A stretch of 64,000 nucleotides of DNA from Embleya scabrispora DSM 41855 (GTDB taxonomy: Bacteria; Actinomycetota; Actinomycetes; Streptomycetales; Streptomycetaceae): the NCBI RefSeq assembly GCF_000372745.1, contig NZ_KB889651.1:62001-126000 (forward strand), in the 5' to 3' direction. Under the pieces are notes generated by a model, which saw nothing but the letters and a program-made list of their open reading frames with translations, searched no databases and was not told the origin of the DNA. The position numbers and the translations under genes were made by a program. Numbering within the stretch: the stretch's first letter is position 1; every line of letters begins with the position of its first letter. Of the stretch, positions 1 through 64,000 are shown piece by piece.

Positions 1-1
1 G

Positions 2-883
2 TACCAGAACGCGCCGTCCCCGCAGAGCTGGCCCAGGTACCCGATCGAGACCTACCGCACGCACGGCGGCTTCGACTGGATGACCGCGACGGTCGGCGGC
101 ATGTGGGACGCGCTGCTCGCCGAGGGCCGGCTGTGGTCGGTCACCTCGAACTCGGACAACCACCGCACCATGTTCGACACCCACGCGGACGGCGCCTACC
201 CGCCCGGCAAGGGCTTCGACGACCTGGGCTCCAAGCCGCTGCCCGTGGACACCGGGGTCCCGCAGCCCGGCAGCGACTTCTGGCCGGGTCAGTTCAGCCG
301 CACCCACGTGGGCGTCGAGCGCTTCGGCTACCGCGACGTGATGGCCGGCCTGCGGGCCGGGCGGGTGTGGGTGGACCACGGCCAACTGTTGGACGGCCTG
401 GACGTGTGGATGGTCGCGGACAACGGCCACAGCGAGCCGGTCACCCTGGGCGGCCGACTGCCGCTGGCGGCCAACCGCAGCGCCACCCTCTACATCCGGA
501 TCACCACCGCCAACCGGCCCAACTACCACGGCGAGGTGCCCCGCCTCGCGCACGTGGACGTGATCACCGGAACGGTCACCGGCAAGTCCCGCGACGCGGA
601 CTCGTGGCAGGCCCCGGACACGCGCGTGAGCAAGCGCATCGACGTGTCCGGCCGCACCGGCACCTACACCCTGAAGGTGCAACTGCCGCGCCGGAACAAG
701 CCGTACTACGTCCGCCTGCGGGGCAGCGACGGAAACCGGCACGGCGTGGGCCCGTTCGGCGCCGGCGTCGACCCGGCCGGCCCGATCCAGCACCCGAACA
801 ACGACGGCGACCCGTGGCGCGACATCTGGTTCTACAGCAACCCGATCTTCGTCGACGTCAAGGGCTCGCACGGGGACAACTGA
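2..883 (+). CDS. PHP-domain protein, C-terminal part
   Basis: The reading frame is open from the first complete codon at position 2 to the TGA at 881-883, so the gene begins before the window. The visible 293 residues contain TSNSDNH, which resembles a PHP (polymerase and histidinol phosphatase) metal-binding motif. They also contain GYRDVMAGLRAGRVWVDHG, a segment typical of the end of the PHP fold in actinobacterial metallophosphoesterase-like proteins. A beta-rich C-terminal domain with many Arg, Asn and Tyr residues follows. Family knowledge suggests a metal-dependent hydrolase of phosphoester or similar substrates. The substrate cannot be told from this part, and the N-terminal metal ligands lie outside the window. 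No neighbouring gene clarifies the role. Confidence 0.75.
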   Translation, partial: YQNAPSPQSWPRYPIETYRTHGGFDWMTATVGGMWDALLAEGRLWSVTSNSDNHRTMFDTHADGAYPPGKGFDDLGSKPLPVDTGVPQPGSDFWPGQFSRTHVGVERFGYRDVMAGLRAGRVWVDHGQLLDGLDVWMVADNGHSEPVTLGGRLPLAANRSATLYIRITTANRPNYHGEVPRLAHVDVITGTVTGKSRDADSWQAPDTRVSKRIDVSGRTGTYTLKVQLPRRNKPYYVRLRGSDGNRHGVGPFGAGVDPAGPIQHPNNDGDPWRDIWFYSNPIFVDVKGSHGDN

Positions 884-960
884 CCCACGCGCGATACGGC
901 CGAGGCCGGGGTCGGGGCACTCGCCCTTCGACCTCGGCCTCGGCCACGAGCCGGGCCCTG

Positions 961-1383
961 GTGCGGACCGCGCTCGGTGTGGCCGTACTGGGCAGCATCC
1001 TCTCCGGCACCTACACCGGCGCGATGCCCGACTCGGCGCCCGAGCAGGCCAGGCAGTCGATCTCCGACGCGCTCGCCCTGGCCGACGCCTCCGGCGAGCA
1101 CGCCCTGGCCGACACCGCCCGCGAGGCATTCACCAGCGCGATGTCGGCCCTGTTCTGGGCCGGCGCCGCCTGCGTCCTGGCCGCCTCCGCACTCGCGCTG
1201 ATCCTGATCCGCGACCCGAAGCCGCACGCATCGACGGCGGATGCCCCGACTGCGGACGCGTCCACGGCGGACGCGTGCACGCCGCCGCAGGCGGCTTCGG
1301 CGGCCCGGGGTCCGGACGACCGGGTCGGCCGTGTCACCACCGATGGGAACGGGCGGCGTGTGATGGTCGTTTCGGGTTCATGA
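961..1383 (+). pseudogene. Remnant of a DHA2-type MFS drug exporter (C-terminal end only)
   Basis: About 140 codons from a GTG at 961 encode RTALGVAVLGSILSGTYTGAM followed by a soluble loop and the hydrophobic segment ALFWAGAACVLAASALALIL. This is the pattern of the last two transmembrane helices and intervening loop of EmrB/QacA-type exporters, as in the two intact ones elsewhere in this window. The twelve helices that should precede it are absent; upstream lies the unrelated PHP gene. The tail after the last helix is low complexity, with repeats of the type STADA and PTADA. I infer a decayed gene left by a deletion. A short expressed membrane peptide is possible but unlikely. Confidence 0.7.
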
Positions 1384-2039
1384 GCACGACATCGACGCCC
1401 GAGGCCGCGGCCTGGGCCGCCGCGTTGGGCGAACTCCGCAGACACCTCAAGGTGGTCCGCGTCGCGCCGCGGGGACCGCGACGAAGTCCCTGGCGCACGT
1501 ACGCGTTCAACCTTCCGGAGACGTACCCGTTCCACATCGCCGATGTTCCCGACAATCGGGCCTGGGCTCGCGTCGCCGCGGAGATGATGCGGCGTCACAA
1601 CCTGGAGCGGTTCGAACCGCGTCGGTACGAGGCCGCGCCGGACGGTTGGTTCGCGACCACGGAGTACGACTCGGATCCTCGCGGATGGGCGAACATGGCC
1701 GTCGATTGGATCGAGTTCCGCGTCACCGAGGGCCACGCCCTCCTGCCCCAACTCGACGAGGTGGGTTGGATGGCGGCGGCGCAATGCCTCAGGACGTCGT
1801 GTTGGGACATGGAAACCCGCGAGGACGAGCGGGCGATCCGGGCCGCGGAGACGTTGCTCGACCGCTTCGGTCGCCGCGCCCGGTACTACGTCAACGACAG
1901 TCCCACCCCGCTCGCGGCCCGCGATCACGATTTCGTCCAGTGCTACAACGACCTGGTCGGCCTGGGCGGCGGCTGTATCGGACTCGTGGTCGTCTCCGAT
2001 GACGAGGTCGGCATGTTCTGGTCGGCCGCGGACGACTGA
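1380..2039 (+). CDS. Hypothetical protein, 219 aa
   Basis: I do not recognise this protein. The ATG at 1380 overlaps the stop of the preceding MFS remnant and gives a soluble, acidic product with many Trp and Arg residues and no signal peptide or membrane helix. Segments such as NMAVDWIEFRVTEGHALL and CYNDLVGLGGGCIGLVVV look like a folded alpha/beta protein. No strong ribosome-binding site precedes the ATG; an in-frame ATG at 1275 would add 35 low-complexity residues and is less likely. It converges on the pyroglutamyl-peptidase gene with only 22 bp between the two stop codons. Codon bias is slightly less extreme than in its neighbours. Confidence 0.7.
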   Translation: MSTTSTPEAAAWAAALGELRRHLKVVRVAPRGPRRSPWRTYAFNLPETYPFHIADVPDNRAWARVAAEMMRRHNLERFEPRRYEAAPDGWFATTEYDSDPRGWANMAVDWIEFRVTEGHALLPQLDEVGWMAAAQCLRTSCWDMETREDERAIRAAETLLDRFGRRARYYVNDSPTPLAARDHDFVQCYNDLVGLGGGCIGLVVVSDDEVGMFWSAADD

Positions 2040-2061
2040 ACGGTCCGAGCCGGCGCGGGCT

Positions 2062-2706
2062 TCAGTGGGTGGCGCCGCCCGGGGCGGAGATGTCGTCGAT
2101 GCGGGTGACGGCCGTGGTCATGATGGCGCGCAGGCCGGCGGCGATCGTGGGCAGCGGGAGCGAGGGGGCCACCCGGTCGGTGGCCTGGTCGGAGGAGAAC
2201 GGGACGTGCACGAAGCCGCCGCGGGTGCTGGGACGTTCGGTGGCGAGCAGGTGCATCAGGCCGTAGAAGACGTGGTTGCAGACGAAGGTGCCGGCCGTCT
2301 GGGACACCGATGCGGGCACGCCGGCCTCGCGGGCCGCCGCCACGCACGCCTTGACCGGCAGCGTGGCGAAGTACGCGGCGGGGCCCGCCTCGGCGATCGG
2401 TGTGTCGATCGGCTGCCGGCCGGCGTTGTCCGGGATCCGGGCGTCGTCGATGTTGATCGCGACCCGCTCCACGGTCACGTCCGGCCGGCCGCCGGCCTGG
2501 CCCACGCACAGCACCAGGTCGGGATCGACCCGCTCGACGGCCGCCCGCAGTTCCTCCAGCGCGACCCCGTACACGCAGGAAAGCTTGACCACCGTCACCG
2601 CGAGGCCCGGCTCGGGCGCGTCCGCGAGCAGACGGACGGCCTCCCACGAGGGGTTGGTGGCCTCGCCGGCGAAGGTGTCGAATCCGGTGACGAGTACGCG
2701 GGTCAT
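2062..2706 (-). CDS. pcp: Pyroglutamyl-peptidase I
   Basis: This cytosolic cysteine peptidase (family C15) removes N-terminal pyroglutamate (5-oxoproline) from peptides. The 214-residue length is normal for the family. The start VLVTGFDTFAGEATNPSWEA is characteristic, and the catalytic triad is visible: Glu80 in VTVER, Cys143 in GTFVCNH and His167 in GGFVHVPF. The ATG at 2706 sits just after a purine-rich AGGAGAG ribosome-binding site. The gene lies downstream of the DUF979/DUF969 pair on the same strand. Across the divergent promoter are the genes that consume 5-oxoproline, so the locus would release, move and degrade this compound. Confidence 0.95.
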   Translation of the reverse strand: MTRVLVTGFDTFAGEATNPSWEAVRLLADAPEPGLAVTVVKLSCVYGVALEELRAAVERVDPDLVLCVGQAGGRPDVTVERVAINIDDARIPDNAGRQPIDTPIAEAGPAAYFATLPVKACVAAAREAGVPASVSQTAGTFVCNHVFYGLMHLLATERPSTRGGFVHVPFSSDQATDRVAPSLPLPTIAAGLRAIMTTAVTRIDDISAPGGATH

Positions 2707-2761
2707 GGCAGTTCTCTCCTGGGGCGGCCGAGCGACGGGGAGGGGTGGGGCGAGCGCGGGC

Positions 2762-3730
2762 TCAGAAGGCGAAGGCCGACATGATGCCGATGTTGACCAC
2801 GAGCAGCGCGCCCGCGGTGGGCAGTTGCGCCTTGATCGGCCCGTACTGGTCCTTGAGCCCCAACAGGGCCGCGGGCACGATGTTGAAGTTGGCCGCCATC
2901 GGAGTGCACAGCGTGCCACAGAAGCCGGCGAGCATGCCCAGTGCGAGCACGACCGCCGGGTCGCCGCCGCCCTCGACCACCAGCACCGGCCAGCCGATCG
3001 CCGCGGTCATCACCGGGAACGCGGCGAAGGCGTTGCCCATGATCATGGTGAACAGGAACATGCCCAGGCAGTACACGATCACCGCGACGTAGATTTTGCC
3101 GTCCGGCAACACCTTCGAGGTGAGCACGCCGACCTGCTTGCCGACCCCCGAGACTTGGAAGATCGAGCCGAGCGTGGCCAGCAGTTGCGGCAGCAGCAGC
3201 GCCCAGCCCATCGCCTCCAGCATCGAGCGGCCCTCGTGGATCGGCACACTGATCCGCTTCTCGCGGACCACGAGCATGCCGACCACGAGCGCGACGATAG
3301 CGCCGATGCCCAGGCCCAGGAGGGTCTCGCTGCCCTTTTGCAGGACCGGTTCGGAGCCGATGTGCCACTTCTTCACGATCACCGCGCACACCATCGCCAC
3401 CACCGGGATGGTCAGTGCCGGAATGAACAGGCGGCTGCCGAGTCGGGCGGCGATGGCGACGCGCTGCTCGCGATCGGTGCTGTGCACGGTGCCCTTGCCG
3501 GTGAAGCCGAAGCCGGCCAGACACACCATCACCAACACGGCCACGCCCAGCGGTTCGGCCGGGGAGGTCTTCTCCACGACGCGGGTGCTGTAGATGAATC
3601 CGGCGCCGAGCAGGCCCCAGAACGCGGCGCTGCCGAACCGCTTGGGATTGCTGCGGTCCACGAGCATCTGCGCGGCCATCACCAGGAAGACGGCGCCGAC
3701 GAGCCAGAAGAACCACTCGACCTTGATCAC
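2762..3730 (-). CDS. DUF979 family membrane protein
   Basis: This 322-residue protein is almost entirely made of membrane helices and contains the conserved segments GNAFAAFPVMTAAIGWP and GFCGTLCTPMAANFNIVPAALLG, which identify the DUF979 family. Its GTG start at 3730 overlaps the stop of the DUF969 gene by four bases (GTGA), so the two are very probably co-translated subunits. Family members are known to pair with DUF969 and often lie near 5-oxoprolinase genes. I infer that together they form a transporter for 5-oxoproline or pyroglutamyl peptides. The sequence alone does not prove substrate or direction. Confidence 0.88.
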   Translation of the reverse strand: MIKVEWFFWLVGAVFLVMAAQMLVDRSNPKRFGSAAFWGLLGAGFIYSTRVVEKTSPAEPLGVAVLVMVCLAGFGFTGKGTVHSTDREQRVAIAARLGSRLFIPALTIPVVAMVCAVIVKKWHIGSEPVLQKGSETLLGLGIGAIVALVVGMLVVREKRISVPIHEGRSMLEAMGWALLLPQLLATLGSIFQVSGVGKQVGVLTSKVLPDGKIYVAVIVYCLGMFLFTMIMGNAFAAFPVMTAAIGWPVLVVEGGGDPAVVLALGMLAGFCGTLCTPMAANFNIVPAALLGLKDQYGPIKAQLPTAGALLVVNIGIMSAFAF

Positions 3731-4488
3731 TTGAGCTTCCCCTCGGCGACGGCGCCGGCCATGGGATCTGCGACGGCGGACGCGGCGGCGGTTTCGGCGG
3801 GCGGCCCGGCGGCGGCGACCGCCGCGAACTCGCGGGCCAACGTGCGGTCCAGCCGCAGCAGTCGGCCGCCGTGGATGAGGAACGCGAAGACGGCGGTGGG
3901 AATCGCCCACAGCGCCACGTGCAGCGGCTCGATGTGCTGGTGGTACGTGGTGTTCACGAAACCGGTGATCAGCAGGATCGAACCGACCGCCAGGAAGCAG
4001 TCCTCGCCGAAGAACAGGCCGACGTTGTCGGCGCCCGCGGCATGCGAACGAATCTTCTCCCGGGTCTTGTCCGGCAGCGGTCCGTGGCTGCGCTCGGCGG
4101 CGCCCTCGGCCATCGGGACCACCAGCGGACGTACCGTCTGGGCCGGTCCACCCAGGCTGACCAGGCCGACGGCGGCGGTGACCTGGCGCAGACCCAGGTA
4201 CAACACCAGGAAGCGCCCGGTGGTGAGTTTGCCGAACCGCGCGATCAGGGTCCGGGCCTGCTCCTGGAGGCCATTGCGTTCCAGGAGCCCGATCACCGGC
4301 AGGGTGATCGCGAAGATCGTCACGCCCCGGCTGGACGCGAAGCCGTTGCCGAAGGCGGCGAGCACTTCGCGCGGTGACAGGTCACCGAGCAGGCCGGTGG
4401 CCACGCCGGAGACACCCACCACCAGCAGGGGGTTGCGTCGAGTGGCGAACCCTACGATCACCAATAGGACGCCGAGGAGCACAATCAT
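3727..4488 (-). CDS. DUF969 family membrane protein
   Basis: This is a 253-residue integral membrane protein with an N-terminal helix (MIVLLGVLLVIVGFATR), several further helices, and the family segments ITLPVIGLLERNGLQEQA and GAGADNVGLFFGEDCFLA-like (here HAAGADNVGLFFGEDCF). The ATG at 4488 has a good GGAAGG ribosome-binding site. It is the first gene of a probable DUF969-DUF979-pcp operon, and its promoter faces the GntR regulator gene across 153 bp that hold two palindromes. It probably works with DUF979 as a membrane carrier linked to 5-oxoproline use; the substrate is inferred from neighbours only. The C-terminal tail is Ala-rich and cytosolic. Confidence 0.88.
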   Translation of the reverse strand: MIVLLGVLLVIVGFATRRNPLLVVGVSGVATGLLGDLSPREVLAAFGNGFASSRGVTIFAITLPVIGLLERNGLQEQARTLIARFGKLTTGRFLVLYLGLRQVTAAVGLVSLGGPAQTVRPLVVPMAEGAAERSHGPLPDKTREKIRSHAAGADNVGLFFGEDCFLAVGSILLITGFVNTTYHQHIEPLHVALWAIPTAVFAFLIHGGRLLRLDRTLAREFAAVAAAGPPAETAAASAVADPMAGAVAEGKLK

Positions 4489-4551
4489 GCGCAGCCTTCC
4501 ACGCTCGGGTCCTCGAACAGGGGGACGAGGAGGTGCCGAGGAGGCTAAGCT

Positions 4552-4580
4552 ATTGTTGAACAATCCCACAAGACCTTGTG
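4552..4580. promoter_or_regulatory. Paired palindromes, probable GntR operator
   Basis: Two inverted repeats lie almost end to end in the divergent promoter between the DUF969 gene and gntR. The first is ATTGTTGAACAAT (4552-4564). The second is CACAAGACCTTGTG (4567-4580), with 6-bp arms around two bases. TTGT/ACAA half-sites are typical of FadR/FCD-type GntR regulators, so local autoregulation and control of both transcripts by the gene at 4642 is likely. Confidence 0.65.
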
Positions 4581-4641
4581 AACGGTACGGGATCTTGATC
4601 TACTCCTCCCGCACCGCTCGTCGCATTCTGGGGGACCCCAC

Positions 4642-5364
4642 ATGGGCCAAGACGTCGACCTCGCCCGGTCTGTCGCCGACGACACGCTGGGACGCCTTGC
4701 CGCCGACCGCGACCTGCTCGGCCGCTCGGGCACCGCACAGCGCGTCGCCGAAGTGCTGCGGGACCGGATCGCCGAGGGCGCGCTGCCACCCGGCACCCGA
4801 CTGTCCGAACAGGCCCTGGGCGCCGCCCTCGGTGTCTCCCGCAACACGTTGCGCGAGGCGTTCCGCTCCCTGGTCGACGGCCGCCTGGTCGTGCACGAGA
4901 TGAATCGCGGCGTCTTCGTCCGCATGCTCGACCCCGACGACGTGACCGACATATACGCGGTCCGCCGAGCGTTGGAGGACACCGGCCTGCGGGCCGCCGC
5001 CACGGCCGACCCCGAGCGCCTGGCCGCACTGCACACGGCGGTCGCCGGCGGCGAAGCGGCGGCCGACGCCGGCGACTGGCCCGAGGTCGGCACCGCCGAC
5101 CTGCGCTTCCACCGGGCCCTGGTCGCCCTCGCGGGCAGTCCGCGCCTGGACGAGTACATGACCCGGCTGATCGCCGAACTGCGGCTGGCCTTCCTGGCCA
5201 TGCCCTCGGCGCGCGCGCTGCACGAACCGTTCTTGCGCCGCAACCGGCGGATCGTCGACCTGCTCGCGGCCGGCGACACCCCCGGCGCGGCGCTGGTGCT
5301 GGAGCGCTACCTGGACGACGCGTGCGAGATGATCTGCACCGCGATGCGCATGGACGGCGCATGA
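4642..5364 (+). CDS. GntR-family regulator (FadR/FCD type)
   Basis: This 240-residue regulator has an N-terminal winged helix (about residues 30-95; GTRLSEQALGAALGVSRNTLREAFRSLV). A helical FCD ligand-binding domain follows (about 105-230), with DLRFHRALVALAGSPRLDEYM and a conserved late helix. FCD regulators usually bind small carboxylates and release DNA when ligand is present. The start at ATG 4642 follows a GGGG-rich site. Its stop overlaps the pxpA start (ATGA), so it is the first gene of gntR-pxpABC. The palindromes at 4552-4580 are its likely targets; 5-oxoproline is the obvious candidate ligand, by context only. Confidence 0.92.
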   Translation: MGQDVDLARSVADDTLGRLAADRDLLGRSGTAQRVAEVLRDRIAEGALPPGTRLSEQALGAALGVSRNTLREAFRSLVDGRLVVHEMNRGVFVRMLDPDDVTDIYAVRRALEDTGLRAAATADPERLAALHTAVAGGEAAADAGDWPEVGTADLRFHRALVALAGSPRLDEYMTRLIAELRLAFLAMPSARALHEPFLRRNRRIVDLLAAGDTPGAALVLERYLDDACEMICTAMRMDGA

Positions 5365-6125
5365 ACACCACCGTGATCGACCTCAACGCCGACCTGGGCG
5401 AGGGCTTCGGCCGCTGGACGCTGACCGACGACGAGGCACTGCTGTCCGTGGTGACCAGCGCCAACGTCGCGTGCGGATTCCATGCCGGGGATCCGGCCAC
5501 GATGCGTCGGGTCTGCGATCTGGCCGCCGAGCGCGACGTACGGATCGGCGCGCAGGTCTCCTATCGCGACCTGGCCGGCTTCGGCCGCCGCGCGATGGAC
5601 GTGCCCGCCGCCGAGCTGGCCGCCGAAGTCGCCTACCAGATCGGCGCGTTGGAGGTCTTCGCGCGCGCCGCCGGCGCCCGGGTGGCCTATGTCAAGCCGC
5701 ACGGCGCGCTGTACAACCGCACGGTGTGGGACGTGGACCAGGCCGCCGCGGTGGTCGCCGGCGTGCTCCTGGCCGGCGATGCGCTGCCGGTCCTGGGGCT
5801 GCCCGGCTCGCGCCTGCTCGAAGCCGCCGAGTCCGCGGGGCTTCCTTGTGTACGCGAGGCGTTCGCGGACCGCGCATACACCGCGCAGGGCACCCTGGTG
5901 CCGCGCGGGGAACCCGGAGCCGTCGTCCGGGACGGCGACCGGGTCGTGTCCCGCTCACTGACGATGGCGCGTGAGGGCGCCGTCGTCGCCATCACGGGAG
6001 AGCGGGTCGCCGTCTCGGCCCGGTCGCTGTGTCTGCACGGCGACACCCCGGGCGCGGCCGAGCTGGCGCTGCGGATCCGCCGCGCGCTGCTGGCCGCCGA
6101 CGTGTCCCTGGAGCCGTTCGCGTGA
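5361..6125 (+). CDS. pxpA: 5-oxoprolinase subunit A (LamB/YcsF family)
   Basis: This is subunit A of the ATP-dependent prokaryotic 5-oxoprolinase, which opens 5-oxoproline to L-glutamate in the cytosol. The 254-residue protein shows the family signatures DLNADLGEGFG, ANVACGFHAGD, VKPHGALYN and CLHGDTPGA in the expected order, with the His and Asp residues of the metal-binding barrel present. The ATG at 5361 overlaps the GntR stop codon by four bases. The pxpB start overlaps its own stop, so the three subunits are translationally coupled. Length and order match known pxpABC operons. The glutamate formed would feed central nitrogen metabolism. Confidence 0.96.
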   Translation: MNTTVIDLNADLGEGFGRWTLTDDEALLSVVTSANVACGFHAGDPATMRRVCDLAAERDVRIGAQVSYRDLAGFGRRAMDVPAAELAAEVAYQIGALEVFARAAGARVAYVKPHGALYNRTVWDVDQAAAVVAGVLLAGDALPVLGLPGSRLLEAAESAGLPCVREAFADRAYTAQGTLVPRGEPGAVVRDGDRVVSRSLTMAREGAVVAITGERVAVSARSLCLHGDTPGAAELALRIRRALLAADVSLEPFA

Positions 6126-6739
6126 GGGCCCTGCCGGTGGGCCGACACGCGTTGCTCCTGGAGGTGGACACGGCCGACCGGGCCGAGGCGCTGCACGCCG
6201 AACTGCTGCGTCGACGCGCCGCGGGAACCCTCCCGACGGTTCGCGAGATCGTCCCGGCGGCACGCACCGTGCTGCTGGACGGGCTCGCGGATCCCGCCGC
6301 GCTGGCCGCCGACGTCCCTCGTTGGCGCGTCCCGCCGCTGTCCGCCGAGGCGGGCGAGCTGATCGAGATCGCGGTCCGCTACGACGGGCCGGACCTGGCC
6401 GAGGTGGCCGACCTGTGGCGGGTGCCGGTCGAGCGCGTCCCCGAGATCATCGGCGGGATCACCTTCCGGGTCGCCTTCTGCGGCTTCGCACCCGGATTCG
6501 GCTACCTCACCGGCCTGCCCGAGCGCTACCACCTGGCCCGCCGGGCCACTCCGCGCACCGCCGTACCGGTCGGCTCGCTGGGGCTGGCGGGCGAGTACGC
6601 GGGCGTGTACCCGCGCTCCTCGCCCGGCGGTTGGCAACTGGTCGGCAGCACCGACGCGGTGTTGTGGGACGCCGCCCGCGAGCCCGCCGCGCTGTTCGCA
6701 CCGGGCGTACGGGTGCACTTCGTGCCGGAGGGCCGATGA
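6122..6739 (+). CDS. pxpB: 5-oxoprolinase subunit B (KipI-like)
   Basis: This is subunit B of the 5-oxoprolinase complex, of the KipI/allophanate-hydrolase subunit 1 type. The 205-residue protein ends with the conserved stretch ITFRVAFCGFAPGFGYLTGLP, followed by VPVGSLGLAGEYAGVYPRSSPGGWQLVG, which form the cyclophilin-like domain. The start is a GTG at 6122 that overlaps the pxpA stop (GTGA); the alternative ATG at 6029 would place about 30 unrelated residues in front and is rejected. It binds subunit C to make the ATP-using half of the enzyme. Older annotations of such genes as sporulation-kinase inhibitors come from the Bacillus KipI name. Confidence 0.95.
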   Translation: MRALPVGRHALLLEVDTADRAEALHAELLRRRAAGTLPTVREIVPAARTVLLDGLADPAALAADVPRWRVPPLSAEAGELIEIAVRYDGPDLAEVADLWRVPVERVPEIIGGITFRVAFCGFAPGFGYLTGLPERYHLARRATPRTAVPVGSLGLAGEYAGVYPRSSPGGWQLVGSTDAVLWDAAREPAALFAPGVRVHFVPEGR

Positions 6740-7605
6740 GCACGCGCGCGGTCGAGGTGGTCCGGGCCGGCGCCCTGACCACCGTGCAGGACCTGGGCCG
6801 AGCCGGGTTCGCGCACCTGGGCGTGCCCCGCTCCGGCGCGCTGGATCAACCCGCGCACCGGCTCGCCAATCGCCTGGTGGGCAACCCGCCCGACGCGGCG
6901 ACCCTGGAGACCACTTTGACCGGCACCGCCGTGCGGGTGCGCGCGACCACCGTGGCCGCGGTGGTCGGCGCACCCTGCACGGTCCGGGTACAGGGCCGCC
7001 CGGTGGCGTGGGGCGCGGCGATCCGGATCCCGGCCGGTGCCGTGCTCGACGTCGGCCCGGCCACCGCCGGCCTGCGCGGCTACCTGGCCTTCGCCGGCGG
7101 CGTGGCGGTCGAACCCGTCCTGGGCAGCCGGTCCACCGACCTGCTCTCCGGGCTGGGGCCGGCGCCGCTGGCCGACGGCGACGTGCTCGCGCTGGGCGAG
7201 CCGACCGGCCCCACCCCGCCGGACGCGGACGTGTCCCGTCGACCGGGACCACCCACCGAACTCGTGCTGCCGCTGGTCCTCGGCCCGCGCCGGGACTGGT
7301 TCACCTCCGACACCCCGGCCTCGCTCGGCGCCGCGCGCTACACGGTGGCCTCGGCGAGCAACCGGATCGGGCTGCGCACCGACGGGCCCGCGCTGAGCTG
7401 GGCACGCACGGACGAACTGCCCAGCGAGGGAATGGTGTTGGGGGCGGTACAGGTGCCTCCGGACGGCCGACCGGTGCTGTTCCTGGCCGACCACCCGGTC
7501 ACCGGCGGCTACCCGGTGATCGGCGTGGTCCCCGAGGAACACCTGGCCCTCGCCGCCCAGGCGGTCCCCGGCACCCCGGTCCGCTTCACCGTCACGGCGC
7601 ACTGA
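6736..7605 (+). CDS. pxpC: 5-oxoprolinase subunit C (KipA-like, biotin-independent carboxylase-like domain)
   Basis: This is subunit C of the 5-oxoprolinase complex. The 289-residue protein begins with the family hallmark EVVRAGALTTVQDLGRAGFA followed by GVPRSGALDQPAHRLANRLVGN. It continues with RGYLAFAGG and ends with the motif GYPVIGVV. It pairs with PxpB to form an ATP-dependent enzyme acting with PxpA. The ATG at 6736 overlaps the pxpB stop by four bases. It is the last gene of the gntR-pxpABC operon; hairpins without U-tracts follow it at 7660-7757. The length is slightly short compared with Bacillus homologues (about 330) but no domain is missing. Confidence 0.95.
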   Translation: MSTRAVEVVRAGALTTVQDLGRAGFAHLGVPRSGALDQPAHRLANRLVGNPPDAATLETTLTGTAVRVRATTVAAVVGAPCTVRVQGRPVAWGAAIRIPAGAVLDVGPATAGLRGYLAFAGGVAVEPVLGSRSTDLLSGLGPAPLADGDVLALGEPTGPTPPDADVSRRPGPPTELVLPLVLGPRRDWFTSDTPASLGAARYTVASASNRIGLRTDGPALSWARTDELPSEGMVLGAVQVPPDGRPVLFLADHPVTGGYPVIGVVPEEHLALAAQAVPGTPVRFTVTAH

Positions 7606-7647
7606 CCCACCGCGAAACCCTCGCCGCGCCGGCCGCCGATCGGCGAC

Positions 7648-7748
7648 GCGACCGCTGTGGGCGGGAGTCGCCGAAGACCGGCCCAACACGCTCCCGCCAC
7701 GGTCGCGCCCACCCGCCGAACGCGACCTCTGTGCACGGGAGTCAGCCG
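7648..7748. repeat. Direct repeat pair upstream of ramC
   Basis: Within the 359-bp gap between pxpC and ramC, a 26-bp element starting GCGACCGCTGTG (7648-7673) recurs as a 27-bp copy starting GCGACCTCTGTG (7722-7748), with starts 74 bp apart. Most bases match, including CGGGAGTC near the end. Each copy also takes part in a hairpin. They could be regulator-binding sites for the ram operon or parts of a terminator region for pxpABC. No coding sequence is supported in the gap. Confidence 0.5.
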
Positions 7749-7757
7749 GGACTCCCG
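7736..7757 (+). terminator. Hairpin downstream of pxpC
   Basis: CGGGAGTC at 7736-7743 pairs perfectly with GACTCCCG at 7750-7757 around a six-base loop. A second, longer-looped stem joins GGCGGGAG near 7660 to CTCCCGCC near 7698. There is no U-tract, as is common for actinomycete terminators, so ending of the pxpABC transcript here is an inference. Confidence 0.4.
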
Positions 7758-7844
7758 GCACCCCGCGCCCCACGACCGCGCCCACACCCACGACCGCACC
7801 TGCCTGCCGACCTGCCGACCTGCGACGCGCCGCCGCGCCCGTGA

Positions 7845-7875
7845 GTTCCTCACGTGCGGACCCGTGCGTTCCTCA
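7845..7875 (+). promoter_or_regulatory. Candidate RamR-type direct repeats before ramC
   Basis: The octamer GTTCCTCA occurs at 7845-7852 and again at 7868-7875. The 23-bp spacing is about two helical turns, on the same face of the DNA, and the pair lies roughly 90-120 bp before the ramC start. Orphan response regulators such as RamR activate ram/amf operons through short direct repeats at this distance. I did not match these to a published consensus. Confidence 0.4.
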
Positions 7876-7964
7876 TGGCGGTTTCGTGACGATTGCGACT
7901 GCCGGCCGCTCCGCTGCGCCGGCAATGTTCCCAACGGCACCCGGCCAACGGGAATGGGAGTGCG

Positions 7965-10562
7965 ATGAACAAGGGGTACGCGGTCTACTGCGACGCCGAT
8001 CGGACGTTCTACGACGCGCCGCACCGACTCCGCACGGACGAGAGCGGTCCGGCGGCGTCCTACCGGACCACGCGCCGCGAACTCCCGGACGGCTGGCGGC
8101 GGCACAGCTCCGGCGACTGGCTCGCCTTCCGCCCGGCCGAGTGCCCGCTGCCCGCCCAGGGGTGGAAGATCCACGTCTCCGCGTGCCTGGGCAACGCCGA
8201 GAAGGTACTCGCCGCGGTCTGGGACTACTGCGTCCCGCGCGGCATCGCCTTCAAGTGCATGCCGAGCCCGTACCTGCTGCACACCCGCAACGCCAAGTAC
8301 GCCGACCGGGCCGGGAGCGGAAAGTTCGTCACCGTCTACCCCGCCGACGACGGGGAGTGTCAGCGCGTCGCGACGGACCTGGCCGCACTGTTGGCCGGCG
8401 AGCCCGGCCCGTACATCCTCAGCGACCTGCGCTGGGGCGAGGGACCGGTCTACCTGCGGTACGGCAGCTTCACCGAACGCAACTGCCACGACGAGCGCGG
8501 CGAACTGTGTCCCGCGATCGAGGACGACACCGGCACCCTGGTCCCCGACCGTCGCGAGCCCACCTTCCGGCTGCCGCCGTGGCTCGACCCGCCCGCCTTC
8601 CTGGGCCCGCACCTGGCCGCCCGTGCCGCGACCACCGTCGGCGAACTCCCGTACAAGATCGAGCGCGCGCTGCACTTCTCCAACGGCGGCGGCGTCTACA
8701 TCGGCCGGGATCTGCGCACCGACGAGCAGGTCGTCCTCAAGGAGGCCCGCCCGCACGCCGGGCTCGCCGCGGACGGCGCGGACGCGGTCACCCGCCTGGA
8801 GCGCGAGCGCGACGCGCTGCGCCGGCTGAGCGGGCTCGCCTGCACACCCGAGGTGCACGACTGGTTCAGCCTCGGCGAACACCGCTTCCTGGTGCTGGAG
8901 TTCATCCAGGGCAGTCCACTGAACACGTTCTTCGCCCACCGGCATCCGCTGATCGAGGCGGATCCCTCGCCCGAGCTCCTGGCCGAGTACACCCAGTGGG
9001 CGATGCGCGTGTACACACTCGTGGAGAACGCGATCGCGCAGATCCATGCCCGCGGCGTGGTCTTCAACGACCTGCACCTGTTCAACATCATGATGTCCGA
9101 GGACGAGAGCGCGGTGACGCTGCTCGACTTCGAGGCCGCCGCCGTCGACGACGCGAGCGGTCGCCAGGTGGTCGCCAACCCGGGCTTCGTCGCCCCGCGC
9201 GACCGGCGTGGCGCCGACGTGGACCGCTACGCCCTCGCCTGTCTGCGGATCGCCCTGTTCCTGCCACTCACCAGCCTGTTCGCGGTGGATCGGAACAAGG
9301 CCCGGCACCTGGCCCGCATCGCCGCCGAGCAGTTCCCGATTCCGGCGGGTTGGCTGGACGCGGCGGTCGAGGAGATCCTGCGCGGGTACCACCCGCAGGA
9401 GGCCCCGGACACGGCGTCGCCGGCACCGCGTCGGCCGCGGCCGACGCACGCGTACCTCCCGGTCGACCTCGACGACTGGCCGAACAGCCGCGACTCGATG
9501 GCCCGGGCGATCCACGCGTCCGCCACCCCGGACCGCGAGGATCGTTGTTTCCCGGGCGACATCGCCCAGTTCGCCGTACCCGGCGGCGGCGCGAACTTCG
9601 GGTACGGCGCGGCCGGTGTGTTGTACGCGCTGGGCGAGACCGGTGCCGAACCGCTCCCGGCGGCCGAGGAATGGCTGCTGCGCAGCACCAAGAACCTGCC
9701 GTCCGGCAACCCGATCGGCTTCTACGACGGCCTGTCCGGCGTCGCCTGGACACTGGACCGGCTCGGCCACCGGGAACGCGCCCTGGACCTGGTCGACACG
9801 ATCCTCGCGCAGGACCGGCGCACGCTCGGATCCGACCTGCACAGCGGATTGGCCGGCCTCGGCCTGGCCCTGGACGCGCTGGCCTGCTCCACCGGCGAAC
9901 GCGGCCTGCACACCCACGCGTCGGCCTGCGCCGAGCAGCTCGCCGACCGGGCCCGTACGGGTCCCGCGCCGGCCCGGGCCGGGCTGCTGCACGGCGCCAC
10001 CGGCAGCGCGCTGCTGCACCTGCGACTGTACGAACGGCTGGGTGATCCGGCCCTGTTGGACGCCGCCGCCGAGGCGCTGCGGGCCGACCTGGCCCGCTGC
10101 GTGGTCGCGATCGGCGGCACCCTCCAGGTCGACGAGGGCAAACGCACGATGCCCTACCTGGGTGCGGGCAGCGTGGGTATCGGGATGGTCCTCGACGACT
10201 ACCTCGCACACCGCTCCGACGCCGAGTTCGAGCGGGCCCGCATCGAGATCGTCCGCGCCGCGCAGGCCAAATTCTACGCCCAGCCCGGCCTGTTCCGCGG
10301 TGCCGCGGGCATGGTGCTGCACCTGAGTCGCACCGGCACCGGTGGACCCGGCACCGAACCGGACGACATCCGTCGGCAGATCGAGTCACTGTCCTGGGGC
10401 GCCGTCCCCTACCGGGGCCGACTGGCCTTCGCCGGTGAGCAGATGATGCGCCTGTCGATGGACCTGAGCACCGGCACCGCCGGTTGCCTGCTCGCGTTGG
10501 GCAGCGCCCTGCACGACCGACCCGTGCAACTGCCCTTCCTCCCGCCGCCACCGCGGCCCTGA
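7965..10562 (+). CDS. ramC: Class III lanthipeptide synthetase (LanKC)
   Basis: This 865-residue enzyme phosphorylates and dehydrates Ser residues of the RamS core and cyclises them with Cys. Domains in order: an N-terminal lyase region (about 1-215), a Ser/Thr-kinase-like domain (about 225-480) and a LanC-like cyclase (about 500-865). In the kinase, Lys259 lies in VVLKEA, Asp369 and Asn374 in NDLHLFN, and the metal-binding Asp388 in LLDFEAA. The cyclase keeps glycine motifs such as LHSGLAGLG and LFRGAAGMVLHL but lacks the Cys-Cys-His zinc ligands, as expected for class III. ATG 7965 follows GGGAG. It begins the operon ramC-S-A-B. Confidence 0.96.
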   Translation: MNKGYAVYCDADRTFYDAPHRLRTDESGPAASYRTTRRELPDGWRRHSSGDWLAFRPAECPLPAQGWKIHVSACLGNAEKVLAAVWDYCVPRGIAFKCMPSPYLLHTRNAKYADRAGSGKFVTVYPADDGECQRVATDLAALLAGEPGPYILSDLRWGEGPVYLRYGSFTERNCHDERGELCPAIEDDTGTLVPDRREPTFRLPPWLDPPAFLGPHLAARAATTVGELPYKIERALHFSNGGGVYIGRDLRTDEQVVLKEARPHAGLAADGADAVTRLERERDALRRLSGLACTPEVHDWFSLGEHRFLVLEFIQGSPLNTFFAHRHPLIEADPSPELLAEYTQWAMRVYTLVENAIAQIHARGVVFNDLHLFNIMMSEDESAVTLLDFEAAAVDDASGRQVVANPGFVAPRDRRGADVDRYALACLRIALFLPLTSLFAVDRNKARHLARIAAEQFPIPAGWLDAAVEEILRGYHPQEAPDTASPAPRRPRPTHAYLPVDLDDWPNSRDSMARAIHASATPDREDRCFPGDIAQFAVPGGGANFGYGAAGVLYALGETGAEPLPAAEEWLLRSTKNLPSGNPIGFYDGLSGVAWTLDRLGHRERALDLVDTILAQDRRTLGSDLHSGLAGLGLALDALACSTGERGLHTHASACAEQLADRARTGPAPARAGLLHGATGSALLHLRLYERLGDPALLDAAAEALRADLARCVVAIGGTLQVDEGKRTMPYLGAGSVGIGMVLDDYLAHRSDAEFERARIEIVRAAQAKFYAQPGLFRGAAGMVLHLSRTGTGGPGTEPDDIRRQIESLSWGAVPYRGRLAFAGEQMMRLSMDLSTGTAGCLLALGSALHDRPVQLPFLPPPPRP

Positions 10563-10665
10563 AGCCGATTCCTTCACGGGGATCGAAGCAGGACCGGCCC
10601 GCCGTTTCGGGGGCCGGCGCACCATCCCGAACGACCGAGCACCACTACCGAGAGGAACGATCATC

Positions 10666-10794
10666 ATGGCACTTCTCGACCTGCAGGCGCTGGAGACCGA
10701 CGAGGCCCCCGAGTTCGGCGGCGGTGGCGGCGGGAGCCGCGCCAGCCTGCTCCTGTGCGGCAACAGCAGCCTGAGCCTGGTCACCTGCAACTGA
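10666..10794 (+). CDS. ramS: SapB-like class III lanthipeptide precursor
   Basis: This 42-residue precursor has a leader with the class III recognition motif (LLDLQALE, residues 3-10), a six-Gly stretch (18-23) and a core ending in Asn. The core carries the S-x2-S-x3-C motif twice, as SRASLLLC and SSLSLVTC. This exactly matches the layout of RamS/AmfS, whose product SapB is a morphogenetic surfactant that lets aerial hyphae leave the water surface. Two rings with Dha residues are expected. The ATG at 10666 follows a strong AGAGGA site. Compared with S. coelicolor SapB as I recall it, the core differs at a few positions (Asn for Asp, Leu-Val for Ile-Thr) and the Gly run is unusual. Confidence 0.96.
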   Translation: MALLDLQALETDEAPEFGGGGGGSRASLLLCGNSSLSLVTCN

Positions 10795-10839
10795 CCCACC
10801 CACTCCCGGGGATGACCTCCCCGAAGTGACGAGTTCCAC

Positions 10840-10874
10840 GCGGTCCCGGGCGGCGGCATTCCGCCCGGGACCGC
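10840..10874 (+). terminator. Strong hairpin between ramS and ramA (attenuator)
   Basis: GCGGTCCCGGGCGG at 10840-10853 pairs perfectly over 14 bp with 10861-10874 around the seven-base loop CGGCATT. There is no U-tract. In this position it would let ramC-ramS mRNA accumulate in excess of the transporter message, by partial termination or 3'-end protection. Confidence 0.65.
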
Positions 10875-10945
10875 TGCTCTCGAAAGTACGCCCTCAGAGC
10901 GGACTCAGGACCGATCCCGTACCCGGAGGCGAGGAATCGCAGCAC

Positions 10946-12796
10946 ATGGCCGCCACGCGCCGGACCGCCGACCGCGCCGAACAAGCGCCCACCGACGGCA
11001 CCGGCCGGCTCCTGATCGGTGCCGTGCGGCACAGCGCGGGGCGCACCGCGGCCGCGTTCGGCTGCAGCGCCGGCTCCGCCGCCGTCGCGATCGCGCTGCC
11101 CGCCGTCCTGGGCCACACGCTCGACCTGCTCCTCGACGACGCCGCCGGCGCGCGCCGCGCGGTCGCCCTGTGCGCGATCCTGATCGTCGCCGAGGTCGTC
11201 TTCGACGCATCGGAGGCGCTCCTGGGCGGGATCATCACCGCCCGGACCGCCGCCTGGCTGCGCCGGCTCGGCATCGACCACGTGTTGTCCCTCGCCCCGC
11301 ACCGCGCCGCCGAGCGCTGCACTCCCGGCGACCTGGTCACCCGGCTCACCGGCAACGTCGCCGAGGCGAGTACCGCTCCCGTCACGGCCGCAAACGGCGT
11401 GGCCACGCTCTTCGTACCGCTCGGTGGCCTGATCGCACTCGCGTTGATCGACATCCGGCTGTTCGCGGTCTTCCTGGCGGGTCTACCGCTGCTGGCCTGG
11501 CTGCTGCGCGCCTTCGTCCGCGACACCTCGGACAGCGTGACCCGCTACCAGCGCGTGCAGGCGGACATCGCCGGCCGGCTCGTCGAGGCGCTGGGCGGCG
11601 CGCGCACGATCGCCGCCGCCGGCAGCTCGGCACGCGAACTCGAGCGGATCCTGGCGCCGTTGCCGGAACTGGGCAACCAGGGCAGGCGGATGTGGCACGT
11701 CTACGGACGGGCCATGGCCGGCGCCGGAATCCTGGTACCGCTGCTGACCACCGCGGTGTTGGCGGTCGGCGGAGTACGACTGACCCACGGCGACCTGACC
11801 GTCGGCGAACTGCTCGCCGCCTCGCGCTACGCCGTGCTGGCCGCCGGTCTGGGCGCCGTCGTCGGGCAGATCAACGCCCTCGTACGCAGCCGCGCCGCCG
11901 GCCGCCGCACCGCCGAGTTGCTCGCCGTGCCTTCGATGCGGTCGGGCACCGACCCGCTTCCGGTGGACGGCCCGGGTCGGCTCGAACTGCGCGGGGTCAC
12001 CGTCGTCCGGGACGGCACGCCGGTACTGCGCGACGTGGACCTGATCGTGCCGGGCGGCACCACCACGGCCGTGGTCGGGCACTCCGGTGCGGGCAAGTCC
12101 ACACTCGCCGCGGTCGCCGGACGACTGACCGACGTGGACGCGGGCACGGTGCTGTTGGACGGTGTACCGCTGGCCCGAATCGCCCCGGAACGGCTGCGTC
12201 GGGAGGTCGGGTACGCCTTCGAGCGACCGGCCCTGTTCGGCGACACGATCGCCGGGGCGATCGCCTTCGGCCCCTACGCCTGCTCCCCCGGCGAGATCGA
12301 GATCGCCGCCGAGGCAGCCGGCGCCGACGGCTTCATCCGGCTCCTGCCGAAGGGCTACGCGGCGCCGCTGGACACCGCGCCGCTTTCCGGCGGCGAGCTG
12401 CAACGCCTCGGCCTGGCACGCGCGTTCGCGCACGCAGGCCGATTGCTCGTGCTGGACGACGCCACGTCGAGCCTGGACAGTGTCACCGAACTGCGGGTCG
12501 GTCGGGCGCTGGTCCGGGACGTCCGCGCGGGCACCCGACTGCTGATCGCCCACCGAGCCTCCTCCGCGGCGCGGGCCGACCGGGTCGTCTGGCTGGAGGA
12601 CGGCCGGGTGCGCGCGTTGGGCACGCACGAGGTGCTGTGGGAAGACCCGGGCTACCGGGCGGTGTTCGCGGATCCGGGCGAGGTGCCGGGTGCCCGGGAG
12701 GACCCGGGCTACCGGGCGGCGTTCGCCGATCCGGATGAGACTGCCGACGGATCGGCTGCCGGGGCCGCGCCGGACTCCGTCGGGGAGGCCCGGTGA
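10946..12796 (+). CDS. ramA: ABC transporter for SapB-like peptide, first subunit
   Basis: This 616-residue fused membrane and ATPase half-transporter probably exports the lanthipeptide as a heterodimer with RamB. Membrane helices occupy about residues 30-310. The ATPase has Walker A GHSGAGKST (about 378), signature LSGGE (about 480) and Walker B LLVLDDATSSLD (about 503). The Walker B aspartate is followed by Asp where Glu is usual, suggesting that this site is degenerate and the partner subunit does most ATP hydrolysis. ATG 10946 follows GGAGGCGAGG. Near the C terminus the motif EDPGYRA.FADP is duplicated. It overlaps ramB by four bases (GTGA). Confidence 0.94.
   Translation: MAATRRTADRAEQAPTDGTGRLLIGAVRHSAGRTAAAFGCSAGSAAVAIALPAVLGHTLDLLLDDAAGARRAVALCAILIVAEVVFDASEALLGGIITARTAAWLRRLGIDHVLSLAPHRAAERCTPGDLVTRLTGNVAEASTAPVTAANGVATLFVPLGGLIALALIDIRLFAVFLAGLPLLAWLLRAFVRDTSDSVTRYQRVQADIAGRLVEALGGARTIAAAGSSARELERILAPLPELGNQGRRMWHVYGRAMAGAGILVPLLTTAVLAVGGVRLTHGDLTVGELLAASRYAVLAAGLGAVVGQINALVRSRAAGRRTAELLAVPSMRSGTDPLPVDGPGRLELRGVTVVRDGTPVLRDVDLIVPGGTTTAVVGHSGAGKSTLAAVAGRLTDVDAGTVLLDGVPLARIAPERLRREVGYAFERPALFGDTIAGAIAFGPYACSPGEIEIAAEAAGADGFIRLLPKGYAAPLDTAPLSGGELQRLGLARAFAHAGRLLVLDDATSSLDSVTELRVGRALVRDVRAGTRLLIAHRASSAARADRVVWLEDGRVRALGTHEVLWEDPGYRAVFADPGEVPGAREDPGYRAAFADPDETADGSAAGAAPDSVGEAR
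12641..12735 (+). repeat. In-frame tandem duplication at the end of ramA
   Basis: About 38 bp beginning GAAGACCCGGGCTACCGGGC at 12641 recur from 12698, a shift of 57 bp or 19 codons, so the reading frame is kept. The encoded repeat is EDPGYRAVFADP then EDPGYRAAFADP, separated by a short Gly/Pro linker. The duplication lies beyond the ATPase core and probably does not affect catalysis. Confidence 0.75.
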
Positions 12797-14526
12797 AGGC
12801 CGGTCGATCCCGGGTTCCGGTGTTGGCCCGGCGTTTCCTGGCCCGGCGCAGGTGGGTCCTGGTCCGGCTCGCGGGCTGGTCGCTGCTGGAGTCGACCCAG
12901 ACGTTCCTCGGCGGCTACGGCGTGGCGATGGCCCTCGATCGCGGCTTTCTGGCCGGGCACACCGGAATCGGGTTGGTCTGGCTGGCCGTTGCGGCAGTGG
13001 CGATCGTCCTCGGCGGGTCGGCCACGGGCGGAACCTTTCGCGGCCTGGCCGATCTGGTCGAGCCGCTGCGCGACGGGCTGGTCCGGCGGGTGGCGGCCGG
13101 CGCATTGGTCGAGGCGATCGACGCGCCGGCGCGCGCGGCGGACGGCGCGGTGGTCTCCCGCCTGACCAACCAGAGCGAGATCGCCCGGGACAGCTTCGCC
13201 GGACTGGTCCTGGTGACCCGTTCGTTCGTCTTCACCGCGCTCGGCGCATTGTTCGGACTGGCCGCACTGGCACCGGAGTTGCTGGTCGTGGTGGTGCCGC
13301 CGCTGGTGCTGGGACTGGGGCTCTTCCTGGCCACGCTGGCACCGATGGCCGCGCGCCAGCGTGCCTTCCTGGACGCCGACGAGGCGCTGTCCGCCCGACT
13401 CGGGATGGTGGCGACGGGCCTGCGCGACGTACTGGCGGGCGGCGCACACGATTCGGTCGCGGCCCGCACGCACGCGCTGATCGACGCCGAGGCGCGCGCG
13501 GCGCGGTCGTTGGCCCGGTGGGCCGGCGCGCGGGCGATCGCGCTGGGGGTGGCCGGGCAGTTGCCGGTCCTGCTGCTGTTGGTGACCGCGCCCTGGCTGC
13601 TCGATCGGGGCCTGACCGCGGGTGCGCTGCTGGGTGCGCTGACCTACCTCACCCAGGCACTGCTGCCGGCGCTGCACACGTTGATGCACGCGCTCGGCGC
13701 GGCCGGCACCCGACTGCTCGTGGTCCTGGATCGGCTCACCGCGGGGCCGACGGTCACTCCGGCCGCAGCGCGACGCGTGGCCGGCTCGACCGGCGCGTCC
13801 GGCGGGCCGCCGCGCGTGCGGCTGCACCGCGTGACGTTCGCGTACGGACCGAGCGCGGCGCCGGTGTTGCGCGATCTGGACCTGAGCGTCGAACCCGGTG
13901 AGCACCTCGTGGTGGTCGGTCCCAGCGGGATCGGCAAGTCGACGCTGACGGCCATCGTCGCGGGTGTGCTCGCACCGGACCGGGGCGAGGTGTACGTGGA
14001 CGGCCGGCCGGTCCGCCCGGTCGGCGGTGACCCGTCCCGGCTGCGGGTGCTCATCCCGCAGCAGGCGTACGTGTTCACCGGCAGCGTCCGGGAGAACCTG
14101 CACTACCTGTGTCCGGACGGCGCGTCCACATCGGCGTTGACCGCGTCGGCGGACGCGGTGGGCCTGTTGCCGCTGATCGATCGACTGGGTGGCCTCGACG
14201 CGCCGGTGGACCCGGCGTCGTTGTCCCAGGGCGAGCGGCAGTTGATCGCGCTGGGCCGGGCCCACCTGTCACCGGCGCCCCTGGTCTTGCTGGACGAGGC
14301 CACGTGTCATCTGGATCCGGTCGCCGAACGGCGCGCCGAACAAGCCTTCGCGCAGCGGCCCGGGACGCTGATCGTGGTCGCGCATCGGATCAGTTCGGCC
14401 CGACGGGCGGACCGGGTGCTGGTCCTGGACGGCGTGCACGCGGTGTGCGGGACGCATCACGAACTCCTGGAGCGCTCGTCGCTGTACCGGGATCTGGTCG
14501 GGGACTGGCACGCCGAGCGAATCTGA
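12793..14526 (+). CDS. ramB: ABC transporter for SapB-like peptide, second subunit
   Basis: This 577-residue fused ABC half-transporter is the partner of RamA. Its six helices lie in roughly residues 20-300. The ATPase has Walker A GPSGIGKST (about 376), a signature reading LSQGE instead of LSGGE (about 477), and Walker B LVLLDEATCHLD with the catalytic Glu intact. With RamA's Asp at that position, this gives one canonical and one degenerate site, as in many heterodimeric exporters. The GTG start at 12793 overlaps the ramA stop and follows GGGGAGG. The gene ends 88 bp before the convergent ramR. Confidence 0.94.
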   Translation: MKAGRSRVPVLARRFLARRRWVLVRLAGWSLLESTQTFLGGYGVAMALDRGFLAGHTGIGLVWLAVAAVAIVLGGSATGGTFRGLADLVEPLRDGLVRRVAAGALVEAIDAPARAADGAVVSRLTNQSEIARDSFAGLVLVTRSFVFTALGALFGLAALAPELLVVVVPPLVLGLGLFLATLAPMAARQRAFLDADEALSARLGMVATGLRDVLAGGAHDSVAARTHALIDAEARAARSLARWAGARAIALGVAGQLPVLLLLVTAPWLLDRGLTAGALLGALTYLTQALLPALHTLMHALGAAGTRLLVVLDRLTAGPTVTPAAARRVAGSTGASGGPPRVRLHRVTFAYGPSAAPVLRDLDLSVEPGEHLVVVGPSGIGKSTLTAIVAGVLAPDRGEVYVDGRPVRPVGGDPSRLRVLIPQQAYVFTGSVRENLHYLCPDGASTSALTASADAVGLLPLIDRLGGLDAPVDPASLSQGERQLIALGRAHLSPAPLVLLDEATCHLDPVAERRAEQAFAQRPGTLIVVAHRISSARRADRVLVLDGVHAVCGTHHELLERSSLYRDLVGDWHAERI

Positions 14527-14614
14527 GCCGGGCGTCGGGGCGGTGGCGGGGCGTCGGGGGTGCTCACGTGGTCGGGATCCGGGCTGGGGTGCGCCCGGAT
14601 CCGACAGGGCCGTT

Positions 14615-15202
14615 CTATACCCAGCCGGCGTCCTGCGAGATCCGGATGGCGTCGATCCGGTTGCGGGCTCCGGTCTTGCGGGTGATCGCGGACATGTAGT
14701 TCCGTACCGTGCCGATGCTGAGCCGCAGGTTGCGGGCTATCTCAGGAGCGGACGCCCCTTCGGCGGCCAGCGTCAGCACCCGTATCTCGCGTGGGGTCAG
14801 CGGGGCACTCGCGGCGCGCAGCAGATCGAGCGCGAGCGACCCGTCCACGTAGCGCCGACCGGCGGCCACCAACCGGATCGCGCGCGGCAGTTGCGGCGGC
14901 TGGGCGTCCTTGTCCACGAAGCCCAAAGCCTTGGCCTCGGCCGCGCGACACAGGCTGCCCGGCCGCGAGGTGGTGGCCAGGACGAGCAGGGCACAGTCCG
15001 GGTCGACCGGGCGTCGCGGTAATTGCACGGACCCGGGACAGTCCACGTCCACCACACAGACGTGCGGACGTTGGCACCGGGCCCGATTCGGTGCGCCGTC
15101 CCAACTATCGGCCTCCACCTCGATGTCCTCCTCGCGATCGAGCAGCGCGGTCAGCGCCGATCGCATCAATTCCGTGTCGTGCACCAAGAGAACGCGGATC
15201 AT
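14615..15202 (-). CDS. ramR: LuxR-type orphan response regulator of the ram operon
   Basis: This 195-residue regulator has an N-terminal receiver domain (about 1-120; IRVLLVHDTELMRSAL) and a C-terminal LuxR-type helix-turn-helix (about 130-190; LTPREIRVLTLAAEGASAPEIARNL). The phosphorylation-site region CVVDVDCPG keeps an Asp. The switch Lys is in FVDKDAQ. It is convergent to ramB, the arrangement seen in S. coelicolor and S. griseus (amfR), where RamR switches on the ram operon. No sensor kinase is encoded nearby. ATG 15202 follows GGGAGCG. Autoregulation cannot be judged from the 230 bp upstream, which holds no clear palindrome. Confidence 0.92.
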   Translation of the reverse strand: MIRVLLVHDTELMRSALTALLDREEDIEVEADSWDGAPNRARCQRPHVCVVDVDCPGSVQLPRRPVDPDCALLVLATTSRPGSLCRAAEAKALGFVDKDAQPPQLPRAIRLVAAGRRYVDGSLALDLLRAASAPLTPREIRVLTLAAEGASAPEIARNLRLSIGTVRNYMSAITRKTGARNRIDAIRISQDAGWV

Positions 15203-15432
15203 TGTTCGCTCCCAACCGACGCCGACGTCCCGAAGTTGCCCGTCGAGCACCTCGATAGCTACCCCGCCCCACGACTTACACCACAACCTGTAATCGAATG
15301 ATGCGTTTGTGCGACGTTTGGATCCCTCGCTCGCACTTCCTGTCGAACCACGACCGCTCGGGGCCGCTCTCGATCACGCGGTGCCGCCGGCCCGGCCGGA
15401 GCTTCCGGTGCGGATCGGCGCGCGGGCGGGGG

Positions 15433-16413
15433 CTACCGACGGGGCCCGGCGCCTTTGGGCCGACGCGTCGGACCGCAGCGCCGGGTTCGGGCCCAACTCG
15501 GCGCCCACGTCTCGCCGTCCGGGTCGTCGGGTGCCGCGGCGGTGAGATGGTCGCGCAGCGCGGTGAGCGCGGGGTGCGGGTTGTCCGTGCGCCAGAGCAG
15601 CGAGTGCGGGTAGATCGGGGTCGGATCGCACAGCGGGATGAGCCGCAGGTCGTGGCCGACCGGCCAGACGAGTGGCGTTCGGTCGGTGAGGAAGGTCGCC
15701 AGCGTCGACGAGTCGGCGATCGTGTCGAGGAGCGCCTCGATGCCGAAGTCGGGGCCGATCGTGTCGATGGTGAGCCCGAACGCGGCGCCGAGTTCGTCGT
15801 AGTAGGCGGTCCACTCGGTGCCCCGGATGTTGCCCGGCATCCAGATCCGATGGCCGACCAGTCGGGCAAGCTCGACCGCGCGGGCGGTGGCGAACTCGTG
15901 GGTGGGGCCGACGAACAGCCGAAGCGGCTCGTCCAGGACCGGGGTCGCCTCGACGCCGTCGGGCAGTTGCCGACCGGGCATGGTGACGGCACGCAGGGTC
16001 GCGTCGATGACGCCGGACCGTACGGCGTCCACGGCCGCGTCGGCGCCGAAGAGGGTCACCACGTCGAGCCCGATCTCCGGGTGCGCGCGGTGGAAGTCGC
16101 GCACCAGTCCGGCCGGGGCGAGCCGGCGGCCGACCACGTCGACGCGCAGCGCGCGCCGCCCCGGACGCACGGAGGCGGCGGCCTGCTCCGCGGCGAGCAG
16201 CAGAGCCCGGGCGTGCGGCAGGAACACCTGCCCGTCGATGGTCAATTGTGCTCCTCGCGCGGTGCGCACGAACAACTGCACACCGAGATCCTTCTCCAGC
16301 GCCGCGACGCGCTTGGAGACGGCCTGCTGGGTGATCGACAGCCGGGCTGCGGCCGACTGGAACCGTCCCGCGTCCACGGCGGCGACGAAAGTGCGCACGG
16401 CGGCGATATCCAC
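15433..16413 (-). CDS. LysR-family transcriptional regulator
   Basis: This 326-residue regulator has a typical N-terminal winged helix (residues 1-60; AVRTFVAAVDAGRFQSAAARLSITQQAVSKRVAALE). A periplasmic-binding-like effector domain follows (about 90-300). The start is a GTG at 16413; an upstream ATG at 16421 is out of frame. The last 25 residues are Arg/Pro-rich. A 17-bp palindrome lies just upstream (16430-16446). Its divergent neighbour is dnaE, which is not an expected LysR target, so the true target gene is unknown. Length is about 20-30 residues longer than usual because of the tail. Confidence 0.92.
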   Translation of the reverse strand: MDIAAVRTFVAAVDAGRFQSAAARLSITQQAVSKRVAALEKDLGVQLFVRTARGAQLTIDGQVFLPHARALLLAAEQAAASVRPGRRALRVDVVGRRLAPAGLVRDFHRAHPEIGLDVVTLFGADAAVDAVRSGVIDATLRAVTMPGRQLPDGVEATPVLDEPLRLFVGPTHEFATARAVELARLVGHRIWMPGNIRGTEWTAYYDELGAAFGLTIDTIGPDFGIEALLDTIADSSTLATFLTDRTPLVWPVGHDLRLIPLCDPTPIYPHSLLWRTDNPHPALTALRDHLTAAAPDDPDGETWAPSWARTRRCGPTRRPKGAGPRR

Positions 16414-16429
16414 GCCGCCATGCTAGACG

Positions 16430-16446
16430 CACAACCGATGGTTGTG
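16430..16446. promoter_or_regulatory. Palindrome, probable LysR operator
   Basis: CACAACCGATGGTTGTG has perfect 7-bp arms around three bases and lies 17 bp before the LysR start codon. Interrupted palindromes of this size close to the gene start are typical LysR autoregulatory sites. Confidence 0.55.
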
Positions 16447-16559
16447 GATTGTGGGTGAGATAGTTGTTTGATCCCATTACGTCATGCTCGATTTGATGTC
16501 TCCGGTCAACGCTCGGTTTCACGAAGGGCGCCCCCTCTCGCCTCGGAGATGACACACTC

Positions 16560-19500
16560 GTGCCGGATTCCTTCGTCCACCTGCACAATCACACCGAATA
16601 CTCGATGCTCGACGGTGCCCAGAAGCTCGGGCCGATGTTCGGCGAGGTCGCCCGGCTGGGGATGCCCGCGATCGCCATGAGCGACCACGGCAACATGTTC
16701 GGCGCCCACGAGTTCGCCCGGGTCGCGAAGGGTTTCGCCGGCATCAAGCCGATCATCGGCATCGAGGCGTACGTGGCGCCCTCGTCCCGGTTCTCCCGGA
16801 AGCAGGAGTTCTGGGGGCCCGGTGGCCGACGCGCCGTCGGCAACGACGGCGAGGGTTCGAAGGACGTCTCCGGCGGCGGTCGTTTCACGCACATGACCAT
16901 GTGGGCGCGCGACGTCCAAGGATTGCGGAACCTGTTCCGGCTCGGCACCCAGGCCAACTACGAAGGCCAGTTCCCGGCCGGCAAACCGCGCATGGACCGG
17001 GAATCGATCGCGCAGCGGCCCGACGGCATCATCGCCACGACCGGCTGCCCGTCCGGCGAGGTGCAGACCCGCCTGCGGCTGAACCAGTACGACGAGGCGA
17101 AGGCCGCCGCCGCGGCGTACCGGGAGATCTTCGGCCCGGAGAACTACTTCCTGGAGTTGATGGACCACGGCCTGGCCATCGAACGCGACGTCCGCGACGG
17201 TCTGTTGCGCCTGGCCAAGGAGGTGGGCATCCCGCTCCTGGCCACCAACGACGCGCACTACGTCACCGAGGACCAGGCCGACGCGCACGACAGTCTGTTG
17301 TGCATCGGGGTCGGCAAGGACAAGAACGACCCCAAACGTTTCCGCTTCGACGGCTCCGGCTACTACCTCAAGTCGGCCGCCGAGATGCGCATCCTGTTCG
17401 CGGAACTACCCGAAGCCTGCGACAACACCCTGCTGATCGCCGAACGCGTCGAGTCCTACGACGACGTCTTCGACTACGTCGACGAGATGCCGCACTTCCC
17501 GGACGTACCGGCGGGCGAGAGCCAGGAGTCCTGGCTGCGCAGGGAAGTCCTCAAGGGGCTGGCGATGCGCTACGGGGATCCGATCCCGGCGCATGTCGTG
17601 GACCGCTTCGAGACCGAGATGTCGGTCATCGGCCCGATGGGCTTCAGTTCGTACTTCTTGGTCGTCGCCGACATCTGCCGGCACGCCCGGGACAATCGCA
17701 TCCCGCTCGGCCCCGGGCGCGGCTCGGCCACCGGCTCCATCGTGGCCTACGCCACGCGCATCACCGAACTGTGCCCACTGGAACACGGTCTGCTCTTCGA
17801 GCGGTTCCTCAACCCCGAGCGGATCAACCCGCCCGACGTCGACCTCGACTTCGACGATCGCCAACGCGAGCGCATGGTGCGCTACGTCACCGAGAAGTAC
17901 GGCGACGAGTACACCGCCATGGTGAACACGTTCGGCAGGATCAAGGCCAAGAACGCGATCAAGGACTCGGCGCGCATCCTGGGGTACCCCTACTCCCACG
18001 GCGAGCGCATCACCAAGGCACTCCCACCGGACCACAACGGCAAGCCCGCCCCGCTGGCCGCCGTCTTCGACGCCTCCCACGAGCGGTACGCCGAAGCCGG
18101 CGAACTGCGCCGCATGTACGACGACGAGCAGGACGTCAAGCGGGTGTTGGACACCGCGCGCGGAGTCGAGGGCCTGATCCGCGGCACCGGCGTGCACGCC
18201 GCGGCGGTGATCCTGTCCAAGACCAGACTCACCGACCGGATCCCGCTGCACATGCGCGCCTCGGACGGCGTGCGGATCACCGGGTTCGACTACCCCTCGT
18301 GCGAGGCGATGGGCCTGATCAAGATGGACTTCCTGGGCCTGCGGAACCTGGGTGTCATCGACCAGGCCATCGAGAACATCCGGGAGAACCGGGGCATCGA
18401 GCTGGCCACCGTCGACCCGCTGGACGGCAATCCGTCGACCGTCGTGATCCCTCTGGACGACGCCAGGACGTACCGGTTGCTGGCCGAGGGCAACACGTTC
18501 GGCGTCTTCCAGCTCGACGGCGGCGGCATGCGCGTCCTGCTGCGGCAGATGGAGCCCACCCGGTTCGAGGACATCGCCGCGGTCAACGCCCTGTACCGTC
18601 CCGGCCCCATGGCGGCGAACGCGCACACCAACTACGCGCACCGCAAGACCGGCCGCCAGGAGATCACCCCGATCCACCCCGAACTGCGCGACGCCCTGGA
18701 GCCGATCCTCGGGAACACCTTCCACCTGCTCGTCTACCAGGAGCAGATCATGGCCATCGCCCGGGAGTTGGCCGGTTACACCCTGGGCGGCGCCGACCTG
18801 CTGCGCCGCGCGATGGGCAAGAAGAAGCCGGAAGTGCTCGCCGCGGAATGGGACAAGTTCCACGACGGCATGCGCGGCAACGGCTACGGCGAGGAAGCGA
18901 TCAAGGCGCTGTGGGACGTCATGCTCCCCTTCTCCGGCTACGCGTTCAACAAGTCCCACACCGCCGGCTACGGCCTCGTCTCGTACTGGACCGCCTACCT
19001 CAAGGCCAACCACCCGGCCGAATACATGGCCGCGCTGCTCACGTCCGTCGGCGACGACAAGGACAAGGCGGCGGTCTACCTCGCCGACGCGCGCAAGAAC
19101 GGCGTGCGGGTACTCGCACCCGATGTCAACGAGTCGGTCGCGGAGTTCACCGCCGTCGGTGACGATGTGCGGTTCGGGCTGCGGTCGGTGCGCAACGTCG
19201 GCGACAACGTCATCGAGGCCGTCGTGGAAGCCCGGCGGCGGAAGGGGAAGTTCGTCTCCTTCGCGGATTTCCTGAGCAAGGCGGACCTGCCCGCTTTGAA
19301 CAAGCGGGCGGTGGACTCCCTGATCAAGGCGGGCACGTTCGACTCGCTGGGGCATTCGCGCAAGGGCCTGGCCGCCGTGCACGAGGACGCCATCGACGCG
19401 TTCATCCCGGTGAAGAAGGCGGCGAGCTTCGGTCAGGACGATCTCTTCGCCGACGCGGGCGCGGCAAACGGCGACGGGCCCGCCTTCGGCCTGCACTTCC

Positions 19501-20156
19501 CGATCGACGACGCCGAGTGGCCACGCCGGCAACTCCTGGCCACCGAACGCGAGATGCTGGGACTGTACGTCTCCGCCCACCCGCTGGACGGGGCCGAGCA
19601 CATCCTCTCCGCCGCGCGGGACTGCACCATCGCCGCGCTGCTCGCCTCCGAGCGCGGGTCCGGGGACGTCCGACTGTCCGGACTGATCACCGGTGTGCAC
19701 CTCAAGACGACCAAGCAGGGCAACGCGTGGGCCATCGTCGACCTCGAGGATCGGGACGCCGGCATCGAGGTCCTGTTCTTCCCCGCCGTCTACCGACTCG
19801 TCCGGCACGCACTGGCCGAGGACCATGCCGTCTCGGTCACCGGCCGAATCGAGAACCGGGACGGAACCCCGAACATCTTCGGCCGGGAGGTGACGGTGCT
19901 GGACGTGTCCTCCGCCGAGCACGGCGGCAAACCCCCCGTCCGCCTCGCCCTCCCCGCCCACCGGATCACCGAACGGTCGGTGGCCGAACTCAAACGGATC
20001 CTCGCCGCCCACCCGGGAGACAGCCCGGTCCACCTCACCGTTCGCGGCGTGCACAAGACCACCGTCTACGCCCTGGCCGCCAAGGTCGACGCAGCCGCCC
20101 TCGCCTCCGAGGTCAAGGGCGCCTTCGGAGCCGAGTCCTGGGTGGGCGGCACATGA
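16560..20156 (+). CDS. dnaE: DNA polymerase III alpha subunit (DnaE type)
   Basis: This is a complete replicative-type polymerase of 1198 residues. It has an N-terminal PHP domain with apparently all metal ligands present (His9, His11, Asp18, His43 and later Glu, His, Cys, Asp and His), so proofreading activity is plausible. The palm has catalytic Asp426 and Asp428 in PDVDLDF, followed by fingers, and a tandem helix-hairpin-helix region. The beta-clamp motif QDDLF starts at residue 959, and the protein ends with an OB fold (RLSGLITGVHLKTTKQG). GTG 16560 follows GGAGA. The neighbours are a LysR and a ROK regulator, with no replication genes. The N-terminal HNHTEYSMLDG differs from the usual Streptomyces DnaE1 start as I recall it, so it may be a second copy. 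Confidence 0.95.
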   Translation: MPDSFVHLHNHTEYSMLDGAQKLGPMFGEVARLGMPAIAMSDHGNMFGAHEFARVAKGFAGIKPIIGIEAYVAPSSRFSRKQEFWGPGGRRAVGNDGEGSKDVSGGGRFTHMTMWARDVQGLRNLFRLGTQANYEGQFPAGKPRMDRESIAQRPDGIIATTGCPSGEVQTRLRLNQYDEAKAAAAAYREIFGPENYFLELMDHGLAIERDVRDGLLRLAKEVGIPLLATNDAHYVTEDQADAHDSLLCIGVGKDKNDPKRFRFDGSGYYLKSAAEMRILFAELPEACDNTLLIAERVESYDDVFDYVDEMPHFPDVPAGESQESWLRREVLKGLAMRYGDPIPAHVVDRFETEMSVIGPMGFSSYFLVVADICRHARDNRIPLGPGRGSATGSIVAYATRITELCPLEHGLLFERFLNPERINPPDVDLDFDDRQRERMVRYVTEKYGDEYTAMVNTFGRIKAKNAIKDSARILGYPYSHGERITKALPPDHNGKPAPLAAVFDASHERYAEAGELRRMYDDEQDVKRVLDTARGVEGLIRGTGVHAAAVILSKTRLTDRIPLHMRASDGVRITGFDYPSCEAMGLIKMDFLGLRNLGVIDQAIENIRENRGIELATVDPLDGNPSTVVIPLDDARTYRLLAEGNTFGVFQLDGGGMRVLLRQMEPTRFEDIAAVNALYRPGPMAANAHTNYAHRKTGRQEITPIHPELRDALEPILGNTFHLLVYQEQIMAIARELAGYTLGGADLLRRAMGKKKPEVLAAEWDKFHDGMRGNGYGEEAIKALWDVMLPFSGYAFNKSHTAGYGLVSYWTAYLKANHPAEYMAALLTSVGDDKDKAAVYLADARKNGVRVLAPDVNESVAEFTAVGDDVRFGLRSVRNVGDNVIEAVVEARRRKGKFVSFADFLSKADLPALNKRAVDSLIKAGTFDSLGHSRKGLAAVHEDAIDAFIPVKKAASFGQDDLFADAGAANGDGPAFGLHFPIDDAEWPRRQLLATEREMLGLYVSAHPLDGAEHILSAARDCTIAALLASERGSGDVRLSGLITGVHLKTTKQGNAWAIVDLEDRDAGIEVLFFPAVYRLVRHALAEDHAVSVTGRIENRDGTPNIFGREVTVLDVSSAEHGGKPPVRLALPAHRITERSVAELKRILAAHPGDSPVHLTVRGVHKTTVYALAAKVDAAALASEVKGAFGAESWVGGT

Positions 20157-20157
20157 G

Positions 20158-20183
20158 GGAGGCCCTCGCCACGCGGGCCCTCC
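20158..20183 (+). terminator. Possible hairpin terminator after dnaE
   Basis: GGAGGCCC at 20158-20165 pairs with GGGCCCTCC at 20175-20183 with one bulged base and a nine-base loop, starting two bases after the dnaE stop. There is no U-tract. Confidence 0.4.
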
Positions 20184-20291
20184 GCGTTCACGGATTCCGG
20201 CGCGGGCGGCCGGCAACGCGGACAGGGCAGGCAGAGCGGCGCGGGCCGGGGGCGGGGCCGGGCGGGGTGCGTTGGCGCGGGCTCGCCCCGG

Positions 20292-21446
20292 TCAGCGCGC
20301 CGACAGGGTGTCGTCCACCCATTCGCTGGCCAGGACCTCGTCCAGGACCAGCGCGCCCGCGCCCAGCATGCACGCGTCCCGGCCGGTGACGGCGGTGGCG
20401 ATCTCCAGGTCGCGAGTGGCCAGCGGCAGGCAGCGTTCGTAGATCGCGCCGCGTACGGCGGCGACGAAGGGCTCGGCCGCGGAGAGACCGCCGCCGAGGA
20501 CGAGCACGTCCGGGTTGAAGAAGTTCACCAGCGGGGTGAGCACCTGGCCGGCCAGCCGGCCGGCATTGCGGACCAGCGTGGTCACCTCGGGCACGCCGTC
20601 GTTGACCAGTTCGACCAGTTGGCGCGACGAGGAGACCTCGATGCCCTGGGCACGCAGCGTGCGGCGCAGTGCCGCGCCGCTCGCGTGTGCCTCCAGGCAG
20701 TCGGAGTGTCCGCACGAGCAGGTGACCGGTTCGGGGACATGGACCGGGACGTGGCTGATGTCGCCCGCCGCGCCGCGCCCGCGGTGCAGCTTCCCGGACG
20801 CGATGATGCCGCAGCCGATCCCGGTGCCGGCCTTGACCGCCATCAGGTTGTCCCGATCCGGCCAGCCGTAGCGGTGCTCGCCCACCGCCATCAGATTGGC
20901 GTCGTTCTCCACCACCACGCGTACGCCGAGGAGTTCGCTCATCCGGCGGCCGATCGGGTACTCGTTCCAGCCGGGCATCCGAGACGGCGCGATCACCTTG
21001 GCGGCGGCCGGGTCGACCGGGCCGGGCATGCCCATGCCGACGCCGAGCAGTGGCAGCTCTTCGACGGTCGCCTGACGAAGCGTCATCCGGATGTGTTCCA
21101 GCAGGCGTTCGCTCACCCGCTCGGGTCCTTCGGTGATGTCGCCGGGGAGTTCGTGCTCCAGGAGCACCCGGCCGGCCAGGTCCAGGACCGCCATCCGCAG
21201 GTGGTGGGTGCCCACGTCGACGGCCACCACCACGCCCGCGTTCTCGTGCAGGCGTAGCTGTCGGGGGCGCCGGCCGCCCCGGGAGGCGCCCTCGCCGTCC
21301 TCGCGCAGCAACCCCGCGTCTATGAGTTCCTCCACGCGCAGCGAGACGCTCGACGGGGCCATGCCGCTCAATCGGGCGAGTTCCGCCCGGGATCGACCGT
21401 GCCCCTTGGCCACCAGTCGCACCAGGTCACCCGCGCTTCCAGCCAA
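20292..21446 (-). CDS. ROK-family transcriptional regulator
   Basis: This ROK regulator has an N-terminal winged helix ([29 protein letters not shown]) and a sugar-kinase-like domain. That domain carries the ATP motif [14 protein letters not shown], the GMGMPGPVD segment, [20 protein letters not shown] and the zinc-binding cluster [10 protein letters not shown]. The TTG at 21446 is chosen because GGAG lies seven bases before it, giving 384 residues. An upstream GTG at 21470 or TTG at 21521 would add 8 or 25 residues without a clear ribosome-binding site. It is divergent from an amino-acid ABC importer operon whose promoter carries an inverted repeat, so it probably controls that operon. The ligand is unknown. 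Confidence 0.88.
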
Positions 21447-21525
21447 CGTCCCACTCCGTTCGAGGCACACCTGCTGCGGTACGGCAGTGACAGGAATAGC
21501 ACACCCGGTAATATCCAGCAAGGCA

Positions 21526-21570
21526 TTGACTTCCTTCGAATTTCGCTTCTACTGTCACACGAAACTTCGA
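21526..21570 (+). promoter_or_regulatory. Promoter with overlapping operator for the ABC importer operon
   Basis: A sigma-70-like pair, TTGACT (21526-21531) and TACTGT (21550-21555), has an 18-bp spacer. The inverted repeat TTCGAATTTCG (21535-21545) and CGAAACTTCGA (21560-21570) sits across the spacer and the start region. A repressor bound here would block RNA polymerase; the divergent ROK regulator is the likely binder. Confidence 0.6.
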
Positions 21571-21593
21571 TTCCGAACAAAGATGGAGCGTTG

Positions 21594-22361
21594 ATGAAGT
21601 CCACGTCGCCCTCTTCCGCCGTACTGACGCCCATGGTCGAGGCGCGCGCCATCAACAAGTCGTTCGGGGCGGTCCGCGTGCTGACCGACGTGGACCTGAC
21701 CGTCGCCGCAGGCGAGGTGGTCGTGCTGATCGGCCCCTCCGGCGCGGGCAAATCGACGCTGTGCCGCTGTCTGAACCGGCTGGAGAACGTCGATTCCGGC
21801 GTGGTCCTGCTGGACGGGGAGGAACTACCCGCCGAGGGTCGGGCATTGGCCCGGCTGCGCACCGAAGTGGGCATGGTCTTCCAACAGTTCAACCTGTTCG
21901 CGCACAAGACCGTGTTGCAGAACGTCACGCTCGGGCCGATCCGGGTCAAGGGCCTGTCCGCGGGCGACGCGGACCGGCAGGCCCGGGCGCTGCTGGACCG
22001 GGTGGGCATCGCCGACAAGGCGGACCACTACCCGGCACAACTGTCCGGTGGCCAGCAGCAACGCGCGGCCATCGCCCGGGCGCTGGCCATGCAGCCCAAG
22101 GTGATGCTCTTCGACGAACCGACCAGCGCGCTGGACCCGGAGATGGTCAACGAGGTCCTGGACGTGATGGTCGACCTGGCCCGCGAGGGCATGACCATGG
22201 TCGTGGTCACGCACGAGATGGGCTTTGCCCGCCGCGCCGCGGACCGGGTGGTCTTCATGGCCGACGGACAGATCGTCGAGGTCGGCACGCCCGAAACCTT
22301 CTTCACCGCACCGACCACGGACCGCGCCCGCGACTTCCTGTCCAAGGTGCTCAGCCACTGA
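21594..22361 (+). CDS. Amino-acid ABC importer, ATP-binding subunit
   Basis: This 255-residue ATPase belongs to the polar amino-acid importer family (GlnQ/GluA type). It has Walker [10 protein letters not shown], the Q-loop [22 protein letters not shown], signature LSGGQQQ, Walker [17 protein letters not shown] and the switch His in VVTHEMGF. The wording of these motifs is diagnostic for glutamine/glutamate-type systems. ATG 21594 follows GGAG. It is the first gene of an operon with a binding lipoprotein, two permeases and an asparaginase. Gaps of about 190 bp flank the binding-protein gene, so internal promoters or mRNA processing are possible. Confidence 0.95.
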
Positions 22362-22552
22362 CGCACCCGGAGCCCGGCGCCCGCCGGGCCGTCCACGGGC
22401 CCGGGTCAAACGACCCCCGGTCATCCGGGTCACCGGGCCGGCGAAACCCCGGCCCATCGCAGCACCGAACCGCCGAGCGTCGGGACAACCGCTCCGCTCC
22501 CCGGCCCCGTACGCCCTCGTCCCCCTACCCTCACCTGCGAAGGAAGGCCCCG

Positions 22553-23518
22553 ATGTCCGGCTTCCCCCTGCGTCGCCCGCGCGCCGCCGCTTCCCCGCGT
22601 CGCCTGCGCACCGCCGTCCCGGCGGTCCTCGCGGCGCTGTCCCTGACCGCGCTGGCCGCCTGCTCCGGCGGATCCTCCTCGGACGTGCCCGGCGGCGCCA
22701 AGCCCGCCGGCGAGGACGTCGCCAAGAAGGCCGACGTCGCCCCGGACAGCACGATCCTGCCCAACTCCACGATGGCCAAGATCAAGGCGCGCGGCTACCT
22801 GATCGTCGGCGGCTCCCAGGACGCCCCGCTGTGGTCGCAGCTCAACCCGATATCCGGCAAGACCGACGGGTTCGACGCCGAGATGGGCCGGCTGCTCGCC
22901 AAGTACATCATCGGCAAGCCCGAGGTGAAGATCGTCAGTTCGGCCACCGAGACCCGCGAGGCGCTGCTGCAGAACGGCACCGTCGACGTGGTCTTCCAGA
23001 CCTACACGATCACCCCCAAGCGGGCCGAACAGGTCGCGTTCGCGGGCCCGTACTACTCGTCGGGCCAGGCCATCCTGGTCAAGAAGGGCGCCGGCGGCAT
23101 CAAGGTCCCGGCCGACCTGAACGGCAAGACCGTGATCGCGGGCGCCAACACGCCCGCCATCGCCGCGATCAAGCAGGTCGCACCGGACGCGAAGGTGGTC
23201 ACCTTCGGCAGCGACCCGGAGTGTGTCACCGCGCTGCGCCAGGGCCGCGGCGACGCGTACGTCCAGGACCAGGCGCTCCTGGTCGCGGACGTGAAGCAGA
23301 ACCCCGACACCACCGTGGTCGGCGAGCCGTTCACGGCCGACCCGTACGGCATCGGACTCGGGCACGACGACGTCGCGTTCAAGACGTTCGTCAACGACTG
23401 GCTGCGCAAGATCGGCCAGGACGGCTCGTGGCAGGCGATCTGGAAGCAGACCCTGGGCACGGTCGTCGAGGGCAACCCGCCGACGCCGCCCGCGATCGGC
23501 GGCGTGCCCGGCTCCTGA
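22553..23518 (+). CDS. Amino-acid ABC importer, solute-binding lipoprotein
   Basis: This is a 321-residue extracellular binding protein (SBP_bac_3 family). It has an Arg-rich lipoprotein signal peptide ending at lipobox LAAC, with Cys37 the lipidated residue. The mature part shows GKTDGFDAEMGRLLAKYI, SATETREALLQNGTVDVV and AEQVAFAGPYY, the conserved motifs of polar amino-acid binding proteins. The Arg in the SATETRE segment is at the position that holds the ligand carboxylate in the family. ATG 22553 follows GGAAGG. Substrate is probably Glu, Gln, Asn or Asp, judging from the asparaginase downstream; that is inference. Confidence 0.94.
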   Translation: MSGFPLRRPRAAASPRRLRTAVPAVLAALSLTALAACSGGSSSDVPGGAKPAGEDVAKKADVAPDSTILPNSTMAKIKARGYLIVGGSQDAPLWSQLNPISGKTDGFDAEMGRLLAKYIIGKPEVKIVSSATETREALLQNGTVDVVFQTYTITPKRAEQVAFAGPYYSSGQAILVKKGAGGIKVPADLNGKTVIAGANTPAIAAIKQVAPDAKVVTFGSDPECVTALRQGRGDAYVQDQALLVADVKQNPDTTVVGEPFTADPYGIGLGHDDVAFKTFVNDWLRKIGQDGSWQAIWKQTLGTVVEGNPPTPPAIGGVPGS

Positions 23519-23710
23519 TCCCCGGGTCGGGAGGGTGACACGCCGCGCCCTCCCGACCCGGCTTCCGGCGCCCGACCCGAGTCGCCGCCCCTCCCGGCGC
23601 GACCTCGGGCCGGGAGTCCGGCACCGAGTTCCGCTCCGACCCGCCTCCCCTCGAAGCCGGGCTCGCCCACCGCGCGTGCCTTCCCGCCCCCTCCCGAAAG
23701 GCCATCGCCG

Positions 23711-24355
23711 ATGGATGTCGTGCTGCGACATCTCTCCGCCTTCACCGACGGCATCACCACCACGCTCGAACTCACCGCGCTCTCCTTCGCCGGCGCGCTG
23801 CTGATCGGCGTCGTGGTGGCCGCCCTGCGGGTGTCCCCCGTCGCCGCCCTGCGCGGAGTGGGCACCGTGTACGTGGAGACCTTCCAGAACACCCCGCTGC
23901 TGGTCCTGCTCGTGCTGTTCGTCTTCGGTCTGCCCGAAGTCGGGGTGATCTTCCCGCTGTTCACCACCGCGGTGATCGTGATCGCGCTGTACGAGGCGGC
24001 CTACATCGCCGAGGCGGTGCGGTCCGGGATCAACACGGTGTCCATCGGCCAGGCCGAGGCGGCCCGGGCGCTGGGATTGACCTTCGGCCAGTCGCTGCGC
24101 CTGGTGATCCTGCCGCAGGCGCTGCGCGGCGTGGTCCAGCCGATCGGAAACATCTTCATCGCGCTGACCATGAACACCTCGTTGGCCGCGGCCGTGGGCG
24201 TGGTCGAACTGACCTCCGCCGCGAACCGGGTCAACCTGCTGGAGGCCCAGCCCATCCCGGTGTTCGTCGGGGCGGGCCTGGGCTACATGGTCATCTGCGC
24301 CGTCGCGGGCCTGCTCACCGGCGTGATCGAGCGGAAGGTGGCGATCGTGCGATGA
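23711..24355 (+). CDS. Amino-acid ABC importer, permease 1
   Basis: This 214-residue HisM/GlnP-type permease has about five membrane helices. It carries the family segments ITTTLELTALSFAGALLIG, ETFQNTPLLVLLVLFVFGLP and the EAA loop (EAARALGLTFGQSLRLVILPQALR) that contacts the ATPase. ATG 23711 lies eleven bases after AAAGG. Its stop overlaps the start of permease 2 (ATGA), so the two form a coupled heterodimer. Confidence 0.94.
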   Translation: MDVVLRHLSAFTDGITTTLELTALSFAGALLIGVVVAALRVSPVAALRGVGTVYVETFQNTPLLVLLVLFVFGLPEVGVIFPLFTTAVIVIALYEAAYIAEAVRSGINTVSIGQAEAARALGLTFGQSLRLVILPQALRGVVQPIGNIFIALTMNTSLAAAVGVVELTSAANRVNLLEAQPIPVFVGAGLGYMVICAVAGLLTGVIERKVAIVR

Positions 24356-25215
24356 GCGCGTCCCGAGTGCTGTTCGACGAGCCCGGTCCGATCGCGCGCC
24401 GCCGGATGCGCATCGCCGGCATCGTGGCCATCGTCGCGGTCGCCGCGCTGTCGGCCCTGGCCGTACGGCGGTTCGCCGACCACGGTCAGCTCGACGCGGA
24501 CAAGTGGCGGCCCTACACCACGTGGCCGATGTGGCGATACCTGCTGGAGGGCCTGTGGGCCACGATTCGCGCCGCGATCGTCGCCACCGCGCTGTCCATG
24601 GCCGGCGGCATCGTGCTGGCCCTGGGCCGGCTGTCCCGACGTCGTGCGCTGCGGTGGTCGGCCACCGGCTACATCGAGGTGATGCGCACGGTCCCGGTGC
24701 TGCTGCTCGTCTACCTGGTCCTGTTCGGACTGCCGCACTACGGCGTGGACCTGCCGCTGTTCTGGAAACTGGTGCTGCCTCTGTCGGTGTCCGCGTCCGC
24801 CGTCTTCGCGGAGATCTTCCGGGCGGGCATCCTGTCCCTGGACCGCGGCCAGCGCGAAGCGGGCCTGGCCGTCGGCCTGACCGACACACAGACCATGCGA
24901 CTGATCGTGCTGCCGCAGGCGGTACGCCGGTTGTTGCCGTCGCTGGTCAGCCAATCGGTGGGTCTGCTCAAGGACACCTCGCTCGGTTTCATCGTCAGCT
25001 ATTCCGAGCTGCTGTACAGCGGTCGCGTGTTGGCCAGCTACAACCGGTTGCTGATCCAGACCTACATCATCATCGCCCTCGTCTACATCGTGCTCAACGC
25101 GTCGCTGTCGAAGCTGGCCCGCACCTTGGAGGCCCGGCAGGGCTTTCGACCCACAGGCCGGCGCAGCGTGCGAACCCTGCTGCGGGCCCGCGCCGGCGCG
25201 GACGCCCGGCTGTGA
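24352..25215 (+). CDS. Amino-acid ABC importer, permease 2
   Basis: This 287-residue permease is longer than permease 1 because of an N-terminal arm. A first helix (about 20-42) is followed by an extracellular stretch, as in GluD/GltK-type subunits. The core has YIEVMRTVPVLLLVYLVLFGLP and the EAA loop QREAGLAVGLTDTQTMRLIVLPQAVR. It also has the TSLGFIVSYSELLYSG segment characteristic of glutamate-type permeases. ATG 24352 overlaps the previous gene by four bases. The C-terminal tail is Arg-rich and cytosolic. Confidence 0.94.
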   Translation: MSASRVLFDEPGPIARRRMRIAGIVAIVAVAALSALAVRRFADHGQLDADKWRPYTTWPMWRYLLEGLWATIRAAIVATALSMAGGIVLALGRLSRRRALRWSATGYIEVMRTVPVLLLVYLVLFGLPHYGVDLPLFWKLVLPLSVSASAVFAEIFRAGILSLDRGQREAGLAVGLTDTQTMRLIVLPQAVRRLLPSLVSQSVGLLKDTSLGFIVSYSELLYSGRVLASYNRLLIQTYIIIALVYIVLNASLSKLARTLEARQGFRPTGRRSVRTLLRARAGADARL

Positions 25216-25331
25216 CCACCCCACGCCGAACGGCCGGCACCGACGTGGCACCGCCGACGGCCGAATCACCCGGCGCGGCCGTGCCGTCCGCGATCGTCGA
25301 CCCGAGCGAACACCTCCACCCGGAGGACCCG

Positions 25332-26315
25332 ATGCACCAGGAGGACACCGTGCGCCCCGAACCCAGCCCGCGCTACGCCGAGTTGGCCGAGGTGGTCCGC
25401 TCCGGATTCGTGGAGAGCCGGCACTTCGGCAGTCTCGTCGCGCTGGCCCCGGACGGGCGACCCGTCATCGAGCTGGGCGACCCGAACGAGGCGGTGATAC
25501 CGCGCTCTTCGGCCAAACCGTTCCAGGCGCTGGCCTGTCTGCGCGCGGGCGCGCCGTTGGCCGGGGCGCACGTGGCCATCGCGGCGGGCAGCCATACCGG
25601 GCAGGACTTCCACGTTCGCGCGGTGGGCGAGATCCTTGCGGCGGCCGGCCTGACCGGCGACGCGCTGCGGTGTCCACCGAGCCGACCGGAGGACGAGGCG
25701 GCCTACAAGGCGATGATCGGGCGCGGCGAGGCGGACTCGCGGGAGCGGATGAACTGTTCCGGCAAACATGCCGCGATGCTGGCCGCGTGTGTCGCGGCCG
25801 GGTGGCCGACCGACGGCTACCTCGATCCGGCGCATCCGTTGCAACTGCTGGTTCGCGAGGGCATCGAGGAGTCGGCGGGCGAGTCGACGGCGCACACCGC
25901 CGTGGACGGCTGCGGCGCGCCGGTGTTCGCGATGACCCTGACCGGGCTGGCCCGCGGCGTGCGCACGCTGGCCACCGCGACGAACGGTCCCGGGCGCACG
26001 GTGGCCGAGGCGATGCGCGAACACCCGGAGTACGTCGGCGGGGACGGGCAGGCCAACACCGAGGTGATGCGGCTGTTGCCCGGCGTCGTGGTCAAGGGCG
26101 GCGCCGAGGGCGTGTTCGTGGCCGCGACGACGGCCGGACACGCGGTCGCCGTCAAGGTGATCGACGGCAGCCCGCGGGCGACCACCGCGCTCGCGCTGGC
26201 CGCGTTGCGCACGCTCGGCGTGGACACCGCCCCGGCGCACGAATGGGCGTCCGTACCGGTGCTGGGTGGCGGTCTGCCGGTCGGCGAGGTCCGGGTGAGC
26301 ACAAGCCTGACCTGA
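25332..26315 (+). CDS. L-asparaginase II (rhizobial-type family)
   Basis: This 327-residue enzyme hydrolyses L-asparagine to aspartate and ammonia in the cytosol. It belongs to the asparaginase II family unrelated to E. coli AnsA/AnsB, recognised by PRSSAKPFQALACL, RMNCSGKHAAMLAAC and VDGCGAPVFAMTL, with the conserved Ser, Lys and Cys residues in those motifs. ATG 25332 is preferred because GGAGG lies five bases before it. A GTG at 25212 overlaps the permease stop and would add 40 residues of low complexity; a GTG at 25350 also has a nearby GGAGG. It shares an operon with the importer, suggesting uptake and deamidation of asparagine. Confidence 0.9.
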   Translation: MHQEDTVRPEPSPRYAELAEVVRSGFVESRHFGSLVALAPDGRPVIELGDPNEAVIPRSSAKPFQALACLRAGAPLAGAHVAIAAGSHTGQDFHVRAVGEILAAAGLTGDALRCPPSRPEDEAAYKAMIGRGEADSRERMNCSGKHAAMLAACVAAGWPTDGYLDPAHPLQLLVREGIEESAGESTAHTAVDGCGAPVFAMTLTGLARGVRTLATATNGPGRTVAEAMREHPEYVGGDGQANTEVMRLLPGVVVKGGAEGVFVAATTAGHAVAVKVIDGSPRATTALALAALRTLGVDTAPAHEWASVPVLGGGLPVGEVRVSTSLT

Positions 26316-26398
26316 CGTCACCCCCGCGGAGCCGGGCCCTCGTCCGGGGCTCCGCCGACCCACTCGCTCGTTCTCGGCCCCACCAGGAGATTCACGAC

Positions 26399-27172
26399 AT
26401 GATCGTCACCGCCGGCCCCACCCCCGCCCTGACCTACGAGATCTGCATCGACGACGTCCCCGGCGCACTCGCCGCCGAGCGGGTGGGCGCGCACCGGGTC
26501 GAGTTGTGCGCGGACCTGTTCGAGGGCGGCATCACGCCCAGCCTCGGCCTGATCGAGACCACCCTGGCCGCCGTCGACACGATCCGAGTCCACGTCATCG
26601 TGCGCCCGCGCGGCGGCGACTTCGTCTACGACGAGTACGAGGTCGCCGCGATGCGCCGGGACGTCGAGGCGATCCGGGCGGCCGGCGCCCACGGCGTGGT
26701 GATCGGCGCGCTGACCCCGGACGGCGACCTGGACCGGCCGGTGATCGAGCAGTTGCTGGCCGCGGCCGGCGACCGCTCGGTCACCTTCCACCGCGCCTTC
26801 GACATGACCCGCGACCCGCACGCCGCACTGGAGGAGCTGATCGAACTCGGCGTGCATCGGGTGCTCACCTCCGGCCAGGACAGCAGCGTGCTGGAGGGTG
26901 CACCACTGATCGCGCGTCTGGTCGAACAGGCCGCGGGCCGGATCGTGATCATGCCGGGCGGCGGCATCACCGCCCGCAACATCGACCGGGTGCTCGCCGC
27001 CACGGGGGTGCACGAGGTGCACTTCGCGGCGGGCGCGGTCCTGGAGAGCACCGCGACCCACCGCAACCCGCACCCCTACATGGGCGGCGCGCTGCGCCAG
27101 CCGGAGTACGCCCGCCGGGTGACCTCGGCGGACGGCATCCGCGACGTGGTCGAGGCCGCCCGCAAGCACTGA
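26399..27172 (+). CDS. cutC: CutC family protein
   Basis: This 257-residue TIM-barrel protein of the CutC family was named from copper-sensitive E. coli mutants; its biochemical role is still uncertain. Family motifs are clear: EICIDDVPGALAAERVGAHRVELCADLFEGG, VIVRPRGGDFVY, VTFHRAFDMTRDP, RVLTSGQ and IMPGGGI. ATG 26399 follows AGGAGA. It lies 83 bp after the asparaginase and may be read from the same transcript. No copper transporter or sensor is nearby, so a copper role is not supported by context. Confidence 0.93.
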   Translation: MIVTAGPTPALTYEICIDDVPGALAAERVGAHRVELCADLFEGGITPSLGLIETTLAAVDTIRVHVIVRPRGGDFVYDEYEVAAMRRDVEAIRAAGAHGVVIGALTPDGDLDRPVIEQLLAAAGDRSVTFHRAFDMTRDPHAALEELIELGVHRVLTSGQDSSVLEGAPLIARLVEQAAGRIVIMPGGGITARNIDRVLAATGVHEVHFAAGAVLESTATHRNPHPYMGGALRQPEYARRVTSADGIRDVVEAARKH

Positions 27173-27285
27173 CGCACGAACGCGGGCGCCTCTCGGGAAA
27201 CGTGTTCGCCGGGCAGCGATGAGTTTGCCGTGCGGAACAGGTCGGTACTCGTGTACACCACCCACACCGAGTACCGGAGGTAACG

Positions 27286-27765
27286 ATGACGGGCAAGGCA
27301 CTCATCACCTGTCTGTGGTTCGACGGCCAGGCCGAGGAGGCCGCGAACCACTACCTGTCCATCTTCGAGGACGCCAAGCTGGGCCGGGTCGGCCGCTACA
27401 CCGAGGCCGGGCCCGGTCCGGCGGGCTCCGTGCTCACCGTCGAATTCGAGATCAACGGGCAGAAGTTCGTCGGTCTCAACGGCGGCCCGCAGTTCACCTT
27501 CAACGAGGCCGTCTCGTTCCAGATCCCGTGCGCGGACCAGGACGAGGTGGACTACTACTGGACCAAGCTGTCCGAGGGCGGGCAGGAGGGTCCCTGCGGG
27601 TGGCTCAAGGACAAGTACGGCGTTTCCTGGCAGGTCGTGCCGACCGAGCTGATCGACATGGTCGGCGACCCGGACCCGGAGAAGGCAACCCGGGCGAGCG
27701 CGGCGATGTTGAAGATGGGCAAGCTCGACATCGCGACGTTGCGCAGGGCGTACGCGGGAGAGTGA
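27286..27765 (+). CDS. VOC-fold protein (PhnB/3-demethylubiquinone methyltransferase-like)
   Basis: This 159-residue protein of the vicinal oxygen chelate superfamily has the PhnB-like signature LWFDGQAEEAANHYLSIFEDAKL. It also has FEINGQKFVGLNGGPQFTFNEAVSFQI and a final YGVSWQVVPTEL. Such proteins are often named after 3-demethylubiquinone methyltransferase, but members with this sequence are not shown to be methyltransferases. ATG 27286 follows GGAGG. Upstream (27235-27280) is a less GC-rich stretch that may hold its promoter. Function is unknown. Confidence 0.9.
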   Translation: MTGKALITCLWFDGQAEEAANHYLSIFEDAKLGRVGRYTEAGPGPAGSVLTVEFEINGQKFVGLNGGPQFTFNEAVSFQIPCADQDEVDYYWTKLSEGGQEGPCGWLKDKYGVSWQVVPTELIDMVGDPDPEKATRASAAMLKMGKLDIATLRRAYAGE

Positions 27766-28202
27766 CGACGTCGCGGATGCGCCGACCGGATCGTGCCCAC
27801 CGCCCCGGGGCATGAGCCGGTCGGCGCGCGCTGCGCGGACGGCGGGAATCGGCCCGGCAGGAATCGTCGCCGCGCGGTCCGACCCGGCGGGCCGAGCGAT
27901 CGTGTGGCCGAACCTGTTCCGCCCGAGGCGGAGTTCGCGCAAGACCCCGCGAACGCGGCCCGAATCGTCCGGGTGTTGCCGCATCCGCTGTTGCGTCCCG
28001 GCGTGCGGTTCCATCGCGGTTACGGCAGCAGCACGTTCAACACGTTCCTCATGTACCGGGCCCGTTCGCATGCCCGCCCGCGCCTTGCGGAAACCGGCCG
28101 GCCTTCGCCACGGGCCACCGAAATCGGTCGTGTCCCGGATGGGTGGGCGAAGGCGTTCGGGTGGGCCGACTCGGGCGTGGCGCAGGCCCGGAGGAAGACG
28201 AG
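27766..28202. other. 437-bp stretch without a supported gene
   Basis: This gap separates two VOC-fold genes that converge on it. Open frames exist on both strands but have biased, low-complexity translations rich in Arg, Pro and Ser, and none has a convincing ribosome-binding site. Nothing else was recognised. It may be decayed coding sequence. Confidence 0.4.
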
Positions 28203-28556
28203 TCAGGCGGGCTGCCACAGCTCGATGCGATTGCCCTCGGGGTCGGTGACCCAGCCGAAGCGACCGACGCCCGCCATGTCCTGCGTCGCCGTAGCCACGT
28301 CCGCTCCCTTGGCGCGCAGTTGAGCGAGCATCGCATCCAGGTCGCGCACCCGGAAGTTGATCATGGTTTGCTGGGCGCGGGAGCCGAAGTAGTCGGTCTC
28401 GGACTCGAACGGCGCCATCACCGTCGGCCCGGCTTCCTGACGCCACAGGCCGTTGTCGTCGGCGTCCAGGCCCAGGCAATCGCGATACCACGCGCCCAGG
28501 GCCACCGGGTCGGCGGCCCGCATGAAGTAACCACCGATTCCAAGCACACGTTCCAT
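28203..28556 (-). CDS. VOC/glyoxalase-like protein
   Basis: This 117-residue single-domain protein of the glyoxalase/bleomycin-resistance superfamily starts ERVLGIGGYFMRAADPVALGAWYRDCLGL. It ends with the typical FGWVTDPEGNRIELWQP, whose final Glu is the usual metal ligand. It is unrelated at sequence level to the PhnB-like neighbour. The ATG at 28556 gives the normal length; an in-frame upstream GTG-type start would add 19 residues outside the fold. Substrate unknown. Confidence 0.9.
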   Translation of the reverse strand: MERVLGIGGYFMRAADPVALGAWYRDCLGLDADDNGLWRQEAGPTVMAPFESETDYFGSRAQQTMINFRVRDLDAMLAQLRAKGADVATATQDMAGVGRFGWVTDPEGNRIELWQPA

Positions 28557-28818
28557 GTCGCCATCTTGCCAGGACAAGCGATCGGCATGCCCGAGTACGC
28601 GCGAGCAGCGCACTCACGGCCGACGCGGGCGGGGGCGACATGCGCGGGATCCATGCGCGGGCACACCCTCGCTGATGTGGCGCGACGATGCACCGACGAC
28701 GGCGCCCTCCCCGCATACCCGGCGCGGTGGCGCCCCCGGCCGCAACCTCCCCCGCGCACCACGCGCCAGGGCACGGCCTCCCGCCGCCGCCTCCCCGGGC
28801 GCTTCGTCGGGTGCGAGA

Positions 28819-28860
28819 GGAAGGCCGGGAGGCGGCCACTCACCGGGCTCCCGGCCTTCC
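28819..28860 (-). terminator. Terminator of the chitinase gene
   Basis: GGAAGGCCGGGAG (28819-28831) pairs perfectly over 13 bp with 28848-28860 around a 16-base loop. It lies 11 bp after the chitinase stop codon. No U-tract is present. Confidence 0.6.
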
Positions 28861-28871
28861 GATCAGGTGGG

Positions 28872-31196
28872 CTACTTGAGCCCGTTGTCGACCGCGGTCA
28901 TCAGCACTCCGGTGTCTCCGCTCATCTCCCAGAGCATTGCGCCCAGGAGGTTCCTGGTGCGGAGCCAGGCCGTCTTCTTGCCGATGGACCATGTGTCGTC
29001 GAAGGTCCACCATTGGCCGTTGTTACCGGTGTAGCCGTAGGTCGAGACCGACTGTTCGTCGTGGTAGACGGTCAGGTTCGGTACCGACGCGATCAGATTG
29101 GCGTAGCCCCTGGTGCCGGCCTCCTCCGGGAACTGGCCCGGTGCGGCGCCGTTGGCGGCCTGCCATTCACCGTGCGCCCCGCCGTCCGTGACCTGTTGCC
29201 AGCCACGGCCGTAGAAGGCGAGCCCGAGCACCAGCTTGCGCGGGTCGACGCCCGCGTCCAGATAGTGCTGGACGGTGGATTCGACACTGAACTTGGTCGG
29301 GTACGGGTCCCCGGCGTCGACGTACAGGTTGCCCTGGTCGCCGGTGCGGTTCGGTTCCCAGCTGTTGTCGCTGCCGGAACCGTGGAAGTCGTAGCCCTGG
29401 ACGTTGGCGAAGTCCATGTAGTCGAACACGCTGGGCGTGCCGTCCCGCGTGGTGATGTCCCAGCCCACGTCGATCTTGCCCGGGTCGGCCGGGGTGAACG
29501 CGGTGAGCAGGTAGTGCTTGCCGGTGGTCGAGCCCAGTGCGTCCATCTGCTTGCGGAACTCGGCCATCAGCAGGGTCAGGTTGTTCTTGTCGTCGGTCGA
29601 GATGTGGTTGCCGGCGTGACCCTCGGAGCCGGGCCACTCCCAGTCGATGTCGAACCCGTCGAAGACGCCCGCCGCGACACCGGTGCCGCCGCGTCCATTG
29701 GTCACCGGCAGGTTGCCCTTGATGTACATGTCCACGCAGGACTTCACGAACTTCTGCCGCGACGCGTCGGTCTTGGCGGCGTCCGAGAAGTACTTGCTGT
29801 ATGTCCAACCGCCGATCGAGATCAGCGACTTGAGCTTCGGGTACTTGGCCTTGAGTTGCAGCAGCTGGTTGTAGTTTCCGGCCAGCGGCTGGTTCCAGGT
29901 GTCGGCGCTCCCGTTGACGGACTCGCCCGCACCGACCGAGCGTTCGTAGTCGGCCCACGAATCGCCCGCACCATCACCCTGGTTGGGATCCTGTGGTCCC
30001 GGGGTGGTGGCTCGGGTGACCCCGTTGAGGCAGGTCAGGTTGGTGGGATCGATGTTGGAGAACGCGTAGTTGAGGTGGGTCAGCTTGGCCGCCGCGCCGG
30101 TGGTGTCCAGTGACTTCATCGTGTAGGCGCGGCCGTAGATGCCCCACTGCACGAAGTAGCCCACACGCGCGTAGTCGTTGCCGGGGTTGCCCCCGCCGGT
30201 GGTCTTGACCGTCAGCGGCGCACTGGCCGGACCGGTCTGGTCGATGGTGTCCCGGGCGACCACCGTGTAGGTGTACGTGGTGTTCGCCGTCAGGCCACTG
30301 TCCCCGTAGGTGGTGGTGGTCACCGTCGCGAGCTTGGTCGCGCCCCGGTAGACGTCGTAGTTCTTGATGCCGTGATCGTCGGTCGCCGCCGCCCAGTTGA
30401 GCGTCAGCGAGGTGTCCGTTACCGCGCTCGCCCGGGGAGTGCCCGGCGCGGTCGGCGGATCGTCGGTGCCGCCACCCGTAGGCTTGGTGCGCAGCGTGGC
30501 CGAGGAACTCGCCGGGCCGGTCTGGCCGATGGTGTCCCGGGCGACGATCTTGTAGACGTAGGCGGTGTCGGCGCTCAGGCCGGTGTCGGTGTAGGCGGTG
30601 CCGGTGGCCGTGCCGACCACCGTGTTGCCCCGGTGGATGTCGTAGTTCTGAATGCCCTTGTCGTCGGTGGCCGCCGGCCAACTCAGCGAGATCGAGTCGA
30701 CGGTGGTCGCGGTGGCGGTGGGCTGTCCCGGTGCGGTCGGCGGGTTGTCCGTCGGCGGCGCGCCGTCGCAGGGACCGCCATTGACCTTGCAGTTGGTGGG
30801 ACTTCCGGGCCCGGAGCCGACGAAGCCGAACTTGGTACTGGCTCCGGGGGCGAGCGAGCCGTTGTACTCGCGGTTCTTCGCGGTGATGTGCGAACCGGAC
30901 TTGGTGATCAGCGTGTCCCAGTACGCGCCCACGGAGGTGCCGGCGGGGAAGTCCCACTCGACGGTCCAGGCCGTGATGGCGGTGGTTCCGGTGTTCTTGA
31001 TCGTCCACTCCGCCTGGAAGCCGCCGCCCCAGTCGGAGGTCTTGGCGAACGTTGCGGTCGCGCCCGCGGCAGCCTGCGCGGGCGCGGCCGACAGGCCGAC
31101 CATCGCGGCGAGCGGGAGAAGCAGGGTGGCACAGATCGCGATGAATCTCTTGCCCTGCCTGGTGCGTTTGGTGCGCCTCACGGTTCCGATGGCCAT
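28872..31196 (-). CDS. Secreted chitinase, CBM2-FN3-FN3-GH18
   Basis: This 774-residue secreted enzyme hydrolyses chitin. Order of parts: a basic signal peptide (about 1-38, ending AQAA), a family 2 carbohydrate-binding module (about 40-142) and two fibronectin type III domains. These two FN3 domains (about 155-345) are near-copies of each other and carry ARDTI.QTGPAS. A GH18 catalytic barrel (about 355-774) follows. The catalytic DxxDxDxE motif is FDGFDIDWEW, with Glu520 the proton donor; GYDFHG and MLWEMSGD complete the barrel. ATG 31196 follows AGGAG. The promoter carries two 12-bp repeats typical of Streptomyces chitinase genes. Confidence 0.97.
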   Translation of the reverse strand: MAIGTVRRTKRTRQGKRFIAICATLLLPLAAMVGLSAAPAQAAAGATATFAKTSDWGGGFQAEWTIKNTGTTAITAWTVEWDFPAGTSVGAYWDTLITKSGSHITAKNREYNGSLAPGASTKFGFVGSGPGSPTNCKVNGGPCDGAPPTDNPPTAPGQPTATATTVDSISLSWPAATDDKGIQNYDIHRGNTVVGTATGTAYTDTGLSADTAYVYKIVARDTIGQTGPASSSATLRTKPTGGGTDDPPTAPGTPRASAVTDTSLTLNWAAATDDHGIKNYDVYRGATKLATVTTTTYGDSGLTANTTYTYTVVARDTIDQTGPASAPLTVKTTGGGNPGNDYARVGYFVQWGIYGRAYTMKSLDTTGAAAKLTHLNYAFSNIDPTNLTCLNGVTRATTPGPQDPNQGDGAGDSWADYERSVGAGESVNGSADTWNQPLAGNYNQLLQLKAKYPKLKSLISIGGWTYSKYFSDAAKTDASRQKFVKSCVDMYIKGNLPVTNGRGGTGVAAGVFDGFDIDWEWPGSEGHAGNHISTDDKNNLTLLMAEFRKQMDALGSTTGKHYLLTAFTPADPGKIDVGWDITTRDGTPSVFDYMDFANVQGYDFHGSGSDNSWEPNRTGDQGNLYVDAGDPYPTKFSVESTVQHYLDAGVDPRKLVLGLAFYGRGWQQVTDGGAHGEWQAANGAAPGQFPEEAGTRGYANLIASVPNLTVYHDEQSVSTYGYTGNNGQWWTFDDTWSIGKKTAWLRTRNLLGAMLWEMSGDTGVLMTAVDNGLK

Positions 31197-31285
31197 GGGT
31201 GCTCCTGGATTTGGGATCCGATGGAGAACCTGCGCCCCACAATGGGCCGGGATGTCCGGCCCACACAGTAGGGCGAGCGTAATGA

Positions 31286-31316
31286 AGGTCTGGACCAATA
31301 ATCAAGGTCTAGACCA
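31286..31316 (-). promoter_or_regulatory. Chitinase promoter direct repeats (DasR-type sites)
   Basis: Read on the minus strand, TGGTCTAGACCT (31316-31305) and TGGTCCAGACCT (31297-31286) lie 19 bp apart, start to start. They match the 12-bp direct repeats known from Streptomyces chitinase promoters and the core of the DasR site (TGGTCTAGACCA). A possible -10 element, TACTGT, reads on the minus strand at 31270-31265. N-acetylglucosamine-dependent control by DasR is therefore expected. Confidence 0.8.
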
Positions 31317-31504
31317 GTAGGGATCAGTGGGGACCGGGATCGACCGAAATCCACTCGCCTGAACGGCAATCCCGCGACCCCGCATCAGCCCGCGGCCGAG
31401 CGCACGCCCGGAGACCCCGAAGCAGCGCCCGAACGACCGAACGCAGCCTGCCGTTTCGTTGGCCGCACTCGTTGTTCGACAGCCCTTCACGCAAAATGTG
31501 ATTT

Positions 31505-31523
31505 GTGACATGGTACATGTCAC
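31505..31523. promoter_or_regulatory. 19-bp palindrome upstream of the collagenase gene
   Basis: GTGACATGGTACATGTCAC has perfect 8-bp arms around three bases. It lies in the 536-bp divergent region between chitinase and collagenase, about 210 bp before the collagenase start, in a stretch of lower GC content. It looks like a dimeric regulator site; the regulator is not known. Confidence 0.5.
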
Positions 31524-31566
31524 GCGGTCGGCCGGACGCTCCCCTTCCGGTCCTCTGCAGCGCCAA

Positions 31567-31600
31567 CTGCCCCACCACCGTTGGGATTTCGGTGGGGCAG
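31567..31600 (+). other. Hairpin in the presumed collagenase 5' leader
   Basis: CTGCCCCACC (31567-31576) pairs perfectly with GGTGGGGCAG (31591-31600) around a 14-base loop. It lies between the palindrome at 31505 and the collagenase start. It could shape the mRNA leader or stop read-through; no known riboswitch was recognised. Confidence 0.4.
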
Positions 31601-31732
31601 GGACCAGGACCACGCTCGCGCCGATCCCGAAGTCCCCGGAGCGGGACCGGCGACGAACCGCTCATGCCGTGGCACCACCCCTCATCCGGAGGCACGCATC
31701 GGCGTGACCTCTGTTCCGCAAGGAGACGGTCT

Positions 31733-34327
31733 TTGCGAACCAAACCGGCACGACAGGGACTTCGCCGCATCGCGGTGGTCACCATCTCCCTCGCCATGGG
31801 CTTCGGGTTGTTCACCCAGCCCGGATCGGCCGCCCCCTCCGATCCGGCCGTGACGACACCGACGGCCCGGGCGGCCTCCACGTCCGCCCCCACCTCCACC
31901 GCCGGACCGTCGGCCGCCATCGCCCCCAGCGCCTCGGCCGACCAAACCCCGCACACCCAGGGCAAACCGCTACCGGTACCCGCCCGCCCACCGCTGTCCG
32001 CGTCCGCGTCGGCCACCGCCCGGCGCGACTACGACGATCCGTCGGCCGCCGTACTCCCGGCCCGCCCGTCCATGGCCGCCGAGCAACGCGCCGCCGCGGC
32101 GGCGACCTGCACGGTCGCCGACTTCGCCGGACGCAGCGGCGCCGCGCTCGTCCAGCAGATCAAGGCATCGACCACGGACTGCGTCAACACGCTGTTCACG
32201 GTCACCGGGCCCGACGCCTACTCGATCTTCCGTGAGGCGCAGATGACCACGGTCGCCTACGCCCTGCGCGACCTGGCCGGCGCCTACCCGGGCAACGGCA
32301 GCACCGGCGCCCCGCAGATCGTGCTCTTCCTGCGGGCCGGCTACTACGTGCACTGGTACAACCAGTCCACCGTGGGCACCTACGGCCCCACGTTGCAGAC
32401 CGCCATCCGATCGGGTCTGGACGCCTTCTACGCCAATACGCACTCCTCCGACGTCACCGACGCCAACGGCGAGACGCTGGCCGAGGCGGTCACCCTGATC
32501 GACAGCGCCGAGGAGAACGCCCGTTACCTCTACGTGGTCAAGCGCCTGTTGGCGGGCTACAACAGCTCGTACGACGCGTCCTGGTGGATGAAGGCCGCGG
32601 TCAACAACGTCTTCACCGTGCTGTTCCGCGGGCACCAGGTCCCCGAATTCGTCACCGCGGTGCAGGCCGACCCGAGCATCGTCGACGCGGTCGACGCGTT
32701 CGCGACCGCGCACCGCGACCTGCTCGGCACCGACCGCGCGTACCTGACCACCAACGCGGGTCGCGAACTGGTCCGCTTCGTGCAGTACCCGACCCTCCAG
32801 GCCAAGGTGCGCCCGAAGGTGCGCGCGCACCTGCAGGCCACCTCGATGACCGGCCCCACCGCACCGCTGTGGGTCGCCCTGGCCGAGGGAACGGACTTCT
32901 ACGACAAGGCACAGTGCGCCTACTACGACACCTGCAACCTCCAGGCCAGGCTGACCGCGGCCGTGCTGACCGTCGACTACACGTGCAGTACGAGCATCCG
33001 CATCCGCGCGCAGGAGCTGACCCCGGCCAACCTCGGCGCCGCGTGCACCAGTCTGCGCAACCAGGACGCCTACTTCCACGGCGTGGTCGCGGACAACGGC
33101 CCCGTCGCCAACGACCACAACAGCACCATCGAGGTCGTGGTCTTCGACTCCAGCAGCGACTACCAGACCTACGCCGGCGCGATCTTCGGCATCGACACCA
33201 ACAACGGCGGCATGTACCTGGAGGGCGACCCGAGCGCAGCCGGCAACCAGCCGCGCTTCATCGCCTACGAGGCCGAGTGGACGCGTCCCGCGTTCGAGAT
33301 CTGGAACCTCAACCACGAGTACACGCACTACCTCGACGGCCGCTTCGACATGGCCGGCGACTTCAACGCCGGCGTCACCACCCCGACCATCTGGTGGATC
33401 GAGGGCTTCGCCGAGTACGTCTCCTACTCCTACCGCAACCTGCCCTACGACGCGGCGATCACCGAGGCGGGCAAGCACACCTACGCGCTGAGCACGGTGT
33501 TCGACACCACCTACTCCCACGACACGACCCGCATCTACCGCTGGGGCTACCTCGGGGTGCGGTACATGCTGCAAAAGCACCCCGCGGACGTCACCCGGCT
33601 GCTGGGCTACTACCGGGCCGGCGACTGGACCGGCGCCCGCTCGTTCCTGACGAGCACCATCGGCACCCGCTACGACAGCGACTGGTACACGTGGCTGGCG
33701 GCCTGCGCGGCGGGCGACTGCGGCGGCGGCACTCCCGCCAACCGTCCGCCGGTGGCCGAGTTCACCAGCGCCGTCACCGGCACCTCGGTCGCCTTCGCCG
33801 ACACCTCCACCGACCCGGACGGCACCATCGCCTCCCGTGCCTGGGACTTCGGCGACGGCACCACCTCGACCGCGACCAACCCGACCAAGACCTACGCCGC
33901 GGGCACCTACACCGTACGGCTGACCGTGACCGACAACCGAGGCGCCACCGCCAACGTCACGCACACCGTCACGGTCACCGGCGGCGGCACCGCCGAGTGC
34001 ACCGACCCCGACACCCGCGCGCTGGGCAAGAACTGCCGGCGCAGCGCCCTGTCGGCGGCGACGGATGGAAACGACAAGCTCTACTTCTACATCTACATCC
34101 CGGCGGGTACCGCCCGTCTGAACATCACCACCGCCGGTGGTACCGGCAACGCCGACCTCTACTACAACAGTGACGTGTGGGCCACGAACACCGCCTACAC
34201 GGTCAAGTCCACCGCGGCCGGAAACGCCGAGACGCTGACCATCACGGCACCGCCCGAGGGCTACCACTACATCACCCTCCACGCGAAGCAGTCCTTCGCC
34301 GGCACGTCGCTCACCACCGCCTACTGA
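31733..34327 (+). CDS. Secreted collagenase (M9) with PKD and PPC domains
   Basis: This 864-residue zinc metalloprotease is exported to degrade collagen or gelatin-like proteins. The TTG at 31733 is chosen because AAGGAGA precedes it and the next residues (RTKPARQGLRRIAVVTISLA) form a proper signal peptide. A Ser/Thr/Ala-rich pro-region follows, then the M9 N-terminal and peptidase domains with zinc motif HEYTH (528-532) and the downstream EGFAEY. One PKD domain (about 670-755; FGDGTTSTATNPTKTYAAGTYTV) and a bacterial pre-peptidase C-terminal domain (about 765-864) complete it. It is divergent from the chitinase, consistent with polymer scavenging. Confidence 0.95.
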   Translation: MRTKPARQGLRRIAVVTISLAMGFGLFTQPGSAAPSDPAVTTPTARAASTSAPTSTAGPSAAIAPSASADQTPHTQGKPLPVPARPPLSASASATARRDYDDPSAAVLPARPSMAAEQRAAAAATCTVADFAGRSGAALVQQIKASTTDCVNTLFTVTGPDAYSIFREAQMTTVAYALRDLAGAYPGNGSTGAPQIVLFLRAGYYVHWYNQSTVGTYGPTLQTAIRSGLDAFYANTHSSDVTDANGETLAEAVTLIDSAEENARYLYVVKRLLAGYNSSYDASWWMKAAVNNVFTVLFRGHQVPEFVTAVQADPSIVDAVDAFATAHRDLLGTDRAYLTTNAGRELVRFVQYPTLQAKVRPKVRAHLQATSMTGPTAPLWVALAEGTDFYDKAQCAYYDTCNLQARLTAAVLTVDYTCSTSIRIRAQELTPANLGAACTSLRNQDAYFHGVVADNGPVANDHNSTIEVVVFDSSSDYQTYAGAIFGIDTNNGGMYLEGDPSAAGNQPRFIAYEAEWTRPAFEIWNLNHEYTHYLDGRFDMAGDFNAGVTTPTIWWIEGFAEYVSYSYRNLPYDAAITEAGKHTYALSTVFDTTYSHDTTRIYRWGYLGVRYMLQKHPADVTRLLGYYRAGDWTGARSFLTSTIGTRYDSDWYTWLAACAAGDCGGGTPANRPPVAEFTSAVTGTSVAFADTSTDPDGTIASRAWDFGDGTTSTATNPTKTYAAGTYTVRLTVTDNRGATANVTHTVTVTGGGTAECTDPDTRALGKNCRRSALSAATDGNDKLYFYIYIPAGTARLNITTAGGTGNADLYYNSDVWATNTAYTVKSTAAGNAETLTITAPPEGYHYITLHAKQSFAGTSLTTAY

Positions 34328-34361
34328 CCCGAACGCGCACCACGAGTCGCGCGGCTCGTAC

Positions 34362-34401
34362 CGGGCGGCGGCGGGGCCCTACCGGGCCTCGTCGCCGCCC
34401 G
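34362..34401 (+). terminator. Hairpin after the collagenase gene
   Basis: CGGGCGGCG (34362-34370) pairs with CGCCGCCCG (34393-34401), with further pairing inside. It begins 35 bp after the collagenase stop. No U-tract follows. The rest of the 197-bp gap to the convergent S26 gene shows nothing else. Confidence 0.5.
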
Positions 34402-34524
34402 TCGTCGACTCGCGGGCGACGGACGCGGGCCGGAGCAGCACCGCCCGATCGGCACCGCAGCGAACGGCGTCACCACGACGACCCCCGCGGGGCCGTCGGC
34501 CGCGTACCCCGACATCCGCCACCG

Positions 34525-35019
34525 TCAGCCGACATCCCCTGCGGTCAACCGACCGCCGCCGGGCGCGTCGGCAACCGACCTGCCCCGCGCGCCGCCGATC
34601 ACCACGCCGAGCACGGTCGAGGTCGGCACGTACCCGAAGTGCCGCGAGTCCTGCGTGCGCGCCGCGTCCCCGCGTACCACCAGCGAACCGGCCGGCACGG
34701 CCGTTCCGCGCACCGCGTGCACCGCCGGGCGCACCTCGCGCGGCACCGGATCGCCGGGCATCGCCGCGACCCGTTTGACCAGCCAGCGCAGGTCGTCCTC
34801 CGCGCCGTACCGGACCGGATTGCGAAAGACGATCGCGTCGCCGCGCCGCACGGCGGTGGTCCGACGCACGATCAACCGCTCGCCGTCCACGAACGTCGGT
34901 GCCATGCTCATCCCGGTCACCCGCACCAGCGCCAACCGCGAGCGCACCGCCCACCCGGCCAGCGCCGCACTCGCCGCGACCGCCCCGAGGACCAGGGCCG
35001 CACGCCCGTTCCGCCTCAC
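34525..35019 (-). CDS. S26-family signal peptidase-like protein
   Basis: This 164-residue membrane-anchored serine protease has one N-terminal helix (about 8-25). The catalytic Ser38 lies in GMSMAP and the catalytic Lys82 in WLVKRVAAMPGD; DSRHFGYVPTSTVLG is the closing family motif. GTG 35019 follows GGAGGTGG. It lies 28 bp after the ABC transporter and ends the peptide operon. It is shorter than general signal peptidases, similar in size to small dedicated S26 proteases. Both peptide precursors carry AGA directly before their first Cys, a signal-peptidase-type site. I infer that this enzyme removes their leaders; a nickel-SOD maturation role was considered, but no sodN is nearby. Confidence 0.85.
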   Translation of the reverse strand: MRRNGRAALVLGAVAASAALAGWAVRSRLALVRVTGMSMAPTFVDGERLIVRRTTAVRRGDAIVFRNPVRYGAEDDLRWLVKRVAAMPGDPVPREVRPAVHAVRGTAVPAGSLVVRGDAARTQDSRHFGYVPTSTVLGVVIGGARGRSVADAPGGGRLTAGDVG

Positions 35020-35047
35020 CGCGCCACCTCCGCGCGCCCGTTCGACC

Positions 35048-36931
35048 TCACTGCGCCTCCTCCGCGATCCTGGCCGAGTCCTCGCGCGGGTCCCGGTATC
35101 CGGCCGCCTGGAGGTCGAACAGCCGGGCGTAGTGCCCATCGGCCAGGGCCATCAGCTGGTCGTGGCCGCCCAGTTCGGTGATCCGGCCGTCGGCGAGCAC
35201 GGCGATGGTGTCCGCGTCGCGCAGCGCGCCGAGCCGGTGCGACACGAGCAGGCTGGTCCGGCCGGCCCGGTGTCGGTGCAGCGTGCGGTGCACCTCGTGC
35301 TCGGCCTCGGCGTCCAGGCCCGAGCTGGGCTCGTCCAGGATCAGCAGGTCCGCGTCGCCGCGCATCAGCGACCGGGCCAGTGCGACCCGCTGCCACTGGC
35401 CGCCGGACAGCGTGACGCCGGCCCTGTCGTCGTCCTCGTCCAGGTGCACCCGGCTCAACTGGGTCCGGTAGCCGTCCGGCAGCGCGGACAGGTCCGCGTC
35501 GATGCCGGCCAGTACCGCGCTCATCCGGATCCGGGCCGAGTCCTCGCGGTGGGCCAGGTCGCCGATGCCGATGTTCTCCGCTGCGGAGAGGTCGTAGGTC
35601 ATGTAGTCCTGGAAGGTCACCCCGAGCCGGCGGCGCAGTGCGGCCACGTCCATCGTGCGGATGTCCACGCCGTCCCAGCGGATCGCGCCCCGATCCGGGT
35701 CGTAGAACCGGCAAAGCAGCTTGATCAGCGTGCTCTTGCCGGTGCCGTTGCGTCCGACCAGGCCCACCGCGCGACCCGCCGGCACCACCAGGCTCACCCC
35801 GCGCAGCACCCACGGCCCCTGTGCGTCGTAGCGGAACCACACGTCGTCGAACTCGAGTTGCCCACGCAGCGCGGGCACCCGGCCGGTCCCGGGGTCGAGG
35901 TCGTCGGGGGTGTCCATCACATCCAGGAAATGGCCGAACAGCCGAATCGCCTCGGCGGCCATGCCGGCCTGGGTGACCACGCCGGTGAATGCCTGCTGCA
36001 CGCCGGCCGCGGCGGCGGTGAACAACATCACGTCGCCGACCGTGAAGCGGCCGTGCGCCGCGCCGGCCACCACCACGACCATGCCCAGCCCGGCCACCAC
36101 CGCGTTCAGTGCGGCGAATCCGGCTTGGATCAGCATGCCCCGTCGTGCCACCGTGAGTTCGGCGTCGGTGGCCTCGCGCAGCGCCCGCACCAGGCGGCCG
36201 TGCAGGAAGTCGCCCAGCCCGAACAGCCGGATCTCCTTGGCCGCGCGCGGGTCGGTCAGCAGTGATCGGTAGAACAGGCGGCGGCGCTGCTTCCCGGAGG
36301 TCAGCTCCAGCACCGCCACCTGCCGGCGGGCCATCGACAGCCGGGCCGCCAACGCGGCGACGCCGACCAGGAACAGCAGGCCCACCATCGGCGGCCACAC
36401 GGCGAGCAGCACACCGGTGAACCCGCTCAGCGCGGCGGCGGAACGCACCACCTCCTGGCTGAACATGGTGATGTTGTGCGGTGCGTCCTCGGACGCCTGT
36501 TGGGCCAGTCGCAGGCGGTCGTGGAAGGCCGGGTCCTCGAAACGGCGCAGTCCGCGGAACTCGTTGACCTTGGCGAACAGGTCCCGCTCGACGGTGACCA
36601 CGAGCCGCCGGCGCACCACCTCGTCCAGATAGGCGGCCAGTTGCATCAGCACCGCGAGCACCGCGCCGAGTGTGGCGAGCGCGAGGCCCAGTGCCACGGC
36701 CCGCCCGGAGTCGACGTGTTCGCCTCGGCCCAGCTCGTCGAAAAGCAGTTTGGTCAGCCACGCGGCCGGCGCGGGCAACACGCCGATCAGCACGGTGGCC
36801 GGCAGCAGCAGGAGCGCACCGACGGGCGCGGCCCTGAATTGCAGCGCGAGGGCCACCTTCACCGCGCGCGGGCGCAACCGGGACCCCGAAGGCGTACCGC
36901 CCTCCGAGGTCCCGTCCGGATCCGGGATCAA
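35048..36931 (-). CDS. ABC transporter, fused membrane and ATPase domains
   Basis: This 627-residue half-transporter has six membrane helices (about 40-310) and an ATPase domain. The ATPase has Walker A GRNGTGKST (about 391), signature LSGGQWQ (about 510), Walker B LLILDEPSSGLD and switch His in VSHRLG. No peptidase C39 domain is present, so leader removal must be done by another protein. The TTG at 36931 overlaps the stop of the second Cys-rich peptide gene (TTGA) and lacks its own ribosome-binding site, which points to translational coupling. It probably exports the Cys-rich peptides. An insertion with acidic residues (HLDEDDDRAG) precedes the signature motif. Confidence 0.9.
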   Translation of the reverse strand: MIPDPDGTSEGGTPSGSRLRPRAVKVALALQFRAAPVGALLLLPATVLIGVLPAPAAWLTKLLFDELGRGEHVDSGRAVALGLALATLGAVLAVLMQLAAYLDEVVRRRLVVTVERDLFAKVNEFRGLRRFEDPAFHDRLRLAQQASEDAPHNITMFSQEVVRSAAALSGFTGVLLAVWPPMVGLLFLVGVAALAARLSMARRQVAVLELTSGKQRRRLFYRSLLTDPRAAKEIRLFGLGDFLHGRLVRALREATDAELTVARRGMLIQAGFAALNAVVAGLGMVVVVAGAAHGRFTVGDVMLFTAAAAGVQQAFTGVVTQAGMAAEAIRLFGHFLDVMDTPDDLDPGTGRVPALRGQLEFDDVWFRYDAQGPWVLRGVSLVVPAGRAVGLVGRNGTGKSTLIKLLCRFYDPDRGAIRWDGVDIRTMDVAALRRRLGVTFQDYMTYDLSAAENIGIGDLAHREDSARIRMSAVLAGIDADLSALPDGYRTQLSRVHLDEDDDRAGVTLSGGQWQRVALARSLMRGDADLLILDEPSSGLDAEAEHEVHRTLHRHRAGRTSLLVSHRLGALRDADTIAVLADGRITELGGHDQLMALADGHYARLFDLQAAGYRDPREDSARIAEEAQ

Positions 36932-37101
36932 CAGGGGTTGCCCAGCCGGATGGTGCAGACGCCGTTACAGCTGTAGCGGTACTCGCGGCCGCCGCTGCAG
37001 TAGCAGAGTTGGCCGACGTACTCGACGCAGGCTCCGGCGCGTTCTTCCTTCAGGACCAGGCCGAGCAGCCGGTCGCCCATGGTGCCGATCACTCGCTTCA
37101 T
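36928..37101 (-). CDS. Six-cysteine secreted peptide precursor, copy 2 (57 aa)
   Basis: I do not know a named family. The ATG at 37101 follows a strong GGAGG. Residues 1-24 form a leader (KRVIGTMGD, then LLGLVL, ending RAGA) almost identical to that of the neighbouring gene. Residues 25-57 form a core with Cys at 25, 33, 35, 45, 49 and 57, that is C-x7-C-x-C-x9-C-x3-C-x7-C. Leader and Cys positions are conserved between the copies while the loops vary, the usual sign of diversifying secreted peptides. Its stop overlaps the ABC transporter start. Cleavage after AGA would give a 33-residue core with Cys at both ends and room for three disulfides. Function could be antimicrobial, signalling or metal binding. 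Confidence 0.85.
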   Translation of the reverse strand: MKRVIGTMGDRLLGLVLKEERAGACVEYVGQLCYCSGGREYRYSCNGVCTIRLGNPC

Positions 37102-37144
37102 CTTGTGCCTCCGGGAGTTCGCGGTTCGGTGACGGGTGTGCCGG

Positions 37145-37315
37145 TCAGCACTTGGTGGTGGTCTTCACACACGGGCCGTTGCAGCTGTACACGTAGCGGT
37201 AGTGGCTACGGCACGCGCAGAACTGGCCGTGCTCCGGGACGCACGCCCCGGCTCGTTTCTCGCGGAGGACGAGTCCCAACAGTTTGTCGCCCATGGTGCC
37301 GATCACACGGTTCAT
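37145..37315 (-). CDS. Six-cysteine secreted peptide precursor, copy 1 (56 aa)
   Basis: This is the first gene of the minus-strand operon. The ATG at 37315 follows GGAAGG. The leader (NRVIGTMGD, LLGLVL, RAGA) matches that of copy 2, and the core has Cys at 25, 33, 35, 45, 49 and 56, that is C-x7-C-x-C-x9-C-x3-C-x6-C. Conserved core features besides Cys are Gln before the CxC pair, a Tyr-Arg-Tyr stretch and SCNG. The loops differ (for instance VPEH against VEYV, and a Lys/Thr-rich last loop). It lies 43 bp before copy 2. The shared CxC is compatible with disulfide or metal bonding. No lanthionine, radical SAM or cyclodehydratase enzyme is nearby, so plain disulfide maturation is the simplest model. 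Confidence 0.85.
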   Translation of the reverse strand: MNRVIGTMGDKLLGLVLREKRAGACVPEHGQFCACRSHYRYVYSCNGPCVKTTTKC

Positions 37316-37471
37316 CGTGGACCTTCCATTGCAGGGTCGAATCGGCGAAAGCGGGGTGTGCTTCTGCCGGAGGCGACGCTAAACCCTTCGTCATCCGTGT
37401 CGCAAGACAAAGCAAGGCGCCCGAATCAATGAATGCCGTTTTTGTTTCGGGTGGCCGCCGAGTGAGCACTG

Positions 37472-37499
37472 TTGCCATTGGCGAGCTCGGGGATACATT
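37472..37499 (+). promoter_or_regulatory. Candidate promoter for the thioredoxin-like gene
   Basis: TTGCCA (37472-37477) and TACATT (37494-37499) are spaced by 16 bp, about 75 bp before the ATG at 37573. The 257-bp divergent region between the peptide operon and this gene is clearly less GC-rich than its surroundings, as expected for a two-way promoter. Confidence 0.45.
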
Positions 37500-37572
37500 T
37501 CGACGGCCGTGTTCGCCGGTCGCGCGGACTTCGAGGTCGACCGACATCCTTCGCCATTTTGGGAGCATCCCC

Positions 37573-38118
37573 ATGCCGTTCCTGATCGCTGCCGTGGTGC
37601 TCGTCACGGTGCTGTGCCTGTTGAACCTGGTGCTCACGTTCGGCGTCATTCGCAAACTTCGCGCCCAGGGCGAACACGGGCATGGCGCGCAGAACGATGT
37701 GGACATCTCGGATCTGGTCTTGCCGGTGGGTTCGACGGCGCCCGCCTTCACCGCGGTCACCACCGCGGGTGAGACGGTCTCCCGGGACGGCTTGGGCGCC
37801 GCGCTGTTCGGCTTCTTCTCGCCGAACTGCCGGGCTTGCAGGGAGCGGTTGCCGCAGTTCGTAGAGGCGGCGCGCAAGGCGGGCGGCAGTCGTCGGGTGC
37901 TCGCGGTGGTGCACGGGGACGAGGCGGAGACCCGGGAGCAGGTCGCCGCGCTGGCCGCGGTCGCGCAGGTCGTGGTCGAACCGACCGACGGTCCGCTGGG
38001 TCGCGGATTCGCGGTGACCGGATATCCGGTGTTCGGTCTGCTGGCCGCGGACGGCACGATCACCGCGAGCGGTTTCGACCCGAAAGCCCTTTCCGCGCCG
38101 GTGCGCACCGCCGCCTGA
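37573..38118 (+). CDS. Membrane-anchored thioredoxin-like protein (MauD/TlpA type)
   Basis: This 181-residue protein has one N-terminal membrane helix (about 2-25), a linker, and an extracytoplasmic thioredoxin fold. The fold has redox pair Cys86 and Cys89 in SPNCRACRE and the cis-proline loop at Pro152 in TGYPVF. The start MPFLIAAVVLVTVLCLLNLV resembles actinobacterial MauD/TlpA-like proteins; MauD acts in forming the disulfides of methylamine dehydrogenase. No other mau gene is present. It is divergent from the two six-Cys peptide genes and is the obvious candidate to form, correct or reduce their disulfides outside the membrane. ATG 37573 follows GGGAG. Confidence 0.9.
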   Translation: MPFLIAAVVLVTVLCLLNLVLTFGVIRKLRAQGEHGHGAQNDVDISDLVLPVGSTAPAFTAVTTAGETVSRDGLGAALFGFFSPNCRACRERLPQFVEAARKAGGSRRVLAVVHGDEAETREQVAALAAVAQVVVEPTDGPLGRGFAVTGYPVFGLLAADGTITASGFDPKALSAPVRTAA

Positions 38119-38533
38119 TTCGACCGATTCGGTCGGGCGCGTTCGGATTCCGGCAGGATCGTTTCTTCCGGACGATGGATTCCCGAACATGATCATTCTC
38201 GGCAGGCAATTCGATACCGTCGATCGGGCCGACAGTCGTGGAACGCCGCCCGCTTCCCGTTTGCGAACTCGCAAGTATTACCGGAATCAAATATCCCCCG
38301 GCGCGAATTCACCGCGCAACGTGCGGCGCGTTCCGGCCGTCGGGCAAGCAGTACGCGGGCCGGCCGCGTTCATTTCCCGCGGTCGTGGCAAAGTCGCCGG
38401 CCGGCAATCGCCCGACTCCGGCACCGGCCCGCGCATTGCCCGAACCGGCGCCGGCGCGGCAATCGCCCACCCCGGCACCGGCCGGCACGCCGCCCGCGTC
38501 CCGACGGCCCCCGACCGTCGGCGCGGTGTCCGG
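38119..38533. other. 415-bp gap with small palindrome and imperfect repeats
   Basis: No gene is supported here. The palindrome CGACCGATTCGGTCG (38121-38135) starts three bases after the thioredoxin-like gene and may be a terminator. Farther on, 38403-38483 holds about three imperfect copies of a 27-bp unit. The first 200 bp are less GC-rich than average. Confidence 0.5.
38403..38483. repeat. Imperfect tandem repeat, about three 27-bp units
   Basis: The unit begins GGCAATCGCCC and ends CCGGCACCGGCC. Clear copies lie at 38403-38429 and 38458-38483, with a diverged copy (GCATTGCCCGAACCGGCGCC) between them. It lies just beyond the stop of the GNAT-AAA gene. No function is recognised. Confidence 0.5.
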
Positions 38534-39808
38534 TCACACCCGGGCGTGGGTGGTGATGTCCTCCTCGAACAGTTCGACCATGCTCGCGGTCACCGTGGGG
38601 CGGGACTGGGCGAGGGCGTCCAGGTAGTCGCGGGTGTGTGCGCCCGGGCCTTCGGCCGCCGCGGACTCGTCGAACACGTCGCGCTCGAACGACGCCTGGG
38701 CGGCGATCCGGGCGGCGTGACCGATGTCGGCGGGCGTGAGCAACTCGCTGGCCGCCACCAGCGCGTCCAGGTCCACGTCCGGACGGGCCGACGCGTATCG
38801 GGTCCACATCGCCCGCCGCGCGTCCGCGTCCGGCGTGCCCACCGGGATGATGTAGTCGAATCGGCCCGGCCGCAGGAACGCCGGGTCCAGCGAGCGCACC
38901 GAATTGGTCGCGCACACCAGCAGCCGATCGCCGTGTTCGCGGAACGCCGGGATCAGCTTGAGCAGTTCGTTGGTCACCGCGTGACCGGCGCTGGGCCGGG
39001 CGTGCCGGACCGGCGCGATCTCCTCGACCTCGTCGATGAACACCACGATCCGCTCCAGCCTGGCCAACCGCCCGAACGCCTCGCGCAGCGCAGCGGCCAG
39101 GTTGCCGCCGTCGGCCAGCCGCGAGGGCAGCAGTTCCACGAACGGCCAGCCCAGACGGGAGGCGATCGCCCGGGCGAAGGTGGTCTTGCCGGTCCCGGGC
39201 GGCCCGAACAGCGCGATCGCGCTGGGCGGTTCGACGCCGTGCCGCAGCGCGCGCTCGGGATCGGCCAGTGGCAACACCACGCGCCGTTCGATCAGGTTCT
39301 TCTCCACCTCCATGCCGGCCACCTTCGACCACAGGTCGCTCGGCAACATTCGGCCGCCCAGCCGGTCCAGGGTCTCCGCCGCATGGTCGTCGACCGGCTC
39401 GACCTTCTCGAAGTAGGCCACCGCCGGCCGCCGCTCGTAGCCCGCGTTGCGCAGCCCCAACTCGCGCGTGTCCTCCTCGGGGAGCACATAGGCGATCCGG
39501 CGCACCCGCTCCTCGACCAACCTGCGCTCCAGCGCGAGCAGCAGCGTGCTGGTCAGCCCCAGACCGCGCGCGGCGGGCGAGATGGCGATCCGCATCACCC
39601 AGGCCCGCCCCTCGGACACCGTGGCCAGCGCCGCGCCCACCACCGCGCCGTCCCGCCGGGCGACCACGGCCGGCTGGCGCGAGGCCAGCGCGTTGATGCA
39701 CTCGGACAGCGAGAAGACCGACTCCTGGCCGAGTTCGGTCGTGGTGTCGATCAGGTGCACCACCGCCGCGAGGTCCTCCTCGCGGTAGTCCTGTATGAGC
39801 CAGACCAT
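38534..39808 (-). CDS. GNAT acetyltransferase domain fused to an AAA+ ATPase
   Basis: This 424-residue fusion has an N-terminal GNAT domain (about 1-140) with the acetyl-CoA loop RGLGLTS (81-87). A C-terminal AAA+ ATPase follows (about 160-420). The ATPase has Walker A GPPGTGKT (202-209), Walker B VVFIDE (255-260), sensor-1 Asn302 and Arg fingers in FLRPGRFD (Arg313, Arg316), close to the FtsH/CDC48 class. The ATG at 39808 is chosen for its GGAG six bases ahead; upstream in-frame starts at 39820 and 39850 lack one. It may remodel and acetylate the same target protein or RNA. The target is unknown and the neighbours give no hint. Confidence 0.88.
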   Translation of the reverse strand: MVWLIQDYREEDLAAVVHLIDTTTELGQESVFSLSECINALASRQPAVVARRDGAVVGAALATVSEGRAWVMRIAISPAARGLGLTSTLLLALERRLVEERVRRIAYVLPEEDTRELGLRNAGYERRPAVAYFEKVEPVDDHAAETLDRLGGRMLPSDLWSKVAGMEVEKNLIERRVVLPLADPERALRHGVEPPSAIALFGPPGTGKTTFARAIASRLGWPFVELLPSRLADGGNLAAALREAFGRLARLERIVVFIDEVEEIAPVRHARPSAGHAVTNELLKLIPAFREHGDRLLVCATNSVRSLDPAFLRPGRFDYIIPVGTPDADARRAMWTRYASARPDVDLDALVAASELLTPADIGHAARIAAQASFERDVFDESAAAEGPGAHTRDYLDALAQSRPTVTASMVELFEEDITTHARV

Positions 39809-40060
39809 GAACAGCTCCATCCGTGGATCGAGTGCCTCGACGAGTGGCAAACACTAGGGAGCATCGCCGCGCCGTGAACGCGTCGTTGTGTACAAGTGCG
39901 CGCCCGAACTTGGTCACCCTGCGGATGGACACCTCGCGCAGGACCTGGGACACGCATGCCGGCCGAACCGGTGACCGGGCTCGGGGGCCGGGGCACAATG
40001 GCCTCGACCTCGTCCGCGCCGTCCGGCCCGCTCGGGCCGCCCGAACCCTACGGAGAACAG

Positions 40061-40933
40061 ATGACCGTCTCGCCCGCGTCCGGCCCCGCCCACGCGTCCG
40101 GTGTCTTCCCCATCGGCGGCGATCTGCCGGTACGCCGGCTCGGATACGGCGCCATGCAGCTCACCGGGACCGGCGTGTGGGGCGAGCCCAAGGACCGCCG
40201 CGAGGCGATCCGGGTGCTGCGCCGCGCCGTCGAACTCGGGGTGAACCTGATCGACACAGCCGACTCGTACGGCCCGTTCGTCAACGAACAAATCATTCGC
40301 GAGGCGCTGCACCCGTATGCCGAGGACGTGGTGATCGCCACCAAGGGCGGCTTCGCCCGCACCGGACCGGGCGAGTGGCGCGCCCTGGGCCGACCCGAAT
40401 ACCTGCGCCAGCAGACCGAACTGAGCCTACGTCACCTCGGTCTGGAGCGGATCGACCTCTACCAGCTGCACCGGATCGACCCGCAGGTGCCGCTCGCGGA
40501 CCAGCTCGGTGAACTCGGCGCGTTGCAGCAGGAGGGCAAGATCCGGCACATCGGCCTGTCCGAGGTCACCGTGGAGCAGTTGCGCCAGGCCCGCGAGATC
40601 GTCGAGATCGTCTCCGTGCAGAATCTGTACAACCTGGCCAACCGCAAGGCCGAGAGCGTGCTCGACTACGCGGCGGCCGAGAACATCGCGTTCATTCCGT
40701 GGTTCCCCATCGCCACCGGCGAACTCGCCCGACCGGGCGGCCCGTTGGACCAGGCTGCCAAGGAACACGACGCGACGCCTGCACAGTTGGCGCTGGCCTG
40801 GCTGCTGCACCGCTCCCCGGTGCTGCTGCCGATCCCGGGCACCTCCAGCGTCGCGCACCTGGAGGAGAACACCGAGGCCGCCCGGATCCGACTGTCCGAC
40901 GATCGGTTCGAGGCACTGTCGGCCGCGGTCTGA
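40061..40933 (+). CDS. Aldo/keto reductase
   Basis: This 290-residue NADPH-dependent oxidoreductase has the AKR barrel. It carries [12 protein letters not shown] (catalytic Asp and Tyr), VVIATKGGF (catalytic Lys), the [12 protein letters not shown] segment with the fourth catalytic residue, and the nucleotide-binding end [19 protein letters not shown]. It resembles the oxidoreductases of the YdbC/pyridoxal reductase-like group. ATG 40061 follows GGAG. It is monocistronic as far as can be seen and faces the GNAT-AAA gene across 250 bp with no recognisable operator. Substrate unknown. Confidence 0.92.
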
Positions 40934-41032
40934 CCACGATCGCGGCCGTGGCCGGACCCGTTCCGTCCCGTCCACCGGGACAAGTCCGGCCCGACCGCGT
41001 CGCACAAAGCCGCCGTCGCGGCCGGGGTCGGG

Positions 41033-41284
41033 TCAGCTCTCCCGCGGCGTGATCCGTGCGCTCCACCCGTCCTCGATCTCCGCCCCGTCGATCGTGATCG
41101 CCTCGACCGTGCGCGACCCCGGGTCGATGTCGGCCACCACACCCTCGCCCGCGTAGCGCGGATGCCCGGAGGCGCCGATCTCACCGGTGGCTTCGACCAC
41201 GGCCGAACGGACCGCCGGCCCTCGGGCGTCGGCGGCCATGTCCTGGACGTTGAACGGGAAAATTTCGATCTCGAAGCGTTCCAT
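41033..41284 (-). CDS. Small hypothetical protein, 83 aa
   Basis: I do not recognise this protein. The frame from ATG 41284 has normal coding bias and a plausible globular sequence, ERFEIEIFPFNVQDMAADARG through TVEAITIDGAEIEDGWSARI, with alternating hydrophobic residues that suggest beta strands. There is no membrane helix and no Cys. The ribosome-binding site is weak. Upstream in-frame starts would add 35 Gly/Arg-rich residues. Confidence 0.6.
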   Translation of the reverse strand: MERFEIEIFPFNVQDMAADARGPAVRSAVVEATGEIGASGHPRYAGEGVVADIDPGSRTVEAITIDGAEIEDGWSARITPRES

Positions 41285-42029
41285 CCCGAGCCCATGCCCG
41301 CGCCCGGGCCGGCGCAAGCCACCCGGTCGCCCGTAGGGCATGCCTTCGATCCCCGTCGGGCACCACTCCGCAGAACCGACGACACCCACCCGGCCCCGAA
41401 GGTTGCGGGGCGGGCGTGGCGATGTCCCGCGGGGCGGCCCCGCCGAAGACGGCGGCCGGGACGCCCCGTCACAGGATCACTCGGGCTTTCGACGTCAGCC
41501 ACCAACCGGACGTCGGCGCGCCGGTCGCCGCCGCCATCCGCGCGCCCGGCGCTCAGGCGCCGGGCCGGCCCCCTGAAAGGCCCGGGCCGAGTTCGGCACA
41601 CGCGGCCCACATGTGGGAGCCGCGGGCGTCGTACCCGGTCCGGGCTCGGGAACGCGGGCCCGATTCGGCAGCCGCGGCAGCGCCCGGGCAACCCCCGATT
41701 CGGGCCGATGAACCGAGGTGCATATAGGGGCAATACGGACAGTACTTCCTCGGGCACATGACGTACATCACATCTCGCATACCGATGGTCAGGAACTTGT
41801 ACGCACCGTGAACCAAGTTTTCCGAATTCTCACCCGGAGCTAGGGTGCCGTCGACTGTGAGTAAACAACTCGGGCACAATGCGTGTCGCAATCGGGACTT
41901 TAAGTCCTGATATTCCACCCTAATGACCCGATTCTTCGATTTCGGCAGATCGTGATGTTTGATCCCACGCCGGGGGTGTGCGTAGTTTGGTGCTTCGCCA
42001 CACCGGTCCGGTGCTCGGCGAAATGGTCT
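41285..42029. other. Non-coding stretch: promoter region of the rpf gene
   Basis: No gene is supported over these 745 bp. From about 41700 the sequence becomes much less GC-rich, as expected of a promoter and long leader. The 13-bp palindrome GGACTTTAAGTCC lies at 41895-41907 and could be a regulator site or part of a leader hairpin. The riboswitch follows directly. Confidence 0.5.
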
Positions 42030-42247
42030 CCCGGTTCGCCGAATCCTGCCGCCGGAGCGAGGCCACGGTACGAAACCCGAAAGGCAGGAGCGGGGGAACC
42101 AAGTGGAATGCCGTCCCGGGCGTCTGTGACTCAGGCGCCCATTCGGACGGCTTGGGGTGAAGCCGTGCCCGTCCCTCTCATCCGAGGGTCGAACACGGCC
42201 GGGCGAGACTCTCCAGCCCGAATCCGACAGCTCACTTCGTAGGCGTG
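42030..42247 (+). ncRNA. ydaO-type (cyclic di-AMP) riboswitch
   Basis: The leader of the rpf gene contains the conserved blocks of this class in order. These are TCGCCGAATCCTGCCG near 42036, GCAGGAGCGGGGGAACCA near 42084, CTTGGGGTGAAGCCG near 42151, and CCCGAATCCGACAGCTCAC followed by TTCGTAGGCG near 42217-42246. The final helix ends only about 20 bp before the GTG start, next to the ribosome-binding site. Known ydaO elements turn genes off when cyclic di-AMP is high, and in Streptomyces they control rpf-type cell-wall hydrolases. Confidence 0.93.
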
Positions 42248-42267
42248 GGAGAAGGAAAAAAATCTTC

Positions 42268-43578
42268 GTGCAGTCGTTCATCACCCCTGCCCGCATGCCC
42301 AAGAAGACGCGTCTCGCGCTCACCCTCGGCATGGCCGGCGCCATCGTCGCCGCCCCGCTCGTCACCGGTCTCGCCACCGCCAACGCCGCCTCGGTCTCCA
42401 CCTGGGACAAGGTCGCCATGGGCGAGAGCTCGGGCAACTGGCACATCAACACCGGCAACGGTTTCTACGGTGGTCTGCAGTTCACCCAGAGCACCTGGAA
42501 CGAGTTCGGCGGTCAGAAGTACGCCCCGCGTGCCGACCTGGCCACCAAGGACCAGCAGATCGCCATCGCCGAGAAGGTTCTCGCCGTCCAGGGCCCCATC
42601 GCCTGGCCGAACACCTCCGGCCCGGCGGGTCTGACCAAGGGCGGCGCCAAGGCTGCCGTCTCGCCGAGCACCAAGTCGTCCGGCTCGGCCAAGACTTCGG
42701 TCAAGGTCGCCCCCAAGGTCGCCGAGAAGCCGGCCGAGTCCGCGCCGGCGGCCACCCAGGCCCCGAAGGTCGAGGTCGTCCCGGTCGCCGCGAAGCCCGC
42801 GTCGACCACCACCTCGTACTCCGTGGTCAAGGGTGACAGCCTGTCCAAGATCGCCGCCGACAAGGACGTCTCCGGTGGGTGGCACAAGCTGTACTCCGAC
42901 AACCGCGCCGTGATCGGCAGCAACCCGAACCTGATCAAGGTCGGCCAGAAGCTCTCGCTCTCCGGCAAGGCCCGCGCCGCGGCCACGACCACCACCACCA
43001 CGACCGCCGCCAAGGTCGAGGTCGCGCCGAAGGCCGCGCCCAAGACCGAGACCGTGGCCCAGACCAAGCCCACGGCGTCGGTGAAGGTCGCGCCGAAGAC
43101 CACGGTCAAGGAGAAGGCCCCCGTCGCGGCCAAGGTGTCCTCGGCCAAGGCCGGCGGCTCCTCGGCCAACGCGTCCGGCTACGTCGCTCCCGTGAAGGGC
43201 GCGCTGGGCACCGCGTTCGGCACCAGCGGCAAGATGTGGTCCAGCGGCAGCCACACCGGCCAGGACTTCGTGGCCTCCACCGGCACCCCGGTGAAGGCGA
43301 TCACCTCGGGCACCGTGGTCAAGGCCGGCAACGGCGGCGCCTACGGCAACGAGATCGTGATCAAGCACGCGGACGGCAAGTACTCGCAGTACGCGCACCT
43401 GTCCAGCATCGGCGTTCGCGCCGGCGCCACGGTGGGCACCGGTCAGCAGATCGGCCTCTCCGGTGCGACCGGCAACGTGACCGGCCCGCACCTGCACTTC
43501 GAAATCCGCACCACCCCGAACTACGGCAGCGGCATCAACCCGCTCACCTACCTGCGCGCGCACGGCGTCAACATCTGA
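42268..43578 (+). CDS. Resuscitation-promoting factor-like hydrolase, Rpf-LysM-M23
   Basis: This 436-residue secreted cell-wall enzyme has a signal peptide (about 1-42, ending ANAAS). An Rpf lytic-transglycosylase-like domain (about 43-117) follows, with catalytic Glu53 in GESSGNW. A Lys/Ala/Pro-rich linker leads to a LysM peptidoglycan-binding domain (about 183-233), then a second low-complexity linker and an M23 endopeptidase (about 300-436). In the M23 domain His329 and Asp333 (HTGQD) and His408 and His410 (HLH) bind zinc. It can thus cut both glycan and peptide bonds and may act in spore germination. GTG 42268 lies after GGAGAAGG; the ATG at 42295 has no such site. Control by the riboswitch just upstream is expected. 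Confidence 0.95.
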   Translation: MQSFITPARMPKKTRLALTLGMAGAIVAAPLVTGLATANAASVSTWDKVAMGESSGNWHINTGNGFYGGLQFTQSTWNEFGGQKYAPRADLATKDQQIAIAEKVLAVQGPIAWPNTSGPAGLTKGGAKAAVSPSTKSSGSAKTSVKVAPKVAEKPAESAPAATQAPKVEVVPVAAKPASTTTSYSVVKGDSLSKIAADKDVSGGWHKLYSDNRAVIGSNPNLIKVGQKLSLSGKARAAATTTTTTTAAKVEVAPKAAPKTETVAQTKPTASVKVAPKTTVKEKAPVAAKVSSAKAGGSSANASGYVAPVKGALGTAFGTSGKMWSSGSHTGQDFVASTGTPVKAITSGTVVKAGNGGAYGNEIVIKHADGKYSQYAHLSSIGVRAGATVGTGQQIGLSGATGNVTGPHLHFEIRTTPNYGSGINPLTYLRAHGVNI

Positions 43579-43636
43579 TCCGAGCGTCATCAGGCAGTGA
43601 CCGCACGGCGATAGCCACCATGCGGTAGCCGTACCA

Positions 43637-43679
43637 GGGCCGGGCCCGTCGACCACGCGTCGGCGGGCCCGGCCCTTTT
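43637..43679 (+). terminator. Rho-independent terminator of the rpf gene
   Basis: GGGCCGGGCCCG (43637-43648) pairs perfectly over 12 bp with 43664-43675, followed by TTTT (43676-43679). It is the clearest intrinsic terminator in the window and lies 59 bp after the stop codon. Confidence 0.85.
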
Positions 43680-43728
43680 CCGCGTCCCCACCCCTGCGGA
43701 CGCGGAAGTCGCGCGCGGATCGAGTCGG

Positions 43729-44793
43729 TCAGCCGCGTGCCGGATACCGCTTGGGCAGCGGCAGTCCGCGCGCGGTCATCAACTCCCGCAGCCGGTCGGG
43801 GTAGTCGGTGATCAGGCCGTCCGCGCCGTCGTCCATCAGCTTGGCCATGGTCGCCGGGTCGTCGACGGTCCACGGCACGACCTTGATCCCCATCGCATGC
43901 GCCCGGGCCACCATCTCCCGGTTCACGTACGGGCGATAGTTCGGGTCGGTGACCTTGCCGTCCTGCGGGAAGCCGTGCACGGGCGAGAACGTCGTGGCGC
44001 CGAACGAGGCGATCGCGCGCAGCGGGTCGCCGCCGAAGTCGTCGATGTCCAGGCCGCCCAGCCAGGGCGAGGCGCCGGGCTTGCCGACCTGGAGGAAGTC
44101 GTAGTTGGTCAACGCGACCAGCGGCAGGCGCGGTTCGACCTGCCGCATGCGCCTCAGCGCGCCCCAGTCGAAACTTTGGATGGTGACCTGGCGCAACAGC
44201 CCGGCCCGGCGCACCTCGTGGGCCACCGTCTGCACGAACTGCTCGCGCGGCGCCGTCTCCTGCGGCGCGCCCGCCTCGACCTTGGTCTCCACGTTGAGCT
44301 TCACACCGCGCGCGTGCCGGCGGTTGACCAGCTCGAACACCTCGGTGAGCAGCGGCATTCGGGCGCCGGGCGAGGTGGTCTGCTCGGGGAAGCCGGGGAA
44401 CTGCCGCGACCCGCAGTCCAGGGTGCGGATCTGGGCCAGGCTCAGCGTGTCGACGTACTTGCCGACGTAGGGGAACTCCGGGTCGCCGGCCCGCGCCGGT
44501 GAGGTGTCGGCACACTTGCGACCGTCGACTTTGCGGTCGTGGGTGACCACGGCGCGGCCGTCCTCGGTGATCTGCACGTCCAGTTCGAGGGTGGACACCC
44601 CCAGGTCCAGGCCCTTGGCGAAGGACGCGAGCGTGCTCTCCACGGTCAGCCCGAGGCCGCCCCGGTGCGCCTGGAGGTCGAAGGACCCGCGGTGATGGCC
44701 GCCATGGCGGTCCGCCGCGCCGGCCACTCCCGGGGCGGCGACGATGGCGGCCCCGGCCAGGACCGCGGCCGTGACGGTCTTCCATCGGGACAT
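43729..44793 (-). CDS. Secreted glycerophosphodiester phosphodiesterase
   Basis: This 354-residue exported enzyme hydrolyses glycerophosphodiesters to an alcohol and glycerol 3-phosphate. A signal peptide (about 1-27, ending AGAAD) is followed by a His-rich stretch. The GDPD barrel then has LQAHRGG, ESTLASFAKGLDLG and ELDVQITEDGRAVVTHD, which supply the catalytic His pair and the metal-binding Glu and Asp. The end, DGADGLITDYPDRLRELM, is also typical. ATG 44793 follows GGAGACG. It probably recovers glycerol phosphate from lipids or teichoic-acid breakdown. No phosphate-control box was recognised. Confidence 0.95.
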   Translation of the reverse strand: MSRWKTVTAAVLAGAAIVAAPGVAGAADRHGGHHRGSFDLQAHRGGLGLTVESTLASFAKGLDLGVSTLELDVQITEDGRAVVTHDRKVDGRKCADTSPARAGDPEFPYVGKYVDTLSLAQIRTLDCGSRQFPGFPEQTTSPGARMPLLTEVFELVNRRHARGVKLNVETKVEAGAPQETAPREQFVQTVAHEVRRAGLLRQVTIQSFDWGALRRMRQVEPRLPLVALTNYDFLQVGKPGASPWLGGLDIDDFGGDPLRAIASFGATTFSPVHGFPQDGKVTDPNYRPYVNREMVARAHAMGIKVVPWTVDDPATMAKLMDDGADGLITDYPDRLRELMTARGLPLPKRYPARG

Positions 44794-44962
44794 GGGCGTC
44801 TCCTTCTCGCTCCGGTCGACGACGATCGACCGTCGACGCCCACACCCTGGCCCGCGCGAAGTGATGCGCGGGCGGTCGGGTCGTGGCGTTCAGGCGAAGA
44901 CGAGACGAAGAAGCGGCGAAGCAATCCACAGGCGCCCGAACTCGGGTCACCCGTGCGGCCGT

Positions 44963-45445
44963 TCAGCAGCCCGCGGAGGGCAGGTCCTCGGACCAGCCGG
45001 GTCGGTGCGCGGCCAGCAGCCGGCCCGACGCGTCGTGCACGACCTGCCGGTCCTCGGCCGAGACGACGGCGAAGAACGCGTCCTCGGCATCGCCCAGCAG
45101 CCGGGTGCTCTCCGCGACCAACTCGCGCCCCGAGGCGGTGACCTGGATGACGTGCCGGCGCCGGTCGTGCGGGTTGCGCCGACGCTCGGCGAAGCCGCGC
45201 GCCTCCAGCTCGTCGAGCAGGCCGACCAGCACGTTCGGGTCGATCCCGAGCAGCCTGCTGACGTCCTGCTGGGACAACGATTCATAGGCCAGCAGGGTCT
45301 CCAGCACATGCACGTGCTTGGTCTTGACCCCCAGCGTGGCCAGCGTCTGATCGGCGAGCGCCAACAGGAGATCGGCCAGCTTGACCAGCCGGTACCCGGT
45401 CCGTGCTCCCATCGGCGGCCGCCCGGTGCTCGGTCGGTCCGTCAT
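44963..45445 (-). CDS. MarR-family regulator
   Basis: This 160-residue winged-helix regulator has LSQQDVSRLLGIDPNVLVGLLDELEARGFAERRRNPHDRRRHVIQVTASG as its recognition helices and wing (about 55-105), flanked by dimerisation helices. The ATG at 45445 is preferred; a GTG two codons upstream is also possible. It is divergent from the MMPL transporter, and a perfect palindrome lies between the two (45501-45519). The likely model is repression of the transporter and of itself, relieved by a lipophilic or toxic ligand. Confidence 0.92.
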   Translation of the reverse strand: MTDRPSTGRPPMGARTGYRLVKLADLLLALADQTLATLGVKTKHVHVLETLLAYESLSQQDVSRLLGIDPNVLVGLLDELEARGFAERRRNPHDRRRHVIQVTASGRELVAESTRLLGDAEDAFFAVVSAEDRQVVHDASGRLLAAHRPGWSEDLPSAGC

Positions 45446-45500
45446 GTGCACATGTTAGCGGCCCTCGATCATATGTCTTCTGGACGACAGGCTTTACATA

Positions 45501-45519
45501 TCGTATGTTCCACATACGA
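45501..45519. promoter_or_regulatory. MarR operator in the marR-MMPL promoter
   Basis: TCGTATGTTCCACATACGA has perfect 8-bp arms around three bases and lies 28 bp before the MMPL start, in a locally AT-rich stretch. Its size and position fit a MarR dimer site that blocks transcription of the transporter. CATATG-like half-sites also occur nearby at about 45468 and 45496. Confidence 0.7.
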
Positions 45520-45547
45520 ACCATCGACTCTACGGAAGGGTTCGGCG

Positions 45548-47803
45548 ATGTTCGCTGCCCTGGCCCGCCTCACCACGGCCCGACCCCGGCTCCTGTTGCT
45601 CACGGCCCTGCTCCTGCTGATCGGCGCCGGCCTGCTCGGGCGAGGCGTCGGCGATCACCTCCTCGGCGGCGGCGCCGTCGACCCGAACTCGGCCTCCGCC
45701 CGCGCCGCGAGCGCCCTCGACCGCGACTTCCCCGGCAGCCGGCCCAACCTGGTCCTCCTGGTCGGCGCCGACCGCCCTCTGGACGCACCCGAAGTCAGCG
45801 CCCAAGCCGAGGAGTTGACCGCCCGCCTCGCCGCCGAACCCGACGTCGAGGGGGTGTCCTCCCCCTGGTCGGGCGGCGGCGCCACGCTGCGCACCGCCGA
45901 CGGCCGGCACGCACTGGTCCTGGCCCACATCCGGGGCGAGGAGACCGCCGCCTCCGACAGGTTCGAACGCCTGGCCGCGGACTACCGCGGCACCCACGGG
46001 GCCTTGACCGTCGAACTCGGCGGCAGCGTCGCGGTGCGCCACGACATGCAGAAGACCATCTCCGAGGACCTGGTCCGGGCCGAACTGATCGCGTTGCCGA
46101 TCACCCTGCTGATCCTGATCCTGGTCTTCGGCAGCCTGGTCGCCGCACTGCTGCCGCTCGGCGTCGGCATCCTGGCCATGGTCGGCACCAACGCCGTACT
46201 GCGCCTGGTCTCCTCGGCCACCGACGTATCGGTGTTCGCCCAGAACCTGACCACCGTGCTGGGCCTGGGCCTGGCCGTCGACTACGGCTTGTTCGTGGTC
46301 CGCCGCTATCGCGAGGAACTCGCCGCCGGCGCCTCGCCCGCCCGCGCCGTCACGGTGATGCTGAACACCGCCGGGCGCACCGTGGTCTTCTCCGCACTCA
46401 CCCTCGCCGTCTCGCTCGCCGCGATGCTGGTGTTCCCGCAGTACTTCCTGCGCTCGTTCGCCTACGCCGGCATCCCGGTGGTGCTGCTCGCCGCGTTCGG
46501 CGCGCTGGTGATCCTGCCCGCGGCGCTGGTCCTGCTCGGCACACGGGTGGACAAGGGCGACCTGCGCGCGCCGCTGCGCCGACTCGGCCGCCGGCTGCGG
46601 CCCGGCGGCGCGTCCGCGCCGACCGTGGTGCGCGAGAGCCGCTGGTACCGGCTCTCGCAGGCGATCATGCGGCGGGCGCCGATCGTCGCCCTGCTCACCA
46701 CCGGTGTCCTGGTCGCACTCGGACTGCCGTTCCTGGGCGTGCAGTTCGGTACCGCCGACGACCGCCAGCTGCCGAAATCGGCCGAGTCCCGGCAGGTGCA
46801 GCAGGTGATCCGGGACCAGGTGGACGGCCGACCCACCGGGTCGATCGAGATCGTGGTCGGCGCGGCACAGCAGGCCGAGGGCACCGCCGACTACAGCGCC
46901 CGACTCTCCGCGCTGGACGGCGTGGCCCGCGTGGTCGGCCCGGCCGGCACCTTCGAGCACGGCATCCGGAGCGCGCCCGCGGGCCCGGCCGAGGCCGGCC
47001 GCCGCGCCGCCGGCAGCGCGTACATCTCGGTGGTGCCCGCGGTCGAGGACCTCTCCGCCGCCGGCGAGGACCTGGTGCACCAGGTCCGGGCCGTGCCGGC
47101 GCCCGGGCCGGCCCTGGTCGGCGGACAGACCGCCGAGGTGGTCGACGCCAAACATGCGATCGGCAGCCGGCTCTGGCTCGCCGGCGGCCTGATCCTGCTC
47201 ACCACGTTCGTACTGGTCTTCCTGCTCACCGGCAGCGTGGTACTGCCGATCCTGGCGATCGTGTTCGCCGCGCTGAGCCTGACCGCGATGTTCGGCGCCG
47301 TGGTGTGGGTGATCCAGGACGGTCACCTGTCCGGCCTGCTCGACTTCACCCCGACCGGGTCGATCGAGACCGCGCTGCCGGTGTTGATGTTCTGCATCGC
47401 GTTCGGCCTGTCGATGGACTACGGCGTGTTCCTGATCTCCCGGATCAAGGAGGAACACGAGCGCACCGGCGACCACCGGAGCGCGGTCGCCACCGGCCTG
47501 GCCCGCACCGGCGGAATCATCACCGCCGCGGCGTGCGTCCTGGCGGTGGTGATGTTCGCGATCGGCACCTCTCGGGTGACCAACACGCTGATGCTCGGCA
47601 GCGGTCTCGCGCTGGCCGTTCTGGTCGACGCGTTCGTGGTGCGCAGCCTGCTGGCACCGGCCGTCCTGGCCCTGACCGGCAAGGCGACCTGGTGGGCGCC
47701 CGCTCCGCTGCGCCGGCTGCACGAGCGGTTCGGCCTGTCCGAGGGTGGGCCCGTCGAGCCGCCGGCCGCGCCGGAGCCGCGTGTCCCGGTGTCCGCGCGC
47801 TGA
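45548..47803 (+). CDS. MMPL-family membrane transporter
   Basis: This 751-residue RND/MMPL exporter has the usual layout of two repeats. In each, one helix is followed by an extracellular domain and five helices. The conserved segments include LTTVLGLGLAVDYGLFVVRRYREELAAG and ALPVLMFCIAFGLSMDYGVFLISRIKEEHERTGD, whose Asp-Tyr pairs belong to the proton relay. MMPL proteins export lipids or lipophilic compounds in actinomycetes. ATG 45548 follows GGAAGGG. The divergent MarR regulator and its operator suggest drug- or fatty-acid-induced efflux. The length is normal for Streptomyces members. Confidence 0.95.
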   Translation: MFAALARLTTARPRLLLLTALLLLIGAGLLGRGVGDHLLGGGAVDPNSASARAASALDRDFPGSRPNLVLLVGADRPLDAPEVSAQAEELTARLAAEPDVEGVSSPWSGGGATLRTADGRHALVLAHIRGEETAASDRFERLAADYRGTHGALTVELGGSVAVRHDMQKTISEDLVRAELIALPITLLILILVFGSLVAALLPLGVGILAMVGTNAVLRLVSSATDVSVFAQNLTTVLGLGLAVDYGLFVVRRYREELAAGASPARAVTVMLNTAGRTVVFSALTLAVSLAAMLVFPQYFLRSFAYAGIPVVLLAAFGALVILPAALVLLGTRVDKGDLRAPLRRLGRRLRPGGASAPTVVRESRWYRLSQAIMRRAPIVALLTTGVLVALGLPFLGVQFGTADDRQLPKSAESRQVQQVIRDQVDGRPTGSIEIVVGAAQQAEGTADYSARLSALDGVARVVGPAGTFEHGIRSAPAGPAEAGRRAAGSAYISVVPAVEDLSAAGEDLVHQVRAVPAPGPALVGGQTAEVVDAKHAIGSRLWLAGGLILLTTFVLVFLLTGSVVLPILAIVFAALSLTAMFGAVVWVIQDGHLSGLLDFTPTGSIETALPVLMFCIAFGLSMDYGVFLISRIKEEHERTGDHRSAVATGLARTGGIITAAACVLAVVMFAIGTSRVTNTLMLGSGLALAVLVDAFVVRSLLAPAVLALTGKATWWAPAPLRRLHERFGLSEGGPVEPPAAPEPRVPVSAR

Positions 47804-47910
47804 ACCGGCCGGGCGCCGGGCGGGCCGATTTCGGCTCGCCCGGCGCCCGGCTCCCGACCGCGGCTTGAGAACACCCCATCAAGCCCGGCCGGTGTCCGAT
47901 GTCAACCGCT

Positions 47911-49377
47911 TCACCGGCGGTACAGCACCGCCTCCGGCGCCGCCGCGCTCAGCGTGACCGGCTTCGGGCGGACCGGCACTGCCCGCCCGGGCCGATCGTC
48001 CCGGCCCAGCACAAACGCCCGGTTGACCCCGTTCACCGTGATCGTGGAACCCGGGTCGACCCCGGCCACCGTACGGATCGCGACCACCTCGACGATGTCC
48101 GACGCCCGCGTCCCGTGCGGGAGCCGGACCGTGGTCGCCGCCGGGTCGTCGCGCTGCAACGACCAGTCCACTCGGCCGCGATCCGAGCGGTAGAGCGTCG
48201 GGTCGCCCTTGATCCGCACGCCGATCGCGACGCCGTTCCAGCCGGCCGCGCCGGGCGGCGGGGCCGAGGTGGTCTTGCGGATCACCGCGTACAGGTAGTC
48301 CTGCGGGTCGGCGATCAGCGTGGTGGTGTCGGCCGGCGGGTCGGCCACGACCCGGCCCTCGCGCCGTACCTCGGCGGTCATCACCGGGTACACCCACGGG
48401 TGGCGGTCCACCATCTCCTCGCGCGCGGTCTTCTTCGGGTCGACCAGCCGCTCGACCGCCGCCGGCGCGAACCGCATCGGGTTGTCCACGACGTCGCACA
48501 GGTTGTTGTTCAGCGTGCAGGTCTGCAGCAGCGGGTGGCCGTCCTCGTAGCGCCCGGCGAACAACTTCGTGCCGTGGTCGGGCGACTGGAAGTAGGCCGT
48601 GCCCGGCACCGCCTTGCCGCGACCGTCCACCTCGACACGGTAGGCCCATTCGATGTCGGTGGTGCGGCCCCAGCGGGCCATCAGCGCCGGCGTCGAGGTG
48701 CCGCCGTCCTCGTTGGTCCACACGATCGTGTAGGTCAGCACCCGGTGACCGGCGGTCGGCGCCGGGGCTTCCTGGTACCAGGCCAGCACCGGGGTGTCCG
48801 AGATCGCGTTCTGGAACGGGCCGGTCGCGCCGCCGGGCACGCCCGGGATGCTCCGCCCGTACAGCACCGGCGCGTTCGCGGCCGCGGCGTGCTCGCGGTC
48901 CGCGGTGCCGACGGTCTCGGTGCGCAGCCGCGAGACCCGCACCACCGACCCGGCCGGCGAGGACCGGTCCGCCGCGTAGCCCAGGCTCAGCTCGTGCCGA
49001 CCCTTGCGCAGCGTGCCGAGCGCGAAGGCGCGCTCGGTGGGCGTGGCCCCGAAGACCACCACGTCGCCGGCGGGCCGCCCGTCGACGAGCAGTCGCAGCA
49101 CCGCCGACTCCCTGCCCGGGGTGCCCCAGTCGATGCCCGGCGCGGCGACCGTGAGCGTCACCAGGGCCTCGCCGTCGCGCCCGGTCCGGAACGGGACCAC
49201 CACCGGGCGGCCGTCGCGGTGCACCCCGAAGGTGCCGTGCGAGCCCGCCGATCGGTCCGACTCGGCGGCGTGCGCGGCCGGGACGGGTCCGGTCAGCGCG
49301 GCCGCGCAGGCGAGTGCGGCGCCGGCGATCACGGATCGGCGCAGACCATGGGTGGCAGAGCGAGCGAACACGAGCAT
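47911..49377 (-). CDS. Hypothetical secreted protein, 488 aa
   Basis: I do not recognise a named family. A signal peptide is clear (about 5-37; VIAGAALACAAALTG to AHAAE). The mature protein looks beta-rich, with segments such as VTLTVAAPGIDWGTPGRESAVLRLLVDG and VWTNEDGGTSTPALMARWGRTTDIEW, and one pair of Cys (CTLNNNLCD) that could form a disulfide. The ATG at 49377 is the best start; a frame extension to 49440 lacks a signal-peptide start. The gene converges on the MMPL gene. The pattern suggests an extracellular carbohydrate- or protein-binding role, but this is a guess. Confidence 0.75.
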   Translation of the reverse strand: MLVFARSATHGLRRSVIAGAALACAAALTGPVPAAHAAESDRSAGSHGTFGVHRDGRPVVVPFRTGRDGEALVTLTVAAPGIDWGTPGRESAVLRLLVDGRPAGDVVVFGATPTERAFALGTLRKGRHELSLGYAADRSSPAGSVVRVSRLRTETVGTADREHAAAANAPVLYGRSIPGVPGGATGPFQNAISDTPVLAWYQEAPAPTAGHRVLTYTIVWTNEDGGTSTPALMARWGRTTDIEWAYRVEVDGRGKAVPGTAYFQSPDHGTKLFAGRYEDGHPLLQTCTLNNNLCDVVDNPMRFAPAAVERLVDPKKTAREEMVDRHPWVYPVMTAEVRREGRVVADPPADTTTLIADPQDYLYAVIRKTTSAPPPGAAGWNGVAIGVRIKGDPTLYRSDRGRVDWSLQRDDPAATTVRLPHGTRASDIVEVVAIRTVAGVDPGSTITVNGVNRAFVLGRDDRPGRAVPVRPKPVTLSAAAPEAVLYRR

Positions 49378-49579
49378 CCCCCGAAGAGCGTCGGCGAGCC
49401 TGACCCGCCCACCGTGGCCGGCCGAAGGCGCGCGGGCCAACCCCTACGCGGGCGAATTCCCCCAACCGTCATCGCCGGGTCCCTGTCCCGACACGCCCCG
49501 GCCACGAAATCGGCGCGGCGGCGCGCCCGATGACCGATTCGTTCAAGACCGGGCGTGCTCGGCCGGCTAGCGTCGAGGG

Positions 49580-50536
49580 ATGACGTGGATCACGAAGGAC
49601 ATGGTCGAGCGGGCCGAGCGTTTCCTGTGGACGTCCGGCCGGGTGTTGGAACAGCGCCGTTTCGCATACCTGTTCGGGGCGAAGGGTGCGGAAGCTTCCG
49701 GGCCGCCCGGGGACGAGCGGGCCGGCGTGCTGGACGCGCTGCACGCGTACCGCACCCCGGACGGAGGCTACGCCTACGGTCTGGAGCCGGACGTGCGGGG
49801 GCCGATCCCGCAACCGGCCACGCTGCGTACCGCGATGCCGATTTTGGTGGAGACCGACGCGTTGCGCGGCGCCGAGGCGGCTCGGCTGTGCGACTGGCTG
49901 GCGAGCGCGGCGACCGAGGCGGGCGGCGTGCCGCCGGCCTTCGCGAGTCTGCGCGAGTACCCGCATCCGCCGTGGCTGGTGGTCCCGGACGCGCCGGTCG
50001 CGGGCCTGATTCCGACCGGCTGGATCGTCGGACCGCTGCTGCGCGCCGGGGTCGAGCATCCGTGGCTGACGCGGGCGACCGAGTTCTGCCGGAGCGCCGT
50101 CGAGGCACTGGGCAGCACGCACCCGTACGAGGTGGAGGCGGCCGTGACCTTCCTCGACGCTCTGCCGGATCGGGCCTGGGCCCGGCGTCGGGCCGAGCGG
50201 CTGGGCGAACTGGTCCGGGAGCAGCGGCTCGTGCTGCTCAACCCGGCGCACCCGGAACAGGCCCGACTCGCGCCCGGCTACGCGGTCGGCGAGTACCACC
50301 TGCCGCACGATTTCGCACCGCATCCGGACAGCGTGGCCCGGAGCTGGTTCACCGACGCCGAACTGCGGCTCGGTCTGCGCGCCTTGGCCGACGCCCAGCA
50401 GGAGGACGGCGGTTGGCCACTGCGCTGGGCCGAATGGTCGCCCACCGTGCGAGCGGAGGCCCGCCCGGGCATCACCGTCGAGGCGCTGAGCACCCTGCGG
50501 GCGTACGCGCGGGCGGTGCCGCCGACGGCCGGCTGA
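49580..50536 (+). CDS. Hypothetical protein with terpenoid-cyclase-like toroid motifs
   Basis: This 318-residue cytosolic protein resembles prenyltransferase/squalene-oxidase repeat proteins. The segments HAYRTPDGGYAYGLEPDVRGP and DAQQEDGGWPLRWAEWSP look like the Gly-rich turns of an alpha/alpha toroid. No DxDD or DDxxD motif is present, so terpene cyclase activity is not supported. There is no Cys zinc site as in protein prenyltransferases. ATG 49580 lies right after GAGGG. It may be a non-catalytic member of the fold; neighbours do not help. Confidence 0.75.
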   Translation: MTWITKDMVERAERFLWTSGRVLEQRRFAYLFGAKGAEASGPPGDERAGVLDALHAYRTPDGGYAYGLEPDVRGPIPQPATLRTAMPILVETDALRGAEAARLCDWLASAATEAGGVPPAFASLREYPHPPWLVVPDAPVAGLIPTGWIVGPLLRAGVEHPWLTRATEFCRSAVEALGSTHPYEVEAAVTFLDALPDRAWARRRAERLGELVREQRLVLLNPAHPEQARLAPGYAVGEYHLPHDFAPHPDSVARSWFTDAELRLGLRALADAQQEDGGWPLRWAEWSPTVRAEARPGITVEALSTLRAYARAVPPTAG

Positions 50537-50582
50537 GTGGGTGCCCGCCGCGCCGGCGGTCACGGTCGAGGCGCGCCGGCGG

Positions 50583-51248
50583 TCAGCGGATCGTGGTGTG
50601 CGCGCCGTCGATCACCAGCACCTGTCCGTCGCGCAGCGTGCGATGCGGCACGCCTCGGGTGCGGTAGTCGGCCGCGACGGCGGCGAGCAGTTGCGTCTCG
50701 GGATGGCCGGGTGAGTCGATGTGTGGCACGAAGGCGTGGTCGAGGACGGCCGGTCCGTCCCAGCGGGCGGGTTCGCCGTACAGCGCCGGCAGCGCGTCCG
50801 CGTCGTCGCACCCCTCCAGCCCGCGCAGGCTCGGGGCGAGCACGCACGCCCCGGCGCTGTATCCGGCGTACACGAGCGCGTCCCGGCGCAGCAGTTCGAC
50901 GAGTACGCCGTCCGCGCCACTGCGGGCGAGCGCGTGGCGCAGTAGGAACACGTTGCCGCCGCGCAGCCGGACCGCGGGGAATTCGCCGAGCGCGGCGGCG
51001 ACTTCGGCGCGCGGGCGGTCGAAGAAGGCGCGCAGGTCGAGCTCGGTCGGCCGTAGTCCCAAGGCGCCCGGGGCGGCGAGTTCCAAGTCGACCCCGGCCG
51101 TGCGTTCGACGCTCGATCGATCGTCCGTCGCGTTGGCGATCACCGCGATCGCGGCCCCGGCGGCGTGGTCGAGGGCGGGCCGGCCGAGCAACGCGGGGAG
51201 CTGCTAGGGGCGGTCCCCGATCCGGAACGAGGAAAGATACAGACGCAT
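50583..51248 (-). pseudogene. Peptidase E (S51) gene interrupted by an in-frame TAG
   Basis: From ATG 51248 the frame reads MRLYLSSFRIGDRP, the conserved first strand of peptidase E, then a TAG at 51206-51204 (codon 15). It resumes in the same frame with QLPALLGRPALDHAAGAAIAVIANATDD and the rest of an intact S51 peptidase, including the nucleophile Ser in GYSAGA (about 131) and HIDSPGHPE. Family members cleave Asp-X dipeptides. A TTG at 51191 could start a shortened protein, but it would lack the first strand and has no ribosome-binding site. A nonsense mutation, a sequencing error or stop-codon read-through are the options. Confidence 0.8.
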
Positions 51249-51333
51249 CGTCGGACCCTGATGCCGCGACACGTTCTCCACCCCGGCGTGCACAGCTCGC
51301 ATCCGGTCAATCACAGCGCGTAAGGTCGCCAGG

Positions 51334-52164
51334 GTGACGCCTCTGGATCGCCGCAGCGTGCTGCGGCAGCTCGGCCGGGCCGCCGCGCTGGGCGCGGCCG
51401 GTGCGGCCGCGAGCGCGTGTGGCGAGGATTCCCCGCACGTGTTCATGTCCGCGCCCACGGCGAAGCCGATCGGCACCGGCGGAGCGCCGGCCGCCCGGCT
51501 CGGCGCTCCCGATGCCTCGGGCCGGGTCGGCAGCGGTCCCAAACCGCCGCCGCTGCCCACCGATCTGCCGTTCCAGGTCACTTCCGGGCCACCCGACCGG
51601 CCCCGGGTGGCGCTGACCTTCCACGGTCAGGGAAGTCCGGAGGTCGCCGGCTCGCTGCTGGGCCTGATGGAGGCGGCCGGGACGCGCGGAACGGTCCTCG
51701 CGGTGGGGACCTGGCTCGACGAACAGCCGCAGATGGCACGCCGGGTCCTGGACGGCGGCCACGAACTGGGCAACCACACCATGCATCACGGCGACATGAC
51801 CTCGATGTCCGCCGATCGCACCTACGCCGAGATCACCGACTGCGCCGACCGGCTCAAGCGCCTCACCGGCTCGATCGGACGCTGGTTTCGGCCCTCGCGG
51901 GCCAAGAACTGCACGCCCACCGTCGTCGCCCAGGCCCGCCGCGCCGGATACGCGCACTGCCTGGGTTTCGACCTGGACTCCCTCGATTTCACCGATCCCG
52001 GCGCCGCCGCCGTCAGCCGTACCGTGCTGACCGGGGTTCGGCCGGGCTCGGTGGTCAGCCTGCACCTCGGACACCCGGGCACCGTAGCCGCGATGCCCGC
52101 AATCCTCGATGGCCTACGGACCCGCGGACTGCGGGCGGTCACGATGTCGGAGCTCGTCACCTGA
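51334..52164 (+). CDS. Polysaccharide-deacetylase-like lipoprotein (Tat signal)
   Basis: This 276-residue protein has a twin-arginine lipoprotein signal (RRSVLRQL, then Ala/Gly-rich, Cys29 in SACGED), a Pro-rich linker and a NodB-type deacetylase domain (about 88-276). The His-x3-His metal pair is present in NHTMHHGD. The first motif, normally TFDDG, reads TFHGQG, so the metal-binding and catalytic Asp residues are missing. WFRPSRAKN matches the usual RxPxG region poorly. The protein may be catalytically weak or inactive on chitin-like substrates. GTG 51334 follows AAGG and CAGG. Its stop overlaps the start of the beta-propeller gene (TGATG). Confidence 0.82.
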   Translation: MTPLDRRSVLRQLGRAAALGAAGAAASACGEDSPHVFMSAPTAKPIGTGGAPAARLGAPDASGRVGSGPKPPPLPTDLPFQVTSGPPDRPRVALTFHGQGSPEVAGSLLGLMEAAGTRGTVLAVGTWLDEQPQMARRVLDGGHELGNHTMHHGDMTSMSADRTYAEITDCADRLKRLTGSIGRWFRPSRAKNCTPTVVAQARRAGYAHCLGFDLDSLDFTDPGAAAVSRTVLTGVRPGSVVSLHLGHPGTVAAMPAILDGLRTRGLRAVTMSELVT

Positions 52165-53390
52165 TGACCACTCACCCCTCCCCCTCCCGTCGCCGTCCCG
52201 GCCCGGTCGCGCTGTTCGTGGCGGCCTGCTGCCTGGTGGCGTCCGCCGCGTGCGCGTCCTCCACGGACAACACGGCGAAGCCCTCCCCGAACACGTCCTC
52301 GATCGCCCCCGTCCAGTCCGCGCCCGTACCGGCCGCGGTGCCGGCGGTGGAGATCGCGAATCTCCTGCCCGGCATGCCGCCGCCGCTGGACCCGCACGAT
52401 CTGTACGCCGCCGACCGCCCCGGCATGTTCTCGGACGCGGTCAAGGACTTCCCGAACCGGGTGTACGTGCCCAACACCGACTCGAACACGGTCAGCGTGA
52501 TCGACCCGACCACCTACACGGTGATCGAGACGATCGAGGTCGGCCACCAGCCGCAGCACGTGGTGCCGTCCTGGGACCTGAAGACGCTGTGGGTGAACAA
52601 CGACCTGGGCGACTCGCTGACCCCGCTCGACCCGGCCACCGGCAAGGCCGGCACGCCGGTCCCGGTGGACGATCCGTACAACCTCTACTTCACCCCGGAC
52701 GGCAAGTACGCGATCGTGATGGCCTCGATGGACCGCCAGTTGGTCTTTCGCGACGCACACACGATGGCCGTGGTCAAGGCCGTGCCCAGCGACTGCGCGG
52801 GCGTCAACCACGCGGACTTCTCGCCCGACGGCAGGTACTTCATCGTCTCCTGCGAGTTCTCCGGTGAGCTGCTCAAGGTGGACACCGCCGAGATGAAGGT
52901 GCTGGCCAAGCAGAAGATCCCGCAGTCCGGCTCGATGCCGCAGGACGTCAAGATCTCCCCGGACGGCCGTACCTGGTACATCGCCGACATGATGTCCGAC
53001 GGCATCTGGGTGCTCGACGGCGACAGGTTCGGCAAGCCGACCAAGCTGCGCACCGGCAAGGGCGCGCACGGCCTGTACCCGAGCCGCGACTCCAAGAGCC
53101 TGTACATCTCCAACCGGGGCGAGGGCTCGATCTCGGTCCTGGACTTCGCCACCGGCGCGCTGACCGCCAAGTGGCACCTGCCCGGCGGCGGCAGCCCGGA
53201 CATGGGCGGGGTCTCCTCCGACGGCAAGGTGCTGTGGCTCAGCGGCCGCTACGACGCCGAGGTGTACGCGATCGACACCGCCGACGGGCACCTGCTCGCC
53301 CGCATCCCGGTCGGCGTCGGCCCGCACGGGCTGTGCGTGTATCCGCAGCCGGGCCGGTACTCGCTCGGCCACACCGGCGTCTTCCGCTGA
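52164..53390 (+). CDS. YncE-like beta-propeller lipoprotein
   Basis: This 408-residue extracytoplasmic protein has a lipoprotein signal (about 1-30; Cys30 in ASAAC). A Ser/Pro/Ala linker and a seven-bladed YVTN/YncE-type propeller follow. Repeated blade motifs are RVYVPNTDSNTVSVIDPTTYTVIETIEVG, NLYFTPDGKYAIVM, DVKISPDGRTWYIADMMSDGIWVLD and SLYISNRGEGSISVLDFATG. It is coupled by one-base overlap to the deacetylase-like gene, so the two lipoproteins probably work together at the cell surface. YncE relatives bind DNA or act as scaffolds; here the ligand is unknown. Confidence 0.88.
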   Translation: MTTHPSPSRRRPGPVALFVAACCLVASAACASSTDNTAKPSPNTSSIAPVQSAPVPAAVPAVEIANLLPGMPPPLDPHDLYAADRPGMFSDAVKDFPNRVYVPNTDSNTVSVIDPTTYTVIETIEVGHQPQHVVPSWDLKTLWVNNDLGDSLTPLDPATGKAGTPVPVDDPYNLYFTPDGKYAIVMASMDRQLVFRDAHTMAVVKAVPSDCAGVNHADFSPDGRYFIVSCEFSGELLKVDTAEMKVLAKQKIPQSGSMPQDVKISPDGRTWYIADMMSDGIWVLDGDRFGKPTKLRTGKGAHGLYPSRDSKSLYISNRGEGSISVLDFATGALTAKWHLPGGGSPDMGGVSSDGKVLWLSGRYDAEVYAIDTADGHLLARIPVGVGPHGLCVYPQPGRYSLGHTGVFR

Positions 53391-53405
53391 CCGTCGGGCC
53401 CCGGG

Positions 53406-53438
53406 GCGGGCGGCGGGGCAGGTGCTCCCGCCGCCCGC
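53406..53438. terminator. Two-way terminator hairpin
   Basis: GCGGGCGGCGGG (53406-53417) pairs perfectly over 12 bp with 53427-53438 around a nine-base loop. It lies between the convergent beta-propeller and MFS genes and can serve both. No U-tract is present on either side. Confidence 0.6.
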
Positions 53439-53455
53439 TCGTTGCCGGTGGCCGC

Positions 53456-54967
53456 TCAGTACGCCGGGGGCGCGTCGCGGGTCGGGCGCGAATCGATCAG
53501 CACGGCCGCGACCACCGTCGCGCCGAGCATGATGCCGGTGGCCACCAACAGGGCCACGCCGAACCCGTGTACGGTGCCCGCCGTGACCTCGTCCCGACCA
53601 CCCTCGTGGGTGCGCAGCCAGGTCGCGGTGACGCTGGTGGCGACGGTGTTGAACAGCGCGGTGCCGAGTGCGCCGCCCACCTGTTGTCCGGCGTTGAAGG
53701 TCGCCGCGGCGGTCCCGGCGTCGACCGCGCCCACTCCCGCCGTGGCCAGGCTGGTCGTCGTGGTGAGCACGACGCCCAAGCCCAGGCCGATCAGGATCTG
53801 CGCGGGCACCAGATACAGCATCAGCACATGCGCGCTGTCCGCCGTCAGCCGGGACAGGAGCAGCAACCCGGCGGCCATGGCGAGCAGTCCGGGCACCATC
53901 AGCGTCCGGGCCGTCACCCGGGCGAGCAGCCTGCCCGCGATCAGGATCGAGCCCACCAACGAGCCCGCGACCAGGACCATGATGATCAGCCCGGCCCGGA
54001 CGGGTGAATACCCCAGGACCGTCTGCGCGTAGTAGCTCAGGAACAAGAAGCAGCCGAACAGCGCGGCCAGCATCAGCGCACTGGTCAGGTAAGCGCCGCC
54101 GCGGACGCGGTCCAGAACCACCCGCATCGGCAGCAGCGGATGACTCACCCGGGTCTCCACGAGCACGAACAGACCGAGCAACAGCACTCCGCCCGGCACC
54201 AGGGTGAGCACCAACGGGTCGTCCCAGCCGCGCGGTTCGGTGCGATTGAAGCCGTAGACCAGGGCCGCGAGGCCGGCCACGCTCAACAGTGCCCCCGGCA
54301 GGTCCAGCCGGCCGGGCCCCGCCGAGGGACGGTCGCGGTACACGAACGGCAGACCCAGCAGGGCGAGTCCGGCGATGGGCACGTTGACCCACAGGCACCA
54401 GCGCCAGTCCAGGTACTCGGTGAGCAGCCCGCCCGCGAGCAGCCCGACCCCCGAACCGGCGGCGCCCATCGCGCCGAACACCCCGAACGCCTTGCCGCGA
54501 TCGCGCGGGTCGGTGAAGGTCAGGGTCAGCAACGACATGGCGGCCGGCGCCATCGCCGCCGCGAACACCCCTTGCAGCGCGCGGGCACCGAACAGGGTCG
54601 CCGCACCGTCGGCCGCGCCGCCCAGCGCGGAGGCCGCGGCGAACCCGATCAGACCGATCCGAAACGTCCGCCGGTGCCCGAGCAGCCCGCTGACCCGGCC
54701 GCCGAGCAGCAATAATCCGCCGAACGCCAACACATAGGCGATGATCGCCCACTGCCGGTCGGCGTCCGACAGGTGCAGATCGTGCTGCATCGAGGGCAAC
54801 GCGATATTCACGATGGTGCCGTCCAGAACGATCATCAGCTGGGCGAGGGTGATCACGGCCAAGGCCCACCACCGCTGCTCGTGCCGACGCCCGACCGCCT
54901 CTTCGGCACGATCCCGCTCACGTCGGTGTTCCTGCTCGTGTTCCTGCTCGTACTCACGCTGATGCAC
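53456..54967 (-). CDS. MFS multidrug exporter (DHA2, EmrB/QacA type)
   Basis: This 503-residue proton-driven exporter has about 14 membrane helices. Family motifs are LAQLMIVLDGTIVNIALPSM (helix 1, with the conserved Asp), the loop GRVSGLLGHRRTF, GARALQGVFAAAMAPAAMSLL and WRWCLWVNVPIAG. The GTG at 54967 gives a strongly charged N-terminal tail of Glu, His, Arg and Gln (EYEQEHEQEH), which is unusual. It is divergent from a TetR regulator with repeat elements in the shared promoter, so it is probably repressed by that protein. Substrate unknown. Confidence 0.93.
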   Translation of the reverse strand: MHQREYEQEHEQEHRRERDRAEEAVGRRHEQRWWALAVITLAQLMIVLDGTIVNIALPSMQHDLHLSDADRQWAIIAYVLAFGGLLLLGGRVSGLLGHRRTFRIGLIGFAAASALGGAADGAATLFGARALQGVFAAAMAPAAMSLLTLTFTDPRDRGKAFGVFGAMGAAGSGVGLLAGGLLTEYLDWRWCLWVNVPIAGLALLGLPFVYRDRPSAGPGRLDLPGALLSVAGLAALVYGFNRTEPRGWDDPLVLTLVPGGVLLLGLFVLVETRVSHPLLPMRVVLDRVRGGAYLTSALMLAALFGCFLFLSYYAQTVLGYSPVRAGLIIMVLVAGSLVGSILIAGRLLARVTARTLMVPGLLAMAAGLLLLSRLTADSAHVLMLYLVPAQILIGLGLGVVLTTTTSLATAGVGAVDAGTAAATFNAGQQVGGALGTALFNTVATSVTATWLRTHEGGRDEVTAGTVHGFGVALLVATGIMLGATVVAAVLIDSRPTRDAPPAY

Positions 54968-54987
54968 GGCTCACCCACGCCTCTCTA

Positions 54988-55015
54988 GTACAACGTACCG
55001 GTACTGGTACAACGT
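54988..55015. promoter_or_regulatory. Repeat-rich TetR operator region
   Basis: GTACAACGT occurs at 54988-54996 and 55007-55015, 19 bp apart. Between them lies the perfect palindrome GTACCGGTAC (54995-55004). The cluster sits in the divergent promoter of the MFS exporter and the TetR gene and probably holds the TetR site. Confidence 0.6.
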
Positions 55016-55071
55016 TCGACACGGCCAGGATACTAGGCTCGCCGTCACGGAAAGAGCAAGGAGGTTGGGCC

Positions 55072-55785
55072 ATCAAGGGCAAGCAGGGCAACGCCAAGGG
55101 CCAGGCCGCGGGGGGCGCGCAAAGCGTCTGGCTGCGCGAATCCCGGGCGGCGCGCGAGGAACCCCCACTGACCCGGGCGCGCATCGTCGGCGAGGCGGTG
55201 GCCCTCCTCGACGCGGAGGGCATCGACGGGCTGACCATGCGGCGGCTGGCCGAGCGGCTGGGCTCGGGCGTCACCACGCTCTACTGGCACGTCGACACCA
55301 AGATCGACGTGGTCGACCTCGCGCTCGACGCGATCTTCGCCGAGACCCCGGTACCGGCGGCATCCCCGGAGCCCGACGCATGGCGGGCCGACATCCTCGC
55401 CCTGCTCCTGGACTGGCGGGCGACCATGCTGCGCCACCCGTGGTCCGCCGCGCTGCTCCAGCGACCGACCCTGGGTCCGAACCTGCTCGCCCGGATGGAG
55501 TTCCTCCAGGCGACCCTGGTCCGGGCAGGCTTCACCGGCCGTCGGCTGAACTCCGCCACCTGGGCGCTCTACAACCACCTCATGGGCGCAACCGTGGCCC
55601 GAGCCGGCTTCACCCTCTCCACCGAGGACCGCGAGGCCGCCCAACGCCGGCTACACGACCTGAGCGACCGCTACCCCACCCTCAGCGCCAACGACTACAT
55701 GCTCCAAAACGACTGGGACACCACCTTCACCACGGGCCTGCACTACGTCCTCGACGGCATCACCACGTCTTCGGACACCGACTGA
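55072..55785 (+). CDS. TetR-family regulator, possible ATC start
   Basis: This TetR regulator has a helix-turn-helix (LTRARIVGEAVALLDAEGIDGLTMRRLAERLGSGVTTLYWHVDTK) and a C-terminal TetR_C-type ligand domain. Homologous N-terminal sequence (SVWLRESRAAREEPPLTRARIV) extends well upstream of the first GTG at 55198, yet no ATG, GTG or TTG occurs there in frame. An AAGGAGG ribosome-binding site at about 55058-55064 lies seven bases before an in-frame ATC at 55072, exactly where an ATG would be expected. I take ATC 55072 as the start (237 residues). A sequencing error is the alternative. It probably controls the divergent exporter. Confidence 0.8.
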   Translation: MKGKQGNAKGQAAGGAQSVWLRESRAAREEPPLTRARIVGEAVALLDAEGIDGLTMRRLAERLGSGVTTLYWHVDTKIDVVDLALDAIFAETPVPAASPEPDAWRADILALLLDWRATMLRHPWSAALLQRPTLGPNLLARMEFLQATLVRAGFTGRRLNSATWALYNHLMGATVARAGFTLSTEDREAAQRRLHDLSDRYPTLSANDYMLQNDWDTTFTTGLHYVLDGITTSSDTD

Positions 55786-56005
55786 CAGTGCCGGGGCGTC
55801 ACCGGCCGGGCAGGCGGCGAACGGCCGGGTCCGCGAGCGGACCCGGCCGTTTCGCCTGGGCGGGGCCGGAACAGGGTGCCGGCGGCATCCGGAGGCCGCG
55901 TTCGGTGTCGGCCGTACGGCGGTGGCGTGCCCGCCGACGATCCGCTCCCGGCGCCGGTGGCTTCGCCCGCCGTGCTCGATGCCGGGAGGGACGGCCGGAC
56001 CCGGC

Positions 56006-57547
56006 TCAACGGTCCAGGCGGCACCAATCGCGGCGGTAGGAAGCCCAGTCCGTGTCGGTCGCGGTGAAGTCGACGTACAGCGCGACGCCGAAGCCCGGTC
56101 GGCGCAGGTCGGTTCGGGTCAGACCGAGGCGTACGCCGCGCACCGCCGCCGCCACCGTCTCGGCCGAGCCGCGATGGCCCCACGTGTTCGCGTAGTAGGC
56201 GGGCAGGCCCATCAGCAGGTCGACCCGGGCCGGCGTCGCCTCCAGGGCGAGTGCGGTCTGCTCGGCGACGTAGCCGCCGTACAGCGATTCCAGCGGCATC
56301 GCGGTGTCGTAGGACATCACCGCGATCTGCTCGACCCGCCGCGCGACCTGGCCGAAGTATCGCTGCGACCACCATTTGGGGTGGTCGCGCAACGTCTGGA
56401 AGACATTGTGCAGGGACGGCAGCGGGTCGATCTGGGCGGCGGCGACCGAGAGGGGCACGCCGCGCGCACGGGTCAGTTCGTGGGTGGCGGTGAGCAGCGT
56501 CAGGAAGTCCTCGTCACCGGACCACACCGGTTCCAGGTCGAAGTGCACACCCTCGAAGCCGGCGTCCAGAACCTGCGCGGCCGACGCGGTGATCGCCTCG
56601 CGCACCCGGGGGCGGTCCAGGTTCAGCCCGGGCCCACCGTGCGAGACGATGTCGCCGAGCCATGCCTGCACCCGTACGCCCGGCAGTTCGCGGTGCACCG
56701 CCTCGACCAGTTGCCGCGCCCCGGGGTGGGCCGTGGCCGGCAGCGTGCCGTCGTGCTCCAGGGGACCGGCGTGCACGTACAGGTCGTGGATGCCGGTATC
56801 GCGTAACCGCTGTGCCAACACGGCCAGTTCGGCCGCTCCCTTGCGCCCGTCCACCCACGCGTGGCCCAACCAGATCGCGTCCCGGCCGCGGCTGCGGGCC
56901 TGATCCGACGGATCGCCCGCGTACTCCAGGCGCAGCGCGAGCGCGGCCGCGCCGATCGGCACCAGCGGCAGGCTCACCAGGAGCAGCACGATCACGGTGA
57001 CCCGCCGCCACCGACTCCACGACCGCCACCGGCGACGCAGCCGGCCCCGGCGCGGCGGCGGCACGTCGGACGGCCCGCCGGACTCCTCGCGCTCGGCGCC
57101 GTCGCCGTCGGGGTCCGCGTCCACATCGGCATCGGCATCGGCGTCCGCGTCCGCGTCCGCATCGATGGCCCCCGGGCCCGGACCGCCCCCGTCGGAGTCC
57201 ACCACGTCGCGGACGCCCACCTCGCGAGTTCCGGCCCCGCGCACCACCGCACCCGAGGCGCCGCCCGAGACGGGCGCAGCCGCCGCGGCGCCTTCCGCTC
57301 GACCCCCGACCTCGCCGGCCTCCACCCCACGTGTACCGACGTCCGAAACCCCGGTTCCGCCGGCCCCGTCCCCTCCCGCACCTCGCGCGGTGCTCTCCCG
57401 GGCAGTGCGCCCGGGCTCGGCGATAGCGATATGGATCGTCCCCCTGTGTCGTGGCCGGCCGCCCCCCTGTCCTGGCAGACCCCCCGGGTCACGGCCGGCA
57501 AACCGCTCTCTCGCGACCGACGGGCCGCCGCGCACGACCACGAACAA
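56006..57547 (-). CDS. Membrane-anchored GH18-like protein with Asp-Ala repeat
   Basis: This protein of up to 513 residues has a long Gly/Ala-rich cytosolic N-terminus. It contains an Asp-Ala dipeptide run (about 128-150), an Arg/Trp-rich patch, one membrane helix (about 182-206; VIVLLLVSLPLVPIGAAALAL) and an extracytoplasmic barrel (about 215-513). The barrel has GVHFDLEPVW and IAVMSYDT, which resemble the DxE and MxYD motifs of GH18 glycosidases, though the usual full DxxDxDxE is not present. The start is uncertain: the TTG at 57547 lacks a ribosome-binding site, and GTG codons at 57541 and 57535 are possible. Function unknown; it may bind or cut a glycan. Confidence 0.7.
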   Translation of the reverse strand: MFVVVRGGPSVARERFAGRDPGGLPGQGGGRPRHRGTIHIAIAEPGRTARESTARGAGGDGAGGTGVSDVGTRGVEAGEVGGRAEGAAAAAPVSGGASGAVVRGAGTREVGVRDVVDSDGGGPGPGAIDADADADADADADVDADPDGDGAEREESGGPSDVPPPRRGRLRRRWRSWSRWRRVTVIVLLLVSLPLVPIGAAALALRLEYAGDPSDQARSRGRDAIWLGHAWVDGRKGAAELAVLAQRLRDTGIHDLYVHAGPLEHDGTLPATAHPGARQLVEAVHRELPGVRVQAWLGDIVSHGGPGLNLDRPRVREAITASAAQVLDAGFEGVHFDLEPVWSGDEDFLTLLTATHELTRARGVPLSVAAAQIDPLPSLHNVFQTLRDHPKWWSQRYFGQVARRVEQIAVMSYDTAMPLESLYGGYVAEQTALALEATPARVDLLMGLPAYYANTWGHRGSAETVAAAVRGVRLGLTRTDLRRPGFGVALYVDFTATDTDWASYRRDWCRLDR

Positions 57548-57601
57548 GATTCGAGTCGGCGGGCGGGGCCGCGGTCGGGGGTCGAGACCGACTCCCGCCC
57601 A

Positions 57602-57931
57602 CTACGGACGCGTTCGGGTACGGAACCGTTCCAGCCCGACCGCGACGCCCTCGATCGGCACGGTGACCGCGAACCGGGGCGCCTCCACCGCCAAGCCCTC
57701 GTCGCTCGGCAGGTCGACCCCGCGCGTGACCGCCGCCGGACGGGCCGACACCGCGCTCGCCGGACGCCGGATGATGCGCCCGGCCGGTGCGGCGGCCTCC
57801 GCCGTCAGGTCGGCCGCGGGCACCACCCGGTCGACCAGGCCGAGTTCGGCCGCGCGGGCCGCGTCGATCGGCTCGCCGGTGAGGATCAACTCCAGGCCGT
57901 GCCCGCGGCCGACGTGCCGCGGTCGGCGAGG
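57602..57931 (-). pseudogene. Remnant of an enoyl-CoA hydratase (C-terminal part)
   Basis: From about 57916 to the TAG at 57602 the frame encodes HVGRGHGLELILTGEPIDAA then RAAELGLVDRVVP. This is the second-half signature of crotonase-fold enoyl-CoA hydratases, followed by about 65 residues of the C-terminal helices with a diverged end. The first 150 or so residues, including the oxyanion-hole segments, are missing; directly upstream in the same frame is the stop codon of the SCO6745-like gene. A TTG at 57889 is open but has no ribosome-binding site. I infer a deletion remnant. Confidence 0.75.
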
Positions 57932-58798
57932 TCACGGTCGGGGCGCTCCGATCGGGTTGGGTACCGGGATCAGGCCGCTGTCCACCAGATGTCGGCTCAG
58001 CGGCGCGGCCAGTCGGACGGCCTCCTCGACCCCGTCCTCGCCGAGTCGGGTGACGGGGTCGGCGGCGAGTCGGTCGGTGGCGTGTTCCAGCTCCCGGCGC
58101 AGCGCCCCGCCGCTCTTGGTGAGTCGGGTGTCGCGGTCCAGCAGGCCCTTGGCGACCAGTCGGCGCCGGGCCTGTTCCCATTGCGCGTCGGTCCAGCCTC
58201 GGGTGCTCTGCAGCAGTTCGCGTGCGACGTTGCCGGTCGCGGCGTGGGTCAGGCCCGCCTCCAGCCCGGTCAGTCCGGCGTGCGCGACCGCGATCACGTG
58301 GCCGTCGCCGCGATGTTCGCGCAGCACCGTACTCGCCGGCCACAGTCGCCCGACCACGCCGTCCGGACGCGGCACACCCGACCACGCGGCGGCGAGCGCG
58401 CGTCCCTCGTAGCCGCAGCCCTCCACGGCGTGTTCCAGCAGGTCGGCCAAGCGGCCCAGGTGTCGTTCGCCGACGGCCGGCAGGGTGCGGGTGAGCGCCG
58501 CCTCGACGGCGCCGAGCCGGGTGTCCAGCACTTTCTCCGGCGTGGTGCAGGTCCACGCGTCGGGCAGCACGCGGGCCACCCGACTCGGCGCGAAGGCGAA
58601 GCACAGCGCGTTCGCCTCGGGTACGCGCACCGCGCCGAGCGGGGCGAGGCGGCCGGCGAAGTAGCCCATCCACCAGCCGATCAGGCCGAGCGCACGAGCC
58701 GCCTCGATCGGCTCGGGCGCGAAGTACACGACGGCGTGGACGGGTTCGATCGCCTCCCAGAACCGTCTGGCCAGGGTGGGAGCGGGGGCGGATGACAC
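57932..58798 (-). CDS. SCO6745-like helical protein
   Basis: This 288-residue cytosolic protein begins PAPTLARRFWEAIEPVHAVVYFAPEP and continues with GLIGWWMGYFAGRLAPLGAV. It ends in a MarR-like helix-turn-helix stretch (WTDAQWEQARRRLVAKGLLDRDTRLTKSGGALRRELEHATD). This layout matches the actinobacterial family named after S. coelicolor SCO6745, whose function is not established. GTG 58798 lies eight bases after GAAAGG. It is divergent from the MocR-type regulator gene at 58918; the 119 bp between them show no strong palindrome. Confidence 0.85.
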   Translation of the reverse strand: MSSAPAPTLARRFWEAIEPVHAVVYFAPEPIEAARALGLIGWWMGYFAGRLAPLGAVRVPEANALCFAFAPSRVARVLPDAWTCTTPEKVLDTRLGAVEAALTRTLPAVGERHLGRLADLLEHAVEGCGYEGRALAAAWSGVPRPDGVVGRLWPASTVLREHRGDGHVIAVAHAGLTGLEAGLTHAATGNVARELLQSTRGWTDAQWEQARRRLVAKGLLDRDTRLTKSGGALRRELEHATDRLAADPVTRLGEDGVEEAVRLAAPLSRHLVDSGLIPVPNPIGAPRP

Positions 58799-58917
58799 GG
58801 CGGGCACCTTTCGCCGGACGACGGGTTCGCGGGCGGGACCGGCAACCGACCGTCCGGGTCCGCCCGCCGACCAGCGTGCCCGTTGTCCCACCGCCGAGAC
58901 AGTGCCAATCTGAACGA

Positions 58918-60345
58918 ATGGACCAGGATCTGGGCTGGTGGGTACGAATCGCGCTGGACGATTGGCAGGCGCGAACCGGGCCGCGGCACCGACGGATCGC
59001 CGAGGCCCTGGCCGAGGCGATCGAGCGCGGACTCACCGACCCGGGCGCGAAGTTGCCCGCCGAACGCCCGTTGGCGGACGCCTTGCGGGTCGGTCGCGGC
59101 ACCGTGGTGCGCGGCTACGAGACGCTCGCCGAGGCCGGTCTGGTGGAGCGGCGCCAGGGTGCGGGCACCTTCGTCCGCCCACGACCGGGATGGACGCATC
59201 CGCCCACACCGGTCGCGGCCCCGGTCCGGCGGCGCCTGGTCGCCGACGCGGACGTGCTCGACCTGTCCCTGTCGGTGCCCGCCGGCACCGGACATCTGCC
59301 GCCTGTCGACGGCTCGTTCGCATTTTCCCGAAGCGATGACCACGGCCTGCCTCCGAACGGTCTGCCCGAGCTGCGCGCCGCGCTGGCCGACCATCTCACC
59401 GTGCACCTGGGATTGCCGACCACGCCCGACCAGTTGATCGTCACCGCGGGCGCCCGACACGCGCTGGCCCTGGTGTTCGCGGCGCTGGTGTCACCGGGAC
59501 GGGCGGTACTCACCGGCTGCCCGGGCCCACCGGGCCTGGGCGCGGCCGTGACGGCGGCCGGCGGCCGGCCGATCGGGGTCGGCGTGGACGCCCTGGGCCT
59601 GGACGTGGCCGCCGTCGACCGGGCCGCCGCCCGCCTGCACGCGCCGGTGATCCTGACCGCCTCCGCCGCCCACGACCCGACCGGGGCTCCGTCCGCCGAG
59701 CTCCGCCGTCGCAGCCTGCTCGCGGTGCGGCGCTCGCGGAACGCGGTGCTGGTGGAGGACTTGACCCAGGCCGGACTGGACCTGGGGCCGGTGCGCGCCC
59801 GGCCCGTGCCGCCGGCCGCCGCCGCGGACGACGCGGTGATCACGATCGGGTCGTTGTCCAAGATGTTCTGGGCCGGTCTGCGGGTGGGGTGGCTGCGGGC
59901 GCCCGGTTCGCTGCGCGGATACCTGGCGCAGACCTCCGGGGTCGGCGCGCCGGCGGCGAGCGTGCCCACGCAGGTGCTCGCGACCCGGCTGCTCGACGCC
60001 GCCGACGCACCCTGGCAGGACGGGCTGCGCCGGGCCCTGACCGAGCGACGCGACCTGCTGCTGGAGCTGTTGGCCCGGCAGTTGCCGGCCTGGCGGGTGG
60101 AACCGCCGCGGGCCGGTCTGTCGTTGTGGGCCGACCTGCCGGTCGCGGACAGCACCACATTCGTGCACCTGGCCGCGCGTTACGGCGTACTGGTCGTGCC
60201 GGGCACCGCCGCGTGCGTGGACGGCCGGCATCGGCGCGGCGTGCGCATGTCCTTCGCCGAGTCGCCGGCCACGCTCGAATCCGCCGTCGACCGCCTCACC
60301 GCCGCCTGGGAGGAACACACCCGCCGACTGGCGGCGAGCCGCTGA
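58918..60345 (+). CDS. MocR-type regulator (GntR domain plus aminotransferase-like domain)
   Basis: This 475-residue protein has an N-terminal GntR winged helix (about 20-85; LPAERPLADALRVGRGTVVRGYETLAEAGLVERRQGAGTFV). A class I aminotransferase-like domain follows (about 115-470), with PLP-binding Lys315 in GSLSKMFWAGLRVGW. The usual Asp-Tyr motif before it reads VEDLTQAGLD. MocR proteins sense PLP or amino acids and control vitamin B6, GABA or other amine genes. ATG 58918 has no ribosome-binding site, so the mRNA may be leaderless. The likely target is itself or the divergent SCO6745-like gene. Confidence 0.92.
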   Translation: MDQDLGWWVRIALDDWQARTGPRHRRIAEALAEAIERGLTDPGAKLPAERPLADALRVGRGTVVRGYETLAEAGLVERRQGAGTFVRPRPGWTHPPTPVAAPVRRRLVADADVLDLSLSVPAGTGHLPPVDGSFAFSRSDDHGLPPNGLPELRAALADHLTVHLGLPTTPDQLIVTAGARHALALVFAALVSPGRAVLTGCPGPPGLGAAVTAAGGRPIGVGVDALGLDVAAVDRAAARLHAPVILTASAAHDPTGAPSAELRRRSLLAVRRSRNAVLVEDLTQAGLDLGPVRARPVPPAAAADDAVITIGSLSKMFWAGLRVGWLRAPGSLRGYLAQTSGVGAPAASVPTQVLATRLLDAADAPWQDGLRRALTERRDLLLELLARQLPAWRVEPPRAGLSLWADLPVADSTTFVHLAARYGVLVVPGTAACVDGRHRRGVRMSFAESPATLESAVDRLTAAWEEHTRRLAASR

Positions 60346-60354
60346 CGGGACGCC

Positions 60355-60510
60355 GCGGCGGGCAGCGAACCACATCACCCCGAGCGATCGAGCCACCGGG
60401 CAACCAAGCCGCCCGGCGACCGGAACCACCGGACCGCCGAGTCACCGGGCCACCAACCGGCGAGTCACCCAGTCGCCCGGTCGCCCGGTCACCCGGTCAC
60501 CGACCGAGCG
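60355..60510. repeat. Degenerate GTCACCCGGT/CGCCCGGT repeats
   Basis: In the 274-bp gap between the MocR gene and the next reductase, short units such as GAGTCACCGGG, GTCGCCCGGTC and GTCACCCGGTC recur many times. No gene is supported here. The repeats look like slipped-strand expansion; they could also form weak hairpins. Confidence 0.5.
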
Positions 60511-60619
60511 GCGAACCCGGCCCGTGCCCGTGCGCCACCGGCCCCTCGCACCGCACCGAGCGGCGAACCCCTCCCCTTCCGTGGGTTCCCGGCGCTCGGG
60601 GCCGGGCAGCGACAAGGAC

Positions 60620-61642
60620 ATGACCTCTTCCTCCTCCGCCATTGCCCCCGAGATGCCGTACACCCAGCTGGGTCGCACCGGCCTGACCGTCGCCCGCCTG
60701 GTGCTCGGCACGATGAACTTCGGCCCCGCCACCGACGAACACGACAGCGGCGAGATCATGGACGCCGCGCTCGACGCCGGGGTCAACCTCTTCGACACCG
60801 CCGACGTGTACGGGCGCTCCCAGGTGACCGGCGCCGGCACCCGGGGCGACACCGAGGAACTGGTCGGCCGCTGGCTGGGCCGCGGCGATCGCCGCGAGCG
60901 GGTCGTGCTGGCCACGAAGGTCTACGGCAGTTGGGGCGACTGGCCCAATTCCGGCGGACTCGGCGCCCGGCACATCCGCAGGGCCTGCGAGGACAGCCTG
61001 CGTCGCCTGGGCACCGACCACATCGACATCTACCAGATGCACCACATCGACCGCCGGGTGCCGTGGGAGGAGATCTGGCAGGCGATGGACCTGCTGGTCG
61101 CGCAGGGCAAGGTGCTCTACGTCGGCTCGTCGAACTTCGCCGGCTGGCACATCGCCCAGGCCGAGGAGGCGGCCGCCCGCCGATCCTCGCTGGGCCTGGT
61201 CAGCGAGCAGTGCCTGTACAACCTGGCCCAGCGGGCCGCCGAGGCCGAGGTGCTGCCGGCCGCACAGGCATACGGCCTCGGGGTCATCCCGTGGTCGCCG
61301 CTGCACGGCGGAGTGCTGGGCGGGGTGCTGGAGAAGGAGCGCACGGGCGGCCGGCACCGCTCCGCCGGCGACCGGGCGGCGGCCGAGGTGGCCGAGCGGC
61401 GCGAGCAGATCCAGGCGTACGAGGACCTGTGCGGCAAACTCGGCACGCCGCCCGGCGAGGTCGCCCTGGCCTGGCTGCTCACCCGTCCCGGAGTGACCGG
61501 GCCGATCGTGGGACCGCGCACGCGAGAGCAATTGCACTCGGCACTGCGCGCGCTGAGCGTCGAACTGAGCCCGGAGACACTCGCCGAACTCGACCGCATC
61601 TTCCCCGGCCCGGGACCCGCGCCGGAGTCTTTTGCCTGGTAG
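60620..61642 (+). CDS. Aldo/keto reductase (YghZ/Kv-beta-like)
   Basis: This 340-residue NADPH-dependent aldo/keto reductase has TQLGRTGLTVARLVLGTMNFGP at the start. The catalytic segments are VNLFDTADVYGRS and VVLATKVYG, then DHIDIYQMHHIDRRVP and the cofactor-binding end GPIVGPRTREQL. This wording is typical of the AKR group that includes YghZ and Kv-beta-like proteins. The start at ATG 60620 is preferred, though a second ATG at about 60653 would remove only the Ser-rich tail. It is not close in sequence to the other aldo/keto reductase in this window. Substrate unknown. Confidence 0.92.
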   Translation: MTSSSSAIAPEMPYTQLGRTGLTVARLVLGTMNFGPATDEHDSGEIMDAALDAGVNLFDTADVYGRSQVTGAGTRGDTEELVGRWLGRGDRRERVVLATKVYGSWGDWPNSGGLGARHIRRACEDSLRRLGTDHIDIYQMHHIDRRVPWEEIWQAMDLLVAQGKVLYVGSSNFAGWHIAQAEEAAARRSSLGLVSEQCLYNLAQRAAEAEVLPAAQAYGLGVIPWSPLHGGVLGGVLEKERTGGRHRSAGDRAAAEVAERREQIQAYEDLCGKLGTPPGEVALAWLLTRPGVTGPIVGPRTREQLHSALRALSVELSPETLAELDRIFPGPGPAPESFAW

Positions 61643-61715
61643 GAGCCCTGTGACAGGGCCGCCGGGAGACCCGTCGCGGGTCGCCGGCGGACCACCGGAA
61701 GGGCCCCGGTCGGTA

Positions 61716-61733
61716 ATGTGACCCAGGTCACAT
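61716..61733. promoter_or_regulatory. CRP-like palindrome upstream of tetR
   Basis: ATGTGACCCAGGTCACAT is a perfect palindrome with 8-bp arms and two central bases. It contains TGTGA-N6-TCACA, the classical CRP site, and fits the GTG-N6-G-N-CAC pattern described for Streptomyces Crp. It lies 108 bp before the TetR start, after the end of the aldo/keto reductase gene. Confidence 0.6.
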
Positions 61734-61840
61734 GGCCGATCGAAATATCCGGGGACTTCCTGTCCGTTTAACCGAGCGAATCACAATCGGGGAATCTCTC
61801 CCCGGTTATCGACCGGGTACCGACAGGAAGGAGCCGGATC

Positions 61841-62533
61841 ATGGGCAACACCGTCGCCGTCACCGACGTCGCCGAGGACCGCGGTCCGCGACTTCGTGCG
61901 GACGCCCGGCGCAATCGTGAGCGGATCATCGCCGCGGCACGTGAGATGTTCGTCGAGCACGGCGCCGAGGTGCCGTTCGACGAGGTCGCACGCCGCGCCG
62001 GCGTCGGCAACGCGACCCTGTACCGCCACTTCGCCGACCGCGGCGAGCTCGCACACCGGGTGATCCTCTCCGTTCTGGAGAGGATCACCGAGCAGGGCGA
62101 GCTGGCCCTGGCCGAGGAGTCGGAGGCCTTCGCGGCTCTGCGGCGCTTCGCCCACGGCGCGACGAAGGAGCGGATCGGGGCGCTGTGCACGCTCGTGTCC
62201 GCGACCGTGGACAAGCAACACCCCGAGCTGATCGCCGCCCGGACGCGGCTGGAGCACTTGGTCGAGACGCTGATGGAGCGTTCTCGCATCGAGGGCCGGC
62301 TGCGCGCCGACGTCGGCTCGGGTGATCTGCTGATGGCGATCACCCAGCTCACCCGACCGCTGCCCGGGATGGGCGGCTGCATGGTGAACGACCGCTTTGT
62401 GCACCGTCACCTCGACGTGCTGCTCGACGGTCTGGGCACGCCCGAACCCACCGCGCTGTCCGGCTCCGCCGTGGCGATGCGGGACCTGGAACACCTGGCC
62501 GACGAGCCCGAGGGGCAGCCTTGCGGGCGCTGA
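61841..62533 (+). CDS. TetR-family regulator
   Basis: This 230-residue regulator has a typical N-terminal helix-turn-helix (RERIIAAAREMFVEHGAEVPFDEVARRAGVGNATLYRHFADRGEL; about 25-70). A helical ligand-binding domain of the SbtR-like type (about 85-200) follows. ATG 61841 follows the strong site GGAAGGAG. It lies 171 bp before the MFS exporter on the same strand, so regulator and pump may share a transcript or the regulator may act on an internal promoter. The C-terminal 25 residues are probably disordered. Confidence 0.94.
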   Translation: MGNTVAVTDVAEDRGPRLRADARRNRERIIAAAREMFVEHGAEVPFDEVARRAGVGNATLYRHFADRGELAHRVILSVLERITEQGELALAEESEAFAALRRFAHGATKERIGALCTLVSATVDKQHPELIAARTRLEHLVETLMERSRIEGRLRADVGSGDLLMAITQLTRPLPGMGGCMVNDRFVHRHLDVLLDGLGTPEPTALSGSAVAMRDLEHLADEPEGQPCGR

Positions 62534-62704
62534 CGCGCCCCACCGACTTCCGATTCTCCGAGCTTTCGCGGCCTCGCGTAGCCGCGTGATCGCGCACCAC
62601 CCACAACACTTCACCGTCGCCTTGCCACTTCCGCGCGGGCGAGGGCGCACCGTCCGTCCCGCGACGCCCGCCGTCGCAACACACCCCCCGAAGTGAGTAC
62701 CCCC

Positions 62705-64000
62705 ATGTCTGCAACCGCCCCGCCCAAGACCACCGAGCCCGATTCCAGGCGCTGGAAAGCGCTCGTTTTCATCGCCATCGCCCAGTTGATGGTCGTCCTC
62801 GACGGCACCATCGTGAACATCGCGCTGCCGTCCGCCCAGACCGACCTGGGCATCTCGGACGGCAACCGGCAATGGGTGATCACCGCATACGCCCTCGCGT
62901 TCGGCGGGCTGCTGCTCTTCGGCGGCCGAATCGCCGACCTGTGGGGTCGACGCCGGACCTTCATCGTCGGCCTGGTCGGCTTCGCCGCCGCCTCCGCGCT
63001 CGGCGGCATAGCCGCGAGCACCGGCATGCTGCTCGGCGCCCGCGCGCTCCAGGGCGCGTTCGGCGCACTGCTCGCCCCGTCGGCGCTGTCCCTGCTCGCG
63101 GTGATGTTCACCGACGCCAAGGAACGCGCCAAGGCGTTCGGCATCTTCGGCGCGATCGCCGGTGGCGGCGGCGCGGTCGGCCTGATCCTGGGCGGCGTGC
63201 TCACCGAGTACATGAACTGGCGCTGGACCTTCTTCGTCAACATCCCGTTCGCCGCGGCCGCCGCGGCCGGTGCCGTCCTGGTCATCCGCGAGCCCGCCGG
63301 TACCCGCAACCGCTCGCCGTTGGACATCCCCGGAGTGGTGCTGTCCTCGGTCGGCCTGGGCACCCTGGTCTACGCGTTCACCCGTGCCGAGAGCCACGGT
63401 TGGACCTCGGGCAGCACGCTGGGTCTGTTCGTCGCCGCGGCCGTCCTGCTCGCGTCGTTCGTCTTCGTGGAGAGCCGGGTCAAGGCCCCGCTGCTGCCGC
63501 TGCGGGTGATCGCCGAGCGCAACCGGGCCGGCATCTACCTCTCGCTGGGCCTGGCCATCATCGCGATGTTCGGCATGTTCCTGTTCCTCACCTACTACCT
63601 CCAGATCGTCAAGGACTTCTCGCCGGTGATGACCGGCCTGGCGTTCCTGCCGATGATCGCGGGCATGATCACCGGCTCGACCCAGATCGGCGCCCGGCTG
63701 ATGACTCGGGTCCCGGCCAGGTTGCTGATGGGTCCGGGCTTCCTGACCGCCGGAATCGGCATGTTGATGCTCACTCAAATCGAGGTCGGCAGCTCCTACG
63801 TCGCGCTGATCCTGCCCGCGCAGATCCTGCTCGGCCTGGGCATGGGCACCGCGTTCATGCCGGCGATGAGCCTGGCCACCCACGGTGTCCAGCCGCGGGA
63901 CGCGGGCGTCGCCTCGGCGATGGTCAACACTTCGCAGCAGGTCGGCGGCGCGATCGGCACCGCGCTGCTGAACACCATCGCGGCAAGCGCGACCACCGCC
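62705..64000 (+). CDS. MFS multidrug exporter (DHA2 type), cut by window end
   Basis: The frame from ATG 62705 runs to the end of the window, giving 432 residues of a protein expected to be about 480-520. Motifs: IAQLMVVLDGTIVNIALPSA in helix 1, GRIADLWGRRRTF in the second loop, GARALQGAFGALLAPSALSLLAVMF, and NWRWTFFVNIPFA. At the window end come GVASAMVNTSQQVGGAIGTALL, the region where the remnant at 961 starts in its own family member. About 12 of 14 helices are visible. It is probably under control of the TetR gene just upstream. Substrate unknown. Confidence 0.93.
   Translation, partial: MSATAPPKTTEPDSRRWKALVFIAIAQLMVVLDGTIVNIALPSAQTDLGISDGNRQWVITAYALAFGGLLLFGGRIADLWGRRRTFIVGLVGFAAASALGGIAASTGMLLGARALQGAFGALLAPSALSLLAVMFTDAKERAKAFGIFGAIAGGGGAVGLILGGVLTEYMNWRWTFFVNIPFAAAAAAGAVLVIREPAGTRNRSPLDIPGVVLSSVGLGTLVYAFTRAESHGWTSGSTLGLFVAAAVLLASFVFVESRVKAPLLPLRVIAERNRAGIYLSLGLAIIAMFGMFLFLTYYLQIVKDFSPVMTGLAFLPMIAGMITGSTQIGARLMTRVPARLLMGPGFLTAGIGMLMLTQIEVGSSYVALILPAQILLGLGMGTAFMPAMSLATHGVQPRDAGVASAMVNTSQQVGGAIGTALLNTIAASATTA

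Follow-up and report, generated by a model that had tools for sequence, protein, structure and literature searches.

What does a locus make in which two small cysteine-rich peptide genes sit beside an exporter, a protease and a thioredoxin-like protein? Such a locus lies at positions 34525-38118 of a 64,000-nucleotide stretch of Embleya scabrispora DSM 41855 (GCF_000372745.1, contig NZ_KB889651.1, 62,001-126,000 of the forward strand), referred to here as the window. The twin peptide, exporter and protease genes lie on the minus strand, opposite a MauD-like gene on the plus strand:

37145-37315, minus strand: precursor peptide 1, 56 aa; leader 1-24 ending AGA, core 25-56, six Cys with spacing 7-1-9-3-6
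36928-37101, minus strand: precursor peptide 2, 57 aa; leader 1-24 ending AGA, core 25-57, six Cys with spacing 7-1-9-3-7
35048-36931, minus strand: ABC exporter, 627 aa; transmembrane region plus ATPase
34525-35019, minus strand: S26 signal-peptidase-like protease (PF10502, 2.5e-19); N-terminal hydrophobic stretch, Ser38/Lys82
37573-38118, plus strand: MauD/TlpA/ResA-like thioredoxin-fold protein, 181 aa; N-terminal membrane helix, CRAC

We consider it likely that the products of this cassette are two small peptides, exported and matured by its genes and carrying disulfide bonds, most likely aimed at competing microbes. Ribosomally made precursors would carry a charged 24-residue leader, not Sec-like by eye, and would cross the membrane through the dedicated ABC exporter. 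The membrane-anchored S26 protease is predicted to cut after A-G-A, giving cores of 32 and 33 residues, and the MauD-like protein would handle the core cysteines outside the membrane, resulting in three disulfides per core. Export, cleavage and disulfide formation are predicted steps for the window peptides, and the mature products would then act on competing microbes. The computed monoisotopic masses of the unmodified cores minus 6 H are 3633.529 and 3658.534, against 3639.576 and 3664.581 for the reduced cores. Two neighbouring genes were rejected as cassette members, given that among the 31 other loci searched a GNAT-AAA gene (38534-39850) was nearby in L005 and L006 only and an aldo/keto reductase in L005 only.

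High-GC DNA commonly holds short ORFs, and the twins might be chance ORFs beside unrelated transport genes. The first-pass annotation had described two genes of 56 and 57 codons with 24-residue leaders ending in AGA and a matching Cys pattern, and all three points were confirmed at the coordinates listed above. Each gene has a Shine-Dalgarno-like site 6 nt upstream (by eye) and a GC3 of 0.88, versus GC2 values of 0.50 and 0.49 for peptides 1 and 2. A profile built from 28 precursors of other subtypes still recovers both window peptides (7.8e-11 and 9.7e-10, next best 0.52 among 796 window ORFs), as does a leader-only version of it (4.8e-8 and 3.6e-7, next best 0.84 among the same ORFs), and in a reversed-sequence null 0 of 8,777 ORFs scored below 0.01. 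Peptide 1 has orthologues in L005, L006, L030 and other loci, and those in named Embleya records keep the same neighbour genes. Its whole-peptide pN/pS is low (0.07-0.43, six pairs from four loci). With these observations, and with the linkage data below by which it had already been ruled out, the chance-ORF reading retains a negligible probability.

For peptide 2, the whole-peptide pN/pS is 0.38-0.74 (six pairs), and comparing the window twins with each other gave 0.23 for the leader and 0.81 for the core; all pN/pS values come from four loci, are descriptive only and do not include L012. Because its core reaches a pN/pS of 1.04 against L030 and the second peptide of L012 has lost Cys 4 and Cys 6, peptide 2 is only loosely constrained, which counts against the favoured explanation. 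So does the weak peptide structure model (mean pLDDT 58.5), with which a fold search gave no significant match among solved folds. A profile search against solved structures likewise gave no match for the peptides, and a viral-contig scan with peptide 1 gave no relatives.

As the first-pass annotation had stated, the ABC start overlaps the stop of peptide 2; it is a TTG, and seven of ten inspected loci show such an overlap, with a TTG or ATG start. The window ABC is 78-92% identical to its counterparts in four other Embleya-group loci and 56% identical to that of L016. A Pfam scan of it detected no C39 peptidase domain, which would be in keeping with a separate protease. PADLOC matches on the same protein look like generic ATPase matches and were set aside. 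Ser38 and Lys82 of the S26 protease, also named in that annotation, are shared by all 13 homologues in an alignment; residues are counted from a probable GTG start at 35019 in an ORF that is open to 35139.

The check proposed at the outset, whether homologues recur beside MauD/TlpA, S26 and ABC genes, came out in favour of the first interpretation. Starting from the ABC, 28 actinobacterial loci were found at an identity of at least 43%, with a Cys-rich precursor in 26 of them; these loci are no census since two short peptide patterns were used and 51 of the 100 matched stretches were confirmed. At both exceptions, which are Micromonospora loci, MauE-MauD-ABC has as neighbours an ATP-grasp ligase and a precursor-like ORF of another kind; S26 was not found at either. 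Starting from the peptide, a match was obtained in 51 of 394 sampled Streptomycetaceae genomes, and MauE, MauD, ABC and S26 were all present in 37 of 40 scored regions, partners being counted anywhere in a 7-17.5 kb region at 250 bits for ABC and 34 bits for the others. The 47 matched non-Embleya genomes comprise these 40 regions, two further regions (both complete) and L016, with G096, G113, G142, G376 and second matches in several genomes left out. This two-way linkage of precursor and partner genes supports the favoured explanation. A locus with a precursor and only fragments of the partner genes (L099) counts against it.

Among 23 control loci with distant ABCs, six of them also actinobacterial by title, a precursor was found in none (best E 0.04) and the four genes together in none; MauE, MauD, S26 or a 250-bit ABC was found in none of seven other control stretches. 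One control stretch (L101) has a precursor-profile match of 1.3e-4 without partner genes and is not a random control because it was fetched for that weak match; it counts against the favoured explanation to that extent. This match (C128) and that of G168 (L017) were discarded, all four partner genes being missing there. With a two-row peptide profile, 5 of 394 family genomes gave a match. With an 11-row profile, matches came from 9 of 396 phylum genomes and, within the genus to which G210 belongs, from 3 of 70; phylum matches of the latter profile at 1e-3 to 7e-3, that of the host genome excepted, were treated as noise. Two loci are duplicates (L030 of L013, from G003, and L038 of L016, from G210), and L130 looks like the same species as L046, a training locus. 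Three loci (L135, L145 and L147) have an odd gene layout, and the MauD of L160 passes just at threshold.

Across 93 unique precursors of 52-79 aa, the leaders are conserved and the cores hypervariable, with 51 different Cys spacings; the Cys count is even in 90 of 93, and A-x-A precedes the core in 88 of 93. The expectation that cores start and end with Cys holds for the subtype in the window and fails for the family, where Cys directly follows the last A-x-A in 28 of 88 and is C-terminal in 67 of 93. The set consists of 46 curated and 51 profile-found precursors (97 in all) minus sequences identical from residue 2 on. The curated ones were partly chosen by eye with at least four Cys in view, so that their Cys richness is not independent, and parity, terminal Cys and spacing lay outside the choice; the curated precursors were also the training set of the profile that found the added ORFs. 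Homology is weaker for 11 curated precursors because a first eight-seed leader profile placed 28 of 39 ahead of other ORFs, ranked two later and left nine unlisted. None of the 46 matched NCBIfam and two gave a weak Pfam match to CBM_14, which could not be pinned and was seen in none of 11 family precursors rescanned. The window leaders are homologous to those of the family, AGA (A-x-A) precedes the core in both, and the window cassette links them to a family-clade ABC, a MauD-like gene and S26.

The membrane thioredoxin-like protein with CRAC was borne out, with an ATG at 37573 and two CRAC cysteines that are kept in all 12 sequences aligned. Its match to TIGR02661 (4.8e-6) is below the cut-off; its model (pLDDT 86.7) matches DsbE, ResA and StoA, pointing to a membrane helix followed by a thioredoxin fold of the TlpA/ResA type. 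The usual companion, MauE, was detected at 68 of 79 loci (tblastn at 1e-5, seven queries), and PF07291 (MauE) was found in 14 of 42 neighbour proteins scanned. Six cassette MauE queries gave no tblastn match at 1e-2 in the 64-kb window. The cassette is incomplete for its kind in that MauE is missing from the window branch, whose 11 subtype loci form one clade with a support of 1.0 in a tree built without L145, L147 and L163, in which only this support was read. MauE is encoded elsewhere in the host genome, which has three further cassettes besides the window one, and the window branch may therefore borrow it in trans from those other genomic copies.

ResA/TlpA-type proteins are often reductants rather than oxidants, so that the redox step could run in either direction, which counts against the favoured explanation. 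On a rival reading, the peptides would bind metal, as a secreted metallothionein or metallophore whose thiols the ResA-like fold of the MauD-like protein would keep reduced. Dense cysteines (17.4% of core residues), the C-x-C pair of this subtype and one MerR-type regulator among the neighbour families listed would agree with this. However, an even Cys number in nearly all precursors together with so many spacings suits disulfide pairing better than a single metal site, the cores are poor in His (1.8%) and rich in Tyr (8.0%) and Gly (10.0%), and no metal transporter appeared among 25 of 66 families listed for the 42 neighbour proteins scanned. We regard metal binding as improbable. Only slightly less improbable is that an enzyme encoded elsewhere modifies the cores further, disulfides being only part of maturation. 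The ATP-grasp ligase at the two Micromonospora loci indicates that export and redox genes can adjoin a modifying enzyme, and the window itself holds a lanthionine synthetase. The earlier statement that no lanthionine enzyme is present is correct for the cassette and incorrect for the window, given a RamC-like synthetase at 7893-10562. By contrast, that synthetase belongs to a SapB-like cluster some 20 kb from the cassette, where a RamS-like ORF and two ABC genes accompany it, and the regions found from the peptide mostly hold the four-gene set together. Neither lanthionine synthetase nor lasso B/C appeared among the families listed for the five cassette proteins, no lasso enzymes among 25 of 57 families listed for the 39 other window ORFs, and no radical SAM or YcaO in single scans of 15 of these 39.

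An unlikely reading that nonetheless carries appreciable weight is that the peptides serve the producer in development or signalling and are not weapons. Small secreted peptides take part in streptomycete development, no target is evident from the cassette, and no immunity gene was identified, the last being also a point against the explanation favoured here. Hypervariable cores behind one leader and patchy presence among the sampled genomes look instead like antagonism under diversifying pressure, and the peptides are probably antagonistic.

Pediocin with PedC, sublancin and the glycocins with BdbA/BdbB, and the sporulation killing factor likewise pair an exported antimicrobial peptide with an ABC transporter and a thiol-disulfide oxidoreductase of its own. 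They differ in using, variously, a double-glycine leader cut by the C39 domain of the exporter, a glycosyltransferase or a radical SAM enzyme, none of which is in the window cassette, where the leaders end in AGA rather than GG and the Pfam scan of the exporter showed no peptidase domain. PedC is described as a thiol-disulfide oxidoreductase (PMC4919988). In the class I lasso cluster of humidimycin, which also has ABC genes, disulfide formation is attributed to the DoxX-family membrane protein HumE and the thioredoxin-domain protein HumF, with the difference of a lasso precursor, the protease HumB2 and the cyclase HumC (PMC7168211). For TMcin, too, a single cluster covers export, disulfide bonding and removal of the leader, although its product has a transmembrane helix and its protease is of the DUF3267 type (PMC13252029). 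Likeness to methylamine dehydrogenase accessory proteins consists of MauE (PF07291) at family loci and MauD by the sub-cut-off TIGR02661 match, whereas the presumed substrate here is a precursor of 52-79 aa.

The closest precedent is decRiPPter (2020, PMC7794033), which reports Streptomyces candidate RiPP families with mauE (three, one also with mauD) whose precursors each have at least eight Cys, and whose strict filter required transporter, peptidase and regulator genes. These are described as computational candidates only, and the section on the MauE families is silent on S26, the A-x-A leader, six-Cys types, spread outside Streptomyces and MauE-less members (PMC7794033). The window cassette differs from them in having six Cys and no mauE in the window, with a MauD-like gene present. 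Compared by description, they are very likely eight-Cys members of the family here, such as L050, L053, L055 and L057. Among the open-access literature matches listed, no characterised member was found and decRiPPter alone names MauE with RiPPs; on these matches, this large family of soil-actinobacterial peptides seems almost undescribed.

Tentatively, and as a broader proposal that could prove right or wrong, these loci may represent a large, unnamed class of ribosomal peptides in actinobacteria, with the window cassette as one branch; maturation would consist only of export, cutting at A-x-A by an S26 protease dedicated to the task and MauD-MauE disulfide formation. One conserved leader would precede unrelated Cys frameworks by the dozen, comparable in bacteria to the peptide libraries of venoms, with up to four cassettes per genome and MauE-less cassettes sharing the MauE of a sister cassette. 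If true, about 1 in 8 sampled Streptomycetaceae genomes would encode stable disulfide-rich peptides missed by the family models searched, and the shared leader plus the four-gene machine would be a simple search key for them. The shared leader and machine would also provide a natural system for the export and folding of peptides rich in cysteine, and would allow the sharing of redox partners between cassettes to be put to the test.

The cassette is composed of twin peptide genes, an ABC exporter gene, an S26 protease gene and a facing MauD-like gene, arranged in the window as follows:

37145-37315, minus strand: peptide 1 gene, 56 residues
36928-37101, minus strand: peptide 2 gene, 57 residues
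35048-36931, minus strand: ABC exporter gene, after both peptide genes
34525 (end) to 35019 (probable GTG start), minus strand: S26 protease gene, after the ABC gene
37573-38118, facing the minus-strand genes: membrane thioredoxin-fold (MauD-like) gene

Peptides 1 and 2 are 61% identical. Their leaders share 20 of 24 residues and terminate in AGA, and their six-cysteine cores are spaced 7-1-9-3-6 (peptide 1) and 7-1-9-3-7 (peptide 2). Shine-Dalgarno-like sites were seen by eye before both genes, and third-position GC is strong in each. In 7 of 10 loci inspected (L numbers denote homologous or control loci), the ABC start and the stop of the final peptide gene overlap: the start is TTG in L005, L006, L030 and the window, and ATG in L032, L036 and L012. 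L031, L033 and L035 lack the overlap. Just past the cassette lie a GH18 chitinase with CBM2 and fn3 (28872-31298) and an adjoining M9 collagenase with PKD and PPC domains (31505-34327).

The two small genes, proposed in the first-pass annotation, are genuine, as indicated by orthologues, pN/pS, a subtype-free profile and a reversed-sequence null. Both twins with the same neighbours recur in two further genomes of the genus and in a pair of named Embleya records. In a plasmid collection, Embleya records are the only ones with peptide 1, two in all. The L005 and L006 cassettes, from Embleya sp. NBC_00888 and NBC_00896, are carried by linear records that PLSDB labels as plasmids, 5.7 and 3.1 Mb in size. 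The window-type cassette is missing from sister genome G001, where locus L099:5715-6631, a precursor with mere fragments matching MauD and S26 close by, looks as if it had decayed. Across the whole of peptide 1, pN/pS was 0.07-0.43 (six pairs, four loci). Comparing the window twins gave 0.23 in the leader versus 0.81 in the core, so the leader seems to be held with the core freer to vary. Peptide 2 was looser (0.38-0.74; core 1.04 against L030). Its counterpart in L012 (9358-9522), a locus of an Embleya-group sister genome, no longer has Cys 4 or Cys 6, which looks like decay.

The strongest test was a profile of 28 precursors, all of other subtypes, run against 796 window ORFs. It matched the window peptides at 7.8e-11 and 9.7e-10 (next best 0.52), and its leader-only version matched them at 4.8e-8 and 3.6e-7 (next 0.84). 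With an eight-seed leader profile, 28 distinct Cys-rich ORFs (20 non-seed) topped all others among 6,689; against 39 curated precursors, it placed 28 first and two lower, with nine not among the matches listed. When the same loci were read in reverse, 0 of 8,777 ORFs fell below 0.01 with each of three profiles. The peptide structure model was poor (pLDDT 58.5).

That homologues of the peptides would recur beside the same genes was borne out from both sides. Scanning a species collection with the ABC alignment, we confirmed 51 of 100 matching stretches. At the 28 actinobacterial loci among them (ABC identity 43-81%), a Cys-rich precursor was present at 26, curated precursors having been selected in part for Cys richness, a MauD-like gene at 26 by tblastn (in L042, 5 kb past the ABC gene) and S26 at 24. 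The MauD-like gene was recognised by alignment in L055 and L057, and S26 was not found in L037, L040, L045 or L048, the contig of L048 ending at that point. The 23 loci with more distant ABCs showed neither a precursor (best E 0.04) nor the partner-gene set. Control stretch L101, fetched on account of a weak match, gave a precursor-profile match of 1.3e-4 without partner genes. From the peptide side, a profile of 46 precursors (E 1e-4, 16 candidates scored per genome, which may miss some) matched at least 51 of 394 Streptomycetaceae genomes and, across the phylum, at least 3 of 396, all three Streptomycetaceae. MauE, MauD, ABC and S26 were all present in 37 of 40 fetched regions; the exceptions were L143 (no MauE or S26), L160 (no MauE) and L163 (no MauD or S26). 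Besides the window cassette, the host genome has three more, each with MauE. One Streptomycetaceae cassette carries three precursors in tandem (L097:6282-7033).

The 93 unique precursors are 52-79 residues long, with six cysteines in 62, eight in 21, four in 6, seven in 2, nine in 1 and ten in 1, in 51 different spacings. The last residue is Cys in 67 of them, A-x-A lies shortly upstream of the core in 88, and Cys directly follows the last A-x-A in 28 of those 88. Cores contain 17.4% Cys, 10.0% Gly, 8.0% Tyr and 1.8% His. NCBIfam matched 0 of 46 precursors, the sole Pfam match was to CBM_14, weak and confined to 2 of these 46, and a profile search of solved structures returned no relative. An ORF of Streptomyces sp. 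L-9-10 (L072:36-212), which was kept out of the family, has a knottin-like C-C-CC-C-C core and weak, below-cut-off Pfam matches to Toxin_35, Conotoxin and Dickkopf_N.

Ser38 and Lys82 are kept in 13/13 aligned S26 proteins, and both CxxC cysteines in 12/12 aligned MauD-like proteins. In the AlphaFold model of the window MauD-like protein (mean pLDDT 86.7), a thioredoxin fold comes after a long helix at the N-terminus; the best solved neighbours of this fold are DsbE, ResA and other thiol-disulfide oxidoreductases. Since no peptidase domain was matched on the window ABC exporter, a separate protease is expected. The window's subtype, comprising 11 loci, is a single clade in the ABC tree (support 1.0). 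The membrane protein MauE is found at 68 of 79 loci in this tree, being absent at the window, L005, L006, L030, L033, L035, L042, L047, L051, L143 and L160. Since L012 is placed among the Embleya copies and retains MauE, this subtype has probably undergone more than one MauE loss. The host genome has four MauE genes outside the window, three of them within sister cassettes. In two Micromonospora loci (L037:4215-8716, L040:4574-8716), an ATP-grasp (MvdD-type) ligase lies beside MauE, MauD and an ABC of the same clade, together with a 96-aa precursor-like ORF having three Cys close to its end; export and redox genes are thus not bound to a single product type.

The window also holds a SapB-like class III lanthipeptide cluster (7893-15286):

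7893-10562: RamC-like synthetase
10666-10794: 42-aa ORF, which we take to resemble RamS
10826-12796 and 12793-14526: two ABC genes
14615-15286: LuxR-type regulator

Section 7 of the decRiPPter survey describes three mauE-bearing candidate RiPP families, of which one also has mauD; their precursors have at least 8 Cys (PMC7794033). Likened by description, these very likely belong to the present family. That section makes no mention of a common leader, cleavage by S26, precursors with six Cys or occurrence outside Streptomyces (PMC7794033). No characterised member was among the matches listed in the open-access literature. We place the proposed products with known exported peptides whose disulfide bonds are served by a dedicated oxidoreductase, from which they would differ in the set of maturation genes.

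Even Cys numbers together with redox genes suggest disulfides in the cores. The ABC protein would export the precursor, S26 would cut after A-x-A outside the membrane, and the MauD-like protein would perform thiol-disulfide exchange on the core, with electrons passing to MauE where present. ResA-type proteins often reduce, so this step could run in either direction. It is proposed by analogy with the humidimycin cluster, in which disulfide formation is assigned to a DoxX and thioredoxin pair (PMC7168211). With hypervariable cores and patchy distribution as the sole guides, antagonism would be the likeliest use of the peptides.
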